Shown: one piece after another, positions 1-64,000 of the stretch
Position numbering within the stretch: position 1 is the stretch's first letter
Layout of the letters: each line of letters starts with the position of its first letter
Origin: Pycnococcus provasolii
Taxonomy: Eukaryota > Chlorophyta > Pseudoscourfieldiophyceae > Pseudoscourfieldiales > Pycnococcaceae
DNA length: 64,000 nucleotides
Reading direction: 5' to 3'
Assembly (NCBI GenBank): GCA_938743325.2
Contig: OW568872.1
Coordinates: 248,001-312,000, forward strand
Made by a program: the position numbers and the translations under genes
Notes under the pieces: generated by a model
Told to the model about the DNA's origin: nothing
The model's input: only the letters and a program-made list of their open reading frames with translations
Database searches by the model: none

Positions 1-38
1 CCTAACCCTAGCCCTAATCCCTCCCCTAAACCCTAAGG
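1..38 (+). repeat. Degenerate telomere-like CCCTAA repeats
   Basis: The first bases are imperfect CCCTAA units (CCTAACCCTAGCCCTAATCC and variants), C-rich on the plus strand as expected at the left end of a chromosome. The repeats are few and degenerate, so this may be the inner edge of a telomere or an interstitial telomeric tract. The first gene starts only about 165 bases further in. Confidence 0.6.
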
Positions 39-203
39 TAGTTCTTCGTTTACGTTTACGGGTTTTCGTTTTCGCGGGAAGGATCTTCTTCGCAGTTTGC
101 GCTTTTTCTCTGTCCTTTCCCCTTTGGCCCTCTTTTCGTCCTCCTTCCCAGCCATTCTTCGCAGTACAGGTAAAGGTTTACTGCAAACCAGCTTTCCGAA
201 GCT

Positions 204-1544
204 ATGGCGCCTCGAAGCTCGAAGCCTGACCTCCTGCTGCGCAAGTTCGGCGCGCCGCTGTACGCAGCGGCGTTCCCTGCCGCGAACTACGTGCTCGTCG
301 GCGGAGGAGGCGGAAAGGGAAACCACGGACTGAAAAATAGAATCATACTTGCCAAGTATGGGTTAGCGGCGGCGGCGCCAAACATAGCAGCCTCCTCAAA
401 GGCCTCGTTAACCTTATCCGACCAACTCGCAGAGTTCACATGCCCCGAAGAAATACGCGCATTAGCTATGCACCCGTCTGGCAGTCTCGCAGTCGCAGCA
501 GTCGGCTCTCTAGGACTCGTCGCGGTCGGCGTGGACGTGAAAATCGACGGCGCGGAGAAAATCACAAAAACCGACATCACGCTCCCGTCGTGCGGAGAGG
601 TGAAGAGCCTTGCATTCAGTGCAGACGGTGCGATGCTCGCCGCGGGTACCGAGGACGGACTTGTGCACGTGTGGTCGTGGCCTCCAGACGCGAGCGGGCG
701 ACCGCTCGTCGAGGTGTGCGCCGCGGACGGCGGCAAACCGCACAAGGACGGTAACGCTATCCAGTCCGTCTGCTTCTCCACCGACGGCGCGAGGTTGCTA
801 ACGTCGGGAGAGGACGATACTGCGGTGCTATGGAATATCGCACCAGCGTCGTCCGACGACAAGGGGGAGGCACCACGCGCCAAGCCAATACACGTGTATC
901 GTTCTGCCAAGGGTGGCACGCTCAAGGGTGCACGCTTCGCAAGTGCTGGCGATGCGGCGGTCGATAATCGTATCGCGATGTGCCTGAATCGTGCTGGTGT
1001 GAGCTACGCCGCGGTGTTTGACGCGGAATCGGCGCGCATGCTTCACGAGGGCAAAATATCGGCTGATCCAGCGAGCTCGTTCGCCGCAAGTGCTAATGGT
1101 CGCCTGCTCGCATTCGGCACCGTGGAGGGTGAGCTCGTTGTGGTCTCGTCAGATCGCCTGATTTTGAGGCGCCGGCATAAGGGTGCGCACATGATCTTCG
1201 TGACGGGACTTGTGTTCGGCCCAAGTGGCGACACTGTTCTCTCCGTATCTGCAGATGCTGGCGCGCGTGTGACGCAGCTTGCACCTGCATCGCGCAAGTG
1301 GACGATTCTCCTGATATTCATGCTTTGGCTGTGCCTGCTCGCTCTTTCGATGAATCCCGCGCCGTTTCACGAGGGAGTTCGTTGGATCCTGCACAAGATG
1401 ATGCCATACCACGCGAAAGTGATGGACGAACGAACGGCGGCCGGCATAGCGTATGTCAAGTACAACCATCCTGATCCCTTCACGCTCGGCGCGACGGTCC
1501 AATCCGAAGAGCAGGCTGGTGGCGACTCCGGCACCCCGCAGTAA
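204..1544 (+). CDS. SEC12: SEC12/PREB-like WD40 membrane protein (Sar1 exchange factor)
   Basis: This 446-residue protein is probably the ER-anchored guanine-nucleotide exchange factor for the small GTPase Sar1, which starts COPII vesicle formation. The N-terminus carries the glycine-rich loop VLVGGGGGKGNHGLKN, typical of the Sec12 potassium-binding loop. WD40-type blades follow over about residues 85-385 (for example SLAFSADGAMLAAGTEDGLVHVW). One hydrophobic segment near residue 390 (WTILLIFMLWLCLLALSM) would anchor it in the ER membrane with a short lumenal tail, which is the Sec12 layout. The ATG is preceded by a pyrimidine-rich leader and no intron is needed. PHF1-type relatives share this architecture, so a specialised transporter-exit role is an alternative. 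The gene sits almost at the telomere-like end. Confidence 0.85.
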   Translation: MAPRSSKPDLLLRKFGAPLYAAAFPAANYVLVGGGGGKGNHGLKNRIILAKYGLAAAAPNIAASSKASLTLSDQLAEFTCPEEIRALAMHPSGSLAVAAVGSLGLVAVGVDVKIDGAEKITKTDITLPSCGEVKSLAFSADGAMLAAGTEDGLVHVWSWPPDASGRPLVEVCAADGGKPHKDGNAIQSVCFSTDGARLLTSGEDDTAVLWNIAPASSDDKGEAPRAKPIHVYRSAKGGTLKGARFASAGDAAVDNRIAMCLNRAGVSYAAVFDAESARMLHEGKISADPASSFAASANGRLLAFGTVEGELVVVSSDRLILRRRHKGAHMIFVTGLVFGPSGDTVLSVSADAGARVTQLAPASRKWTILLIFMLWLCLLALSMNPAPFHEGVRWILHKMMPYHAKVMDERTAAGIAYVKYNHPDPFTLGATVQSEEQAGGDSGTPQ

Positions 1545-1849
1545 CTTTCTAATCTACATAGTTCTTTCGTAAACTTAGTACTGTACTGTACTTACCTTTA
1601 CGTACGCCATTTGCCGTTTTGCTGATGAGTCTGTGAGTCGTTTTTATCCATAGACTAACAGGACATACTGTAGACCATAGACCATAGGTGGTTGCTACCT
1701 TTAAGGTATGTGAATTTGGAAAGTTTATCAGTTTTTCCATTCGGGTTTTCCATTCGGGTTTTCCATTCGGGTTTTCGCCGCCCCCTCCCCTTTTCCTTCC
1801 CCTTCCCCCTCCCCTGCCCGTTTGCCCAGCCAAATCACTCTTTCGCCAA
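1545..1849. promoter_or_regulatory. Intergenic region upstream of DENR with 13-bp tandem repeat
   Basis: This 305-base gap holds the 3' flank of the SEC12-like gene and the 5' flank of DENR. At about 1733-1773 the unit TTTTCCATTCGGG occurs three times in tandem, followed by a long C/T tract up to the start codon. Such pyrimidine tracts also precede other starts here (SCC3). The short motif GTACTGTACTGTAC near 1577 resembles one near 32716. No gene is seen. Confidence 0.45.
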
Positions 1850-2485
1850 ATGGCGGAGCCTTCTGTGGTCGTGTACGAGCCCGCTACGGGCGTGCCCGCG
1901 GAGTACGTCGAGTTCCTGGAGAAGCCCGACGTGCTCGCGGCGCTGCCCTACATACTCGCCAACCACGACGCCGCATGGATCAACACGCACATGCGCAACC
2001 AGACGAAACTCCTCGGGGTATCCGTAGAGGACGCCGACTCAGATGCCAACCTGCTGATGGAGAAACTGAAGGAGATGTCCCTGGGTGGTGGTGGCTCTAG
2101 CGCAGGGGGTGCGTCATCTGGAGCAGAAGGCAGTGGGGCAGCCGCGGGTGAGGCAGGCGGTGAACAAAAGGAGAAGAAGAAATCAGGCGGCGGGAAGAAG
2201 GGGAAGCACGCGCCGCACGTTACGCTCACGCTCACCAGCAGGCAGAAGCGCAAGGCCATCACCAATGTCACGGGACTCGAGGCGTTTGACGTCAAGCTTA
2301 ACGAAGCGGCGAAGCTGTTTGGTAAGAAGTTTGCGTGCGGAAGCTCCGTCGTCAAGGATGCGGGCAACCAGAAGGACGAAATCGATGTGCAGGGTGACAA
2401 TATCGAAGGGCTTCGAGACCTCATCCTGAAGACGTGGAAGAACATATCTGCAGACGACATCACGCTCGTTGATAAAAGAAAATAA
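1850..2485 (+). CDS. DENR: Density-regulated protein (DENR), SUI1 domain
   Basis: This 211-residue protein matches DENR, the partner of MCT-1 in translation re-initiation and recycling of 40S subunits. The C-terminal SUI1 fold is clear: a basic TSRQKRKAITNVTGLEAFDV stretch, then KLFGKKFACGSSV and a final D-N-I-E-G-L-R-D-L helix. The N-terminal region aligns with the DENR N-terminus (GVPAEYVEF), but the cysteines that normally bind zinc there are absent, which is unusual. A glycine/serine/alanine-rich linker and a lysine-rich patch join the two halves. The frame is open upstream to 1688, but the ATG at 1850 directly precedes the conserved part and follows the C/T-rich leader, so it is chosen as start. 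It is intronless and lies tail-to-tail with the next gene. Confidence 0.88.
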   Translation: MAEPSVVVYEPATGVPAEYVEFLEKPDVLAALPYILANHDAAWINTHMRNQTKLLGVSVEDADSDANLLMEKLKEMSLGGGGSSAGGASSGAEGSGAAAGEAGGEQKEKKKSGGGKKGKHAPHVTLTLTSRQKRKAITNVTGLEAFDVKLNEAAKLFGKKFACGSSVVKDAGNQKDEIDVQGDNIEGLRDLILKTWKNISADDITLVDKRK

Positions 2486-2684
2486 ATTGTGATTGCTCTT
2501 TTTGTAACTGAGATCCACCCACTACGTCATCATCATCATTTCACCATCACTTCCTTTTTATCTGAGGAGGTTGAGCTGCGAGCACGTGCACCGCACCCGG
2601 GCCTGCACTCATCGTCGCCGTCGCCATCACACACACACCGTAAATACAGATCTAAACGTTACATTCAAACTATTATATAAACAT

Positions 2685-5600
2685 TCACTGGCGTGGCTTG
2701 TGATTGCGTGAATCGCTGCCAATCGCCTGCTGCACCGACGCGCGGAGCACTTCCATGTCCACCGGATCGTCGAGGTCGAGAGGAGGTGGCTCTGGTGCTT
2801 CTCGAATGTCAGTCATCTTTGCGCGGCTACCTTGCAGCTCGAAAGACATCTTCACGCCATAAAGTGCAGCCGGAGCCGATGGCGCGTCCGGTTTCGTGCG
2901 CTTGCCAAGAAGTTCCGGTGGTGCCCTGGAAACTTCTCGAAGTAGCGCAAGCCCACCCTCCGAGAGACGAGCGGGCGGCGCCATGGGTGTGTGTGGGCCG
3001 GTCACGCGTCCAACTGCGTAGACAAGCGTCGCGTCGGAAGCGCTTGGAACGAGACCAAATGACGGCGGTGGCATGGAGTCGTTTGATGGCGGCAGACGCA
3101 CATGCGCCACTCCCTTCCCGTGTGGAGGCAGCGCTGGCATTGAAGGAAGAATTGGCGCCGGATAAGACAATCTTGCGGCGGGCGGTAGCATTTCACTTCC
3201 CTTCACTCTCCGTGCATCCACCTCCTCCATGCCATCACCGTCACCGCCGTCGACCAAGACACCATCACCGTCTTGCCGAGTGTTCTCCACGACCATACGT
3301 ACAGCTGGATCATGGGATGGAGTGCCAAGCGTTAGTACGTTCTGTACGCGAGCGGTACCGCGCCGTGTCGTACCAAATGGACGGCGATACACGACGTTTC
3401 GCAGGCCCGTTCCGGCAGAGGACATCAGATGCGCCTCGAGGTCGTACGCGTCGCGTGGCACCTTGCCCGACCGCCTAGGCGGCGCGGGCAGCGGCGGTGG
3501 CTGCTTTTGCATGGACGGTGGCGGAACCCACTCCACCTTCGATTTGCCCCCATATCCCGTGGACTTTTGCGGGCTTGTTCCTGTCGACTTGGTGCCGGCA
3601 CCTCCGGCACCTCCCAGCGTCAACCGCAGGCGCTCGGCGCTCTCTTCACCAAGAGCCTCGAGCAGCTCACCAGCCTCCACGGCGTATACGACGCACGGCG
3701 AGGCGCACCAGACAGGGCGCGTCACGTTCGCGGCATTGAGCGCGTCATACCATCCAGCCATCTCCCCAGGCCGAGCGAGTGCTCGCGAGCGGCGCGTGTT
3801 GGCGTAGGATGGCAATACGGAACCGCCCGCGGCTGCAAGCAGGTGGTCGGCAACGCCCGGCATGCTGGGTGCCGGCGCGTACGAGTGTGCGCGCGCACCT
3901 AGGCGGGTGCGCGCCGCATTCCTGGCGTCCTTGACTGGCGACAGGCCGAAGCTAGCGTCGCTCTCTTGCGATGTCAGCCCGGCACTCGCAGTCTCTCGTG
4001 CCGTCCCTTCGCGTAGCTCGCCGCTCACGAGCACGTAAACCTTTGAGGGTGGAGCGCCCGCCGCAAGCAGCTCCGCATGCCTCGAAACCTCCTGTCTCTT
4101 AAGCACGCGAGCGACGCGCGCGCGTGCCTCCGTGCTGAGCACGCGCAGGGGCTCGCAGAAGCTGGCAATGAATTCAGCCGCCTCGTCGCCTCTTCGCTCT
4201 GCATTTGCAACAGTCACATTGGTGAAATAAGGCTTTTGAAAGGATGCAAATACGCTTCCGTTGGCGCTGCGGTCGATGACGGTAGCCATGCGAAGCCCCG
4301 AGCCAGGGACGGATGCGAGAGCCGCCTCGCCGATACCTTCGCCGGCGAGCACAACGCCGTGGCAGGCTGGCGGCCACGGTGGGCTGACGATGTCCACGAT
4401 CGCACCGGGATCACAGATGTGCTGAGACACCGCGCCCTGCAGCAGCACGAGGAAAGCGCCGCCACGCTCCGGCACGGAGTCGCCCTGCCTCCAGAGGCTG
4501 GTCTCGCGTTCGTATTGTGACATCATCGCGTTGCGGCACACGTTCTCGTGCACGACACGTTCGTTGAGGTGATGAAAGAAGCTGCACATTCGCGTCGCCT
4601 CTGTGATTGACTGTACATCTGCGTCGCTTCGCCTCGAAGGGTCGCGTTGTAGTGCAGCTTCGGCAGCACTACCACCGTCGATTGAGCTTCCATGCTTCCG
4701 CGGCTGTCGACCGCCAACATACGCCGGAAGGGCGAGAGACGCGCCGCCGTTGGAGCGCGCTTGCATCACGAGGCCCTGCGCCTCGAGGAAGGCATCTCGC
4801 GAGATGGCGATGCACATTGTCGTCTCACGCGCAACAACGCTGAAGACGCGCCTAGTGGGTGGGGCATGCGGCAGCAGTGCCTCCTCGCCAATTCCGTCGC
4901 CCGCGTGCAGCGTCGTGATGCACGCTCCAAGTTCCTCGGTAACATTGGTCACCGCGGCACCAAGCGATGGTCGCAGCCCAGCCTCCTCGAGCAACGGCAG
5001 CAAGTCCTCTGCCATCCCTGCAATGACATCTGTGTCGGGCGGTTGCGTGCGTTCGTACGTGGCGTTCGCGGTGTCGCGCACGATTCCGTGCAAGGCTCTC
5101 CCACGCGCGTGCACGCTCCCGGCTCCTGCGACGACAACGAAGAAATCAGCGTTGGCCCCTGGCGCCTCGTCTTCGAGGTACAGCGGCGCACCGGGGGCAA
5201 GCACAATCAGACGTGCGGAGTTCGCGGCGATGTGCCTTGCAGCTGTTTCTCCAGCCTTGGCAAAAAAGCGGTGTCTTGTGAGGGCGGCACGGACGACTTC
5301 AACCTCACGTTTGCTTCTCCGTCGAGGCGGCGTTCGAAATGCGCGCAGCACAAGTGCACGTGTCGTTGACCTCGAGTTTGATGCACTATCGCCACCCGCC
5401 TCCTCCACGGCGCCACTGAGCACGTTCGTTCCTGGTATGCGCCGCACGGTCGTTGCGTACGCCGCTTTCGGCACTGCGGCGACGACGCATCCTTCCTCGC
5501 CAGCGACGACGGTTGCAGCGTGCGCTTCTACGCCTTGCATTGCACCAAACGTGTCGCCAGGTTTGAGTTCGCCGACGCACGTGCCATACGCGATAGCAAT

Positions 5601-6110
5601 TCCTCTTGGCGACAGCGTGCCTCCGTCTTGCACGGGCTGCACCCCGTTGTCTCCGCTTTTTTCTGCTGTCGTTCCTGTGGCAAGACTGTATTTGCGGTGC
5701 ACTGTTGCACTTCCGCTGACGAGAACGCGCCAGTGCGTGGTCGCGTCACCCTGTCTTGTGATTATCTTGTGTTTCTCGTGTGTTTCGAACTCGACGGCGT
5801 TTGCCACATGTCGATACACGTGTCTAGGCATCAGCTGGAACGGCCGCAGGAGGTTCACGTCGAATTGCAGGTTGGTCGGTTCTTCGTTTGCTTCTGCTTG
5901 TTTTTGCCTGAATGCGAGAAGTCGTCCTCTCTTTTCAAGCACCGCGAGCGTGGATAGCGTGTTCCCGAGGTACTCGACCTTCCTTGCCGCTCTTGCGAAG
6001 ACTGTGAGCGCTTGTTTTTTCAGAGCCTTGCGCGACGGGGCCCCACGCTTCTCTTCGGCTTCCGACATGAATGACTGCTTTTGATTAGGCGAGTGATGGC
6101 GATTATTCAT
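2685..6110 (-). CDS. Large protein with several cyclic-nucleotide-binding domains
   Basis: This is a 1141-residue soluble protein from the first ATG at 6110 (a second ATG at 6068 is also possible). It has at least four cNMP-binding (CAP/PKA-R type) beta-roll domains, seen as repeated motifs: WRVLVSGSATVH with GELKPGDTFGAM, FVVVAGAGSVHARG with GDGIGEEALL, FLVLLQGAVSQ with GEGIGEAAL, and VYVLVSGELREG. The conserved G-E-x-A phosphate-binding cassette is best kept in the GEGIGEAAL and GDGIGEEAL blocks. No kinase, channel or transmembrane segment is visible. Long C-terminal stretches rich in proline and alanine look disordered. Algal proteins of this kind are common, often in flagellates, but a specific partner cannot be named. 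It converges with DENR and diverges from nothing close upstream. Confidence 0.75.
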   Translation of the reverse strand: MNNRHHSPNQKQSFMSEAEEKRGAPSRKALKKQALTVFARAARKVEYLGNTLSTLAVLEKRGRLLAFRQKQAEANEEPTNLQFDVNLLRPFQLMPRHVYRHVANAVEFETHEKHKIITRQGDATTHWRVLVSGSATVHRKYSLATGTTAEKSGDNGVQPVQDGGTLSPRGIAIAYGTCVGELKPGDTFGAMQGVEAHAATVVAGEEGCVVAAVPKAAYATTVRRIPGTNVLSGAVEEAGGDSASNSRSTTRALVLRAFRTPPRRRSKREVEVVRAALTRHRFFAKAGETAARHIAANSARLIVLAPGAPLYLEDEAPGANADFFVVVAGAGSVHARGRALHGIVRDTANATYERTQPPDTDVIAGMAEDLLPLLEEAGLRPSLGAAVTNVTEELGACITTLHAGDGIGEEALLPHAPPTRRVFSVVARETTMCIAISRDAFLEAQGLVMQARSNGGASLALPAYVGGRQPRKHGSSIDGGSAAEAALQRDPSRRSDADVQSITEATRMCSFFHHLNERVVHENVCRNAMMSQYERETSLWRQGDSVPERGGAFLVLLQGAVSQHICDPGAIVDIVSPPWPPACHGVVLAGEGIGEAALASVPGSGLRMATVIDRSANGSVFASFQKPYFTNVTVANAERRGDEAAEFIASFCEPLRVLSTEARARVARVLKRQEVSRHAELLAAGAPPSKVYVLVSGELREGTARETASAGLTSQESDASFGLSPVKDARNAARTRLGARAHSYAPAPSMPGVADHLLAAAGGSVLPSYANTRRSRALARPGEMAGWYDALNAANVTRPVWCASPCVVYAVEAGELLEALGEESAERLRLTLGGAGGAGTKSTGTSPQKSTGYGGKSKVEWVPPPSMQKQPPPLPAPPRRSGKVPRDAYDLEAHLMSSAGTGLRNVVYRRPFGTTRRGTARVQNVLTLGTPSHDPAVRMVVENTRQDGDGVLVDGGDGDGMEEVDARRVKGSEMLPPAARLSYPAPILPSMPALPPHGKGVAHVRLPPSNDSMPPPSFGLVPSASDATLVYAVGRVTGPHTPMAPPARLSEGGLALLREVSRAPPELLGKRTKPDAPSAPAALYGVKMSFELQGSRAKMTDIREAPEPPPLDLDDPVDMEVLRASVQQAIGSDSRNHKPRQ

Positions 6111-6374
6111 GGAGATACAAACCAACCCGTCCTTTCCGACCTTTCCGACCTTTCGGTCGGGGCCACCCCGACTGCAAGTGACTTGCAAGTGACTTTATCT
6201 CCGGCTGTCCGGGAACGGACTAACTTGGGGACCGACTGAAACAAGACGGAGCTACGGGACCTCTCCAGGCTGTCACTTCACGTGAGGCATGTGAGCTGAT
6301 GGCTGCCCGCCGGGCGGGTGGGTGGGTGGGTGTATTTTAAAAAAAATGTATATAAAACATTTTCTTGCATCTTG

Positions 6375-7229
6375 CTATGCGTAGAACGCCTTGATTGCAT
6401 TGACCGCCTCCTCGTTCGTGGCGCACACCAGCAAGTGCTCGTCGAGCTCGCCCTCAGAGACGTACCCGAACCGCCGCGCATCCTCTTGTAGAAATTGAAG
6501 TAGGCCGTCGTACACGCCGTCGTAGTTCATGACGAGCGCAGGGGGAAGCGGGTGCTCCGTTCCACGCGGCGCGTCGACGCGCTTGAGCTGGCGCAACACG
6601 AGAACCTCGAGAAGCTCGTCGAGCGTGCCGACGCCTCCTGGGAGCGCAATAAATGCAGTTCGGTCGGTTTCCTGCGCGCGCACGCCTGCGTCGACCAGTC
6701 CGTGCTTCCGCGCACTGAAGAAGTAAAGCACAGCGTGCTCTTCGTGATTCAAGTAGGGGTGCGTCGTTTTGCTAACGGCGTCGTCGTCCTCGAGCGCCTC
6801 ACCCCAGTAGATTTTCAAGCCGGCGACTCGCGCACCGGCGTCTCGCGCGCCCAGCGTGCACGCCTCCATCAGCCCCGGTCCCGCTCCAGACCAGCAAGTA
6901 GAAGACGGGTAGAGCGTGTGAATTTGCCGTGCGAGGTCGCGCGTGAGTTGATAGTGCGACGACGACGGCGCCGCCCTCGACGACCCTAGGTACACGAATC
7001 CGCGTCCTTGTCTCTGCACGAGGTCGTAGCACACGTCGACTTCCCCTTTGATCGCAGACGGCGACGCGCGCACGACTTTGTCCTCCACATCACCACCTGT
7101 TGCTGCTGCTGCTGCTGACGAATATGACCGAATATGACGAATATGTCGGAACTTCCCCCTGGTGGCCCGCATATGAGCTTGAGTGGTACGCACGAGACGC
7201 ATGAGAGTTGTCTTGGGAAGCATGCCCAT
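6375..7229 (-). CDS. LOG-family phosphoribohydrolase (lysine-decarboxylase-like)
   Basis: This 284-residue protein belongs to the LOG/TIGR00730-type Rossmann family. In plants these enzymes release free cytokinin from its riboside 5'-monophosphate; bacterial relatives cleave nucleoside monophosphates. Two family hallmarks are present: WSGAGPGLMEA (nucleotide-binding loop) and LPGGVGTLDELLEVL (the PGGxGTxxE motif). About 75 N-terminal residues are basic and serine/alanine-rich (MRLVRTTQAHMRATRGKFRH) and look like an organelle transit peptide. The C-terminus has the expected alpha-helical cap. Whether the natural substrate is a cytokinin nucleotide cannot be read from sequence. Telomere-type GGGTTA repeats lie just upstream, between this gene and the divergent SCC3 gene. 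Confidence 0.85.
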   Translation of the reverse strand: MGMLPKTTLMRLVRTTQAHMRATRGKFRHIRHIRSYSSAAAAATGGDVEDKVVRASPSAIKGEVDVCYDLVQRQGRGFVYLGSSRAAPSSSHYQLTRDLARQIHTLYPSSTCWSGAGPGLMEACTLGARDAGARVAGLKIYWGEALEDDDAVSKTTHPYLNHEEHAVLYFFSARKHGLVDAGVRAQETDRTAFIALPGGVGTLDELLEVLVLRQLKRVDAPRGTEHPLPPALVMNYDGVYDGLLQFLQEDARRFGYVSEGELDEHLLVCATNEEAVNAIKAFYA

Positions 7230-7326
7230 CCCGGGATGATAGTCTAGGATAGTCTATGAGTGCGGGAAATCAATAAGGGAACCAAACAGCGCCGGGGAAC
7301 AAAAAGACCGGGGAGATAACGAAAAG

Positions 7327-7367
7327 TAGGGTTAGGGTTAGGGTTAGCTGGTTAGGGTGTAGGGTTA
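7327..7367 (+). repeat. Interstitial telomere-type GGGTTA tract
   Basis: GTAGGGTTAGGGTTAGGGTT and degenerate continuations lie in the shared promoter space of the LOG-family gene (minus strand) and the SCC3 gene (plus strand). The tract is G-rich on the plus strand, opposite in sense to the repeats at base 1. It could be a telo-box-like promoter element or a scar of telomere-mediated repair. The remaining 240 bases up to the SCC3 start hold only a T/C-rich leader. Confidence 0.7.
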
Positions 7368-7607
7368 TGAGGTGGTAGGAAGGGAAGGGGTCCCCCACCT
7401 ACAACCTGTTCTGATCTGTGTTCTCTTGCTTGGAATTGGAAGCCTGTTCATGTTTTCCCGCCCCCGAATCCGAATTGAATCCATCTGCGGGGGAGGCTTT
7501 GCTTCGCCTCCCCTTGGTTCTTCTCTGACAAAGCAGGCTTTTTTTTTTCTTGTTTCTGATTCCCCCTTCATCCTTTTTTTATTTTTACTCTCCGCTCTTT
7601 TTTTGTC

Positions 7608-10600
7608 ATGGCCACTCGTCCTTCGCGTGCCGCCGCTTTAAAAGCATCGGCGGCAATATCCGCTCAAGCTCTTCCTTCCTCTTCCCGTCAGGAGCATTTG
7701 TTGGATCCGTCGGAGCATTTGTTGGATCATGATTCTTTGGAGGATTTACATGATGCTGATGTGCCCGTGGTGCACAACTCCTCCGATTCAGAAGATAACT
7801 CCTCCGATTCAGACGACGAAATGGAGCGAGCGAAGAAAACGAAGCAGCAGCAGCAGCAGAAACAAAAGAAAGGAAAGCAGGCACTGTCGCCACCAACGCC
7901 AAAGGCTGCTGCTGCAGCAACGACGTCGCCGCCTGCAGGAGCAGGAAACGCAAACGTCAACAACATGTACGAAGTGTGCCGAACGGGTCCTTCCACGCAC
8001 GTCACGGCGACGGCGAAAGCGCTCGTCCAGTCCGCGCTGACGAACGAACGAGGCGCTGTGAGCAAGCTCATCACGCTCACCATGCGTGCAGCAGGCATCA
8101 ACGCCGTTGACGCCGCCGTCGCACCCGCGGAGCTCGACAAGCCGAACGCCATGGACGCGCTCGTCGACGCCAAGGCGCAGGTGGCGCGCGACACCGAGCT
8201 GGATGCAGAGTCTGCCAAAGACAAGCGAACACTCGCACGCGGCGTGCACAGCATGTGGCAGCAAGTCGGGGCGGCGGCGTGCGAGTCGGACGCCGCGCTG
8301 CGAGGCAACCTGCTCCAAACACTGTCCGACTTTGCCGTCAAGCTGTCCGCGTGCAGCGTTCGCGACCTGCGCACGTACGGGGCGGAAATCGCGCTCGCGC
8401 TCATCACGTCGCTTGTGAGTACCGCGGCAAACACACAGAAGGTGCTCGTCTCCACGCAGCGCCAGCTGGAGGCGGCGCAGGGAACGGGGCAGCGCGCGAA
8501 CAAGGGAAAAGCGGCGACGCTGAAGCACCTCCTGGAGACGACGCAGAGCAAGCACGAGCGCCTGCACGACCGCATCTCGTCGGTGTTCCAGGGCGCCTTC
8601 ACACACCGCTTCCGCGACGTCGACGTCACCGTGCGCAAAGCGTGCATCGAGAGTCTCGGCAGCTGGGTCGCCATGTACCCCACGCACTTCCTCGACGACT
8701 CGTTTCTGAAGTACGTCGGATGGGCGATGAACGACCCGGACCAACACGTGCGTCGCTCCGCGCTAGCGGCACTCAAGCCGCTGTACGCCCCCAAAAAGGG
8801 AAGCTCCATGCAGATTCAGGCTATGGATCTGTTCACGCAGCGATTCGCCCCACGCGTGCTGAAGATGACGTCGGACGTCGACCAGGGAGTACGCGTGGCG
8901 GCCATTGCGCTCGTACGCGCGATGCTCATCTCCGACGCGGCTGAAGATGGCACATTCTTCCTCGCCGAGAAGAAGGCGGCGGACAACGAGGCTGGTGCGT
9001 CGCCATCGACGCAGCCGGCGGAGCCGCGCGATCGCATGCTCGAGACGATTCGCAGCCTTCTCATCACGTGCCATGCAGAGGCTGTGCGTAAGGCTGCCGG
9101 CGACCTGCTCGTGGATGTGTACCTCGCATTCGCCGAGCCCGTATCCGTGGCGAAGGGTCGGGCCAAAGGACGCGACAGTGCCATGCTCGGCGCGCTCGCG
9201 CAGCTCGCGTCTTTCATCGGAAACGACGCGTCCTCGGAGGAAGTGGACAGCATCGTCGACGCCGTGGCGGAAAAGGCACCGGTTCTCCAGGACTGGGATC
9301 TGCTCGTCGAGTGCATGACGTGCGACGAGGCGGCAGCTGCGCTGTCATCCGCCGCCGATCTTGAGGATGTCAGTGCGTCGACGTCGCCGGCGTCGTCGAA
9401 GAAAAAAGCGTCGAAGAAGGCGCGCAGCAGCTCTTCCAGCTCCTCTTCGGTCGCACTGCGCCGCGCAATCATGCGCCTGCTTGCATCCTCCGTGACTCGA
9501 ATGGCGAAACTGGCGCGTGACAGTGACGCAACCTCGGGCTCGAGGAAGCGTGACGCCGAAAAGCACGGCGATGCGCACAAGGAGGCGACACGTGCACTTA
9601 GTCTGCACGCACCCGCTCTGCTGCGCCTCTTCGGGCCAAGTGGCGCGGCGTCGGACGACGCCAGCCTTACCGCCGCGGTGAAGGTGTTCGCCGCGCTGAA
9701 GCTCGAGGTGTACTCGGTGAGGCGCGCCGAGGCGTCGTACTCTGAGGCGCTTAACCTCGTTCGCGAGGCGGCACTCGCGCCCGCTCCCGCATCTCCGGAT
9801 CAGCCAGAGAGCTGGATGGCGGCTTTCGGATGCTTCGCCTTTCTCGCAGATGCCGAGATGAACGGCACGATCCCTCCCACGCTGCGTGACGCAATCGCCA
9901 ACGAGACGTCAGCGCTGGCAGAGGAGCTAACCACGGCTGCGGTGGAAGCGTCAGAGCGCATCTCGTCGACGCTCGCATCCGCGAGCGCTGCAGCGGCGGC
10001 ACCGTCGCGAGGCGGTGGCAAGCGCGGTCGAGGCGGTGGTGCTGCTCAGGTGGACGCGGAAGATTTGCTCGACGTGGATTCCTCGGCATTCACCAGCATT
10101 CTGCAGCCGATGCAGCGTCTGCAAGCCTTTCTGTATGCAACAGGCGGCGTGGCGATCTGCAACGAAGCGAGTCTGTGGGAGGAAGATGCGCGCGCAGCGA
10201 ACCTGTTCGATGCGATCCACAGCGCGTGCAATGCGATGGCTACCGACGGCAAGTCCGTGCACGGCTCGATCGAACAAAGTGCTGTGGTGAATCTGTACAT
10301 GCTCTCGATGACGTGTGCATACTGCGAAGGCGCGCGTCTGAACGACCGCGTCGCGGCTGCGGCAGCCTCGGCAGAGGCGGCGATCCAGTCGACATCGTCA
10401 GAGAAGACGGACTCAGATGCTGACGATGCGATTCTGCGAACGAACGCTTTGACCGTCGTGTGCGACCTCGCAAACGCCTTCGCTCCCGGCGTTCATTCGA
10501 ATGCCGCTTACATGCCATCAGAAGCGGCGGGCAGGTCGCTGCACAGTGCCTGTGAAACGTCGGTCGCCCGTCTTGCCGATCCCGACGCGAGCGCCGCGCA

Positions 10601-11534
10601 GGCGGAAGTGGACGACTCCTTCATCGTGAATGGACTTTCCAAGCTTGTGGCGAATGGCCGTTTGTACGGCACGTATCCATATGTGACGCACATGCTCTTT
10701 GCCACGCTTTTCCGGCAGGATGGTGTGCCGCGCTCCGTGCGTGACATCGCAAAGGTGGTCTGGGACACCTGCCGCAAGGAGCACAGATCGGAGGTATTCG
10801 TCCCAAGCTTGAGTGGCGTCGCGGAGCTCTTGTATGAGCACACAGTCCTTCCGCTGCTTACTTCGCCGTCTGATCGCGCCGCATTGGCTTGGGAATGTAA
10901 GGAGGCTGAGGATGGTGAGGAGGACGTGGATGAGCGCCTTCAGCGCAGGCTTGACGAATTCAAGCAGTCTTGCACGAAGCTGCATGCAAGCATCGGCCTG
11001 CCGAATCAACCTGGAACCACGGAGGCGGCTCTCGCGGTGCTGCGTCGTGGACTGTCGTACTTGACGGGCGGGGGCACGAACAAGCTGCAGCAGATGCTTC
11101 GGCTGCGCTTCGCGTACGGTCTCTCCGCGCTTGTCGCCAAGATTCCGAAGGATGCGCTTGCGTTCGCATGGCCAACGCTTTCCACGAGCGTGGCTACACT
11201 TCGCACGCGTGCGGAGGGACTACGCGACGACGCCTCTCTGCTCAAGGAGTTGAAGGAAGAGCTTCCAAAGGCCATGCGTGCTGATGCCGCCATCGGCTTG
11301 TCAGAGGCGGTTTCCATGGCCAACACCTTTGTGAACATCCTTGCTGAAAGGGCTGGTGAGATGACGACTGCCGTTGCGGCGAACGACGATATTGAAGAGG
11401 GTGACGATGCGGCAATGGAGGAGGAATTGGAGGAAGATCAGCAAATGGAGGAGGAGGAGGAGGAGGAGGACGAGGAACCACCTCCACCTCAACAACAAGC
11501 ACCCTTACCCTTGCGTGCGCGTCGCCGTCGCTAA
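7608..11534 (+). CDS. SCC3: Cohesin subunit SCC3/STAG (stromal antigen)
   Basis: This 1308-residue protein is the HEAT-repeat cohesin subunit that docks on the kleisin SCC1 and helps load and hold the ring on DNA. The stromalin conservative domain is unmistakable around residues 325-390: THRFRDVDVTVRKACIESLG, then FLKYVGWAMNDPDQHVRRSA and LAALKPLY. The upstream STAG region (residues about 150-290) and HEAT-type helices downstream fit the family, as does the total length of about 1200-1300. The N-terminus is acidic and glutamine-rich (residues 40-110), and the C-terminus ends in a run of glutamates and prolines before a basic tail. No intron is required. It is a single-copy housekeeping gene. 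Notably, pieces of two SMC partners, SMC1 (cohesin) and SMC4 (condensin), occur as fragments later in this window. Confidence 0.92.
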   Translation: MATRPSRAAALKASAAISAQALPSSSRQEHLLDPSEHLLDHDSLEDLHDADVPVVHNSSDSEDNSSDSDDEMERAKKTKQQQQQKQKKGKQALSPPTPKAAAAATTSPPAGAGNANVNNMYEVCRTGPSTHVTATAKALVQSALTNERGAVSKLITLTMRAAGINAVDAAVAPAELDKPNAMDALVDAKAQVARDTELDAESAKDKRTLARGVHSMWQQVGAAACESDAALRGNLLQTLSDFAVKLSACSVRDLRTYGAEIALALITSLVSTAANTQKVLVSTQRQLEAAQGTGQRANKGKAATLKHLLETTQSKHERLHDRISSVFQGAFTHRFRDVDVTVRKACIESLGSWVAMYPTHFLDDSFLKYVGWAMNDPDQHVRRSALAALKPLYAPKKGSSMQIQAMDLFTQRFAPRVLKMTSDVDQGVRVAAIALVRAMLISDAAEDGTFFLAEKKAADNEAGASPSTQPAEPRDRMLETIRSLLITCHAEAVRKAAGDLLVDVYLAFAEPVSVAKGRAKGRDSAMLGALAQLASFIGNDASSEEVDSIVDAVAEKAPVLQDWDLLVECMTCDEAAAALSSAADLEDVSASTSPASSKKKASKKARSSSSSSSSVALRRAIMRLLASSVTRMAKLARDSDATSGSRKRDAEKHGDAHKEATRALSLHAPALLRLFGPSGAASDDASLTAAVKVFAALKLEVYSVRRAEASYSEALNLVREAALAPAPASPDQPESWMAAFGCFAFLADAEMNGTIPPTLRDAIANETSALAEELTTAAVEASERISSTLASASAAAAAPSRGGGKRGRGGGAAQVDAEDLLDVDSSAFTSILQPMQRLQAFLYATGGVAICNEASLWEEDARAANLFDAIHSACNAMATDGKSVHGSIEQSAVVNLYMLSMTCAYCEGARLNDRVAAAAASAEAAIQSTSSEKTDSDADDAILRTNALTVVCDLANAFAPGVHSNAAYMPSEAAGRSLHSACETSVARLADPDASAAQAEVDDSFIVNGLSKLVANGRLYGTYPYVTHMLFATLFRQDGVPRSVRDIAKVVWDTCRKEHRSEVFVPSLSGVAELLYEHTVLPLLTSPSDRAALAWECKEAEDGEEDVDERLQRRLDEFKQSCTKLHASIGLPNQPGTTEAALAVLRRGLSYLTGGGTNKLQQMLRLRFAYGLSALVAKIPKDALAFAWPTLSTSVATLRTRAEGLRDDASLLKELKEELPKAMRADAAIGLSEAVSMANTFVNILAERAGEMTTAVAANDDIEEGDDAAMEEELEEDQQMEEEEEEEDEEPPPPQQQAPLPLRARRRR

Positions 11535-11802
11535 TTCTGATTCAGGAATGAGAAGCACGGCAAGGACACATGAAAAGAAGAGAGCGTGGGTTGGAAGAAA
11601 ATTAGCACCGAAGCGACCAATCTATATTTGCACCTTCCCTCTCTCTGTGTGCGTGTGGGAAGAAGATGCGTTGCAATGGACTGTGTAAACAACTCGACCT
11701 CCTCTTCTTTTTCCATGCCATGTTGGGAGCGGTGAGGGGATAAATGAGAAATCAATGGAAGCAACAAATGTGATTCGAGGGTCTGCACCTTTCTCGATAT
11801 TC

Positions 11803-14394
11803 TCAGAATGACTTGGGCACGGTGTCAACCGCGTACAAACCAATCCTGTCCGTGTCGAAATATGATTTGGTCTGATCTACGGCGTTGCGTGCAAGACGCC
11901 AGACATACGGTACAAAGTATTCAGCATGCGCCTTGGGTGGTTCTTCCTCGTACTGGTAGCTTGTCTGGTGAACATCGGATAAGATGTTTGGCTGCCAGCT
12001 TCGGCACGCCGCCTCCACCTTAACGAGCAATGCGCTAGCGCTCGTTGACATCTCGCCGTCGTTATCATCACCCTCGAGGCGCCGTGTGAAGAAGCGTATC
12101 ACCGCGAAGAGGTTCCCCAGCAGGTTACGGAACTGCGGGTGTGCGCCCCCATTCTCGCATCCGGCGCCGTCGCCAAGCGCCTCCGCCGCCATGGATCCAC
12201 CACGCATGCGTGCCTCCATCCTCGCCATTTCAGAGCTGGCAGCGGCGAATGTTTCGAACACCTCGCTCTTGTACAGCATGACATACGCCATCTCCGGGTT
12301 GCGCTCAAGGCTTTCGCTTGCCACAGCATTTAGAAGTTCGAGGACGATGCGCAGATAGTGCTCGCTCACCTCGATTTCAAGATACGCCGAGCGCTTTGCA
12401 GTCTTTGGCGATGCCGGGCTTGAATCGGGGGCACCTCCGTCATCGCGTGGCGATGATTCGTCGTCGTCCTGGGTGCGCGCTAGCAGCATGCGGTATCGCT
12501 TTGCCATCGCCTCGAACAGCCCAACGATAGACTGCGAAGCGTACGCATCGAGGTGCGCGAAGTGCGGCGCGAGATTTGTCAACACGGCGAGCGCATTTGT
12601 CAGCAGATACAAGTCCCGCGTTGCGGGAGGTGCGATGTGCATTTTCGCGATGCGGCAAAGCACAATCACGGTCAGACTGCCGAGTCTGAGGTTGCGAGGG
12701 GAGATGCTCCGATCCGCAAACCATCTAAGATCTGTGGATGCGAGTATGCGCGTTGTGTGCAGGTTTACCTGGAAGCTCGTGTCCTGGCTGAGGATGAGCA
12801 AGATGATGAGAAGGAGGTATGTATGATGCGTGGATATGGTGGTAAGTGCGGAGGGCGTTGTGGACGTCGCCATTGACGGCGACGACGAAGATGACGACGA
12901 CGTCGTCGTCGTCGATGAAGACGAAGAAGTGCTCACACCGCCGCGGTACAGAAGGGCGAGGATAGGAACGACCAGCTCGTCGAGCGCGCTCTGGCTCAGC
13001 ACATGATCGAGAAATGCTGGATTGTGGTGCGACAGCGCGTACAGCAGCATCGTTCCCTGCTCGGTGTCGAGATTTGTCGTGCAAGCTCGGTAAACACGCT
13101 CGAAGGAGATTCGCGGCACACCCGCGGCTTGCCTTTCCATCGTCTCGGCGGGCAAGGATGGCGGATACGACGCCTCGTCTTGGCAGAGGGTGAGCGCGGA
13201 CAGGAACGGTGATGCGGCGGCGCGTCGCGCGGAGCGAGGGGTTCGAGGGGTTATCGGGCCTTGGGATTGCCTTGGCGAGAGCATGGACGGTGGCGGAGGT
13301 GGTGTGTACTGCAGCAGGATCAACAGCAGACTCGCACATGCCATTGCGAGCGAGTGTGTCGCGATGGCGGTGTCCGCGTCGTCGCGGCGACGTCTCCACA
13401 TCGACGGCGACGGCGCAGGAGGCTGCAACGCACCGTCGCAGTACAGCGTTAGCAGCGCCTCGATCAGGGGTGCGCGCATTTCGCGAATTGCGACGAGACG
13501 TTCGGTGATCGGGCTGCCTGCTAGATACGCGCCACCTCCGTGATCCATTTCCGTGATTGAGAGATGCAGCGGCGTGTACAGCTGTGTCGCGGACGCGCTG
13601 ATGAGCCCCATGACGCCCTCGTATCGCAGCACGCGAATGGCGCTTGCTGTGGTTGCGTCCGTGGGCGTCTGTGCACCGAGCGCGGCGACGAGGCTCCTGA
13701 GGTACTTGTCGAGCGTAGATGCGCAAGTCAGCGCACTCCTCTCCCCGCTCGCGTACGCGTTCGGCGAGTCGCACAGGTGTCCCATGACCGCCTCGGGGCT
13801 TGCGGCGTGCTCGATAAGCCCGAGGACGAGGTGCCGGGTGATGAAGAGTGCACCAACGGCTCGTCGCAGGAGAGGTGCAGGTGGTGGCGTGTCCTCCTGT
13901 ATCGACGACAGGCACGCGAGGAGCGCGTCCGACGCGACGGCGACAAGTTTGACGAGGTTCGCCGTCTCGAGGTTATTCGCGACGAGCCTTGCGATGTGCG
14001 AGTGCACGAGTATGCGCGCCTCGGCGCTCGTCATAGACGCCGCGGCATCTCCTGCGTACGAGAGCAGCTGCGTCCAGTACGCGGCATCCGCTTCCCCGAG
14101 CGAGACGGAGTTGGCGCCGCAGAGTCTCGCCATGAGCGCGTTAGCCGCCGCATCGGAAGTTGACGTGGGCGTGGCTGACGCAGAGTTCGCGGGGAGGTGT
14201 TCCCATGCTGACGTGTCTTTTGCCAAATCGGAGTTGGCAGCACCAGTCACAGTCACCGGCAGCGTTTCTGCTGAAGAGGGCGCCATCTGAGGGCGTGCAT
14301 GTTCATGTTCAAGACGAGACGACATTGAAGACGAGGCACCATTACCATTACCATTACCATTACCACCACCACCAGTGGAAGAAGCCACGCCCAT
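11803..14394 (-). CDS. DYM: Dymeclin
   Basis: This 863-residue protein matches dymeclin, a peripheral Golgi protein needed for Golgi organisation and traffic. The frame is open further upstream, but the ATG at 14394 gives an N-terminal MGVASSTGG. That is an N-myristoylation signal like the MGSNSS start of animal dymeclin, so it is chosen as start. Family blocks include FERVYRACTTNLDTEQGTML with LLYALSHHNPAFLDHVL, LVVPILALLYRGG, TYLLLIILLILSQDTSF, NALAVLTNLAPHFAHL and the C-terminal AEYFVPYVWRLARNAVDQ. A serine/threonine-rich insert sits near the middle. It is longer than human dymeclin (669) because of low-complexity insertions. A TTAGGG tract lies about 210 bases upstream of the start. Confidence 0.9.
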   Translation of the reverse strand: MGVASSTGGGGNGNGNGNGASSSMSSRLEHEHARPQMAPSSAETLPVTVTGAANSDLAKDTSAWEHLPANSASATPTSTSDAAANALMARLCGANSVSLGEADAAYWTQLLSYAGDAAASMTSAEARILVHSHIARLVANNLETANLVKLVAVASDALLACLSSIQEDTPPPAPLLRRAVGALFITRHLVLGLIEHAASPEAVMGHLCDSPNAYASGERSALTCASTLDKYLRSLVAALGAQTPTDATTASAIRVLRYEGVMGLISASATQLYTPLHLSITEMDHGGGAYLAGSPITERLVAIREMRAPLIEALLTLYCDGALQPPAPSPSMWRRRRDDADTAIATHSLAMACASLLLILLQYTPPPPPSMLSPRQSQGPITPRTPRSARRAAASPFLSALTLCQDEASYPPSLPAETMERQAAGVPRISFERVYRACTTNLDTEQGTMLLYALSHHNPAFLDHVLSQSALDELVVPILALLYRGGVSTSSSSSTTTTSSSSSSSPSMATSTTPSALTTISTHHTYLLLIILLILSQDTSFQVNLHTTRILASTDLRWFADRSISPRNLRLGSLTVIVLCRIAKMHIAPPATRDLYLLTNALAVLTNLAPHFAHLDAYASQSIVGLFEAMAKRYRMLLARTQDDDESSPRDDGGAPDSSPASPKTAKRSAYLEIEVSEHYLRIVLELLNAVASESLERNPEMAYVMLYKSEVFETFAAASSEMARMEARMRGGSMAAEALGDGAGCENGGAHPQFRNLLGNLFAVIRFFTRRLEGDDNDGEMSTSASALLVKVEAACRSWQPNILSDVHQTSYQYEEEPPKAHAEYFVPYVWRLARNAVDQTKSYFDTDRIGLYAVDTVPKSF

Positions 14395-14813
14395 GTAGCC
14401 AGCCAACCACCTGGGCAAGACGAGCTCTAGTGAGCGTGAGAAGACGAGAGCGAGCTGACACTGGTTTTGCTTTGTTGATTTTTGTGGGAATGGGCAAATG
14501 GGGAAAAAGTGTTTGCGAAAGAAAGAAGTGGCAGCGTCTTGGAAGGGGGGGGGGGGAAACACCATTTCAGAATTTCAGAATTTTCAATCGCAGGGGCGCG
14601 CATTATTAGGGTTAGGGTTAGGAAGGCGGGCCCAAGTATTGAGGTTGTCGCCACCCTGCTGGTAGCGGCCTGCTCCTTGTGACGCCCCCACTGCAGCCGA
14701 GAACCTCCTTCAAATCCTTCTCCACCAAGGCGATGCGGACACCGGCTGATCACGTGCACGAGATCCGAATCGTTCTATTAACTGGTGATGAGTACGTTGT
14801 GGGCAGATTCGCC
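14395..14813. other. Dymeclin upstream region with G-run and TTAGGG tract
   Basis: The stretch contains a run of about 13 G residues near 14537-14549 and the telomere-type sequence TTAGGGTTAGGGTTAGG at 14606-14622. No gene is supported. The rest joins transposon-derived fragments on the right. Confidence 0.5.
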
Positions 14814-15011
14814 TCAAAAGGCGGAATACGTATGCAGCACGCACGTGTTGAACCCGATCTTCTGGCTGTTCGCGCTCATCGTCGTGTCCCAACGCTCGAC
14901 GAGCAGCGCTTTCACTCGATTCAGCGTGTCGGCATCGACGTATTTCGAAAACTCTGGGAGCTTCGACAGTGATTGCGTGATTTCGTACAGTCCTTGCAGC
15001 ACCGGGTACAC
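14814..15011 (-). mobile_element. Possible hAT-type transposase fragment
   Basis: About 65 residues (YPVLQGLYEITQSLSKLPEF, then LNRVKALLVERWDTTM) resemble the region of hAT transposases before the dimerisation domain. No flanking terminal repeats were found and the similarity is short, so this is only a suggestion. It could equally be a piece of an unrelated helical protein. Confidence 0.3.
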
Positions 15012-15180
15012 GAGGGGATGCCAGCGGGAGGATCAACAACCCCCGGCGGAAAAACCGCTTTGCATTTGTGCACCTGGACCTCGAGGTTGATCGAGTGTAG
15101 AGCAGTGCAAAGAGTAGCAAATGCGGTATGAACTCGTCCGGGGTCCGGCGAGCAAAGAAACCCATCGTCGTGTGAGAAGC
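15000..15180 (-). mobile_element. Reverse-transcriptase-like fossil fragment
   Basis: A minus-strand frame reads FSHDDGFLCSPDP followed by an alpha-helical stretch and KCKAVFPP, the pattern of the RT palm (F-x-D-D and the downstream K-C motif). The class of element cannot be assigned and the copy is only a short, old fragment. It abuts the helicase fragment on the opposite strand. Confidence 0.4.
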
Positions 15181-15204
15181 GTGCCGCGCCAATGCAAGTG
15201 CGAC

Positions 15205-15360
15205 TCCCGGTCAACAAGCCTTGGCAATGTCGTCGAACGCGCGTGGCGCGACGCAACTCTGGACGTCGTCGTCGCTACGTCCGCCTTCGGACTTGGGATC
15301 GACTCTCCGCACGTCCGCTTCGTGCTCATCACTGACGCCGCCCCGGCGGGCCCCGGCACG
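15205..15360 (+). pseudogene. RecQ-type helicase fragment
   Basis: The frame contains LDVVVATSAFGLGIDSPHVR, the conserved motif V block of RecQ-family ATP-dependent DNA helicases. Only some 40 residues match and no Walker A or DEAH motif is nearby, so this is a fragment. RecQ-like helicase pieces are frequent in subtelomeres of many eukaryotes, which fits the setting, but that link is inference. Confidence 0.55.
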
Positions 15361-15780
15361 GGCCCAGCACGGGCCCGGGAAATAAAAAAAAAACGAGTTC
15401 ACCGACCTGGTTCAACGTAGGATCCCCAAGCAGCATGGGTAGCGAAGGATCAGAGGAGTCTGCGCAAAGTGAGATTTCCGATTTCCCCGAACTGCTCCTG
15501 CATCGAGAGCCACAGCCTTGATTTGCCGCACCCGGGGCCGTGCCGAACGCGGTCGTGAACGTCAACGTCAACGTTTTGGGAGGCCGGAGATTGGGAGGCC
15601 GTGCAACGTCACCTCCCAATCATCCCAATCTCCTCACCCCAGCACTCTCTTGTCTTCTCTTCTCGACCACTGGTTTAAACGCCTTGCAGCTCCTGTTCGT
15701 GCTCCTGTTCGTGCTGTTTGGATTTGCTTCTTAGTTCACCTTTGTTGAGTTCCTTTACTGGTTTACTGCCCGCGATCAAT

Positions 15781-17391
15781 ATGAAGCTCACATCAACGGC
15801 CGCGCAAACCGCAAACACGCCTCGACGCGTTTGCCCGAAGATGACGACGCTCACCCCTCTTGTCTCGCGATCTCTGCCACGCCGCCGATTATCGGGAACC
15901 ACGTGCAAGGCTGCGCAGAGCAAAACTGTCAACGCAGCCTCCGCCGTGCCGCAGGAGCAGGTGCCACAGGAAGAGGTGGATGTGCCGTTCTCGTCGTTCG
16001 AAGAGCTGGAGGCGGGCTCGAGCCTTGACGACGACGTCGTGCGATTCCTCCCACCGCCGGAGGCTAGGCCAGGTGCCGTCGATCGCACCAACTTTGCGTG
16101 CGACGACAGCTGTGACTTCTGGACGGAGTGGACGTACAGCGACTTGCCCGGCGGTGGTGGTGTGGAAAGTCTCCTCGATCAGCTGCGTGCCCTGCAGTCG
16201 TCCGCCACGTCGACCGAGGCGTTTACGTACTGGGGGTACCACATCGCGCGCACGCTCTTCTTCACCGTGCAGGGTGCTGCCGGCCTCGTGTACAGCCGTG
16301 GTGGTATGGCGCGCAACCCCTTCACGCAGGCACGTGTGGGAAACACGGGCAACCAGGTTTCTAGCGAGAGCACTCTGACGGCGGACGGTGGCGACGCCGC
16401 GGATTCGCTCGACGCGTCGCTCGGCGTCTCGACCATCGCGCGCCTCGTTGCCGAGACGATCGCGGCATACCGCATTGACCTGAAGCGCATCGAGGCTGGC
16501 TACTTCAAGGCGCCGTATGACATGAACCCCGCTCACAGGCAGTTCAACCCACTGTACGTCGCGGATAAGGCGCGGCGCTTCTTCGACGAGGCGAACAGAA
16601 CGCTCGAGCGCGCGGAGAAGGGCGCCGCGGGCAACGTGCAGGCGCCGATCGGGTCGAACGAGTCGCTGTACCCGGAGTACTACAGGCACGCGTTCCACTA
16701 CCAGTCTGATGGCTGGCTGTCGACGTGGTCCGCGAAGGTGTACGAGACGTCCACCGAAACGCTGTTCCTCGGACGGCAGGATTCCATGCAGCGATCCAGC
16801 CTCGTTCCGCTTGGCAAGTTCCTGAAATCGCCAAGCTTCGGCGCGACTGGCGAGGGTGCGCGTGTGCTGGAGGTTGCGGCGGGAACGGGTCGCTTTGCCA
16901 CATTCGTGCGTGACTCCTACCCGGGCGTGGACATGACGGTGACGGACCTCAGCCCGTACTACCTTGAGGAGGCGCGCGAGAACGGCTCGTACTGGGAGAG
17001 CCTGCAGGTTGGCAAGTCCGTGGGACCTGCGTCGTACGTGCAGGCGAATGCGGAGAACCTTCCTTTCGAAGAGGCGTCGTACGATGCAGTGGTCTCTGTG
17101 TATCTCTTCCACGAGCTGCCAGCGGATGCGCAGGACGCTGTGTTCTGTGAGGCGTATCGCGTTCTGAAGCCGGGTGGCATTTTTGTTCTGACGGACAGCC
17201 AGCAGCTCGGCGATCGACCAGCCACGGACAAGACGATTGGTCTCTTCGGCGACTTTGCCGAACCATACTACCGCGCTTACATCCGTCGTGACTTTGGAGC
17301 GCTTGGAAAAGAGATGGGATTCACATGCGAGGAAAAGTGCCAGAATTCGTCGAGCAAGACCGTGAGCTTCAGGAAGCCTTCCATGGAGTGA
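15781..17391 (+). CDS. SAM-dependent methyltransferase, probably plastid-targeted
   Basis: This 536-residue protein has a class I methyltransferase domain in its C-terminal half (residues about 345-520). Motif I is LEVAAGTGRFATF, the acidic post-I motif is VDMTVTDLSPYYLEEARENG, then PFEEASYDAVVSVYLFHELP and the motif III region EAYRVLKPGGIFVLTDSQQL. The N-terminus from the ATG at 15781 is basic and rich in serine, threonine and alanine, like a chloroplast transit peptide; the frame is open a little further upstream. The middle third (DFWTEWTYSDLPGG and a tyrosine-rich stretch) is conserved-looking but has no named domain. Substrate is unknown; similar plastid proteins methylate lipids or quinones. 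It is transcribed alone and converges with the next gene. Confidence 0.8.
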   Translation: MKLTSTAAQTANTPRRVCPKMTTLTPLVSRSLPRRRLSGTTCKAAQSKTVNAASAVPQEQVPQEEVDVPFSSFEELEAGSSLDDDVVRFLPPPEARPGAVDRTNFACDDSCDFWTEWTYSDLPGGGGVESLLDQLRALQSSATSTEAFTYWGYHIARTLFFTVQGAAGLVYSRGGMARNPFTQARVGNTGNQVSSESTLTADGGDAADSLDASLGVSTIARLVAETIAAYRIDLKRIEAGYFKAPYDMNPAHRQFNPLYVADKARRFFDEANRTLERAEKGAAGNVQAPIGSNESLYPEYYRHAFHYQSDGWLSTWSAKVYETSTETLFLGRQDSMQRSSLVPLGKFLKSPSFGATGEGARVLEVAAGTGRFATFVRDSYPGVDMTVTDLSPYYLEEARENGSYWESLQVGKSVGPASYVQANAENLPFEEASYDAVVSVYLFHELPADAQDAVFCEAYRVLKPGGIFVLTDSQQLGDRPATDKTIGLFGDFAEPYYRAYIRRDFGALGKEMGFTCEEKCQNSSSKTVSFRKPSME

Positions 17392-17550
17392 GTGGTATAC
17401 ATGACGTGGATGGTGATATCGGCAAAAGTTTTTAACCTATTTTTAAAGAAGTTTATTTATTTATTTTTTTCATTCTTTTATTTACATGCACCAAAACATA
17501 CCATAAGAGTCTCAAAATGTTTTATAAAAAAGAAAAGAAGAGTGAGCTAG

Positions 17551-18486
17551 CTACGTCGCGTGCTTCATCCTCATTGCCCAAGCGATGCTGTTCTGAAGGT
17601 CCATTGGGAACTCAGCAATGTCTCGTGATCTCCACGATAGGCACGAGTCGCGCAGAGGAGGAAGTTTGATAATTAAGCTCGGTTCCTCCGAGAGCGCGAA
17701 GAACACCGCTGCATCGGAAGCGGCGGCAGAGCCACCGATACCACGCAGAGCCTCGCAGGTCTCCAGCACCATCGCCTCGAGCGTCGGTGCACCGCTGTCG
17801 TAATCGCCACCGCTCCCTCCTCCCGCACGAAGCTCCGTCGCAAGTCTCGGTTCCTCTTGCATCATCGCCATCGCCGTGTCCGCGTCGAACCACTTCATCA
17901 GCTCGATGAGCGTGGCGAGGATGGCGCTCGACGGCTGGTACAAAATGCGCATATCCGCGAGCGCCATGACGGCGAGCTTGCACGCGGGAAGTATGCGCGA
18001 CAGGCGTACGAGCTTGCGTTCAATCCTGCGCGGTGATGCGTACCTTCCCTCTTTTGGGCTTTCTTGCACGAGCCTCGACGCTTGCACTTCGTTCGCGCCG
18101 TGCTTCAGCCATATCGAGTACAGCATTTCGCTCGCCTCTTCCTCCGTCATTTCGCTCACTTCTACCCCGCGTCTGCTCGTCGACGCACTGTCTGCTGACA
18201 TCTCATCGACAAAGTCCGTATCAAACGCCTCTTCTAGTTCTGCACGTGTTTGCTGTTCTGCCAGTTGGGAAGCTTCGTCTAGTAGGGATCGCGCTTCTTT
18301 GATTGCGGAATCCCACAAAGCCGCATCCTTCTGCAAATCCCTCCTTGCATCCGAATCCCCATAGGACGACGACGACGACGATGCCCGAACAACCCGAAGA
18401 CGACCCCTAAAGGAAGAGAGAGGCGCACGTACGAAACACCCATGGCCATGGGGCGTACCACCTTTAAGCATCATCGTCACCGGCAT
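17551..18486 (-). CDS. Plastid-type protein of unknown function
   Basis: This 311-residue protein is not recognised. The first 40 residues (VRAPLSSFRGRLRVVRASSSSS) have the serine/arginine composition and the V-R-A cleavage pattern of a chloroplast transit peptide. The remainder is predicted to be helical: an acidic segment (residues 60-105), then helices with KLVRLSRILPACKLAVMALA and TLIELMKWFDADTAMAMMQ. No catalytic motif is seen. It converges with the methyltransferase gene with a gap of about 160 bases that contains an A/T-rich stretch with likely polyadenylation signals for both. Confidence 0.6.
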   Translation of the reverse strand: MPVTMMLKGGTPHGHGCFVRAPLSSFRGRLRVVRASSSSSSYGDSDARRDLQKDAALWDSAIKEARSLLDEASQLAEQQTRAELEEAFDTDFVDEMSADSASTSRRGVEVSEMTEEEASEMLYSIWLKHGANEVQASRLVQESPKEGRYASPRRIERKLVRLSRILPACKLAVMALADMRILYQPSSAILATLIELMKWFDADTAMAMMQEEPRLATELRAGGGSGGDYDSGAPTLEAMVLETCEALRGIGGSAAASDAAVFFALSEEPSLIIKLPPLRDSCLSWRSRDIAEFPMDLQNSIAWAMRMKHAT

Positions 18487-18736
18487 GCACCAGAGTGGAT
18501 CCTCCGAAGAATCCGAGCGAGTGGGGCCGGACGGAGGAGGGAAAAGGGGGGAAAAACAAACGCGTGAAAGGAGGGGCCTGTGAGAGGGGACGAATCATCG
18601 ACCGGTGAGTACGTAGGCGGAAAATATCTCATGCATGGGAAAACACCTCGAGCGATTTAGGGGTTAGCGGTTCGGGGTTCGGGGTTCGGGGTTAGGGGTT
18701 AGCGTTGGTTTGGGGTTATTAGACCTGGTTATTATT
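18487..18736. other. Intergenic DNA with degenerate GGGTT repeats
   Basis: No gene is seen. At 18658-18715 there are runs of TTAGGGGTTAGCGGTTCGGGG and similar units, a degenerate telomere-like or G-rich repeat. The region leads into the repeat cluster at 18737-20647. Confidence 0.4.
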
Positions 18737-18838
18737 AGGCTGGAGTCAAGACCCCCTAATGTGTCGGGGGGAAAAAGTGTCGCGCTTTTAAGCCTCCGCG
18801 AAGAAAAGGGGTCCTGGAAGTTCAGAGTCAAGACCTCC
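18737..18838 (+). repeat. Dispersed repeat, copy 1 (inverted partner at 20596-20647)
   Basis: AGGCTGGAGTCAAGACCCCC begins this copy, and the GTGTCGCGC and GTCAAGACC blocks that follow recur in reverse orientation at 20556-20647. The two copies bound about 1.9 kb that includes the recombinase remnant. They could be ends of one element or two insertions of a dispersed repeat. Confidence 0.55.
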
Positions 18839-19010
18839 ACGGCCTTGGGGCCCTCCCCGGGCGGTCCCCAGGGCAACCGTCCCAAGCTTAGGGTTTTAGG
18901 GGGGGCCAGTATTGCCAATGAAGGTCATCTTTTACACAAACCGAAATTAAAACCAAAAGTAGGTCTCCTGCTCCAGTAACCAACTATAGTCAACAGGGAG
19001 GGAGGGTGGG

Positions 19011-19923
19011 AGGTTGTTTGCGAAGCAAGCAACCAACAGCAAGAGTGGATACGCGCGCGCAGCCCTAAGGGAGAGGCCACCCGAGGGTCTCGAGAGGGGC
19101 CGTGACCCTCCTGGCGGCCGCTCAGAACCAGCAGCGCGAGCGACTCCCCCCAATCAAAAACCCCAATTAAACAAGTAGAACTGAAGATTTTAGGGGGGGC
19201 CAGTATTGCCATCATAGTCACGTATCTCCACGAAGAGGAGAGACGAGTGTCACCAATCGTGACGCCAAATTGGCCAGCGGCGAGCTCCAAGGCGCGACAG
19301 GCGCGACAGGCACCTCCACAGGAGGCGGCGGCAAGCCGATGAGGTGGCCAAAAAGGAAGCGGGCGGCGTCGTCAACGACGACACTGTTGTCGACGTAGTG
19401 CGTGCCGACCGCATGCGAGTTTGCAGCCCAGCCCGCGATGTAGTTACGTCTATCTGGTGAGACGTTCATCGCGGTCACCGCGGACGCGAACCCAGAGCGG
19501 AAGCTCTTGGGCGCGTAGTGTCCGTTGGGCGGGGCTGCAGCTCCGACAGCTCGCAGCGCTACCGGCAGCCAGCGCGCAAACGCGTCGCCACGCGCCTTCT
19601 CCCCAAGGTTGAAGAAGTGCGTCGCCCGCGAGCACACCCGCCGGCGCATCCGGTCGTAGACCGTTTCGGTGTACAAACTACGTCCCTCGAAGACGCGTCC
19701 GACGTGTGTTCGACCTCCCACTACTCGTGTGTAGTGCGGCTGTTAGGTTGTTTGCGAAGCAAGCAACCAACAGCAAGAGTGGATACGCGCGCGCAGCCCT
19801 AAGGGAGAGGCCACCCGAGGGTCTCGAGAGGGGCCGTGACCCTCCTGGCGGCCGCTCAGAACCAGCAGCGCGAGCGACTCCCCCCAATCAAAAACCCCAA
19901 TTAAACAAGTAGAACTGAAGATT
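19011..19923 (-). mobile_element. Tyrosine-recombinase element remnant between 179-bp direct repeats
   Basis: Two apparently identical direct repeats of 179 bases (19011-19189 and 19745-19923) flank a minus-strand frame of 168 residues at 19218-19721. That frame reads like the catalytic end of a tyrosine recombinase: HYAPKSFRSGFASAV, then GWAANSHAVGTHYVDNS, with the Arg, Trp and Tyr spacing of the family. Crypton and DIRS-type elements carry such enzymes. It looks like a fossil fragment, because the N-terminal part and any other genes of such an element are missing. The identity of the two repeats suggests a fairly recent origin. Each repeat begins with a near-perfect hairpin (GGTTGTTTGC / GCAAGCAACC). 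Confidence 0.6.
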
Positions 19924-20044
19924 AGGTTTATAGACAGCCAATACCGACCAGAGTGTACCGACCCCTCACTATTCACCGACCAGACAGAGTGGGGATGTTA
20001 GTGTGGGGGCATGTCGTGCCATGTTGTCGTCGCACGGCGCAGAT

Positions 20045-20308
20045 AGTGGCGCAGTCCGTAGCGCTGGGCGGGTAAGCAGATGTCTAGCTTAAAGGTGAGG
20101 TGTGGGGGGACCTCGTGTAAAAGAATGTAACAACATCAACTTCAACACCAAACGACATGGAGGTGGAGGTGGAGGGGAGGGGAAGGGAGAGTGGGTGGGC
20201 CATGATGTTGTTTAGTTTTGACGATGTTGTTACATTCTTTTACATGAGGCATACCCACAGCCCACCAGTCATGCCGCCCACCAGCCCAGCGCTACGGACT
20301 GCGCCACT
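20045..20308. repeat. Fold-back (inverted repeat) element
   Basis: The left arm runs 20045-20137 and the right arm 20223-20308. Outer arms share AGTGGCGCAGTCCGTAGCGC in opposite orientation, and inner arms share GATGTTGTTACATTCTTTTA. The middle parts of the arms have diverged. Structure and size fit a fold-back or MITE-like element, although no clear target duplication was seen. Confidence 0.65.
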
Positions 20309-20419
20309 ACGCGCGCCACCATCACCGGCGATAACGCCATGGCGCCGCAGTGCAGTCCTGGGTCTTCCTCCCCGGCGGGCAGGCGGGGGGAGGGGAACTC
20401 AAAATCGTTCCTGGACTAT

Positions 20420-20650
20420 TTCCACCACTCTAAAATATTAGACCCCCCGGGGAGGGCAAATATTCACGCCCCCCCCTAATCTGCAGATTAGACCCCCCGG
20501 ACTGCCGGAGGCAAATTGCTAAAAAAATTATTAGCGAAAAGGGAAATGTGTCGGGGCGATTAGGGGGTCTTGACTCGGTATTTTCCTTAAAATCGGGGCG
20601 CGACACTTTTGCCCCAAAAATATTAGGGGGTCTTGACTCCAGCCTTAGGG
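20420..20650. repeat. Dispersed G/C-run repeats, copy 2 (inverted relative to 18737)
   Basis: The stretch contains several ATTAGACCCCCCGG / TTAGGGGGTCTTGACT units in both orientations, ending at 20646 with the inverse of the 18737 sequence. It is non-coding. Confidence 0.5.
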
Positions 20651-20720
20651 GCTTGTTCATGACTTCATGTCAAGGCAAGGCAAGGCAACGTGCAAGGTGT
20701 GGCTCACAATCCACCAATAA

Positions 20721-23700
20721 TCACACATAATCCGACGGCGCCTTGGTCGCGGTGCCTAGCGCGTGCAGCACGCGCCCGAGCCCGTTCTTGTCAATTGTCG
20801 CAACAATATCCGGCATGTCCGCGATGCTGATGACCAACGTGGACAAGAACTCGCGCTGAGCCTTGCGCGTCGTCAGCGCGTCGACGTCCGTCGGCAGGAC
20901 AGGCACGTTGTTCATCGCCGCGCCGATCGCCTCCGCGAGCTCGAGCGCGGCGCTGGCGTCATTGCCTTCCGCAATAATGCCCTCGAGCTCCGTGAGCTTC
21001 TGGTTGAGCATCTCCGCCACGCCTCCGATGCCGCTCTGCGACAGCGTGATGACGGTGACCGGCGCCTGGCGTATCGTCGACGCGCCGTACGTGTCGAACG
21101 CCATCGCGATCACCGCCACAGCGCTCGACGGCAGGTCCAGCTCGGCGTACTGCGTCGCCTGCGCGCTCGTGAGAGGGAACGCGTCGCCGTCCGCCGTGAC
21201 GACGCCGTACATGTAGCTGAGCGGCACGTCGGCATCCTCGAAGCCGGTGCTGAAGACGGCGAATCGCTCGACGAGCTCCGTGCCAGACAGCGGCTCCACC
21301 AAGACGATACCCTGCGTGGGCGGGGAGTTGATCACCACAGCCATCTTGGCCGTCGCCGTCAGACCACCGTTGTTCACATCCGTCACAGTCATCGTGAACA
21401 CGTAGCGTCCCGGCGACAGAACGTTTTCGGGAACCTTCAGCGTCGGACTTCCGGCATTCTCCAAAGCAACGGATGCGCAGCTCACTTTACACTCCGGCAT
21501 GAGCAAGCAGCTCGACGACTTGCTCGCCTCGCCCGCAACGCTCCAGCTGTACTCCAGCGGCGCCGCGGCGTCAATCACGCTCTCTCCCACGCCGAACAGC
21601 ACCAGCGCGTGAATCGGCGGAGATCTTCGCATCAGCCAGCTGTTGGATGAGCGCGATCGGGATATCCTCCGTGACGACGACAATGGAAGTCGCCGCGGTT
21701 GCCGGCGTCTTGCTTCCCTTGCTGACAGTCACCGTGAAGGTGTACTCACCCGCACCGAGCGCGTCGGCGGGGATGTTCAGCACGCTGCTCGCCTCCGTTC
21801 CGCCGGACTGCGCGAGCGCGGTTGCCAGCTCCGCGGACCACATGAACGTGAGACCTGCACCCGACGCGTCGTCGGGATCGAACGACGCGGTCGCATCCAG
21901 CACAAGGTTCCTTTTGGAGCTGATGGTGCGATCGCCATCCTTGATGACGGCAATCAGAGGCCTTGAGGCCACAGCAAGCTGAACCGAAGCCACAGCCACG
22001 TGCTCGGGCGTCACCTCGTCGAACACCGTCACCGTGAAGCCGTACGTTCCGGGAGACAGCGTGCCTGGCGCGATGAACAGGTCAGGTCGGGCGACGTGTG
22101 CGAAGCAATCCCCGGGATCACGCTGGGGTTGTTCGCCGCCTCGCTCCACGTGTACACCAGCTTCGCCGACACGCCGGGGCACGAAGACACGCGAGCGTCG
22201 GTGGTGATCGTCACCGGCATCGTCGTGGTGATGTCCTGCTTTGCGAGCCCGTTGATGACCAAGTACGGCACAGGGTCCAGAGACTTGGTGACATCCGCGC
22301 GAGCAACAATGCTCGTCTTGCCCATGTAGTTCGTCGCCTGCAGCGTGAACGTGTACATCGCATCCTGCACGAGATAAGCGCTCGGAATCTGGATCGTCTT
22401 CGTGTCCATCGCCGCAACCGCCTTGAGCAGCTCCGGCGTGACAGATCCACCCTCGACGCCCCACACGTACTTCATCGAGCGTCCGGCGAAGCCCTGGCTG
22501 AGGCGAGCGGAGATCTCCGCCAAGTCGCACTTGCCCACCTTCTCGGGTGCGGTGATGATGGCCGTTGGCACAATCGCGTTGTACGGGATACGTGCCTGAA
22601 CAGTCATCGAGTTCTCCACCGGGCCGTTCGCGCATCCGTCCAAAATCTCCGCGCTGTTGCACGTGAGCTGCACGGAGTTGGTCAACGTGACGAGGTCGTC
22701 CGACGGCAGCACCGTCGCACGTGGCCCGAACTGGACGTGCAGCACCTTGTTCGTCGTGAACTTGCACGTTGGCGCGTATCCAAGCTTGCCCACCGTCTCG
22801 GCGACGAAGAGAGCCGAGCAGTCCTTCGTAGGGTTCTCCGCAACGAACGACGACGGGTACCTCCAGTACAGGTCCATACCCAATCCGTTGGGTGAGAACA
22901 TTGCCAGTCGAATGGGCAAAATGTTCACGGTGATTCCCAACTCCGTCGTGCTCGAGCGCACGGGCGAACCGCTGTAGGTCGCCGTCACCGCGACGACGGT
23001 GTCCTGCTTGAGTGGGTTGAACAGCAGGACGCTCGTCAGCTTCGCGTTGATGTCAAGCATCGACCCGGTGATCGTGAGCTTGGGTCCGTGATCGACACGC
23101 TCGCGGTGGTTCCACCCGACACGGCCACAGCCACCTTGCTCCTCTCACCGCCGGCGTAGATCCTGTTCGACTCGACGTCCTTCGCCACGACGTCGAGCGT
23201 CGCGGTGACGCCAGCCTCAGCCATCATCGTCAATTCCGATCCCTCGACGGTCGACTCGACGTCCTTATGGCACCTGGCGCCACCGTCACGGCGGCGTCGT
23301 AGACGGAGGCACCCTTCAGGTAGAACTTCAGCATGCCGGCGCCAGCCACATTCGGCGTGTACTGCACGAGGTGGATGTTGCCGTAATTGTGGCACGTGAT
23401 GCTCACGCTCGCCGGCACGACGGTGTTCGACTCCACGAACAGCGCCGGGGGCGGCCGTCGTCGTGGGCAAGCCGGGCACGGCGCACGCGTCCGCCGACGT
23501 CAGGTCTGGCTTGGCGGGGTAGTACACGCCGCCGCTGTAGCAGCGATCGTGTCCATTCGCGGGCGTCACCGCAACCACGCCGAGCGTGGCGGGGCATGCC
23601 ACCTTGGTAATGGACGCGGTGGCGCTCTTCGTCGCGGCGTCCGCACACGTCAGGGCGAAGTCCCTGTCGTACCTTGTGGCGTACTCCACGAGCGCCAAGT

Positions 23701-24690
23701 CGTTGTCCGACTCGACGAGCTCGCACAGGTTCATCGCCAGCGGGCACAGCACGTTTCACCACCTCCATCACTCCGGCGTACGCAGCCGGGTTCGCGTCCA
23801 GCTCAGCCTTGACGGCCGAGCATCCCTTGCCAAGAATCTCCAGAGATTCGGCGTCGTAGTTCACGCACGTCACGTAGTTGTTGTCCTCGAAGGGGTCGAC
23901 GTTCGTGTCGCTCGCGAACATGCTAATGTCCGCAACGCTAGTCACCACCGGCCCCGCGTACGTCAGCGACGTCGGAAGGGGGTACACGTCCGCGTGCAGG
24001 CCGCGGGGAAACAAGCCAGCCATCATCGCACAGGAATAAAATGTGTGCGCATCCATCAGCAGGGAGCCGTGCAGTGCTTCGTCGTAAACGCTCGGCGCGT
24101 AGACGCGACGAGGCTTGTCGTTGTCGTCGTCGTCGTCCTCGTGTGCAACGATTCCGAGCTGATGTGCGATAGCCACGAACACGGGCAAGGCGCGGACTTC
24201 ACCAGCCGTGTCGCGAGCGGCACGTCGCATCATCGCGACGAGTCCACGGCCCATCTCAAGGGGGTCGAAGGTTGCGCCATCGTCGCCTAGTGCAAACATG
24301 CCCGGCTTCGAGCAAGCCCTCGTGAGCCACGGCAGCGCTAAGCTGCCGCAGCCCCCCCTCCATTGCAAAGGTGCGCAGGTCCGACGCGCGCAGCTGCAGA
24401 AGATTCATCGGAGCAGTATGGTCCTTCGTATGGTGGGCAGAGGTCCGTCGTCGCGGGGCGACAGGCACATCGCCTTTCCGTCGAGTCCTTGCGTCGCGTC
24501 AATCTTCCCGCGGCACACCTCGACAACGTACTCGTATTTGATGGCAGGTGCGGCGCAATTTTGTACGTTTGTTGCTTGAGCGTCGAGGAGGTTGAATGCG
24601 ACCGTTCCTGACTCGCCGTTGACGACGCCTGCAACGCTATTACTTAAGGCCAAGGAACAACACAGTGGAAGGAGCTGCTTACGGCCATAC
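20721..24690 (-). pseudogene. REJ/PKD-type surface protein gene, broken across frames
   Basis: Reading minus strand from 24.4 kb to 20.7 kb, coding similarity continues but switches frame about six times (near 23755, 23440, 23260, 23070, 22080 and 21610). The pieces read like one extracellular protein of about 1200 residues. The domains are a cysteine-containing N-terminal region, then an Ig/filamin-like stretch (ESNTVVPASVSITCHNYGNI). REJ/PKD repeats follow, marked by LVLDATASFDPDDASGAGLT, GAGEYTFTVTV and SPGRYVFTMTVTDVNNGG. A C-terminal helical part ends at the stop at 20721. REJ domains occur in polycystin-like and algal cell-surface proteins. Clustered frame changes suggest a pseudogene or poor base quality; small introns are an alternative for some of them. 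Its N-terminus is not determined. It may be part of the same ancestral gene as the LamG protein at 33089. Confidence 0.65.
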
Positions 24691-24737
24691 ACAAGGCGAA
24701 CAAGGGCCTTAAGGAGAGAGTGGAGCTTAAGGGCGGC

Positions 24738-24763
24738 GACAACGGGTTGGGCCCAACCCGTTG
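24738..24763. repeat. Perfect 26-bp palindrome
   Basis: ACAACGGGTTGGG is followed at once by its reverse complement, with no loop. It lies between the REJ gene and the 69-bp minisatellite. Its role is unknown. Confidence 0.6.
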
Positions 24764-24826
24764 TGTAAGTACTACTGTACGTGCGACAAGAACGAGGGTT
24801 AGGGTTTCCAAATCTGCACCGAAGAA

Positions 24827-25119
24827 ATGCACCGAAGCGATAACGGTTTCACGGGGGGAAGCCGGCCCATGCAAGATAGGTTCCCCGAATCCCCAATGCA
24901 CCGAAGCGATAACGGTTTCACGGGGGGAAGCCGGCCCATGCAAGATAGGTTCCCCGAATCCCCAATGCACCGAAGCGATAACGGTTTCACGGGGGGAAGC
25001 CGGCCCATGCAAGATAGGTTCCCCGAATCCCCAATGACCCGAAGCGATAACGGTTTCACGGGGCGAAGCCGGCCGATGCAAGACAGGATCCCCGAATCCC
25101 CAATGACCCGAAGCGATAA
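24827..25119 (+). repeat. 69-bp minisatellite, left part (about 4 copies)
   Basis: A 69-base unit beginning ATGCACCGAAGCGATAACGG repeats at 24827, 24896, 24965, 25034 and partly 25103. Later copies change GCACC to GACCC. The length is a multiple of three, so long frames run through it, but no gene is implied. The array is continued on the far side of the transposon at 28386. Confidence 0.9.
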
Positions 25120-25513
25120 GAGAGGGGGATAATTGTCCAATTTCGTGGTCGGGAGTGTAACATCACAAAGGGGGATCCCCAGACTTCCGACCAAATTTTG
25201 TGTTCACCTCGGGATCCACTAATTGAGTGTAACCGTGAGTGTAACTGCCTTACACTTACGACCAAATGGGTGGTATTTCCAACAGCGCGCCGTAGTAAAT
25301 TTACGTTATGCGAGAGTTATCGCAAAAATAACGCAAAAGCCGTAGTTAAGGCCCGTTGTTCTCCGCCGACCTAAAGGCCCGTTGTGGAGAGCTCCTCCTG
25401 GAGATAGCGAGAAAACGCTCTTTCCCCCCCAGTCCACCACACCATCACAACAACATCCGCCGTCGCCATCACCGCCACCACCACCGCCGAGCACGCCTCC
25501 ACGGCCACCGCCG

Positions 25514-26046
25514 AGCCTGCATGCAACGCCGCCGCGGCCACCGCCTGCAACGCTCGCGGCTCGCCACCGCCTGGCTCCACCAATGCACCGCCACTTCCGT
25601 GCCGGCATGCACCGCCACCTCGCCAGGGCGTGCACCGCCGCCGCGATCGCCCAGCCTGCACCGCCCCCTTCGAGCCGGCGTGCACCGCTGCCACGTACCA
25701 CGCCACTGCCTCCGTCGAGTCAACACCACCGCCACACAACCGCCTTCGCCACCACCACCGCCGAGCACGCCTCCACGGCCACCGCCGAGCACACCTGCAG
25801 TGCCACCGCCGAGCCGACGTGCACCGCCTTCGCCACCGCCTCGGCCAGCCCACCACCACCGCCTTCGCCGAGCCTGCACCACCGCCATCGCCACCGCCTC
25901 GGTCAACGCACCACCACTGCCTTCGCCGCCGCCGCCTTCGCCGAGTCTCCACCACCGCCACACAACCGCCGAGCACGCCTCCACGGCCACCGCCGAGCAC
26001 ACCTGCAGTGCCACCGCCGAGCCGACGTGCACCGCCTTCGCCACCG
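25514..26046 (+). repeat. Proline-rich coding-type repeats, left side of the transposon
   Basis: Inside the left inverted end, modules coding for patterns such as PPPSTPPRPPPSTPAVPPPS repeat with a period of roughly 200 bases and partial copies. Related modules occur inverted at 27450-27991. The composition resembles the SPPP linkers of algal wall proteins and gives long frames on both strands. No start codon with a convincing context was found. Confidence 0.7.
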
Positions 26047-26250
26047 CCGGGGATGGCGCTCGCGACGGCGCTGGCGATGGCGCTCGAGTCGAGCGACACG
26101 TACGAGGCGGCAACGCGGCTGACGCTGGCGCGGACGGACGTGTTGCTCGCGACGTTCGCGGGCGGTTCGAGCGGCGCGCTCACGAGCGCCGCGTGGGACG
26201 CGGCGGGCCGCGCGGGCGAAGCGCTGCGAAGCGTGCGTGCCGAGCTGTGA
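26047..26250 (+). pseudogene. Captured gene fragment, left (C-terminal piece)
   Basis: Downstream of the proline-rich repeats, the plus frame continues as a unique helical sequence (ESSDTYEAATRLTLARTDVL, then WDAAGRAGEALRSVRAEL) that ends at a stop at 26248-26250. The family is not recognised. It looks like the tail of a host gene taken up by the transposon. Confidence 0.45.
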
Positions 26251-26275
26251 CCACGATAGGCGCTCAAAAGTAATT

Positions 26276-27440
26276 TTACATCGCATACATGTACGAGCCC
26301 ACCGGAAAGTCAGCCCACCCCGCGTAGAGGCGCCGCGCGACCGCATCGAACGGCCGAGCGTACGTGTCCGAGGTCGCCGCGTGCCAGCGTCCGTGCGCGC
26401 TCGAGTTGTAGTAGGCGGTGAGCGCCTTGTCCCCGGGAGCGGCGAGCGGTCCGCCGAGCGCCAAGTCCAATGCGACCAGTAGCCCACGCGCAAGACCGCC
26501 CCGCGGAACGCGCGCGCTTCCAAATCGCTGCCCGACTCGAGCTTCGGAAGGATGAGCGACGAAGGGCGCCACCCCCAGTCCACCGCAGCGTCCACCGAAA
26601 ACCGCGCGTGGTTCGCGTGATCCAGCGGGCATGGCGTAGCGCAGGTCCCACGCCAAGGGGCCGGCCTGGTAGGCCGCCGGCCACGCGTGGTCGACGAAGG
26701 GCCACTCGGCGTCGCGCTCAGGGCACGCGTGCACGTCGGCGGCGCGCGACACTCGGTGCCGCGCCCAGCCGCTGCGCGCGTCGGCCTCGACGCCCTCGAC
26801 GGTGTACTTGACGAGCGCCTGAGTGCGCGGGTGGACCGCGAGCTCGGTCTTGCGGCCGAACGAGAACGCCTCGGCGGCGCACGGCGCCCAGCGGCAGTGC
26901 AGCCAGCGCATGGCGTCCGGGCGGAAGCGGCACGCCGCGAGGAACGTGGGAAAGACGACGCGCGCGCCGCACACGCGCGATGAGTTGGCGATCTCCACCT
27001 ACGGCGACGTGTAGGGGTCGTTCTGGCGCGCGGTGAGCGGCGCCTTGCGCTCGCGCACGTGCTCGCCCAGCAGCTCGTAGACGGAATCGTCGAGCGGCAG
27101 CGGCACGAAGCCCTCTTCGACGCAGCCCGAGAGGAAGAGCGTCGAGCGCACCGTGCCCGTCTGCCGGTTGGCGGCGCCGCGGCCGCGCGCGCGGACGGCG
27201 GCGCGCGCGCCTGCACGTGCGTGGCCGCGTGCATGCGCCGCCACAGCTCGTAGGCGTCCTCGGTGAGGCCGTCGACGAGCACGCGACGCGCCTCGGCGAT
27301 CGCGCGCGAGAGCGCCGTGCGCCACGCGGGATCGCTCGCGTCGAGCGCGCCGCAGGGCAGGCGCTGCGGCGGGCCGCGCACGCCCGCGGCGGCAGCCTCG
27401 GCGCGCGCGACGCGCTCGGTCAAGAACGCGGCGAGCGCGG
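26276..27440 (-). pseudogene. Captured gene fragment, centre of the transposon
   Basis: On the minus strand a coding sequence can be followed across several frames: FLTERVARAEAAAAGVRGPP, then GCVEEGFVPLPLDDSVYELL, then RWAPCAAEAFSFGRKTELAV and WPFVDHAWPAAYQAGPLAWD, ending with GWADFPVGSYMYAM and a stop at 26276-26278. Aromatic and acidic residues suggest a folded enzyme or luminal protein, but I do not recognise the family. At least four frame changes or lost introns separate the parts, so it is not functional as it stands. It faces the left fragment tail-to-tail. Confidence 0.5.
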
Positions 27441-27449
27441 CGTTTCCAG

Positions 27450-27991
27450 GCGGTGGCGAAGGCGGTGCACGTCGGCTCGGCGGTGGCATTGCAGGTGTGC
27501 TCGGCGGTGGCCGTGGAGGCGTGCTCGGCGGTGGCGGTGGCGAAGGCGGTTGTGTGGCCGTGGAGGCGTGCTCGGCGGTTGTGTGGCGGTGGTGGAGACT
27601 CGGCGAAGGCGGCGGCGGCGAAGGCAGTGGTGGTGCGTTGACCGAGGCGGTGGCGATGGCGGTGGTGCAGGCTCGGCGAAGGCGGTGGTGGTGGGCTGGC
27701 CGAGGCGGTGGCGAAGGCGGTGCACGTCGGCTCGGCGGTGGCATTGCAGATGTGCTTGGCGGTGGCCGTGGAGGCGTGCTCGGCGGTGGCGGTGGCGAAG
27801 GCGGTTGTGAGGCGGTGGTGGAGACTCGGCGAAGGCGGCGGCGGCGAAGGCAGTGATGGTGCGTTGACCGAGGCGGTGGCGATGGCGGTGGTGCAGGCTC
27901 GGCGAAGGCGGTGGTGGTGGGCTGGCCGAGGCGGTGGCGAAGGCGGCGCACGTCGGCTCGGCGGTGGCATTGCAGGTGTGCTGATTGTGCT
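27450..27991 (-). repeat. Proline-rich coding-type repeats, right side of the transposon
   Basis: Two and a half modules of about 240 bases encode, on the minus strand, the same proline/alanine-rich patterns as the left side. They lie just inside the right inverted end. Copy number differs between the two sides, as expected of unequal exchange in tandem repeats. Confidence 0.7.
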
Positions 27992-28385
27992 CGGCGGTGG
28001 CCGTGGAGGCGTGCTCGGCGGTGGTGGTGGCGGTGATGGCGACGGCGGATGTTGTTGTGATGGTGTGGTGGACTGGGGGGGAAAGAGCGTTTTCTCGCTA
28101 TCTCCAGGAGGAGCTCTCCACAACGGGCCTTTAGGTCGGCGGAGAACAACGGGCCTTAACTACGGCTTTTGCGTTATTTTTGCGATAACTCTCGCATAAC
28201 GTAAATTTACTACGGCGCGCTGTTGGAAATACCACCCATTTGGTCGTAAGTGTAAGGCAGTTACACTCACGGTTACACTCAATTAGTGGATCCCGAGGTG
28301 AACACAAAATTTGGTCGGAAGTCTGGGGATCCCCCTTTGTGATGTTACACTCCCGACCACGAAATTGGACAATTATCCCCCTCTC

Positions 28386-28556
28386 AAGCGATAACGGTTT
28401 CACGGGGGGAAGCCGGCCGATGCAAGACAGGATCCCCGAATCCCCAATGACCCGAAGCGATAACGGTTTCACGGGGGGAAGCCGGCCGATGCAAGACAGG
28501 ATCCCCGAATCCCCAATGACCCGAAGCGATAACGGTTTCACGGGGCGAAGCCGGCC
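28386..28556 (+). repeat. 69-bp minisatellite, right part
   Basis: About two and a half copies of the same 69-base unit follow the transposon in the same orientation as the left array, beginning inside the unit at the target duplication AAGCGATAA. Confidence 0.9.
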
Positions 28557-28967
28557 CCTTGGCTCTCTGCGACGCTCGCTTGTACTCACACCCTCCACGG
28601 CAGCGGCGCCGGCCTCTAGGCCGTCGTGTGTTGGTGTTGGTGGTGTTGCAAATGGTGTGGTGCTGGCCTTAATATGGGTGGTGGGTTCAAAGGGTTAGGC
28701 GCGACGACGCCTACGTCCGCAAATAAACAGCTGCCACCGCTTATGCCGGTGACGCCAGGGACGATGAGACTCGCCACACTCCCGTCGGTGGAAGGGCGCG
28801 GCCGAGGCGGATTCACACCCGCACGGAAAAACCAGACAAAGGGGTGCCTGAAACGCCCGCGGCAGCACCGGCACCGTACCACGAAAGCAGCAGTGTCGCA
28901 GCCACGCCGGCGGCACACACAACTTCCGTGAGATTACAAGAGGTGCAAAAACAACACCAGCCGGTCG

Positions 28968-29154
28968 CTTGTCGTCGAGCAAGGCGGCAAGCGTGGCTGA
29001 CAATGTCGAGGTCGTACGGGTTGTACTGTTGTACTGCTCTGCGTGCGTTCGCGGCTGCTAAGGATGGAGTGAGGTAGATGAACTCGAGGCTGTCGAGGTG
29101 CTGGCGCAGCAGGTTGATGAACGAGTACCACGCGCGTGGCTCCGCGTCGTTCAT
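28968..29154 (-). pseudogene. Axonemal dynein heavy-chain tail fragment, inverted piece
   Basis: The minus strand encodes AWYSFINLLRQHLDSLEFIY followed by LTPSLAAANARRAV and QQYNPYDLDIVSHA. This is the N-terminal tail of inner-arm type axonemal dynein heavy chains, just before the sequence that continues on the opposite strand at 29150. The similarity stops after VSHA. The piece is therefore an inverted exon or segment of the same gene. Confidence 0.7.
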
Positions 29155-30122
29155 GGCTGAGGTGAACCCGCGTGATTTCTACACCATGAGCAGCGCTGGT
29201 GTGACTCACTTCGTCGACGGCAGCGCGGACTTCACGCCGCTCGACCAGTTTGAGCGCGAGTACCACCTTGTTCAACCAAGTGTCCACGCTCGGCGTATTC
29301 AGGCACTACCGCAAGTGGAAGGGATTTAGCACGTGGAAGAGGCATGTGCGGCACAAGAAGACGCGGCTGTGTCGTGCTGCGCTGCAGAAGAAGCTTTTCC
29401 TTCTCACCGATACGTTCCAGAGCGCCCTGCTGCACGTACGCGGCATGTGCTACGAGCTCGAGGCGATGCGCTTGCACGACGTTCAGTCGGGACAGCTGTA
29501 CACGCTCGAGATGTTCAACGCGGCGCAAGAGGCGCAGAAGATCAAGGCGACGGAGCATCTCGCAAGCTTCTCTGCCGAAACGGCAGATACCGTCAAGGTG
29601 GCGTGCGAGACGGCGCTCGCGCTGCTCGAGGAGCGCCTTGTGGGACAACGTGGCGGAACGTCCGTCGAACACGAGGAAGAGGCGCTGAACGCCGATCGAA
29701 AGGGCGGTAATCGCATGGCGGCGATGATGAAGACCTCGCGCGCCAGCAGGCGACAGGACTTGCCGATGAAGACGAGGGAGCCAAGTTCTCGTACGCAATC
29801 ACCGCGGCAAGGCGCTCGGAGCAACGGCGCCTGCTCAACTTCATCCGCCTTGCAGACTACATGGTGTCCGACGCGCTGCACATTCTCGTGGTGGAGAGTG
29901 TCGGCGACATGCTTGCCATCACCCAGCGCGACATGAATATCCTACCACCGAGCCACATGGTCATGCCTGCCGACAGCGAGGACGCGGACCAGGTCAAGCA
30001 TCATGGTGACGACAAACCTCCGGTAATCGAGGTGGACATCACATTAACCGAAGATATGTTGACGCTCGAATTCGCGCCGGACGTTGTCGGATTCGACGCT
30101 GGCGTGGAGAGTGCCGTGGATG
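29147..30122 (+). pseudogene. Axonemal dynein heavy-chain tail fragment, forward piece
   Basis: The plus strand continues the dynein tail: NPRDFYTMSSAGVTHFVDGS, FTPLDQFEREYHLV, FRHYRKWKGFSTWKRHVRHK, LLHVRGMCYELEAMRLHDVQ and GQLYTLEMFNAAQ. After a frame change near 29720 it reads AKFSYAITAARRSEQRRLLN, FIRLADYMVSDALHILVVES and EVDITLTEDMLTLEFAPD. These match the order in axonemal dynein heavy chains, which drive flagellar bending, so the organism or a close ancestor is flagellate. The motor domain is absent. The first part also changes frame near 29250. At about 30120 the frame passes directly into ACC sequence. Confidence 0.75.
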
Positions 30123-31800
30123 GATATATCTGCAGACGACGTCGCTTTGCCTTCTCTGTGAATGCGCAGGCTGGCGATGTGAAGGCGATGCCTGATCTGA
30201 TGGTTCGCGCGTGTGAGCCAGTGATGGGTGTCAGGCTCGGGCTCGACCGCGTAGCTGCGAAGCTGCTTGAAGAAAAAGGCTTGAAAGAGAAGGATGTGCG
30301 CGTGATGCCGAGCCGCGCACATGAGGCTTGTTTTGTGGAGTACAAAGACAAGGGTCTAAAGACGGTTGTTGTTCGTGGCATCGTGCGTGCTCATGTGGAT
30401 ATGCAGGTTCGTGAGATTGTCGAAGATATTGTGAAGCCGCTGCTGGAGGAGATTGATGACGGGAGTGTGGATACGAGCCATGTTTGTCTGAAAGTGCTTG
30501 GAGGCAGCGAAGGGCTGAACGCCAAGGCGCTGGCTCATGATGTTGAAGTGGCGGTTGCTCAGAGCCTCGTGCCATCGCTGCTGCTCCATCGCGTTGGATG
30601 CGTCGGCGTGACTTTGGAGATTGGTGACACCGTTTGCGTGGACGTCGCGACGCCGTCTGGGTTTGGCGTGGCTCAGGTGAGCGTTGTGGATGAATTGCCG
30701 TCTCCATTTCCGTCTCTCGAGACCGCTGACGTGCGACGTCGAGCGGCAGCTCGCAAGGCTGGTGGATTCTTGATTTCAGACGCCGTAGAACTTCTGCAAC
30801 TCGCGAGTGATGGATGTGATGTGACAGATGTTGAGGAGTTTGTGCTGAGCGAGGAGGGATCGCTTGTTCCGGTGTCATCGCCACAAGCTCACAAGGAGGC
30901 TGTGGGCATGCGCGTTTACTCGCTGAAATTGAACGGATGTTCTGTGCTGATTGTTGGTAACGATCTTACGCACCGCGTCGCGTCGATGGGCGTGAAGGAG
31001 TGCAAGACGTTTGTGGCTGCGTGCGAGCGTGCGGAGAAGATGCAGACGCCTCTGCTCTTCTTGAACGCGTCGAGTGGTGCAAGGCTTGGTGTCGACGAGG
31101 CGATGAAGAAGATGCTGACTTTTGCGGAGGATGGCAAGCTTGTCGCGGGTGGCATGGAGGTAAGCTCGGTCTCGAATCCCAATGCTGACTACGGTGTGCC
31201 CAGTTTGTCTGGATGTGGGGCGACCGCTCGTGCGTACTCGAGGCTCTATGATAAAGGATTCTGTGTGACAATCTGCATTGGCAGGGCGGTCGGCATCGGG
31301 GCCTATCTGGCACGCCTTGGCCGCCGAACGATCCAGGTGGCTCAAACGCCGATCATTTTGACGGGCCAGGCAGCTTTGAATAAGGTTCTTGGGAAAGATG
31401 TGTATGAGTCCAATGCCCAGCTCGGTGGTCCTCAGATCATGCATCAGAATGGAGTCACGCATCTGACTGCGAGCAATTGTTTGGAGGCGATGAGACAGGC
31501 GTGCTGTCGGTGTGATCGCTACCCAGACGGCTACGACGGAGCTTGTGGTACCCGCCGATCCAGGTGACTTCTCTACTAGCGAACGCCGTATTCAGCACCC
31601 TGGATGTTTGTGGCTGCCCGACTCGGCGGCCAAGACGGCGGAGGCGCTCGAGGATATGGGGCGTGAACATCTGCCGATAATCATTCTTTCCAACTGGCGC
31701 GGATTTTCTGGAGGTCTTCGTGATTTGTTCGAAGGTGTGCTACAAGCCGGATCAGGCATCGTTGAGGGCCTCCGCAAGTACCCGGCACCCGTGTTCGCTG
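30123..31800 (+). pseudogene. ACC: Acetyl-CoA carboxylase fragment B (central and carboxyltransferase regions)
   Basis: In frame with the dynein tail from 29861, the sequence becomes multidomain ACC. The central region comes first (GLKTVVVRGIVRAHVDMQVR). The carboxyltransferase follows: CSVLIVGNDLTHRVASMGVK, LLFLNASSGARLGVDEAMKK, CIGRAVGIGAYLARLGRRTI and ALNKVLGKDVYESNAQLGGP, then QIMHQNGVTHLTA. About 100 residues of the family are missing after that. The frame changes near 31510 and continues as TTELVVPADPGDFSTSERRI and NWRGFSGGLRDLFEGVLQAG, which is the acyl-CoA side of the carboxyltransferase. Similarity ends near 31800. Biotin carboxylase and biotinyl domains are absent, so it cannot make malonyl-CoA alone. 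It is clearly a different paralogue from fragment A at 37900. Confidence 0.8.
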
Positions 31801-31811
31801 CGGCCGATTCA

Positions 31812-32085
31812 GGCGCGAGAGACCCGGCATCTCCTTTGAGTTTGTCTATGCGACTTTTGAGTGTTGCGGCGGAAGCCGATGCGCCTGCTACGTCATCCGC
31901 CATCCTCTTCCGAAGTGCCGCCGCTCCCGCGCTTGTAGGCTCGAACGGCAGCTGCTCGTACGCATCCGTGACACGCGCGATGGTTTCGTTGAGTGGTTGG
32001 AAGAGCGCCTGGATCGCGGAGGCGTCGGCAGTCACCCACTCGCACGCTCGTGCCGACGCAGACGACTCCGCGGCGCGATTCTTTC
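31812..32085 (-). other. Unidentified coiled-coil coding segment
   Basis: Beyond the ACC breakpoint, the minus strand reads as plausible protein: TADASAIQALFQPLNETIAR, then VTDAYEQLPFEPTSAGAAAL and RKRMADDVAGASASAATLKS. It has coiled-coil character. No start or stop context identifies a gene. It could be an exon of yet another displaced gene. Confidence 0.35.
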
Positions 32086-32127
32086 TGTCATCATCATCAT
32101 CATCATCGAACCCAGTCACGCTGCCAG

Positions 32128-32222
32128 TCACGCTGCCAGTCACTCAGCACTCTCTTCATTCTCAACAACAACAACAACAACAACAACACCGCTGCCAGTC
32201 ACTCAGCACTCTCTTCATTCTC

Positions 32223-32283
<61 letters not shown>

Positions 32284-32317
32284 CCGCTGCCAGTCACTCA
32301 GCACTCTCTTCATTCTC

Positions 32318-32348
<31 letters not shown>

Positions 32349-32406
32349 CCGCTGCCAGTCACTCAGCACTCTCTTCATTCTCAACAACAACAACAACAAC
32401 AACAAT
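32128..32406 (+). repeat. Compound (CAA)n minisatellite
   Basis: The unit CTGCCAGTCACTCAGCACTC TCTTCATTCT followed by a (CAA)n run and ACACCG occurs four times. The CAA runs have about 9, 21, 11 and 8 repeats. The array yields poly-Gln, poly-Asn or poly-Thr frames depending on phase, none convincing as a gene. Trinucleotide CGT/GCC repeats follow to 32520. Confidence 0.85.
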
Positions 32407-32520
32407 GGCCATCGCCGTCGTCGTCGTCGCCAAGGCCATCGCCGTCGCCATGGCCATCGCCGTCGCCGTTGCCGTCGCCGTTGCGACGAAGAGACAAATG
32501 CCGCCGCCGCCGCCGCCGCC

Positions 32521-33088
32521 GGAGGATGAGCCGCCGGGGCCGCCACGGGGCAATACAATGGGTGGTGTAATAAAGATGAACGACTCATGTGCAAATCATG
32601 CAATGCAGATTCGTGCTTCTATCTACCAACTAAAACTGCAGAATATGGCAGGTGGCAGGTGCTCACTTTTTGCCAGGTTGGCCAGCCAGGTAGGACCGTA
32701 GTATCCGAACATTAGTACTGTACAGTACAGTATCCATAGTCAGAACTACGGTACAGTACAACACAGGAGTTGGTTGGTGTACATAGTGGTACTACTACTC
32801 TCATATCCGCTCAATCCATCCTTCCGACTCTCCGAGTCCCACCCTAGAAACCACTACCCGGTAGTAGTGACAAGCCGCGGCCCGATATCAGAGTTGACCA
32901 ATTTTTTTCGAGAGAAATTAATAAAGTTTGAGTGGGAAATATAAAAACTTTACAAATATGAAGCACAGTGTCTGTCAATTTCTTGGTTCCCCCTAAAGGT
33001 GTTCCCCCCTCAGCCCTTCCCCTGCCAGCTCGTCCGTCCCCTCCCTTGCACCTTTCGCCACGCAATCACGCCAGCATCATTGGTAGTG
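32521..33088. other. Non-coding region upstream of the giant LamG gene
   Basis: No gene is seen. Near 32715 there is the palindrome GTACTGTACAGTAC followed by related GTACAG units, and at 32895-32960 an A/T-rich stretch. The last 90 bases before the start at 33089 are C/T-rich as with other genes in this window. Confidence 0.4.
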
Positions 33089-36000
33089 ATGAGTGCGCTC
33101 GTGGTGACCGACCTCGCGGTCTTGCTGGCACCAGCATATGCAAAGGTGAGTGGAGTGGGTGGTGTGCTACCGCGCATGGGTGGTGTGGACAGCAATCAAG
33201 GATGGCGACACGGATGAAGAGGTGCCGAGCGCTCTGGCGCGCGCGCTGCGGAACCTGCTTTCGTGCTTTTTTTTTGTTCTTTCTGTGGGATTCTCAACGA
33301 AACGCGCGCTTCAAAAAGGTTTGCCTCGAAAGGGGAGCGAAATGGCAAACGAGCACGCGACTTGCGCAGGAGATCGCGCAAGGTGATGCGACGACAACAA
33401 CAACAACAACACTAACACAAATACCCTTGCACTCTTCGTTCCCTTTCTAATCCTTCAGGATGAGACGTTGATTCGCTTCGACAGCAAGATGGCGCTGCAT
33501 TGGGACCCCGCCGCGGCGCGGTTCGTGTTCGAGGACGTAGTAGGCGTGCGCGTGTTGACGCGGTGTCAGTTCACAGACCACATGTGGCACCACGCCATGA
33601 GCGAAATGCCGACGATGTTCCTTGAGACGATGACGCCGCTGCTCAGTGACGCACGTATCGTTCCATCTAAGGGCGGTTACCAGACGCGCGGAGGAAAAAT
33701 CCCCGAGTTCAACCGCGTGGCCACTGACCCGTACCAGGTATTCTTTAAGTACGGATACTTTGAACAGGTGAAGAAGTGCCGTGTTCCGGAGGCTGGCTTC
33801 GTCAGCGACAGGTACATGATTGCTATTTCGAACGATGGCGGCCTGACCGCATCGAGCCCTCGTCAGATGGAAGTGGCTGAGATGTCCGTTTCGTACGACG
33901 GAGACACGAAGACGAACCTGACATACGCCATCGAGACGCCAGACGAGTTCACGCTGTCCTTCTGGTTCATGTCAAAGGAAATCGTCGTAGTCCCGTCCAC
34001 GGGCCGTCGCCTGAATCAGTTGCAAAGCACATTCGTGCCAGCTCAGTCAAACTGCATTGAGCAGACGATCATGGAGATGATGCCGGTTGGCACGGCGAAG
34101 GTTGGATTCTATCTGAACTGCACCACACTTTCCTTCTACAACGGTGTCCGCGAGAGGTCTGCCACGGTCTCGATCAAGCGGAAGAGCTGGCATCACGTAA
34201 GCGTGGTGCAAACACGCTTTGGCCCAGGCTTCGTGCGCGTCCGCCTTGACGGCGAGCTTTTCTTCGAGGACGAAATCATTGGCACCGACAGGCCTTCGCT
34301 CGGCGTTGTGGGAGAGAAGTTCAAGGGTCTCATCGACGAGGTCAAAGTATTTAATGAACGCATGTCCGACCCGCTAAACCAAGTTGGCTTCGACCGGGCC
34401 AATGTGAAGCCGGCGAAGCACTGGCGATTCAACATGCTGATGGACGGCGCTCTGTGCGTGAAAGGCGTTTCAGGAACGTGCGCTTTCGAATCGCACACGG
34501 CGCCGTGGGAGGCATCGATAATGTACTCGATCAATAGCAAGCCGCTTGCCATGCAGACGATGAAATCTGCTGGAGGCGAATTCATCGAAGTGGATGGCTA
34601 CAACTTTGCGCCCAGCAATTTCCTCGCATGCTCATTTGGCGTAAGCGCGGATGCATACAGCCACTTGCCTGCCGCATACGTCGGCAGCTCGATGACCTGC
34701 CCGTACCTCGCCACCATCCCGTCTGCCGCCCCCGTTGCAACGAGTCCAGGCGGCCGTCGCAATCTCCTTCAGCAGCGGGGAACGGCGCCGGTGGGAGAGG
34801 CCACGCTTAGCCGCCCAAATGGCGCTAACTATAGCGTGACAGCCTACCCAAGCTACAAATTGAGTCGCTCTCACCCGTCTCTGTCGCCTGGAACATACCT
34901 TGGGCAGACAATTTACTCGACGGAGAGGACTCTACACTGCCTCACGCCGGACGTTGAGCCGCACCTTGGCAACTTCGCAGTGCTGAATGGCCGAACGCTC
35001 ACGAAGGTGCCCTTCGAGCACACCGAGGTGGCAATGGAATGCGATGGCAAGGACGATTTCGCGCTGGCGAACCCTTGCTCGGGTCTGATCAAGGCACACG
35101 AGACTGGCTACTCGTTCTCGGCGTGGATTTATCCGTACGACGCTCCGGTGACTCGCGCCCCGCCTCCGAGCCCGCCGCCTCCGAGCCCGCCGCCTCCGAG
35201 CCCGCCGCCACCACCGCCGCCGAGCCCGCCGCCGAGCCCGCCGCCGAGCCCGCCGCCGCCGGCGAATGTTGGCCGCTCGCGCCGCAACCTGCTCGCGGAT
35301 GGCAGCGACAGCTGGACGTCCGATCCAATGGCGTGTGACGCGTCGGATTCATCGATGTGTGCTGCCAGCTCGCAAATTTCGAACCAGACGGACAACACGT
35401 TCGAGACGTGGGACACATCAGCGAAGAACGGTGATAAGCGCTTCGGAGCGACCCGGCGCACGCTGAAGGGCCATGCCGGTGCCAAGAAGGCGGAGACGAC
35501 TGTGCTCGCTTTCGAGGATCTCACCGGTGCCCACCAGAACTCGGCGCTTTTGATGTACGACGGAGAACGCTTCTTTTACTACGACGACAACATCCTCGAC
35601 GTTTTCTCTGTCACGCGATCGTCACCACCGAACGAGTGGTACTTCGTGCGCGTTTCAGTGAAGCGCAAGTCGCAAGGCGGCGCAGGGTTTGGAACTCTGG
35701 AGGTGAACGGTGAAATGGTGGCGAACTTCACCACAATGTCATTCCCCAAGGCAACGGGAAGTGTCACGGCGTGCGCTGACTACAACCTCGCGGGTGCGGC
35801 AGATTCATACTTCTACGGCCTCGTGGATGAGCTCACGATTTCGAGTGACCCGGACTACACGTACGACTTCATGAAGAAGCACCACCCGCATCCGCCAAGC
35901 CCCGTGCAGTGCTACTACGATTGTGCGCGCCACTACGTGCCTTCGCCGCCGCCACCGCCTGATTCGCCGCCGCCGTCGCCGCCGCCGTCACCGGGGACGA

Positions 36001-39000
36001 CGACGGCCGCTCCGCAGATGGCTGTGGCTGGCCGCCGTGCGATTGACGGTGGCCGACGCAACCTGCTCGGCGGTGGTCAGTACGGAATGGACGATATCAA
36101 GTTTGCGAAGATGCAAGCTTCGGAAGATGGAATCGGTGCATCTATTATTCCATTTGCACCACTCATCTCGTTCCACCCGGACAGCGGTGTGCACGGCACG
36201 GGCATGGTCATGGCTGACGCGTTCTTCTCTCCTGAGCCTTGTATGTCCACAGCACCTTGGATGCCGGCCACCATTCTGAGCATGTCACCGTCCACAGGAA
36301 CGGTCACGGGAGGCACTCCGGTGACGTTGACGGGCTCGAACTTCGCACGCAGCCAGTGGTTTGGCACATCCTTCGATAACGGAAAGACAGCGCTCAAGGC
36401 GACGATCACCGGTAAGATCACGAAGGAGCCGCTGAAGGTGGTTGTGACAACGCAGGGCATGGGCTGCGGCTATGAGAACGTCGTTCAAGCCACGAATGAC
36501 GGCAAATACTTCGGTGACACCCATGCTGGAAACTTTACCTTCACTCCGGAGCGTGCGGGACTGGAACTTGACGTTCTCGATCACTTGACGTTACACGGTC
36601 AGCAAGAGGGCTATAAGACAACAATTAATGTGGGATTGCCAGCCGCTGGTCGAGACATGGTGCCAAACACGGCTCGGACTCTTCCCATGACATTGACGCC
36701 GGCATACGTTACGCCAGTGACAAATGATTGGTTCAAGGTTGGACAGCCGCACACATTCATCTTCTGGATGTTCCTCGACAACATTGCGGGAAGTGCTTCG
36801 GCGCCTATCATCCCGATGGGCGCTTGGAAGATGGTGTCATTCGTGACTGATTCGTTCGATCATGAAGCTACGAATTTTACCGTGTACGTGAACAGCGCAC
36901 CCGCGTCAGCCGCGGAGGAGGCATACTACAAGTCCATGATGCCCACGTTCTTCTTCTATGGAAAGTTGACAACCGAGCTGACGTCCGTGGTAACAACTGG
37001 CATTATTGACGAGGCTTGGTTTTACGGACGTGCGCTGTCTCCGTGCGAGATCACATCTCGGTACTTCACGAGTCGTTATGCAATCGACATGACGAAGGAT
37101 CCCTCCGCGCTAGTTTCAGGCGACGTCAGCATCACACTGGACGAATTCCACATTGGCGCGTGGGTGTACCCGTACAAGCTCAGTGGCAAGCAAATTGTCG
37201 CTTCCACGGAAGGCACGAAGGCTGCCTATTGCGACACCTCAGACTCCTTCCTTACCTTTGGCGTGCAGGATGAGGCTGCGTGGCTCGCCGTCCACGTTGG
37301 ATGCAAGTCCGAACCCTGCCAGTCGTACCGCGAGGCTTACAGCTGGCGCACGCGCCTTTTGCCGCACCGGTGGTCGCACATCTCGGCGACGTACGATGGA
37401 ACGTCGGCGTACTTCTATGTCGACGGCATCCTCTCGGACAAGGTGAACTTCGCCGGTGGCGCGGCACCTCTCACGTCTGTTGGAGGCCCCGTGAAGACGT
37501 CAACGCTCGTGCTCGGGCAGGGCTATCCGAATGGCGCGGGCCTTCCCGGCACGTACGACTTCAACGGTGTCATCTACGACCTGACTATCGAGCAGGGCAC
37601 GCCCGCTGCATACGAGGTGAAGAAGTACGTGCAGTGCCCTCTTCGCGAATACACGAAACGTCTGAGTTTCTCGAGCAGCATCTATGACAACACGACAAAG
37701 GCGTCGTTCGGCAGTGTGAGCGGATTCGAGCCGCTTTTCGTCAACGCCACGAGCGATGCCATCGAAACGGATTTCCATGCGTCCACGTTCAGCGGCGCCG
37801 ATCTCTCCGGCACGAACTCGGGCAAGGTGGGCGACTTCACGGTGACGCGCCGTGGCTACTGCGGCCAAAAGCGCATGCGCGGCGGAGACCCGATCGTCGT
37901 GACGCAGGCGCTTTGCGATTCGACGCCGCCCGTTGGTCTCGATGAGCTGCGCGACCTTCTCGCGGGCAAGTCTGCGTACAAGTCGTCGAGCGGCATTGAG
38001 ATTGCCGCCGGCGACCTCGACGCGCTCGTCGGGTCACCTCTGCTGGCGGTGGACCTTCTCCCACAGCTCTTCGGCGACGACGACACCAAGGTTCGCGAGG
38101 CTGCCATTACTGTTTTCGTGAAGCGCATGTACCGCTCGCACCAGGTGCACGGCGTGGAGATTGACGAGGTTGCCGGCCTGCCGGTGGCGAAGTTCAAGTT
38201 CCAGTACGACACGCCGCCTCTCGAGAGCCCGATGCGATTTGGCATGCTCGCCGTCGCTTCCGTCATGTCCGACTTCGAGGCGAAGATGCCTCAGCTGCTC
38301 GAGAGGTACCAGGAGCTTCAGTCCGACGTCAAGAGCGACGGCGGAAGCGAGCACGGGCCCATCAACGTTCTGCACCTCGCGTGCACGGACGAGAAGGCGA
38401 CGATCGCGGCTGACGACGAGTCGGCTGCGTGCGCCGAGGCCATCTCCGCGTCCGTCAAGTCGATGGGAGAGGCTTGCGGGCTGAAGTACGTGAACGTGAT
38501 TGCCCACGAGTCGAAGCAGCTTCCCCGCTACTACACGTATACCGCGGCGAAGGAGTACGCGGAGGACCCGCTGTACCGCGGATGCCGCCCCACGCTCGCT
38601 CATCTTCTCGAGCTCAGCCGCCTCCAGAACTACGAGCTGACGCGCATCCCCACGTTCAACCGCGACCTTCACATTTACAGCGGCGCCGTCACGGGCGGAT
38701 CTCGGCAGATGCCCCAGCTGCTTCTCAGGCGCATCACGCACTCGAAGGACGTCATGGACGGCGGCCTCGAGCGCATCACGACCAAGGCGCTCGACGGCCT
38801 CGACCTCGCGGTGCTCGACCCGCGCGGCAACACGTGCTCGAGTAGTCGCATCTACGTCAACTCCATCCCCGAGATCGCGGCAGTTGGCGGAAATGCCGCG
38901 GCGACCGCACGCGAGCTGAGCAACCGCATCGCCGACTTCGTGTCGCAGAACGCCGCTCGGCTGCTGAAGCTGAATGTTGACGAGATTGAGTTCAAGGTTC

Positions 39001-42000
39001 GCATCAAGAGCATCGGCGAGGTGGTCCCCGTTCGCCTCATGGCGTCGTCGCTCTCCGGGCAGTGGTTGAAGATGGACATCTTCCGCGAGTACATGAACCC
39101 CGTGACAGGTGCCGCGACGCGATTCTGCACGTACGGAAGCGAGGACGCGTCGCAGCCCGAGGTGTGCTTCCTCGACCCCTACCCGATTCCTGGAAATGTC
39201 GACCGCAAGCGCACCGCGGCGCGTCGCATCGGGTCAACGTACATCTACTACGACTTCCTCGGAATCTTTGAGAAGTCGGTGGTGTCCAGCTGGGTGCAGT
39301 ACCAGAGCGAGCTGAAGGCTGCCGGAGCCGACGTGCCGTCGATGCCCGCCGGACCTCTGTTCACGGCGACCGAGCTCGTGCTCGACGAAGCCACCGGCCA
39401 GCTCACGCCGGTGAAGCGCCAGCCGGGCGAGAACAACGTCGGCATGGTGGCGTGGAAGTGCTCTCTGAAGACGCCCGAGTACCCCGCGGGACGCGAAATT
39501 GTGCTGATCGGAAACGACTGCACGTACCAGAGTGGATCTTTCGGCGTGTCCGAGGATGACGTGTTTGCTGCCGCGAGCAAGTATGCGCGTGAGACGGGCT
39601 TGCCTCGCCTCTACATTTCGTGCAACGCAGGCGCTCGCATTGGCCTCATCGAGGACGTGTACGTCGTTGGCGGAGCTGCGGGCAAGACGCGCCACTACCT
39701 CAGCGACGTGCTCAAACTGTCAAATGTCGACGGACAGGCTGACAAGCTCGCGTCATTTTCGTACCGCGTTCCCATCGCCGTCAAGGCGGCCAGTACCTCC
39801 GACTCTGTGGCGGTAATGATGGAGCTCGACACCGCCGCACTCGTGAGTGCCGGAAAGCTGAGGGCTGACTGCGCAGATCTTCTCGTCACGGACGGCAGCA
39901 ATGGTGCCACGCTTCCCTTCGTGGTGGACTCGTTTCTCGGGTGCAACAACGATAAGACGTTGGTGTTTCCTCGTCTCGGGGCTGGTGCATTGGCGTCCGG
40001 CGCGACGAGGATGCGGGGGAGAAGAGTTTTGAGTAGCCAAATTCTCTCTCTTCTTCTCCTCCTGCTTTTTCTCCCTGAGGCCGCCGCCGTTGCCACATCC
40101 GCCACAGCCGCCATAGCAGCCGGAGCCACCGGGGCCGCCGCGGCCGCAGCCATAGGCACGGGCGCAGTCGTCGCCGCCGTCGCCAAAACCGCAACCGCGA
40201 CAATTAAATCGCTGTTTGGCGAATCTTCGTACGAGAGCATGTTCGAGGCTGCAAATGCCTCGGCATATCGGTCTGTCGACGCAGCTAGCACGCCACCTCC
40301 GCCACTACACGACGCGGGTGCGGCTATCCGCCTTGCCGATCTTCTGCTGTACGAGTCTCTGTTTGCAATTCCCACCGCCGACGCCCCTCTCGTACGCCAT
40401 CTGGCACCCGGCGCGGCAGCGGCGGCCGCAGCCCGCCGTGCGTGCTTAGCGATGCTGCGATGCTGCGACGGCAACGAAGGGCTCGTGCTTCTGCACAATC
40501 GTCTCAATTTACTCCACAGGGATTTGTACGACAAGAGCAGGCAAAGTGAGTCGGAGGCTGAGACATGGAATGCGCTCGTAGTGGATGAGCCGGAGGAGGG
40601 AGCGGCGACGATCACCATCGCAGACAATATCGACGACGATGTGCAGATGACATCCGTAGCCCATGATGCGGAGATTATAGATTGCACGGTGCCTGTGAAG
40701 CCTCACTGCCCTCCTGTTTCAGCTTTGTTTCAGCTTCAAAAGTTACCCGCGGATATTTCTGATATGACGGTGTCGCCCGGCATTCGTGCTTGGATTCCAC
40801 CAGCGGCGAACGCTCCATCGCCATTTCTCGAGAGTGTGACAAAGGCTGATCCGCATGCAACGCCGAGCGCGGAATCTGGACTGCTTCCTTGCGGTTTGAG
40901 GAATCTTGGCTCGACGTGCTACATGAACTGTATCCTCCAGCAGCTCTTTGCCATGTCCGATTTTAGGGCAGCCGTCATGGGTGTCGATCTCCCTCCCGTG
41001 GCCGAGGCTGAGGCTGAGGCGAACGCGGCAGCGACGACTGACGAGGCTGAGGTGAAAAAGCAGGCAGATGCGCGCGTGCTGCGCGAGCTTCAGTTGCTCT
41101 TTCACGAAATGGAGCATACTGCCGCGGTGTACGCGGACACGGAGAGGTTCGTCGATGCATGCCAAGGCGATGCATGCCACGGCGCGCTAAGTCTTGAGCA
41201 TGGAGTCAGGCAGCAGAACGATAGCCAGGAATTCCTCGATCAACTCCTGGATGTGATTGGTCGTGCGCTAGCTGCGGCACGCGGAGCCTCGGGGTCCAGT
41301 GCGACTACGACGCCGTCGCAGGCGGCGCCACGCGGTGGCGAATTGAACGCGCCGTTCGGCGGTGAGCTCGTTTCGTCGACGAGCACGCTTGCGCCCGTCG
41401 CCCAGTTGTCTGGTGCAAAGGCTACACATCTGGTGCGCCCGGATGTTCGCGAGCCGTTCAAGTTCCTTGCGCTGAGCGTGCGAGGTCACCAAAATGTCAC
41501 GGCGAGCTTGGCGGACTTTGTGAAGGGTGACGTTGTCGAAGGCTTTCGCTACGAAGAGCATGGCAACCAGGAACTTACCTCGATCAAGTACACTCGCATT
41601 TCTGTTCTCCCTCGTCGTCTCGTTCTCAATCTAAAAAGGTACGAGTTTGACGTATCGGTAGAGGCCTATGTGAAGGTGCACGATCTGTTCGAGTTCCCGA
41701 TGGAGCTCGACTTGACGGATTACACGACGACTCGCGGTGCATCGTCGTCGTCTTCCCCGGCGAGATACCAGCTGGGTGGCGTGGTGGTCCAAAGCGGGAA
41801 CGAGGCGAGCGGTCACTACTACTCGTTCGTTCTGGACCGAGAAACTGGCCTTTGGACGCGCCGCAATGATCGCGAGGTGACGCCGTTCGACCCGGGTTCA
41901 AACGGCGAGAACTTTCGCACCGAGTGCTTCGGTGGCAAGACTGCTGCCGACGAGGGCGCTACGACCATGCAGGACATCACACGTTCAGCCTACATTCTCT

Positions 42001-44978
42001 TCTACGACCGCGTGGAACCTACCGAGTCGCGATCGACGAAGCAGCAGGCATCAACCGGCATCGCTGCTGCATCCGTGCCTAGCCTGCGTGCGTCGACGTG
42101 GCTGTCCGTGCTGGAGGCGAATGCTGCTCTGAGTTCGCAGGCTCGCTGGGCATACCTTAACGCGCCACATGATGGCGATGCCAGCGAGGGGGCTGCCGAT
42201 GAAGAGCAGCGTGCCGCAAAGCGCAAGCGACATGACCAATCTGCTGCTGCTCTCTCGCCCGCGGCGAATGCTCGCCTGGCGTCGACGGCGAGCCGAAATG
42301 CTCATCTTCTCAGGCATGCTCAGTTGACAGATCCGGCGCACGCGCACTTCGTTCGCAAAGCTGCGTCGTTGGCACTTTCGTCATTGCAGTCCGGCGTCGC
42401 GGACAACGATGCCGTGACGCTTGCCACCGCAATCTGCGCCTCCGGCACGTCGCTTCTGACGCACGTTGCAAGCCGCTGCGCGCTTGACGCGTCGCGTTAC
42501 GACTGCATTCGTGCTACTTGGGCGGAACCTTTCGCCGACGTGATGCGTCGTCATCCAGCGTACGCGCGCCAGTTCATTTTGGACGTATGCGCGAAAGATC
42601 CGATGGCGGCGCAGGAACCTGTTGAGAACCTGCAATGGTTGGGTCCTGGCGAACCTACGATAGCAGCACTCGCGAACAGCCATTTCGTTCGCGCGCTCGT
42701 TCGCACACCACGAGCCGGCGTGCGTGCAGCGTTCGCCGCGATTCTCTCCGCCGCGGCGACGGCACTGTGGCGGTGTATGGGCCCGCTGTACACCGGCCCG
42801 TCGGGCGATCCGATCAGCTTCGTCACGCAGGATGAGGCACGTGGTGCGATGAAGGTGCTGTGCAATACGGTCACCCGCGTTGGGCTCGCGTCGTCAGATG
42901 CGGCTTTATTTGCGGATCACTGGGTATCGTTCCTGACTGTGGCACGCGATCTGCTTGAGATGGGTGCAGCAGATCCTACGGAACAAGATCCGGAGAAGCA
43001 GCCTTACTTGGAGAATCTCGATTACATGGGATCGCCGTACAATATGTTTATCGACAATCCGATGATTAATATGCTCGCGCGCTTTGCGCGTGCTGGTGCT
43101 GCTGATGTGCATGTGCCCGGACCTGTGGTGGCAACAGTGCCAACCGCGGCGGCGACGGCGGCGGCGGCGGCGGTTTCCCTGTCCGAGAACTCTTCCGTGG
43201 GATTTTTGCTGGCGAATTGCGCAGAGCTCCTCACGCGTGGATGGCATCACGATCGTACAATCGAGGCGACGGAATATATTCGCCAGGTGGAAGGCGTCGA
43301 AGTCTGGAGCCAAGACCAGCCTATCTTGGGTCTTGCACGCCTGGCGGACAAGCAAGGCTCGGAGAATGCGCGCATCGTGCTGTTTCGGCTCGGGGGGTAT
43401 CTCCATCGTGAGGTGACTCCGGCGGTCGCCTGCGACATTGCCGTTGCCTTTGCTCACAAGTCAACGGATTCTCCTCCCAATGGCGGTGGCTTACAGGGCT
43501 ACGCGTTTGGCGCGCTCGTCAGCTGGCTCGACGGTCTGCACGAAGGCGACAATGGTGTTGGCGACCCTAACATGAAGCTTGCGCCCATGGCACTGGAGGC
43601 GTGCATTGGATCTGAGCGCGGGTTGCTCGAGGCTCTCGAGGAGGTGCAGCGTCGCCAACCGTTGCGTCGTCAGCGCTTGAAGAAGTTGAGGGGCATCCTG
43701 AGCAAGCTCTACCAAAACTCGGAGGCTGTGAAGTACTGGTGCCAGCACTGGAACTCGCAGGCTGGACAGGCTCTCGTTACCATTGTGCAGCAGATGGAAG
43801 AGCAGCACTTTTCCATGGACGCTGAAGACGAAGACGTAGACGACGTCTACAGCGACAACGAACACGACGACGAAGACGTGGACGGGAGACATGCCTCGGC
43901 GGCGATTCGTCGCCACCGAGGTACCACGGAACCACCGCCACCACCACCGCCACCGCCACCACCGCTACCACCGCTTCCAATCGGATCATCTGGCGCCGGC
44001 GCACAGGCGGACGACATCGCGCTCTTTGTTGAGAGGGTCGATGTCATACCCGTCGCCACACATGTGTGTGTGCATGGCGTCAACAAAGTCATGGTGAAGT
44101 GTTGCCGAGAGCTCCACCACTATCAACCGTTGCTGCAATTTCGACCATCTGGTGGAGAGGGGTCATCGAAGAAGCAGGCAGCGGAGTTCGACCTTAACTG
44201 GGCGGCTTTGATGAGTGCCGCAACGTCACCGCGTCCAATTCTATGTTCGGGATTGCTGCCGGTAAAGACATCCTTTGGCATGTTTCTCCTCAACGCCCTC
44301 AAAGGCATCGAGGCGTGGAGGGTTCGCACATGCGAGCATTGCAGGGCTATCAATGGGCGGTCGCAGACTAATCCTTTGACTAAGATAGGCGCGTGCAAGC
44401 ACTGGTACATTTTGGAGACAAAGGAAAAGCAGTGCGTGCAGTGCCTTAAAATTGCAGATTGCGAACTGGACCATCGGCCAGGAACGCAAGGTGGGCATCA
44501 CAGGCTCAGCGATACTCACTGGTGGTCGACGCATGGTGGCGTCGAAGCGATGAAGAAGGAAAGAGACAAATGTGATCTTCGCTGCGCGACGTGTCACTTG
44601 ACTCAAAAAACACACAGCATATACAAGACAAAGGAGGGTGCTAGATTGGACAGATCGAAAGATGTGCGCCGGGACTTCGTGAACGCGCGGAAACGACAGA
44701 TCGGGCGGTGTGCCGACTGCGATGCCTTGGTGGTCGAAGGATATGAACATTGTTTTTCCTTCGCGCACAAGGATGCAGCAACGAAGGACCCCCGCGGTAG
44801 CATCTGCCAACTCGTCAACTTGGGTTGTTCGATCGAAACCATCAAGAAAGAAATTTCTTTATGCCTCTTGAAATGCGCTACCTGCCACAACAAGGAGACC
44901 AAGGACAGGCGCAAGGATTGGTCAAAGGTGGCATCATCTCCTCCTTCGTATCCGACCGTCGGGATGGATTTTAATTAA
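33089..44978 (+). CDS. Giant chimeric reading frame: secreted LamG/IPT protein + ACC + DUF2341 + USP + HNH-like
   Basis: Exon 1 (33089-33145) encodes a signal peptide (MSALVVTDLAVLLAPAYAK) and ends at a consensus donor (AAG|GTGAGT). The acceptor TTCTAATCCTTCAG|GATGAG ends a 313-base intron at 33458. The second exon then stays open to 44978, giving about 3858 residues. The first 1480 or so residues form an adhesion-type extracellular protein. LamG-like folds lie at 33940-34360, 35107-35860, 36560-37060 and 37140-37600. An IPT/TIG domain is at 36265-36550 (ILSMSPSTGTVTGGTPVTLT). SPPP linkers are at 35158-35262 and 35942-36000, and a filamin-type Ig start near 37830. After that come ACC, DUF2341, USP and HNH-like parts, listed separately. 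The frame is unbroken, but such a combination has no known precedent. It may be several genes fused by rearrangement or an assembly error. A separate start for the USP part at 40011 is possible. Confidence 0.6.
33146..33458 (+). other. GT-AG spliceosomal intron
   Basis: The donor is AAG|GTGAGT at 33146 and the acceptor is a C/T-rich tract with CTAAT and TCCTTCAG at 33445-33458. Removing it joins a signal peptide in frame to the LamG protein. It contains T-rich and (CAA)n stretches but no gene. Confidence 0.75.
37900..39672 (+). other. ACC: ACC fragment A inside the giant frame
   Basis: From about 37900 the frame is multidomain acetyl-CoA carboxylase. The central region reads LLAVDLLPQLFGDDDTKVRE, AAITVFVKRMYRSHQVHGVE and LYRGCRPTLAHLLELSRLQN. 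It continues through the family block VLDPRGNTCSSSRIYVNSIP and DFLGIFEKSVVSSWVQYQSE. The start of the carboxyltransferase follows: REIVLIGNDCTYQSGSFGVS and RLYISCNAGARIGLIEDVYV. The similarity stops there, in the middle of the carboxyltransferase. The N-terminal biotin carboxylase and biotinyl domains are also absent. Sequence quality is good, with no stop in 590 residues. It fits a recent duplicate or a displaced piece of a working gene. Confidence 0.85.
39757..39990 (+). other. DUF2341-like segment inside the giant frame
   Basis: Following the ACC fragment, the frame reads FSYRVPIAVKAAS, then MMELDTAALVSAGKLRADCA, DLLVTDGSNGATLPFVVDSF. This is the pattern of DUF2341, a beta-sandwich found in secreted proteins together with LamG. 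It therefore belongs with the extracellular part of the frame, so the ACC fragment appears to sit inside a surface-protein gene. Confidence 0.6.
40011..43960 (+). other. USP-type ubiquitin C-terminal hydrolase part of the giant frame
   Basis: The catalytic domain lies at about 40885-42020. The Cys box is GLRNLGSTCYMNCILQQLF, with the catalytic Cys codon at 40917. The His box is GHYYSFVLDRETGLW, with its His at 41814. The blocks NDSQEFLDQLLDVI and LPRRLVLNLKRYEFDV are the other USP signatures. It belongs to the large USP9X/24/34-like group, which remove ubiquitin from proteins in cytosol or nucleus. The long helical region after it (42020-43790) fits those enzymes. The ATG at 40011 is followed by a hydrophobic stretch (ILSLLLLLLFLPEAAAVA), so an independent gene could start here. 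An acidic stretch and a polyproline run (43800-43980) lead to the zinc module. Confidence 0.8.
44310..44975 (+). other. HNH-like paired zinc module at the C-terminus
   Basis: Two cysteine/histidine modules end the frame. The first has TCEHCRAINGRSQT, CVQCLKIADCELDHRPG and, later, CDLRCATCH. The second has CADCDALVVEGYEHCFSFAH and CLLKCATCHNKET. The order C-x2-C, then D-H or F-x-H, then C-x2-C-H is that of treble-clef HNH domains, including those of nucleases in algae and their large viruses. The first module keeps E-L-D-H. Fusion to a deubiquitinase is unusual. Whether it cuts DNA cannot be judged from sequence. Confidence 0.55.
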
Positions 44979-45073
44979 GTAACTTGAGAATAACGTTTTT
45001 GCATTATTACATCAACTTACATCAACTAAAGCGCCCACGCCACCCACCAACGTCGTCGCCGCGAGCGGCAGCG

Positions 45074-45229
45074 TCAGCCTTGAACGCGACCGCCATCTCG
45101 CTCGCAAGGTGGCGCTGCTTCTCGAGGATGAGGAACGTCGCGACGCCAACGCCCTTCGTGCGCTCAACAGCCTTCTGAGCGTCCGCCGTGGTTTCCTCGA
45201 CGTGGTGGTTGAGCTGCGGGCATGCGGTG
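45074..45229 (-). pseudogene. SMC4: Duplicated SMC4 hinge fragment
   Basis: These 156 bases repeat 54457-54618 almost exactly and in the same orientation. They differ by a 6-base deletion and about three substitutions. The original encodes part of the SMC4 hinge. Here it is joined to the end of a polyketide synthase frame. Confidence 0.85.
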
Positions 45230-45231
45230 TC

Positions 45232-47744
45232 CGTCCATCTGCGAAGACTCCGTCATCGTGAGCCCGAACAGCTGGACGGACAGCAGCGCGTTGCGCAGAT
45301 AGCTACCGAAGAGCTGCTTGAGCTCGAGGTCGCTCTCTGGACCTGCCTCGACGTCCCATCTCTCGTGCGGTACTTCGGTGATTGTGAGCGCGTGGATCTC
45401 GTCCGCGTACGCCGTGCGGCGCGTGTCGAGCGCATCGCACACGCCGCGATCGCGAAGCAGGGCGCGCTTGCGCGGTCCGCCCGCTGTGCCTACGACGTGC
45501 GCGCCGAGCGTGCGCAGCACCTCGAGCGCGGCGAGTCCGACTCCGCCGGACGTCTCCTGCACGAGTACGCGCGACTCCGGCGTGGCTTCTGTCGCACGCG
45601 ACAGCGCCATGTCGACCGTCACGAACACCGTCGGCGTCGTCGCCGCGGCGGAGAACGCAATCACGTCCGGCTTGCGTGCCGCAGAGTACACAGACGTGCG
45701 CGCGTGCGAGCCCAGGCAGCCGGGCGCCAGACCCAGCAGCGACTCGCCTGCATGGAATGCGCGAGGCGCCAGCGGTGACACGGACACAGCCACGCCGGCG
45801 CAGTCGGCGCCGGGCGGACCCGGTCGCCGGGGTACATGCCGAGCACGTTCAGCACGTCGCGGAAGTTGACTCCCACAGCCACCACGCGCAATGTCATGGC
45901 GTCCGCGCGATCGGATACGCCCAGCGCGTCGAGCGCGTGCGCCTTGAGGCCCGTGAAGGCACCGCGAGGCATCGGCTCGAGCTGGAAGCGACGTACCGTC
46001 TCGTGCGCTTGTGCGTGTAGCAGTCTCGATCGGAGCAGCGCGCCCGCGCGAGCCGCGGCGCCCTGCGCGTCGCCGAGGTCAGCGCCGTCGCGCCTGCGCT
46101 TGCGTCGACGTCGACGTCGACGCACTGCACCTGCGGCAGCTCCGCTGCGGCTGTGCGTAATATACCCCACGCTGACGCGAACGCGACGCCGGGCCACGTG
46201 CGCGCGGTGCCGGCTGCTGCACTGACTGCGGCAGGCGCGTGCGCGCCACGCGTGACGAGCTCGAAGCGGCGTACGCGGAGCATGCTCGCGCACTGCGCAA
46301 GCTCAAGCATGCGAACCGACGCGCTCAGCACGCGACAGTCCGCCGAGGTGAGGCGGTGCGAGATACCAACCACGCCCGTCGCGATCGGCGTACCTGACGC
46401 CTTCCTCGGCTGAGCCAAAGCGGGCGCGGAGCCTGTCGTAAGCACGCTTCCGCCGCGGCTTGCCAAGAGCGCGTCTGACTCGTGCAGGCCCGCCGTCGCC
46501 GCGATGGTCCATCGCATCTCGTACAGGCACGTGGCGCCTGTGACAGGCTGCGTAACCTGCGATCCGCCTGCGGCGGTCGGTCGCGCGCCAATCACACGAG
46601 CATCGAGCTGATGGAGGTTCGCGAATGCGCCGCCTTCGCGATCGACGATCCAGTGGTTGCTGATCGCGGACGCATCGCTCGAAGACACGGCGCGAGCCAT
46701 GACCCACGCGTGCGTGTCCTGCGATCGACGCGCGATCGTGTATGCGCCGAGTGCCGCGGGCACGCGCGTCGCCGACTGCTCCTAGCTTGCAGTAGCGGCG
46801 TACGCAGCCGCGCTCACCTGCATGGACGCGTCGAGCGTTGCCGGATGCACGAAGCATCCGCGACGTACGCCGACATCGTCGATCCACAGATGACCAGCCA
46901 CGACCCCCGCGGCGTGCGAGGGTCGACGGATACTCGTGAGCACGGCGAACGCCGGGCCGTACTGAAGCCCAGACGCCGCGACGCGCTCGTATGCTCCCAC
47001 CGCGCCAACCGGAGAACTCGCTCCCGCGCGACCTGCACTCAAGTTCTCCAGCGAAGGCAGTGACTCAAAGGAGACACGGTGAGCGCGCGGCTGCCTTCCA
47101 TCGCCGTGCTCAGAGACTGTGGGCGTTCTGCTGCTCCCTGGCATCTGAAGTGCACCAGCACTACTCGTGCTTGCTGTTGCTCTCTCGCGCTCCTTGTCGG
47201 TGCCACCCCACGGTGGCGGGATTCCGCCGTCGAGGCTCCATACAGACGGCGCTAGGCTCGGCGTGTCGCTGACGCAACTCGTGGGACTGATTGAGCCGGT
47301 GGGGGCAACGATGCGCGGGCTTCCGTGCGCCGCGCGGTGCGTTGTGTACGAGTATATCGTGCTCGCACCCACGTCGCTTCCGATGTGGTCAACCGTGCTC
47401 ATGCCGTCGTCGTCCACGCTCTCCACGCTCCTTGGCGCCGCTGCTGGCCTCATTTTCATCGTGTATGACAGCGTAACTTCGCGCTGCGCGACGTTGAGCG
47501 TCGAGCCTAGTCCAGCCAAGGGGTCGTCGACCCCGGGGACTCCGACGACACCCATCGACGCCGGAGCGCGAGGCGACGACGCTGCCGACGCTGCCGACGA
47601 CAAAGACGACGGATACACCACCACCACACCTTCTAAGCACACGCCCAGTTGACGCGGAGAATGACGGAGGGGTTCTGTGGCACGCGGCAGCGCCCCGGAG
47701 GAAAAGTAATGGGGAGGTGTCTTTTTAGCCTTAAAAAGACACAT
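45232..47744 (-). pseudogene. Type I polyketide synthase fragment (DH - structural KR - ER - KS start)
   Basis: Reading minus strand, a serine/proline-rich linker is followed by a dehydratase C-terminal part (ASGLQYGPAFAVL, GCFVHPATLDASMQV). An in-frame stop lies near 46780. The same frame goes on with GAYTIARRSQDTHAWVMARA and the pseudo-KR/KR region (ASAWGILRTAAAELPQVQCV). After a frame change near 46090 comes the enoylreductase start VVAVGVNFRDVLNVLGMYPG. After another near 45815 come SLLGLAPGCLGSHARTSVYS and LVQETSGGVGLAALEVLRTL. The end resembles a ketosynthase N-terminus (EVPHERWDVEA) before it runs into the SMC4 duplicate. Prasinophyte-type algae have very long modular synthases of this kind. 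This is a broken piece of one module. Confidence 0.75.
47717..47743. repeat. Short hairpin upstream of the PKS fragment
   Basis: GTGTCTTTTTA and TAAAAAGACAC form 11-bp arms with a 5-base loop. Just after it, GAACTGAAGATT at 47749 matches the last bases of both 179-bp repeats at 19.0-19.9 kb. Confidence 0.5.
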
Positions 47745-47957
47745 CCCAGAACTGAAGATTAGGGTTACGGATAAGGTGGCCAGGGGGCCTAGAGCTGAAA
47801 CCCCAATTATTTACATGGAGATGACACGTTATTCGTACGGCACTTACGGAGCGAGTTTTCACGTATGCAACGTCCATGACGTCCTTAAGCAAACGTAGTA
47901 CACGCGTACGAAGAAATAATTACTAATAGTCACTAATAGTTCCTCTTCACTTCTCCT

Positions 47958-47978
47958 CCTAACCCTAACCATAACCCT
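47958..47978 (+). repeat. Telomere-type tract at the left edge of the satellite
   Basis: CCTAACCCTAACCATAACCC directly precedes the first satellite unit and is C-rich on the plus strand. Confidence 0.75.
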
Positions 47979-49918
47979 GCAGGCTGGCAATTGTGCACCC
48001 GGCTTAGCCGCGTCGAGCTCGCGCGCATCGCGGGTGGTAGCACGCGCAAGGAGGCACCTGTGGGCAGCTTTTGTCAATGCTGGCGAAGCGCTCGGTGCGC
48101 AGAGCGTTCGCGAGACGCGCATGAACATAACCCCGAATCCAGCCTGAATGTTGAACTTTTTCTTCTCTGGCGCATCCGTCTCCGAAACGTGCACCCGGCT
48201 TTGCCGCAGCGTGCATGCGTTCGTCGTGGGTGGTAGAAGGCGCGAGGAGACACCTGCGCGCAACTTTTGTCAATGCTGGCGAAGCGCTCGGTGCGCAGAG
48301 CGTTCGCGAGACGCGCATGAACATAACCCCGAATCCAGCCTGAATGTTGAACTTTTTCTTCTCTGGCGCATCCGTCTCCGAAACGTGCACCCGGCTTTGC
48401 CGCAGCGTGCATGCGTTCGTCGTGGGTGGTAGAAGGCGCGAGGAGACACCTGCGCGCAACTTTTGTCAATGCTGGCGAAGCGCTCGGTGCGCAGAGCGTT
48501 CGCGAGACGCGCATGAAAGTGAACCCTAACCCTAACCCTAACCATAACCCTAACCATAACCCTGCAGGCTGGCAATTGTGCACCCGGCTTAGCCGCGTCG
48601 AGCTCGCGCGCATCGCGGGTGGTAGCACGCGCAAGGAGGCACCTGTGGGCAGCTTTTGTCAATGCTGGCGAAGCGCTCGGTGCGCAGAGCGTTCGCGAGA
48701 CGCGCATGAACATAACCCCGAATCCAGCCTGAATGTTGAACTTTTTCTTCTCTGGCGCATCCGTCTCCGAAACGTGCACCCGGCTTAGCCGCGTCGAGCT
48801 CGCGCGCATCGCGGGTGGTAGCACGCGCAAGGAGGCACCTGTGGGCAGCTTTTGTCAATGCTGGCGAAGCGCTCGGTGCGCAGAGCGTTCGCGAGACTCG
48901 CATGAACATAACCCCGAATCCAGCCTGAATGTTGAACTTTTTCTTCTCTGGCGCATCCGTCTCCGAAACGTGCACCCGGCTTTGCCGCAGCGTGCATGCG
49001 TTCGTCGTGGGTGGTAGAAGGCGCGAGGAGACACCTGCGCGCAACTTTTGTCAATGCTGGCGAAGCGCTCGGTGCGCAGAGCGTTCGCGAGACGCGCATG
49101 AACATAACCCCGAATCCAGCCTGAATGTTGAACTTTTTCTTCTCTGGCGCATCCGTCTCCGAAACGTGCACCCGGCTTAGCCGCGTCGAGCTCGCGCGCA
49201 TCGCGGGTGGTAGCACGCGCAAGGAGGCACCTGCGCGCAACTTTTGTCAATGCTGGCGAAGCGCTCGGTGCGCAGAGCGTTCGCGAGACGCGCATGAACA
49301 TAACCCCGAATCCAGCCTGAATGTTGAACTTTTTCTTCTCTGGCGCATGCAGGCTGGCAATTGTGCACCCGGCTTAGCCGCGTCGAGCTCGCGCGCATCG
49401 CGGGTGGTAGCACGCGCAAGGAGGCACCTGTGGGCAGCTTTTGTCAATGCTGGCGAAGCGCTCGGTGCGCAGAGCGTTCGCGAGACGCGCATGAACATAA
49501 CCCCGAATCCAGCCTGAATGTTGAACTTTTTCTTCTCTGGCGCATCCGTCTCCGAAACGTGCACCCGGCTTTGCCGCAGCGTGCATGCGTTCGTCGTGGG
49601 TGGTAGAAGGCGCGAGGAGACACCTGCGCGCAACTTTTGTCAATGCTGGCGAAGCGCTCGGTGCGCAGAGCGTTCGCGAGACGCGCATGAACATAACCCC
49701 GAATCCAGCCTGAATGTTGAACTTTTTCTTCTCTGGCGCATCCGTCTCCGAAACGTGCACCCGGCTTAGCCGCGTCGAGCTCGCGCGCATCGCGGGTGGT
49801 AGCACGCGCAAGGAGGCACCTGCGCGCAACTTTTGTCAATGCTGGCGAAGCGCTCGGTGCGCAGAGCGTTCGCGAGACGCGCATGAACATAACCCCGAAT
49901 CCAGCCTGAATGTTGAAC
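47979..49918 (+). repeat. 196-bp satellite array (about 10 units) with internal telomeric repeats
   Basis: The marker TTTTGTCAATGCTGGCGAAG recurs ten times, spaced about 196 bases (48069, 48265, 48461, 48654, 48850 and so on to 49830). Two alternating variants exist in the half before the marker: one with TTAGCCGCGTCGAGCTCGCG, one with TTTGCCGCAGCGTGCATGCG. A tract of CCCTAACCCTAACCCTAACC with ACCATAACCC variants interrupts it at 48524-48562. Units are near identical, so the array is young or homogenised. Long frames on both strands are a by-product of the repeat, although the minus frame (FNIQAGFGVMFMRVSRTL) could descend from an exon. A diverged inverted unit is at 58237. Confidence 0.92.
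48524..48562 (+). repeat. Interstitial telomere-type repeats inside the satellite
   Basis: Three perfect CCCTAA-type units and several ACCATAACCC variants end in CCTGCAGGCTGGCAATTGTG. The same junction to the satellite occurs at 47978, so telomeric DNA and the satellite have been duplicated together. Confidence 0.85.
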
Positions 49919-50492
49919 TTTTGTGGTCCTCCTCGCTCATGCCTGCGGCAAAGGCTGCGGCAGACGCCGCGGCGCGGCGGCGCACATCTTTGAGCCGAGG
50001 AGTTTGTGTCTGGAGAAGGCGACCAACGCTAACACCGTTCTTAGGAGTTTTTTTCGCCGCATCTGCCCTCACTTCTGTGGAGTACGCGCGCGACACGTCC
50101 ACGTACGCCCACTCGTGTTCGGCGGCGTCTGCACTCATAGGCAAGTCGTGAACTGGTCCATCCGCGAGAACAGCCTGCACAGGCTCGTCGTCTTCAAACT
50201 GGACGTAAGCATAGGTGGTTGATTTCCTCGAGCGTGGGTCGCGCTCGATCTCGACATAGCTGACGCTTCCAAACTGCTCGAAGTGCATCTTCACCGTGCT
50301 CGTCTGCATAAAGACGGGAAGGTTATGAATGGCCAGTCGGCCTGGCTGCACGACGCGTTTTCCACCCGACTGTATGATATCCCTGACTAACTTCGGCCTG
50401 GGCGCTTTCGAGAGAACGGCCGTTGTGCGAACGTTCGTTCGACCGGAGCAGCTCACGCCTCGCGGTCCACGGGTGAGCAGACACACCTGCAT
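49836..50492 (-). CDS. RRM-type RNA-binding protein with satellite-derived C-terminus
   Basis: The frame is open from 50642; the ATG at 50492 gives about 218 residues. A single RNA-recognition motif lies near residues 45-110: RNP2 is LAIHNLP and RNP1 is TYAYVQF, with the expected spacing (TVKMHFEQFGSVSYVEIERD between). The following alanine/lysine-rich helix (AAASAAAFAAGMSEED) is normal protein. The last 28 residues, from KSSTFRLDSG on, are read from the first 196-bp satellite unit, so the true 3' end has been replaced by satellite DNA. It may be a truncated gene that still yields a stable protein, or a pseudogene. Target RNA is unknown. Confidence 0.6.
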   Translation of the reverse strand: MQVCLLTRGPRGVSCSGRTNVRTTAVLSKAPRPKLVRDIIQSGGKRVVQPGRLAIHNLPVFMQTSTVKMHFEQFGSVSYVEIERDPRSRKSTTYAYVQFEDDEPVQAVLADGPVHDLPMSADAAEHEWAYVDVSRAYSTEVRADAAKKTPKNGVSVGRLLQTQTPRLKDVRRRAAASAAAFAAGMSEEDHKSSTFRLDSGLCSCASRERSAHRALRQH

Positions 50493-50649
50493 CTGCTTTC
50501 GTCTGGATAAAAGTGCGCGTTCTATAATATGTGCGGGTAGTACGAGTGAGTCAACGAGTTCAAGGGAACCAGCAAGAGAATGACAATATAAAAGGCACGA
50601 AGGACAAGGGCCACTGGAGCAAGCAAGAAGCACAAGAAACACACCTTAA

Positions 50650-51633
50650 CACTGAAATAACACCTTAACACTGAAAACCAAAGGAAAGAAGCACAAGAGA
50701 AGCACAAGAAGCACACGAGAATGATGCAATGGCGGAAGGACAAGGGCTGAGGGTGACAAGGACGTGCGAGGACAACTGGACAGGGGACGACAAAGCAGTC
50801 ACAAACAGACAGCTGGGGAAAAACGGACAAAGAGGTCGAAAAAGGTCCGGCATCCGGCCCCAAACGTCGTTCCCTTGCCCAAATCTCCGCGCATTTCTCC
50901 ACCCCCCCGTCTGCCCGCGCGTTGTTAAAAAAAGGGCACGCCTCCCAGGGCGTTCTCGAGGTGCGTATCTTCACTTCTCGGGCGATGTGCGCCTTGCAAT
51001 TTCTGCTGGTAAATGACGGGACCCTTTGGGTTTCTTGTCCATGCTGGGAAAGGGGGGGGGAAGATATAAGGCCGGAAGCTCAGGTCGAGACCTTTTTCCA
51101 CTCATATCTGTCAGTATACCGGTGCGAATATTCACCTCAAACACCTAACTGCCCGATGCCAACCTTTCACCCTCACTTTTTACCCCTTTTTTTTAGACAC
51201 TGGCGCAAAAGCAAAAATTTGGGGCTAAACTTTTCACCCCGGGCCAAATCCCCGGGGATTTCGCTTTCGCGACTTTAGACACAGGCCTCAGTTGACGAAA
51301 CTTGACGAAACTTGACCTCGTGAAACTTGACAGTCTCGTGAACACTTGACGTCTCGTCGTCCGTGTCGTCTTGTCTTGTCTTGTCGTCCCCCTGTTTCTT
51401 GTCGTCCCTCGTCCCGTCCGGCCACAGTCCGGCCACGCCGATAGGGATAGTCCTTTGTTTGTTTGGTATCGGCCCTGACTGACTGTAAAGTTTGCTGTAT
51501 CGGTCTTCTTACTTAAGGCCGGTTTCCTCCCTCCATCACATCACATCACATCACATCAAATCCGTCTCTTGCTTGCTGATTTTTGTTTTTGCTTGCTTGC
51601 TTTGTGCGTTTTGGTTATATATTTTTGGTCATT
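50650..51633. other. Non-coding region with simple repeats
   Basis: About 1 kb without a supported gene. It holds A/G-rich runs (50580-50740), short GACGAAACTT and CTTGT repeats (51295-51400) and a (CATCA)5 tract at 51536-51558. The C/T-rich segment ending near 51630 is the leader of the following gene. Confidence 0.4.
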
Positions 51634-52380
51634 ATGGCGCAGCCGTACCTCCTCCGCTCGTTCGAATGCTCGACGCTCCAGAACAACTGGTGGGAAGACC
51701 GCATACAGGCGTCCGAAGACGTCAAACTCACGCAGCGCTCGTCAGGGGTTCGCACGTACGAGCCGGAAGTGACGCGACAGGTACCGCCGTCCAACTGCGA
51801 ACAGCCGCTCGCGGCGGCACCTCACCTCGTGCGATACGCAGACGCGAAGTCTGAAAGGGTCGTGCCGCAGCACGACACAGCCATCAAGCACACGAGAACG
51901 GACATCTGGGAAACAACGACGCAGGATGCGCTGCGGCCCAAGGTGGACTTGCACAAGCCACCCGCTCTCAAGGACATCGCAGCATCTGACACACTCGCTC
52001 GACGCATACCCAAGTCGGACTGGACTCCGCCGCCGAAGCCGACGCCCACATTTGAAACGGCGGAAACAACCTCGTCGGCGTTTCACACCGTGAGCTTCTT
52101 GGCCCACAAGAACGACGCCCTACCCGAACAGGGCGACGACACGCGCATCATGGGAGGATTTCCGGCATGCAAAATCCCGACGCAGAACCCGAGCCAGCCC
52201 GTGTACTCGCACACACGCCAATTCTCAACAAGCAACAACGCGTACTACAAGAGCGCGTTCACCTTTGGCAAAACCGCCGAGGGGGCCCGTAACCCAGGGG
52301 GCCGTGCAGGTACGCCGGGCCCGTTCTCGAGAAAGCCGGAGCAGAAGCCTGGCGTGCAAATCTACCGCGACGACGCGTGA
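51634..52380 (+). CDS. Soluble protein of unknown function, possibly flagella-associated
   Basis: This 248-residue protein begins MAQPYLLRSFECSTLQNNWW and has no signal peptide, membrane segment or enzyme motif. It is rich in proline, threonine and charged residues and lacks long helices. Short motifs such as SAFHTVSFLAHKNDALP and STSNNAYYKSAFTFGKT resemble the extended, repeat-poor style of microtubule inner and other cilia/flagella-associated proteins. That is only an impression from style, not from a matched family. The ATG at 51634 follows an AT-rich leader. It looks intact, intronless and typical in codon use. Confidence 0.5.
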   Translation: MAQPYLLRSFECSTLQNNWWEDRIQASEDVKLTQRSSGVRTYEPEVTRQVPPSNCEQPLAAAPHLVRYADAKSERVVPQHDTAIKHTRTDIWETTTQDALRPKVDLHKPPALKDIAASDTLARRIPKSDWTPPPKPTPTFETAETTSSAFHTVSFLAHKNDALPEQGDDTRIMGGFPACKIPTQNPSQPVYSHTRQFSTSNNAYYKSAFTFGKTAEGARNPGGRAGTPGPFSRKPEQKPGVQIYRDDA

Positions 52381-52533
52381 GTGAAAGGGGGAAGAGGCGG
52401 TGAATAGGTGGGGGAACGAGGTGGCGCGCTTGCAGTTCTTACGGTATATTTGAATGAACGGTAAATAACAAATTAGGAAAAACAATATACAAAAGAAAAA
52501 AGGTACGAGCGAGACAGACGACTTTTTTTTCTT

Positions 52534-53115
52534 TCAAGCGTCGACGGCGTCGCAACACGGCACGTCTGCGCATCCTTGCGGGCATCGAGGTAAGTTCACG
52601 CATTGCGCACCGTAGTCGGCACAGCAGGGCATGGATGCGCACGTGTCCTCCTCCTCCTCTCCAGACGGCACGCCACGTCGGCGGGGAACAGGTGCACCAT
52701 CGGCATCGTCCGCTTCACCACCCCTGCCGTGCTTGCCACCTCGCTTCTTGCCACTTTTCGTGACAATCAAGCCCAGCATCTCGCGCTCCTCCACAACCTC
52801 GCTGAGCCTCTGGTGGAAGTACCGGCGGAGAGCGTCGAGGTCCGTCTGCTGCTGCAGCATTGAGGAATCGGTGCCAAAGCCGCCAAGATCGTCAGGAAGA
52901 TCGCGACGATCAATCTGGCGGTACGTCGTCGTCGACGTCGTCTTGGAAACCTTCACCATGCCAGGCACGTCCACCTCGATTTCGGTTGGCTGGTCGTTGT
53001 ACAGCGAGTATGTGTTCGCCAGCCGAAGTCGAAGAACGTCCCACGTCGTGCGATTCAGCCGCATCAGCGACGCGGGGCCCATCTCCGCCGGGTGCGCCGG
53101 GATCACCGGGGTACA
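52534..53115 (-). pseudogene. C-terminal fragment of an unidentified protein
   Basis: The minus frame reads MRLNRTTWDVLRLRLANTYS, LYNDQPTEIEVDVPGMVKVS, DSSMLQQQTDLDALRRYFHQ and a charged tail, ending in a cysteine-rich stretch (CASMPCCADYGAQCVNLPRC). The stop is at 52534-52536. I do not recognise the family. Upstream, at about 53110, it abuts a polyketide synthase fragment without any start signal, so it lacks its N-terminal half or starts at an unseen exon. Confidence 0.45.
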
Positions 53116-53880
53116 AGTCGAGCACATTCAGCAAGTCGCGAAAATTCAAGCCCACTGCGAACACGTTGAGATGAATGGCGTGACGAGGATTGGATGGCAA
53201 CGCGCTGGTGACGGGCACCGCGCGAAGGGAAGCGATGCTCCCTCGTGGACGTGCAATGAGATGGAAGGCATCCTGCCAATCGCTCACGCTCGCGACGGAG
53301 CGTTCCGTTGGTCCATTCACAAGCTGCGCAGTACTCACCGACCCGCTTCGTACTGCGAAGCCGAATCCTCCTCGCGTCGACATCAGCCGAGGTGCACTAT
53401 GCACAGAACATTTCGTGGATGATAGATCGTCGCCATCGCACGCCACCGCGGTGGTTGTTAGCGAAAGCTCGAGCGATGCCGTGTGAAGAGCTGCCCACGC
53501 CCCAACTGCCGACGATGACGACCGGTTCCGTTTGCGGGTAACTTCAAAGATCGGCGTCAGCAATGCTCCATGCGTAAGCATACGCAGATATCCGTGATCA
53601 CGGGTCTGCACCACATCCAGCAGCGCAAGGAGGAGACGATGAGCTTGCACGTTGAAGACGTGCCCACACCTTTTCCCCATTGTGAGCGAAAGGGCGGATT
53701 CGTCTTGCCGATTCACACCTCTCATTGATGGAGGAACTGACGTGATAGCAGTGCGCCATGCAACCTCGTAGGCGCATGTCACCTTGGCATCTGCATCCGC
53801 AACTGTCGCGGAATGTTTTGTTGCCACGGACTTCGTGACGAGTCCGCCGACTATCATCTGTGCTTCGGGCCGCCGCAGTT
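53116..53880 (-). pseudogene. Second polyketide synthase fragment (structural KR - ER start)
   Basis: An uninterrupted frame of about 250 residues covers the same module region as the fragment at 45.2-47 kb: GSVSTAQLVNGPTERSVASV, DWQDAFHLIARPRGSIASLR and the enoylreductase start NVFAVGLNFRDLLNVLDLYP. It differs in sequence, so it comes from another module or gene. It is cut on one side by SMC4 (about 53885) and on the other by the unidentified fragment (about 53115). Confidence 0.7.
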
Positions 53881-53915
53881 GTCGATGCGCTCCTAAAGCT
53901 CCTCCACCTTGCGCG

Positions 53916-55240
53916 TCAGTCCGCCGCCGTGAGAACCGTCGCGCCCTCGATGTCCGATATGCGCTTCGCGAGCTCCGCCACCCTGCCCTTGCCAGACTCA
54001 ATGGACGCCTGCAGCTTGGGGATGGTGCGCTCGGACAGCTCCGCCACGCGCTGCTCCGCCGTGGCCACCGCATCCTCAAGTTCCGCGATGCGCGCCTGCG
54101 ACTTGCGCAGCTCAGGCTCCTTGTCCTTGATCAGCTTCTCCATCTGCACGAGCTGCTCCTTCGTCACCTCCGGCGCATCCGCACTGGATGCCGCACGGTT
54201 CGCAGCCTTGCCTCCTCCCGCTCCAAGTCGCATGCGTCCCTGAATCGGCTTCGCGCCTCCACCTGACATGGTTCCACTCGCCTCGATGAGCTCGCCCTTC
54301 ACAGTGACAACGCGCTGTGGCATCGAGCGATCGGCGTACGCGAGCTTGGACGCCATGTCAAGACTGTCGGCGACGAGCGTGTTGCGCAGCGCGTAGTAGA
54401 ATGCGACGCGGTACTTCTCCTCGGACACGGCGATGAGGTCGAACAGGCGCATTCCATCAGCCTTGAACGCGACCGCCATCTCGCTCGCAAGGTGGCGCTG
54501 CTTCTCGAGGATGAGGAACGTCGCGACGCCAACGCCCTTCGTGCGCAGGTAGTCAACAGCCTTCTGAGCGTCCGCCGTGGTTTCCACGACGTAGTAGTTG
54601 AGCTGCGGGCATGCGGTGGACACCGCGACGTCGTACTTAGCGTCGATGGAGCCGAGGTCGCCGAGCTTTCCGCAGAACCCCGTGAGAATTTTGGAGCGCG
54701 AGCCCTCGAGCAGCGCGGCATGAATCGCCGTCTGGCTCTGCGACTCCTTACCAGCCTGCTTGGCCTGTTCCACCTTGCCTCGCACCGTCGCGAGAGCCTG
54801 CGAAAGAGCGCTCTCCTTCTGCGTCGTCGCCGCGAGCTCCTTCTGCATGTCGCCGAGTTCTTTGGTGGCAGCCTTGAGCTCCTTCTCAGCCTTGGCGAGC
54901 GACTGCTCGTTCGCCTTGACGGACTCCGACGCGGATGCGTACTCGTCCTTCGCCTCCTTGAGATTCTTCTGGTGCTCGTCCTTCTTCGCCAGCAGCAGTT
55001 TGCGTTCCGCCACCGCGTCCGCGCTCTTGTTCTTCTCCGCGCTCATGCGCTCGTGGAACGGCACAAGCTCCTCGCGCACTTTCTCCTGCTCGGTGCGAAA
55101 CCCGGCAGCATCCTCCTTCGCTTCCTTCTCCTTCTGCTTGAGTTCCGCTGCAAGCACCTCGCGCCTTTCAGCCGCATGCGCGAGCTCCTGCTCCAGCCGC
55201 GGGATCTCCGTTCCTGACGCTCGCGTCGCCGCCTCGCGCG
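53916..55240 (-). pseudogene. SMC4: SMC4 exon (coiled coil, hinge, coiled coil)
   Basis: This segment encodes the middle of condensin subunit SMC4. A long coiled coil (REVLAAELKQKEKEAKEDAA and on) is followed by the hinge: ILTGFCGKLGDLGSIDAKYD, VAVSTACPQLNYYVVETTAD, KGVGVATFLILEKQRHLASE and IEASGTMSGGGAKPIQGRM. The second coiled coil ends abruptly at 53916. At 55241 a long pyrimidine tract ending in AG on the minus strand looks like a 3' splice site, so this is probably a terminal exon piece. Walker A and signature ATPase parts are not nearby. The matching upstream exon was not found in the window. It is likely a fragment, although its frame is intact. Confidence 0.8.
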
Positions 55241-55749
55241 CTTTAAAAAAAAAAAAAAAAGAAAAAAGAGAAGTGGAGAGAGAAGTAGGTGGTGTTAAAA
55301 TAACACCAGTTTGTTTTTGAAAAAAGCAAAAAAAAAAAAGCAAAACAACGGACAACTTAGAAACAAAACATATACGCACCTCCTTTTTTTTTTTATGGGA
55401 GCGCGTACGCGCCATTCCAGCAGATGCAGCTCCTCGGCGGATCGCCGCTTGTGACTGAGGACGGAGATGAAGATGAATAATGAAGATGAATAATGGGGTG
55501 GGAAGCACTGTGGGAAGCTTCGACCTAGTTTCTCCTCCTTTTTCCCCCCCCCTTTCCCACCCTTCCTCCTCATTTTCTCCTCATCCTGAATCCGCGGATT
55601 TTCCCTCGTAGCCCGTCGCTATTGTTGTATTGCGTATCACCGAGCAGACGTTTTTGGTCGGTCTACTGGCAACTGGAAAAAACTAAAAAACCTCCCCAAA
55701 CCTAAAAACTAAATTAAAAAATTAAATTCAGGGTTCGAATCGTCAAAAA
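55241..55749. other. A/T-rich intergenic DNA with homopolymer runs
   Basis: The stretch contains several runs of 9-17 A/T on the plus strand (55244-55260, 55329-55340, 55385-55394) and a C-run near 55544. The segment from 55670 on is AT-rich and forms the upstream flank of the oxygenase-like gene. A GGTTCGAATC box at 55733 resembles a tRNA B box, but no tRNA can be folded around it. Confidence 0.45.
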
Positions 55750-56319
55750 ATGGCATCGAAAACGAGAAACATACGCTCTACGCGCAAAAATCAAATACAT
55801 GCCGACAAGCTAAAAAACCTTGGATTTTTCGCACGGAAAACGTTCCGTATTTCTGAAAAGGACTATAAAATTTTGACCACACACCTACTAACCTCTATCT
55901 ATTATCCAAATGGTTCAAAATATACCACCGCCGAGGATGGAATCGACGCGCCATTCGTGATGTTTAAACACCAAGGTAAACCATACAACAACAGAGGTGC
56001 AAAAAAAACCCTATTTGAAACAGCGATGAAGGTCGCAAATAGGATCAGCAAAACACTAGACCTCGGAGACCCTAAAGAGGTTTTCTTGAGGTGGTATACA
56101 TCCAATGACAAACCCCCACTTCACGAAGATGGGACCGAATCGACAGCCTTAGTCGTCCTCCGACCAGGTCGCGCAGAGCTAATAGCAGTCGACCGCAAAA
56201 CAAATGAGGAATTATCACTCAAGCCCCAACCAAACCAGGTAATTCATTTCAGTGGAAAATTACCGCATTACCTAAAAGGTAGTGTTAAGGGCAGGGTTAC
56301 GCTTGGTGTTCATTTTTAG
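55750..56319 (+). CDS. 2OG-Fe(II) oxygenase-like protein in an AT-rich island
   Basis: This 189-residue protein ends in a pattern typical of the double-stranded beta-helix of 2-oxoglutarate/iron dioxygenases. Metal ligands would be H-x-D in PPLHEDGTES and the distal His in IHFSGKLPHYL, and the 2OG-binding Arg would be in GRVTLGVHF. The N-terminal part is lysine-rich and helical. Such enzymes hydroxylate or demethylate proteins or nucleic acids; the substrate is unknown. Codon use and base composition are clearly AT-richer than the neighbours, and the gene has a short AT-rich promoter and no intron. Both suggest acquisition from a virus or other foreign source, which is inference. The frame is intact and ends at a TAG followed by T and G runs. 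Confidence 0.65.
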   Translation: MASKTRNIRSTRKNQIHADKLKNLGFFARKTFRISEKDYKILTTHLLTSIYYPNGSKYTTAEDGIDAPFVMFKHQGKPYNNRGAKKTLFETAMKVANRISKTLDLGDPKEVFLRWYTSNDKPPLHEDGTESTALVVLRPGRAELIAVDRKTNEELSLKPQPNQVIHFSGKLPHYLKGSVKGRVTLGVHF

Positions 56320-56434
56320 GGTTTACTGGTAACGCCTTTTTTTTTTTTTGGGGGGGGGTGGGGGGTTGAGACTGGGGTCCAGTTAACAAGCGTATCAGCC
56401 AAAAGAGATCGTCATCTTGGACGACGAAGTGTGA
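56320..56434. other. T-run and G-run spacer
   Basis: About 13 T residues are followed by runs of G (56337-56365). This marks the boundary between the AT-rich oxygenase island and GC-rich UTP18 sequence. Confidence 0.4.
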
Positions 56435-57858
56435 GATCTCGAAGCGTCGCTCTTTGGGAATGTCGACGATGTTGGGGAAATCGAACGTGACATCTCCGCG
56501 CAGCAGCCACCCGCCACTGCCGCCGCCGCTGCTGGCCCTGCGTCCATACAAGTTGACATCGCAACCGGACCTTCACGAAGGAGAAAACTCAGGCACGAGG
56601 AAGATGAGCACGCGATAGACGGCGCGGAGTACCAACGAAGACTCAGAGTGCAGCACGCCAAGCTCACGGGACGAAGTGAAGTGCCAAACTGGGCACAGGT
56701 CGAACACACGGAAACTGCCGCGCCGAAAACGACGAAAGCGGCGCGAGCTGACGACGACGGCGGCAAAGAGGCTGTTGACATTGCAGGGCTGCTGCAGTCC
56801 GGGCGGAGCGTCGTGCGTACCTCAGCCAAGGCTGCAGATACCACGACGGCGGCTGCGGCGGCGGCGCAGCTTCCGCGAGGGACGCTCGCCATATCGCGCC
56901 TCATTGACGCCAACTTGGATGACATTGGAAACTGCCCTGCGGACGTCGTCGCGTTCCATCCAAAGCGCGACGTACCTTTGCTTCTCGTCGCAGGGCTGTA
57001 CAAGGTTGCGCGGATATTCCGCGTATCGTACGCGCAGGGTGGCGAGGGGTGCATGGCAAAGCTCGGCATACCGGAGACGCCAATCCGATCCGCGGCGTGG
57101 AATCCTGCTGGAATGCACATCGTCGCTTACGGGCGTCGACCACGCGTGCACATCTGGGACGTGTCGCATGGCGCGTGCACTGCCGTCACGCCGCCTAAGT
57201 TGGACGTCGGAGACAGTGGACATGCACCAAGCTGCGAGCACTTCGTCGTGAACGAGGACGAGTCTATGCCGCTGCTCGCTCTGCCGAGGAGCCACGGCGC
57301 GGTGCAGCTGCTCAGCCTTCGAGGTCATCAGCAGGCTGGCGTGTTGCGCACTGGCGCGGGCACGGTACGTGCGCTGTGCTTCGGCGGAGGCAGGCGAAGC
57401 ACGGAGCTGCTCACCGCGAGCCGCGACGGTCGCTGCGTCGCGAGCGTGATTGTGGGCCAGGGCACGTCCGTGGGTGCGTCTCCTCCTCCGCGAACGGTTC
57501 GCACTTCGCCGCGAGTCTCAGCGGAGGCTACGTGCACGTCTACCGCTGGCCAAGCGAGTCTGCGGACGATGCGTCGCGAGAGGCGGTGCACCGCTTTGGC
57601 AACCTGACGACGGACGTCGACGGCCTGGAATTTTCGCGCGACGGAAGCCAGCTCTGCTTTCGGAGTCAGCCAGCACGCGACGCGCTCATGGTGGCACACC
57701 TCGCAAGTGGCACGGTGTACTCCAACTTGCGAAGCTCGAAGACGCCGCTACACTTCGTGCACTCGAGCAGCTTTAGCGCGGGCAGCGGCGCGCTCGCCAT
57801 TGGAAATGCGCGATGTCGCGTGCTCCTGTATCGCTTGAGTGCGTTCGCGAGATTGTAA
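56435..57858 (+). pseudogene. UTP18: UTP18 (U3 snoRNP WD40 protein), frameshifted
   Basis: The sequence encodes most of UTP18, a WD40 component of the small-subunit processome for 18S rRNA maturation. It starts inside the N-terminal conserved LFGNVDDVGEIERD stretch without an ATG (a stop codon precedes it, or a splice acceptor is used). Then come IDGAEYQRRLRVQHAKL and the propeller: VVAFHPKRDVPLLLVAGLYK, PIRSAAWNPAGMHIVAYGRR and LLTASRDGRCVASV. Near 57470 the frame changes and some 20 residues of the family are missing. It resumes as SSANGSHFAASLSGGYVHVY and ends with the family-typical GNARCRVLLYRLSAF at the stop. N-terminal absence plus the frame change suggest a displaced copy. An intact copy elsewhere would be expected because the protein is essential. 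Confidence 0.8.
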
Positions 57859-57871
57859 TATATTTTTCTTT

Positions 57872-58265
57872 CTAATGAAATCATGAGCGCGATCTTCATG
57901 AAGTCGCTGACGTCGCCGCGCTGGCGCGCAACGTCGACCGTGTACATCTTGCTCAGAACCGCATCCACAGCCAAGACATTCAGGCGTACCTGCGTGTACT
58001 CCAGATCGTATCGCTCCGTGTAGATGTCAATGTTCGGCGTGTTCGGCGTCTTCAGTCCATTGGCGTACGAATCAAGCTCCACGACGTAGTCGAAATTGTT
58101 GGGGCTCGATGCATCGAACTTTGGCGTATGCACCGATCGGTCTATGATCGGCGCGGACAGTGCGACGAGTGGCATCTCCGCGTAGCTAGTGGGGAATGAT
58201 TCGTAGCCATAGCCTTGGGCGAAGCCGGTTGCACTTTTCGGAGACGGATGTGCCAGAGAAAACAT
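57872..58265 (-). pseudogene. Unidentified coding fragment
   Basis: A minus-strand frame reads TSYAEMPLVALSAPIIDRSV, DYVVELDSYANGLKTPNTPN and LNVLAVDAVLSKMYTVDVAR, then DVSDFMKIALMISLERKI. It looks like real protein, with balanced composition. Its 3' side runs into the antisense of UTP18 and its 5' side reaches a diverged satellite unit at 58237. I do not recognise the family. Confidence 0.4.
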
Positions 58266-58412
58266 TCATTTCAACTTTCAAGCTAGCTGGATTCGGGGTT
58301 ATGTTCATGAGCGTTGCGCGCACCGAGAGCTTCGCCTGCCCGTATGCGAGGTGCGCCTAGGTGTCTTCTTGCTTCTCCCACCGCCCATCATGCATGCAAG
58401 CACGCCGCCGCA
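58237..58412 (-). repeat. Diverged inverted copy of the 196-bp satellite unit
   Basis: TTCGGAGACGGATG, GCTGGATTCGGGGTTATGTT and GCATGCAAGCACGC blocks match the reverse complement of the satellite unit at 47979-49918 with many substitutions and small deletions. It is a single, older copy. Confidence 0.75.
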
Positions 58413-59069
58413 AAGCCTATCCTGTATAAATTTTCAGTTGAGGGTACCATATATAGTACCCTCTATAGCACACGTTTGCGACTAGTGTACGCATCATCTT
58501 GCTACAAACTAGTATTGGGCATTGTCAATGTGTCTCTTGGGATTAAGTTATTCCAAAAATTGTGTGTAAATAACATCTTTAAAACATCCCAACCACCTCC
58601 CAAAGTCAGCCACTTTTCCTGACCTGTAAAAAACTCCTCAAAAACATGTGCACGGGGCGCTAGGTGGGTCCACCGCCCGGAAGATGGGCATTGATGCGTG
58701 CCTTAGGAGTGCCTTAAGACTTCCCTAATTGGTCGTTACAAACGAAGATGTCTAAATTAGGTTTTGGTGTCTATTTTGTGCTTAAGGTACTAAAAATATT
58801 ACCTTAACGGTCGGGGTAAATGGTCGGTAAAATCTTAAGGTGTACACGCCACACTTAACAAAGAATAACTTTTTGCATGTATGCCCAAATTCTACGAGAA
58901 TTAAATTTGTCAAAGCTCCATATTATGAATAACAATACTACGTGCGGGTTTGGTACCGATAGAGCGGGATACAACGTGCCAGCGCCTTCCAAAGGGGGGT
59001 ACCATATATGGTACCCCGAATATTTAAACAATCCACTTTTCGCCGAGGTGCTTCGTACGCTTGTGGGCT
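58413..59069. other. AT-rich segment bounded by GGTACC-ATATAT palindromes
   Basis: About 650 bases are much AT-richer than the surroundings. The near-palindrome AGGGTACCATATATAGTACC lies at 58441-58462, and a perfect 22-bp palindrome (GGGGTACCATATATGGTACC CC) at 58996-59017. They enclose about 530 bases without a supported gene. Confidence 0.5.
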
Positions 59070-60304
59070 TCATATGGATCCGAGTTCCCAAAGTGACGTG
59101 ATCTCTTCCATTTCACCGCGTACGAAATCGGCGGCGTGCGGACTGCGCAGCATCTCAGCACGATTTCGCGGGTCCTTGAGCGGCGCCGTGGTGCTGCCAT
59201 AGCCGGGCATGTCTTTGATAGCATACGTGCGTTTGTGTCGTGATGCAGCAATGGTGGAGGTATGATCGAAACTCACGCTTCGCGAGCTGACGATTTGTTC
59301 AGTGGCAGTACGCAGGAGTATGTGACCAGGCTCGGTAGCGCCGTGGCGTTCTGGATCAAACCCGAGGTACACTCCTTCGGCGGCACGCGGTGCCAATTTG
59401 TTTGGCCGCGAACTTGAGCTGATGTGCGAGAAGCAGCGGGTGCCAAAGATGCCGGTGCATGAAACCGTTATCGCTTCGGTGCATTGGGGATTCGGGGAAC
59501 CTATCTTGCATGGGTCGGCTTTTCCCCCCGTGAAACCGTTATCGCTTCGGTGCATTGGGGATTCGGGGAACCTGACGCGGCTCGTCACGCACAACGGGAT
59601 TGCGCTGCGCATCCTGCGTCCCGACGATACCGTTCTTGTGGAGGTGACGCTGCATGTCGTTCTCGATCACCGCCGTGGACATGTGCGGATCGAAGCTCAA
59701 AAGGATCTCCAGAGTGGAGAGAAACGTAAGGCTGGTGCCGTGAAACCCAATCGAGGATTCGAGGATCGCGCCATCAGTGGCGAGATTTCGCTGCACAGCT
59801 TTGTCCCACAGATTGTATTTACTAACAAATCAAACACATTGGTGCCACCTACCTCTGCTCCTTTCCTTAAACCCTAAACACATCAAACACATTGGTGCCA
59901 CCTGCACTCTTTCCTCACCTCAACACCGCCACGCCACCCACCACCATGCGCCACGACACTACATCTGGAAATCGTTCCTTGATCTGATTGGCGTACTGGC
60001 GTTGATGTATGAAAAGGCCATCTTTTCTTTGCTCCAATTGCATTCCCACCATCACCTCTGGGTCGCGAGAGAGCTTTACCACATCGAAGTTGTCTTTCAG
60101 GTGTTGCTCAAGTGAGTCAATATCTTCTTTTCGCTGAGCAAAGATAGGTCCGTCGTCGACATGTGTGCACACCACAAACAAATCTCCATTATCAATTGAG
60201 CCCTTTGAGAATGTGCAAACCCAAAATATCCCAATGCAGGTCCAGATAACCAAAAAGAAGGGGGTAACCCTAAGAGTAACCCTAAGAGTAACCCTAGCCG
60301 TCAC
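59070..60304 (-). mobile_element. Ty1/Copia-type LTR retrotransposon fossil
   Basis: Two pol pieces on the minus strand are recognisable. One is from the region after the integrase core (59070-59430, PRAAEGVYLGFDPERHG). The other is from the reverse transcriptase (59950-60240, GDLFVVCTHVDDGPIFAQRK). Their order is not that of an intact element, and copies of the 69-bp minisatellite lie between them. The element is broken and incomplete, with several breaks; no LTRs were identified. Age is uncertain but not recent. Confidence 0.7.
59455..59577 (-). repeat. 69-bp minisatellite, third locus (inverted)
   Basis: About one and three-quarter units of the 69-base repeat seen at 24.8-28.5 kb occur here in the opposite orientation (GAAACCGTTATCGCTTCGGT), inside the Copia fossil. 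Confidence 0.85.
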
Positions 60305-60310
60305 ATTTTC
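60255..60310 (+). repeat. GTAACCCTAAGA tandem repeat, telomere-like
   Basis: GTAACCCTAAGAGTAACCCT repeats three times between the Copia fossil and the SMC1 fragment. It is a degenerate telomeric variant. Confidence 0.6.
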
Positions 60311-60539
60311 CTGCGACCAGGAAACCCGACCTATTTCCAGACCGGTATCCCGAAACTCCCCCTCAGGTAACCCTACGCCCTAATATGCCCCGGGAGGTGG
60401 AGGGGCTGTTCCGTTGCGTTGACCTTCGGCTCCCTCGCCCCTCCCTCTGGACGGACACACGCCTTTCTCCCGTCTCTTTCCTCCACCTCGCCCTCGCTTC
60501 TGACTCCGCGACGTGCTGCTCCTGCAGCTTCGGCACGTC

Positions 60540-61022
60540 ACCTGTCACCCGACGACGCGCTCGCGTCCAGCTCCTTGAGCGCCTCCTGAATCTTGCCGAG
60601 GTCCGTCTCCAATTTTGCGACGTCCTCCTTGTGAGCCGCCAGCTCCTCCTCGCGTTTTTTGAGCGCTTTTTTTATTTTTTTTTTTTGTCAACTTGTCGAG
60701 ACGCGCCATCTGCTCCTTCGCCTGCAGCTTGGCTGGCCGCAGCTTCGCCACCTCCGCCGCCACCGCCTTCAGGCGCTTCTCCGCCGATGCCATCGACGTC
60801 TGCACCTTCTTGCGCTTCGCCGTCTGGTCGTCGCGCTCCTTTTGGAGCGGCGCGCGATCGTGCTCGCGTGCACATCCGCGCACGATGCCTGCGCCACCCC
60901 AAGCGCCAGCCGCACGCCCGCCAGCTCGCTCTTGTGGTAGAGCAGCTGCACGAGCGCGAGCTTCGCGCGCTGCTCGGCGAGCTCCTCCTTCAAGCTGTTG
61001 AACTTGTCAGCCTCCTCAGCAC
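60540..61022 (-). pseudogene. SMC1: SMC1 coiled-coil fragment
   Basis: The minus strand encodes part of cohesin SMC1: AEEADKFNSLKEELAEQRAK, LALVQLLYHKSELAGVRL, then (after a frame change near 60880) LQKERDDQTAKRKKVQTSMA and KRLKAVAAEVAKLRPAKLQA. After a second frame change at an A-run near 60675 it reads KKREEELAAHKEDVAKLETD and ends in GDR and a stop near 60540. This order fits the first coiled coil of SMC1 after the head. ATPase motifs and hinge are absent. A CCATGTGCTGAG|GAGGCT sequence at the 5' edge could be a splice acceptor. It is a fragment with two frame changes. Confidence 0.7.
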
Positions 61023-61139
61023 ATGGAGCAGGACATGACGAGCTCTCACCACCACCACCATCGCCAACAAAGGCAGACGACGACGCCGATGAAGACGCCG
61101 TGAACGTCCCCACCCATCTGAAGCAAGTGATGGACAAGG

Positions 61140-61589
61140 AACCACCCCCAAAGTCAGAAGTACTACCGGGTACCTTTACGCGAGCAGTTTCCTCCTACTG
61201 TATATTTTGTCCAGTTTTTGTCACGATTGCCCACTCTGGGAGCACAGCTTGTCCCTGTATGTACAAGGGTGTTGGTTGGATCTGCCAAGCTTGCGAGCTG
61301 GTACAGTTTGCCAAACCTCCGACTGGGTTAGGGCACTGGTTAGGGCTAGGGCTAGAGGTTAGGCAAACTGTACCAGCTCGCAAGCTTGGCAGATCCGACC
61401 AACACCCTTGTACATACTGGGACAAGGTGCAGTAGTTCCCCTTGGCCGGGATCACCTTGCAAGCTCGCGGCCGGTGTGCAAGGTGTGTTTTTTTGTTTTT
61501 TTCACTGGCCGGAGTTTGGTAAGAAATAAGGAAGGGAAACCTCCTCTCCTCCTGGTTGGTGCGTAGGATCTCACCTCACATACAGTACC
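61140..61589. other. Non-coding region with telomere-looped fold-back
   Basis: Apart from the inverted repeat listed next, this gap has only the C/T-rich leader and AT-rich stretch before the RING gene. A TACAGTACC motif precedes that start. Confidence 0.4.
61248..61426. repeat. Inverted repeat with GGGTTAGGG-type loop
   Basis: Arms of 65 bases (61248-61312 and 61362-61426) are about 95 percent complementary (GGCAAACTGTACCAGCTCGC and on). The 49-base loop consists largely of GGGTTAGGG, GGTTAGGGCTAGGG and similar telomeric variants. Such a structure would form a long hairpin. Confidence 0.8.
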
Positions 61590-62420
61590 ATGCCCAATGT
61601 TGTCGCGTTCTCCAACTCGCCCTCGGTGGTGATTGCTGACGCTCCTGGTGCTGGTGCTAGTGCCGTTGCTCCTGCTCCTGGTGCCGTTGCTCCTTCAAGC
61701 AAGCCTCAGATGACCGTCGAAGCCGCACTCGAACAACTCGGAGTCGAACTCAAGTGCCCCGTCTGCCTCAGCCTACTCGGAACGCCGTGCGCGCGCCTGC
61801 CGTGCTCGCACTACTTCTGCAAAGAGTGCATCGACGCCGTCATCGCACACGGTGGGAGAGACGCGAGGTGCCCGTGCTGCAAGGTGCCAGCGGGCCGAAG
61901 GCAGGTTTCGAGCGACGAGAAGATGGACAGAACTGTGCACCTCTACAAAAAACTTGAGTGGGCGCTCGACACACAAATCTACATGAGCCAGCAGCCTGGT
62001 CCCGCCATGTTCACGCAGATGCCCGCACGAATGTCCGTACCAACGTCGTCGCCGTTGCCGTCGCTGTCACCGCCTCGGGAAAACTCGAGAGGTGCTGCTG
62101 CTGCTGCTGCTGATGATGCTTCTGCAGGTCTCACGTCGTCGCCGGACCCGATGTCGCAGGAAGAGACCTACCGCAAAGTGTCCCAAGACGGCGACGACGC
62201 CACTGAAATTCCAAGCACACCCGTGCCAAAGGCACTGCCGCAGCACACCACGCCACGCCTCCCGTCACGAGACTTCGAGAAGAAACGTGGCAAAGAAGTC
62301 GAACAGCTTGCTACTGTAGGGCTTGGACCAAACCCCAAGCGTTTCAAGAAGCAGTATGTGCGTGCGTTGGATCCCGAGCTCCGCCTGCCGCTCGTCTCTT
62401 TCGATTATGGAGACGAATGA
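61590..62420 (+). CDS. BRCA1/BARD1-type RING finger protein
   Basis: This 276-residue protein has an N-terminal C3HC4 RING at residues about 54-95: LKCPVCLSLLGTPCARLPCS, HYFCKECIDAVIAH and ARCPCCKVPAGRRQ. The helix after it (DRTVHLYKKLEWALD) is like that of BRCA1, where the paired helices make the dimer with BARD1. A probable role is an E3 ubiquitin ligase in DNA repair. The rest is disordered, with SQEE and SP motifs that kinases of the damage response could use, and ends in LRLPLVSFDYGDE. There is no BRCT domain, so it is much shorter than BRCA1 or BARD1; further exons or a truncation are possible. The ATG at 61590 follows a clear leader. Confidence 0.7.
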   Translation: MPNVVAFSNSPSVVIADAPGAGASAVAPAPGAVAPSSKPQMTVEAALEQLGVELKCPVCLSLLGTPCARLPCSHYFCKECIDAVIAHGGRDARCPCCKVPAGRRQVSSDEKMDRTVHLYKKLEWALDTQIYMSQQPGPAMFTQMPARMSVPTSSPLPSLSPPRENSRGAAAAAADDASAGLTSSPDPMSQEETYRKVSQDGDDATEIPSTPVPKALPQHTTPRLPSRDFEKKRGKEVEQLATVGLGPNPKRFKKQYVRALDPELRLPLVSFDYGDE

Positions 62421-62682
62421 ACTCGTTTTCTCCAAGTTGTTGTGCAAAAGCAAAATTGTTACATGTTGTCGTTTTTTTATTGAACATAAAGCCCTTACAA
62501 CCGCACGCACGATCGAGCAGAAGCAACGAGTGCGATCCAGTCGTGCCTTAATAGGGCGTCTCGTGCGCCGCCTGGTGTAAGCGCGATGCTGTCGTCTTCT
62601 TTCAGCATGTCTAGTGCCGGTAAGGGTGTCTAGTGCCGAATCCTGGTTAGGCTTAGGGCTAGGGTTAGCGATCGCACAGATA
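62421..62682. other. Intergenic spacer with TTAGGG variants
   Basis: GGTTAGGCTTAGGGCTAGGG lies at 62645-62664, just beyond the end of the macro-domain fragment. A TCTAGTGCCG repeat occurs twice at 62609 and 62630. No gene is seen. Confidence 0.45.
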
Positions 62683-63171
62683 TCAGTCGATTCGCGTCGC
62701 GCCTCGTGCTTCGATCGCGCCGACGAGCGTGTCGGCGTCCGCGTCGTCTTGCACCACAATCTGAAGTGCGAGCGCCGTCGTCGGGGACGCGCCGTCGTCG
62801 TGGCCCCGCCAACTCAGCGCCGCGCTCGCGGCGACGTCCGCGGCGTCAGCGTACGGCGCCCCTAAACCACCGCTTCCGAGCACGGGACTGACTGCGAAGG
62901 TTGCGCCGCTCTCGTGCGCCTTTGACATGGCGCTGTGCCAAGTTGACGTGAGCCTTGTGCGCCACGCCTCGACGTCCACGCCTCGATCGAATCGCGGCGC
63001 CACTGCGTGAACAATCAAGCCAAAGTTTTGCACGAGGCCACCGTACGATCGCGACACCGCTGCTCGTCCAGGGCGGCATCGTATTCTTTCTCGTTCCTCT
63101 CCTTTGAGCACAGGATAGTCCGCTGCCAACGCGAGACGCGCCCCCGCGGCTTCGTGCACGAGACCGTCCAC
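62683..63171 (-). pseudogene. Macro-domain protein, N-terminal part missing
   Basis: The frame reads VDGLVHEAAGARLALAAD, then VSRSYGGLVQNFGLIVHAVA, GATFAVSPVLGSGGLGAPYA and DAADVAASAALSWRG. This is the order of a macro domain, the fold that binds or removes ADP-ribose (GVDGAIHRAAG, K-Y-I-I-H-A-V-G-P, P-x-I-G-T-G-x-x-G in the family). The stop is at 62683. There is no ATG, and the first strand with the NAAN adenine-binding motif is absent. An upstream exon may supply it (an acceptor-like CCCAG lies just before), or the gene is truncated. Alone it would not fold. Confidence 0.65.
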
Positions 63172-63531
63172 GCACTGCTCTGGGAATTCCTCACTTCAAG
63201 GCAGCAGAGACGTGGTGGTGGCGGCCTGTCAACGAGGTGTGTCAACGGGAGTCAACGATTAGGTCACTTTACTTGAACCTTAACCTTATTCTGAAGTATG
63301 TACCTTTACACCCTAACGACCGTTGGGGATGTGACCGTTGCGGGAGCCGGGAGAGATAGGTTGCCATGAGGGACTTTCCTACGATAGTTTCCTGCATCTC
63401 ATTCCTCCCTCTCCTCTATTATTGTTTTGAAAATATACGGTGCCTCTACCACTACCCGGTACTTCCTACGTGGTGTCCCCCCCCCCCCTGCCCGAACCCG
63501 AGGTTGACTTAGGGAGGCTCTCATTTCCGCC
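63172..63531. other. Intergenic region, no gene seen
   Basis: Nothing beyond a C-run near 63478-63489 and an AT-rich segment at 63410-63440. Confidence 0.4.
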
Positions 63532-63843
63532 TTTTCCGCGGCCAATGTCGTTGGTCCTGTCGACCGGGGCGTCAAGACGAGTGTGGTCATCCTCCTCGTT
63601 GCTGACGCGTCCTGGTGAGTACAGGGCCGACAATGACGTGGGCGCGGGCAAAGCATTAGGGGCCGCGTATGCGTTGGTTTTCCGCGGCCAATGTCGTTGG
63701 TCCTGTCGACCGGGGCGTCGAGACGAGTGTGGTCATCCTCCTCGTTGCTGACGCGTCCTGGTGAGTACAGGGCCGACAATGACGTGGGCGCGGGCAAAGC
63801 AGCGTGCGCGGAGATGACCCTTAAGGGCCGCGTATGCGTTGGT
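63532..63843 (+). repeat. 146-bp tandem duplication
   Basis: The 124 bases at 63532-63655, beginning TTTTCCGCGGCCAATGTCGT, recur at 63678-63801 with almost no change. The short block GGCCGCGTATGCGTTGGT follows both copies (63661 and 63826). No conserved frame is supported. Confidence 0.85.
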
Positions 63844-64000
63844 GGGGATGAAGCGGTGGGCGTCTTGCAAGCTCGCTGACGAGGTGCGCGTCAGGCGCTC
63901 CGGCGACGAGTAGGCGCGTACGCGCCCGCAGTCGACGCGCGCGTGACCTTGATTCGCCGGGTCAAGAACGGACACCTGTGTTTTGATACACCTTCCTGTG

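Follow-up and report, generated by a model that had tools for sequence, protein, structure and literature searches.

A mosaic open frame of Pycnococcus provasolii as a probable young chimeric gene formed by serial segmental duplication

In the chlorophyte Pycnococcus provasolii a single open frame passes through domains that appear to belong to unrelated genes. Such a locus raises the question whether the frame is one gene, several genes or a chance join, and from where its parts were obtained. We analysed it within a stretch of 64,000 nucleotides (contig OW568872.1 of assembly GCA_938743325.2, positions 248,001 to 312,000 of the forward strand), hereafter called the window. Positions without a prefix refer to the window, and the frame and its pieces lie on its plus strand; contigs of the same genome are cited as C35, C32 and so on, C12 being the one that holds the window. 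From stop to stop the frame extends over 33387-44978 and counts 3863 codons. The gene model consists of exon 1 (33089-33145, 57 nt, phase 0), which begins with the ATG at 33089 and encodes MSALVVTDLAVLLAPAYAK, signal-peptide-like by sequence alone, an intron of 313 nt (33146-33458, GTGAGT...TTCAG) and exon 2, which ends at 44978. The initial annotation had described one open frame of about 3858 residues after a single intron; upon recomputation the coordinates were identical and the product came to exactly 3858 residues. Paralogues on C35, C19 and C2 have a similar leader and identical splice sites, and the same intron measures 308, 309 and 312 nt in them, respectively, a length spread of 1-5 nt over the four copies. 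The segment 32565-33094 is common with the C2 paralogue (94% identity for 32565-32706, 85% for 32780-33598) and is a possible inherited promoter and leader.

The frame is far longer than chance would give. In 300 mononucleotide shuffles of the DNA, read in three forward frames each, the longest frame had a mean of 193 codons and a maximum of 340. Stop-poor DNA, the exception that had been allowed for, does not account for this length: each of the five larger pieces described below is open in only one of six frames, and the 226-bp spacer alone is open in more. The phase in which the pieces are joined therefore matters. In-frame passage through the junctions had also been called improbable for random joins. 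This holds insofar as the frame is beyond chance, but the large pieces were coding frames already, so that the argument must shrink to the coincidence that is left, namely phase, at 1/3 per join. Moreover, the frame was picked for its length, and its in-phase joins are to that extent ascertained.

Alignment to the remainder of the genome identifies the frame as a DNA-level mosaic of pieces copied from at least three ordinary genes. The view that its domains come from unrelated genes and that the frame passes their junctions unbroken was borne out. The order is the leader and LamG part of a LamG-DUF2341-Kelch gene, the middle of an acetyl-CoA carboxylase (ACC) gene, a return to the surface-protein gene, a spacer, part of a USP9X-like deubiquitinase gene and, finally, an HNH-like tail. 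The LamG/TIG part (33459-37936; Pfam and alignment) was copied from the C35 gene as far as C35:338642 (minus strand), with 98.6% identity between 33592-37936 and C35:342989-338642. At 33592-33598, where 7 bp overlap, the window has an in-frame deletion of 1095 bp relative to C35 and C2. The ACC fragment (37937-39653, about 572 mid-gene codons) is a copy of C32:557430-559144, which lies inside an ACC frame of 2222 codons; aligned from 37936 to 39653, the two are 98.5% identical. Pfam finds in this piece only ACC_central 302-711 and Carboxyl_trans 1-62, and the Pfam search of the frame returned no biotin carboxylase, no biotin-carrier domain and no full carboxyl-transferase domain for it. The ACC piece sits where 2.7 kb of the surface-protein gene belong. 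The surface-protein frame resumes in phase afterwards, with 355 bp (39654-40008) copied from C35:335949-335595, further down the same C35 gene, at 97.5% identity. This fragment corresponds to the first part of DUF2341 plus the stretch preceding it. The C35 parent matches DUF2341 (Pfam, E 3e-6), and no Pfam match to it was obtained in the window, neither over the whole frame at E <= 0.1 nor for 39654-40586 at E <= 0.5; by comparison with its C35 parent, the window's DUF2341 is a partial domain.

The following 226-bp spacer (40009-40234) contains an in-frame ATG at 40011 and a long, strongly hydrophobic stretch and is identical in a second copy of the mosaic on C4; the DNA search of the own genome gave no source for it among the 38 of 172 candidates scored. 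The deubiquitinase part (40235-43808) is a copy of C12:753717-757467, the last two fifths of the parent frame, with 96.8-98.5% identity. Its UCH domain is complete (profile positions 1-254 of 254, Pfam), and motif strings which we take to be the Cys-box and the His-box begin at residues 2498 and 2802. The closest solved relatives of this part by sequence are USP9X/FAF-X (PDB 5wch, 7yxx); the mosaic resembles them in the complete UCH profile and differs in that it has lost the first three fifths of the parent and carries the remainder behind LamG and ACC pieces. An acidic, proline-rich spacer of low complexity (43809-44016) leads to the tail (44017-44978), which holds an HNH-like zinc region (44307-44975) and the stop and contains fragments related to C38, C4:685731-686084, C3 and C12:315973-316174. 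A viral origin of this tail was set aside, there being no relative among the viral contigs scanned. Over the whole frame Pfam matches Laminin_G_3, TIG, ACC_central, the start of Carboxyl_trans and the full UCH. Of the domains listed initially, LamG, a partial ACC and UCH are found by Pfam and a partial DUF2341 through the C35 parent; the HNH label has a match in PHROGs (phrog_2255, E 7.3e-10) and none in Pfam or NCBIfam.

The parents persist elsewhere with long frames of 3520 codons (C35), 2222 codons (C32) and at least 3188 codons (C12). The C32 protein is identical to a P. provasolii ACC in 2184 of 2184 residues. An ACC query of the genome found six places: C32 in full length, C12 and C4 over the mosaic piece only, all of these close, and three others with 68-70% identity. 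The pieces of the mosaic are roughly 96-99% identical to their parents, with a divergence of about 1-3% overall. Alignment to the parents put breakpoints at 37936, 39653/39654 and 40008/40009, one for each of the three junction intervals proposed initially, and added others at 40235, at about 43808 and at the internal 1095-bp deletion. The joins are sharp and show little homology, with about 0-2 bp in common at 37936 and 39653/39654, where the edges meet to the base, and a short match around 40235.

We consider it probable that the locus is a young chimeric nuclear gene of P. provasolii, assembled at the DNA level, with its frame kept, in several successive segmental duplications. A copy of a LamG-Kelch surface-protein gene would have retained its own 5' flank, leader and intron. 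An ACC stretch would have replaced 2.7 kb of this copy in phase, and a USP9X-like fragment and the HNH-like tail would have been added downstream, likewise in phase. The character of the joins suggests that templates were switched, or ends joined, where there was little homology. Afterwards the mosaic was copied between C12 and C4 within a block at least about 16 kb long, a duplication that is observed. Transcription would probably start from the LamG promoter. That the fused frame is still open would be due to the loss of out-of-phase variants or to its youth. A single gene, two genes and an untranslated relic all share this mosaic DNA origin, and the probabilities that we attach to them overlap. 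A retro-copied chimera was set aside, since the LamG leader still has its intron.

The second copy was found by querying with the parents. On the minus strand of C4 it shows the order LamG-ACC-DUF2341-spacer-USP-tail with joins as in the window, and its open frame has 3853 codons according to the search tool, which matches 3863 less 13 plus 3 for four indels. The common segmental duplication comprises 31795-47900 of the window, its right edge lying at or beyond 47900, and about 847378-863321 of C4 (minus strand); the direct comparison covers the block on either side of 34400-36300, and identity over 31795-34400 is 94%. Compared base by base over 38154-45578 (MAFFT), the C12 and C4 copies differ by 54 substitutions and 4 indels in the frame and by 0 substitutions in the 600 bases after it; BLAST counts 44 mismatches and 14 gap openings over the same interval. 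The divergence is uneven, with 53 differences in 4744 positions of the USP part and tail versus 1 in 2681 positions of the ACC-DUF-spacer part plus the 600 bases downstream (Fisher p 1.3e-9). Among the 25 differences in the USP part, 8 are private to the window, 6 are private to C4 and 11 have both states among other copies, as gene conversion would give. The tail comparison (44109-44207 versus C4:850303-851442; MAFFT) gave 28 substitutions in the 1170-bp tail, 12 of them within 44193-44207. Such clustering beside 600 identical bases has the look of a replaced patch or of error-prone repair acting locally.

Evidence for keeping of the frame comes from the copies and their paralogues. All 15 consolidated coding indels (11 distinct ones among paralogue alignments, with one C7 end truncation left out, plus 4 between C12 and C4) are multiples of three under MAFFT, whereas other duplicated blocks give 8 of 25 (Fisher p 1.3e-5), these being four block pairs aligned with the same gap setting irrespective of coding status, of which some overlap open frames and one is poorly aligned. 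BLAST splits many coding indels into gaps of 1-2 nt, and in coding blocks the phase is back within 1-6 nt. There are exceptions: compared with C12b and C7, the first C12c block is off phase for 16 nt at its far edge; the C19-C35 match begins with 91 nt off phase, which we take to be intron; the tail of C12b and the match to C38 are the others. The count of 15 of 15 is aligner-dependent; net phase is kept under both MAFFT and BLAST. The window frame keeps its phase over its breaks. Of 8 large breaks listed by hand in the paralogues, 7 keep the phase (binomial p 0.0026), a count that overlaps with that of the indels, as the 174-bp and 51-bp events sit in both. The phase-kept breaks are differences of 4.3 kb, 174 bp and 51 bp in USP copies and, in the LamG family, a 2.9-kb break between C2 and C35, a 1.7-kb break between C19 and C35, a 912-bp tandem unit and the array end in C19. 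The exception is C12b, in which the join of USP part and tail is out of phase and the frame ends soon after. Two post-fusion indels fall in short repeats which favour multiples of three, and the LamG-family breaks could keep phase merely via recombination between in-phase repeats.

Two of the paralogues have structures of their own. The LamG paralogue at C19:110290-118911 (L035/L036) contains about eight near-identical, in-frame tandem copies of 912 bp in a frame of 2874 codons. A USP derivative at C7:271301-277342 (L029/L030) has lost 4.3 kb in phase with its frame open, and about 500 unrelated codons stand in place of its C-terminus.

Frame-keeping is better supported than protein function, because the indels keep phase while the substitutions are near the expectation without selection. 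Counted on DNA alignments, 20 of 30 polarised private substitutions on the window branch are nonsynonymous, as are 40 of 54 in the C12-C4 pair, versus an expected fraction of about 0.73; unpolarised pairs gave 13 of 23 for ACC and 20 of 29 for the rest of LamG. Purifying selection on the amino-acid sequence was looked for in these counts and not found, and the amino-acid changes look neutral.

The explanation that competes best with a young chimeric gene is that coding pieces were joined in phase by luck and form an untranslated relic, open only through its youth. We regard this as conceivable, though on the whole somewhat improbable. The neutral-looking substitutions agree with it, and so do the aligner dependence of the indel count and the ascertainment of in-phase joins, the long frame being the reason for which the locus was found. 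In a set of 5.8 billion proteins, moreover, none of the candidates scored in the length range was a transcript or annotated protein that carries the joins. What argues against it is the net phase held at coding indels, as compared with 8 of 25 in the other blocks, and the fact that the C12 and C4 copies are both open. In addition, 0 stops in the window frame arose from the 30 window-private or 54 C12-C4 substitutions, two sets that partly overlap; this is a weak point, since its chance is about 0.08 (computed for 83 substitutions at 3%).

If the locus is a chimeric gene, its transcription is plausible, because it has kept the LamG-family leader and intron together with the 5' flank. Guided by the leader, the chain would enter the secretory pathway, and no role is known there for the ACC piece. 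Most likely the fusion does not work as an ACC, since only the central ACC piece remains. Our guess is that the complete UCH domain is the part that could act, and the hydrophobic spacer might, again as a guess, be a membrane anchor. Overall, a function of the fusion is doubtful.

The same spacer invites a division of the frame into two or more genes, the first with LamG, ACC and DUF2341, the next starting at ATG 40011 with a signal-peptide-like leader and continuing through the USP part and tail. Although the spacer does open with an ATG in the frame, and its product is strongly hydrophobic over a stretch, we think such a division unlikely: there is no stop in 11.5 kb, which would leave the first gene without a stop of its own, and the C4 copy preserves the same arrangement.

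Chimeric genes at duplication breakpoints are already known. In yeast, according to the accessible text of PMC2518615, breakpoints of segmental duplications carry chimerical ORFs at microhomology joins with the parents intact, three of them in-frame and three out-of-frame. As in Pycnococcus, new ORFs stand at breakpoints while the parent genes survive; the yeast joins, as presented in that text, were recovered in the laboratory, whereas Pycnococcus has four or five natural joins in one frame and a product that was reduplicated. From P. provasolii itself, the accessible text of PMC8209157 describes Dualchrome1 (DUC1), a phytochrome-cryptochrome fusion. DUC1 is likewise a fusion of different proteins in the same species, but as described there it joins two photoreceptors, whereas the mosaic combines pieces from different compartments with an incomplete ACC part. 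Besides DUC1, the PMC titles and abstract openings listed included no paper on chimeric duplicated genes in P. provasolii. As an open mosaic from several sources, in two copies and with parents approximately 1-3% diverged, the locus is a good natural case of how a new multi-domain protein may originate without exon shuffling.

Related chimeras exist among database proteins. P0122 of Pseudoscourfieldia marina, named acetyl-CoA carboxylase at NCBI, has a USP9X-like N-terminus, ACC in the middle and USP again. It resembles the mosaic in that the same two parents, an ACC gene and a USP9X-like gene, are fused in one frame, and differs in its breakpoints and order, with ACC inside USP and no LamG match. 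P0002 of P. provasolii, which bears the same NCBI name, is an ACC in which one segment, about 400 residues long, occurs three times. Neither arrangement was found in the present genome among the six places given by the ACC query. Because of this, comparison of these sequences indicates that ACC has been rearranged more than once in Pycnococcaceae, at least once with a USP gene outside the present genome. Annotators should be warned that both proteins, P0002 and P0122, are rearranged or chimeric despite their name. On a wider interpretation, large genes with hardly any introns would be shuffled continually in Pycnococcaceae in a way that respects the frame, with ACC, USP9X-like and LamG-Kelch genes as recurrent donors and with fusions that are expressed and filtered by selection; we rate this as quite unlikely. 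If true, it would mean domain shuffling without exons, with leader and LamG outside, the spacer as a possible anchor and deubiquitinase and HNH inside.

Capture of the gene pieces by a mobile element of the Pack-MULE, Helitron or CACTA type is very improbable. Gene fragments side by side on the sense strand do resemble captured-fragment arrays, and dispersed repeats lie close by, but long terminal inverted repeats did not appear in a search of 31-48 kb (arms of at least 18 nt with a 12-nt exact seed), which gave simple-sequence arms rich in GC plus two weak pairs, and the pieces sit within a duplicated gene having its own leader and intron. A dispersed element at 18888-19930, made up of roughly 770 bp and 274 bp, occurs at dozens of places in the genome.

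A misjoining of reads from separate loci by the assembler, which recent duplications such as those filling this region can mislead, is extremely improbable because C4 carries a second copy with the same joins as C12; the pieces also diverge from the parents and hence are not parental reads, and the accessible text of PMC11130579 reports 444-fold HiFi coverage and QV 58.2 for the CCAP190/2 assembly. The fusion is real DNA, present on two chromosomes.

Two further blocks of the window, 56183-59079 and 60503-62625, are also duplicated on C4 (840496-843437 and 867899-870010, respectively). Their orientation is opposite to that of the mosaic, so the neighbourhood shared by the window and C4 has been rearranged. 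Between the mosaic and these blocks, at 47960-49922, lies a satellite-like array with a spacing of about 196 bp, which is common to C19:105-110 kb and partly to C40.
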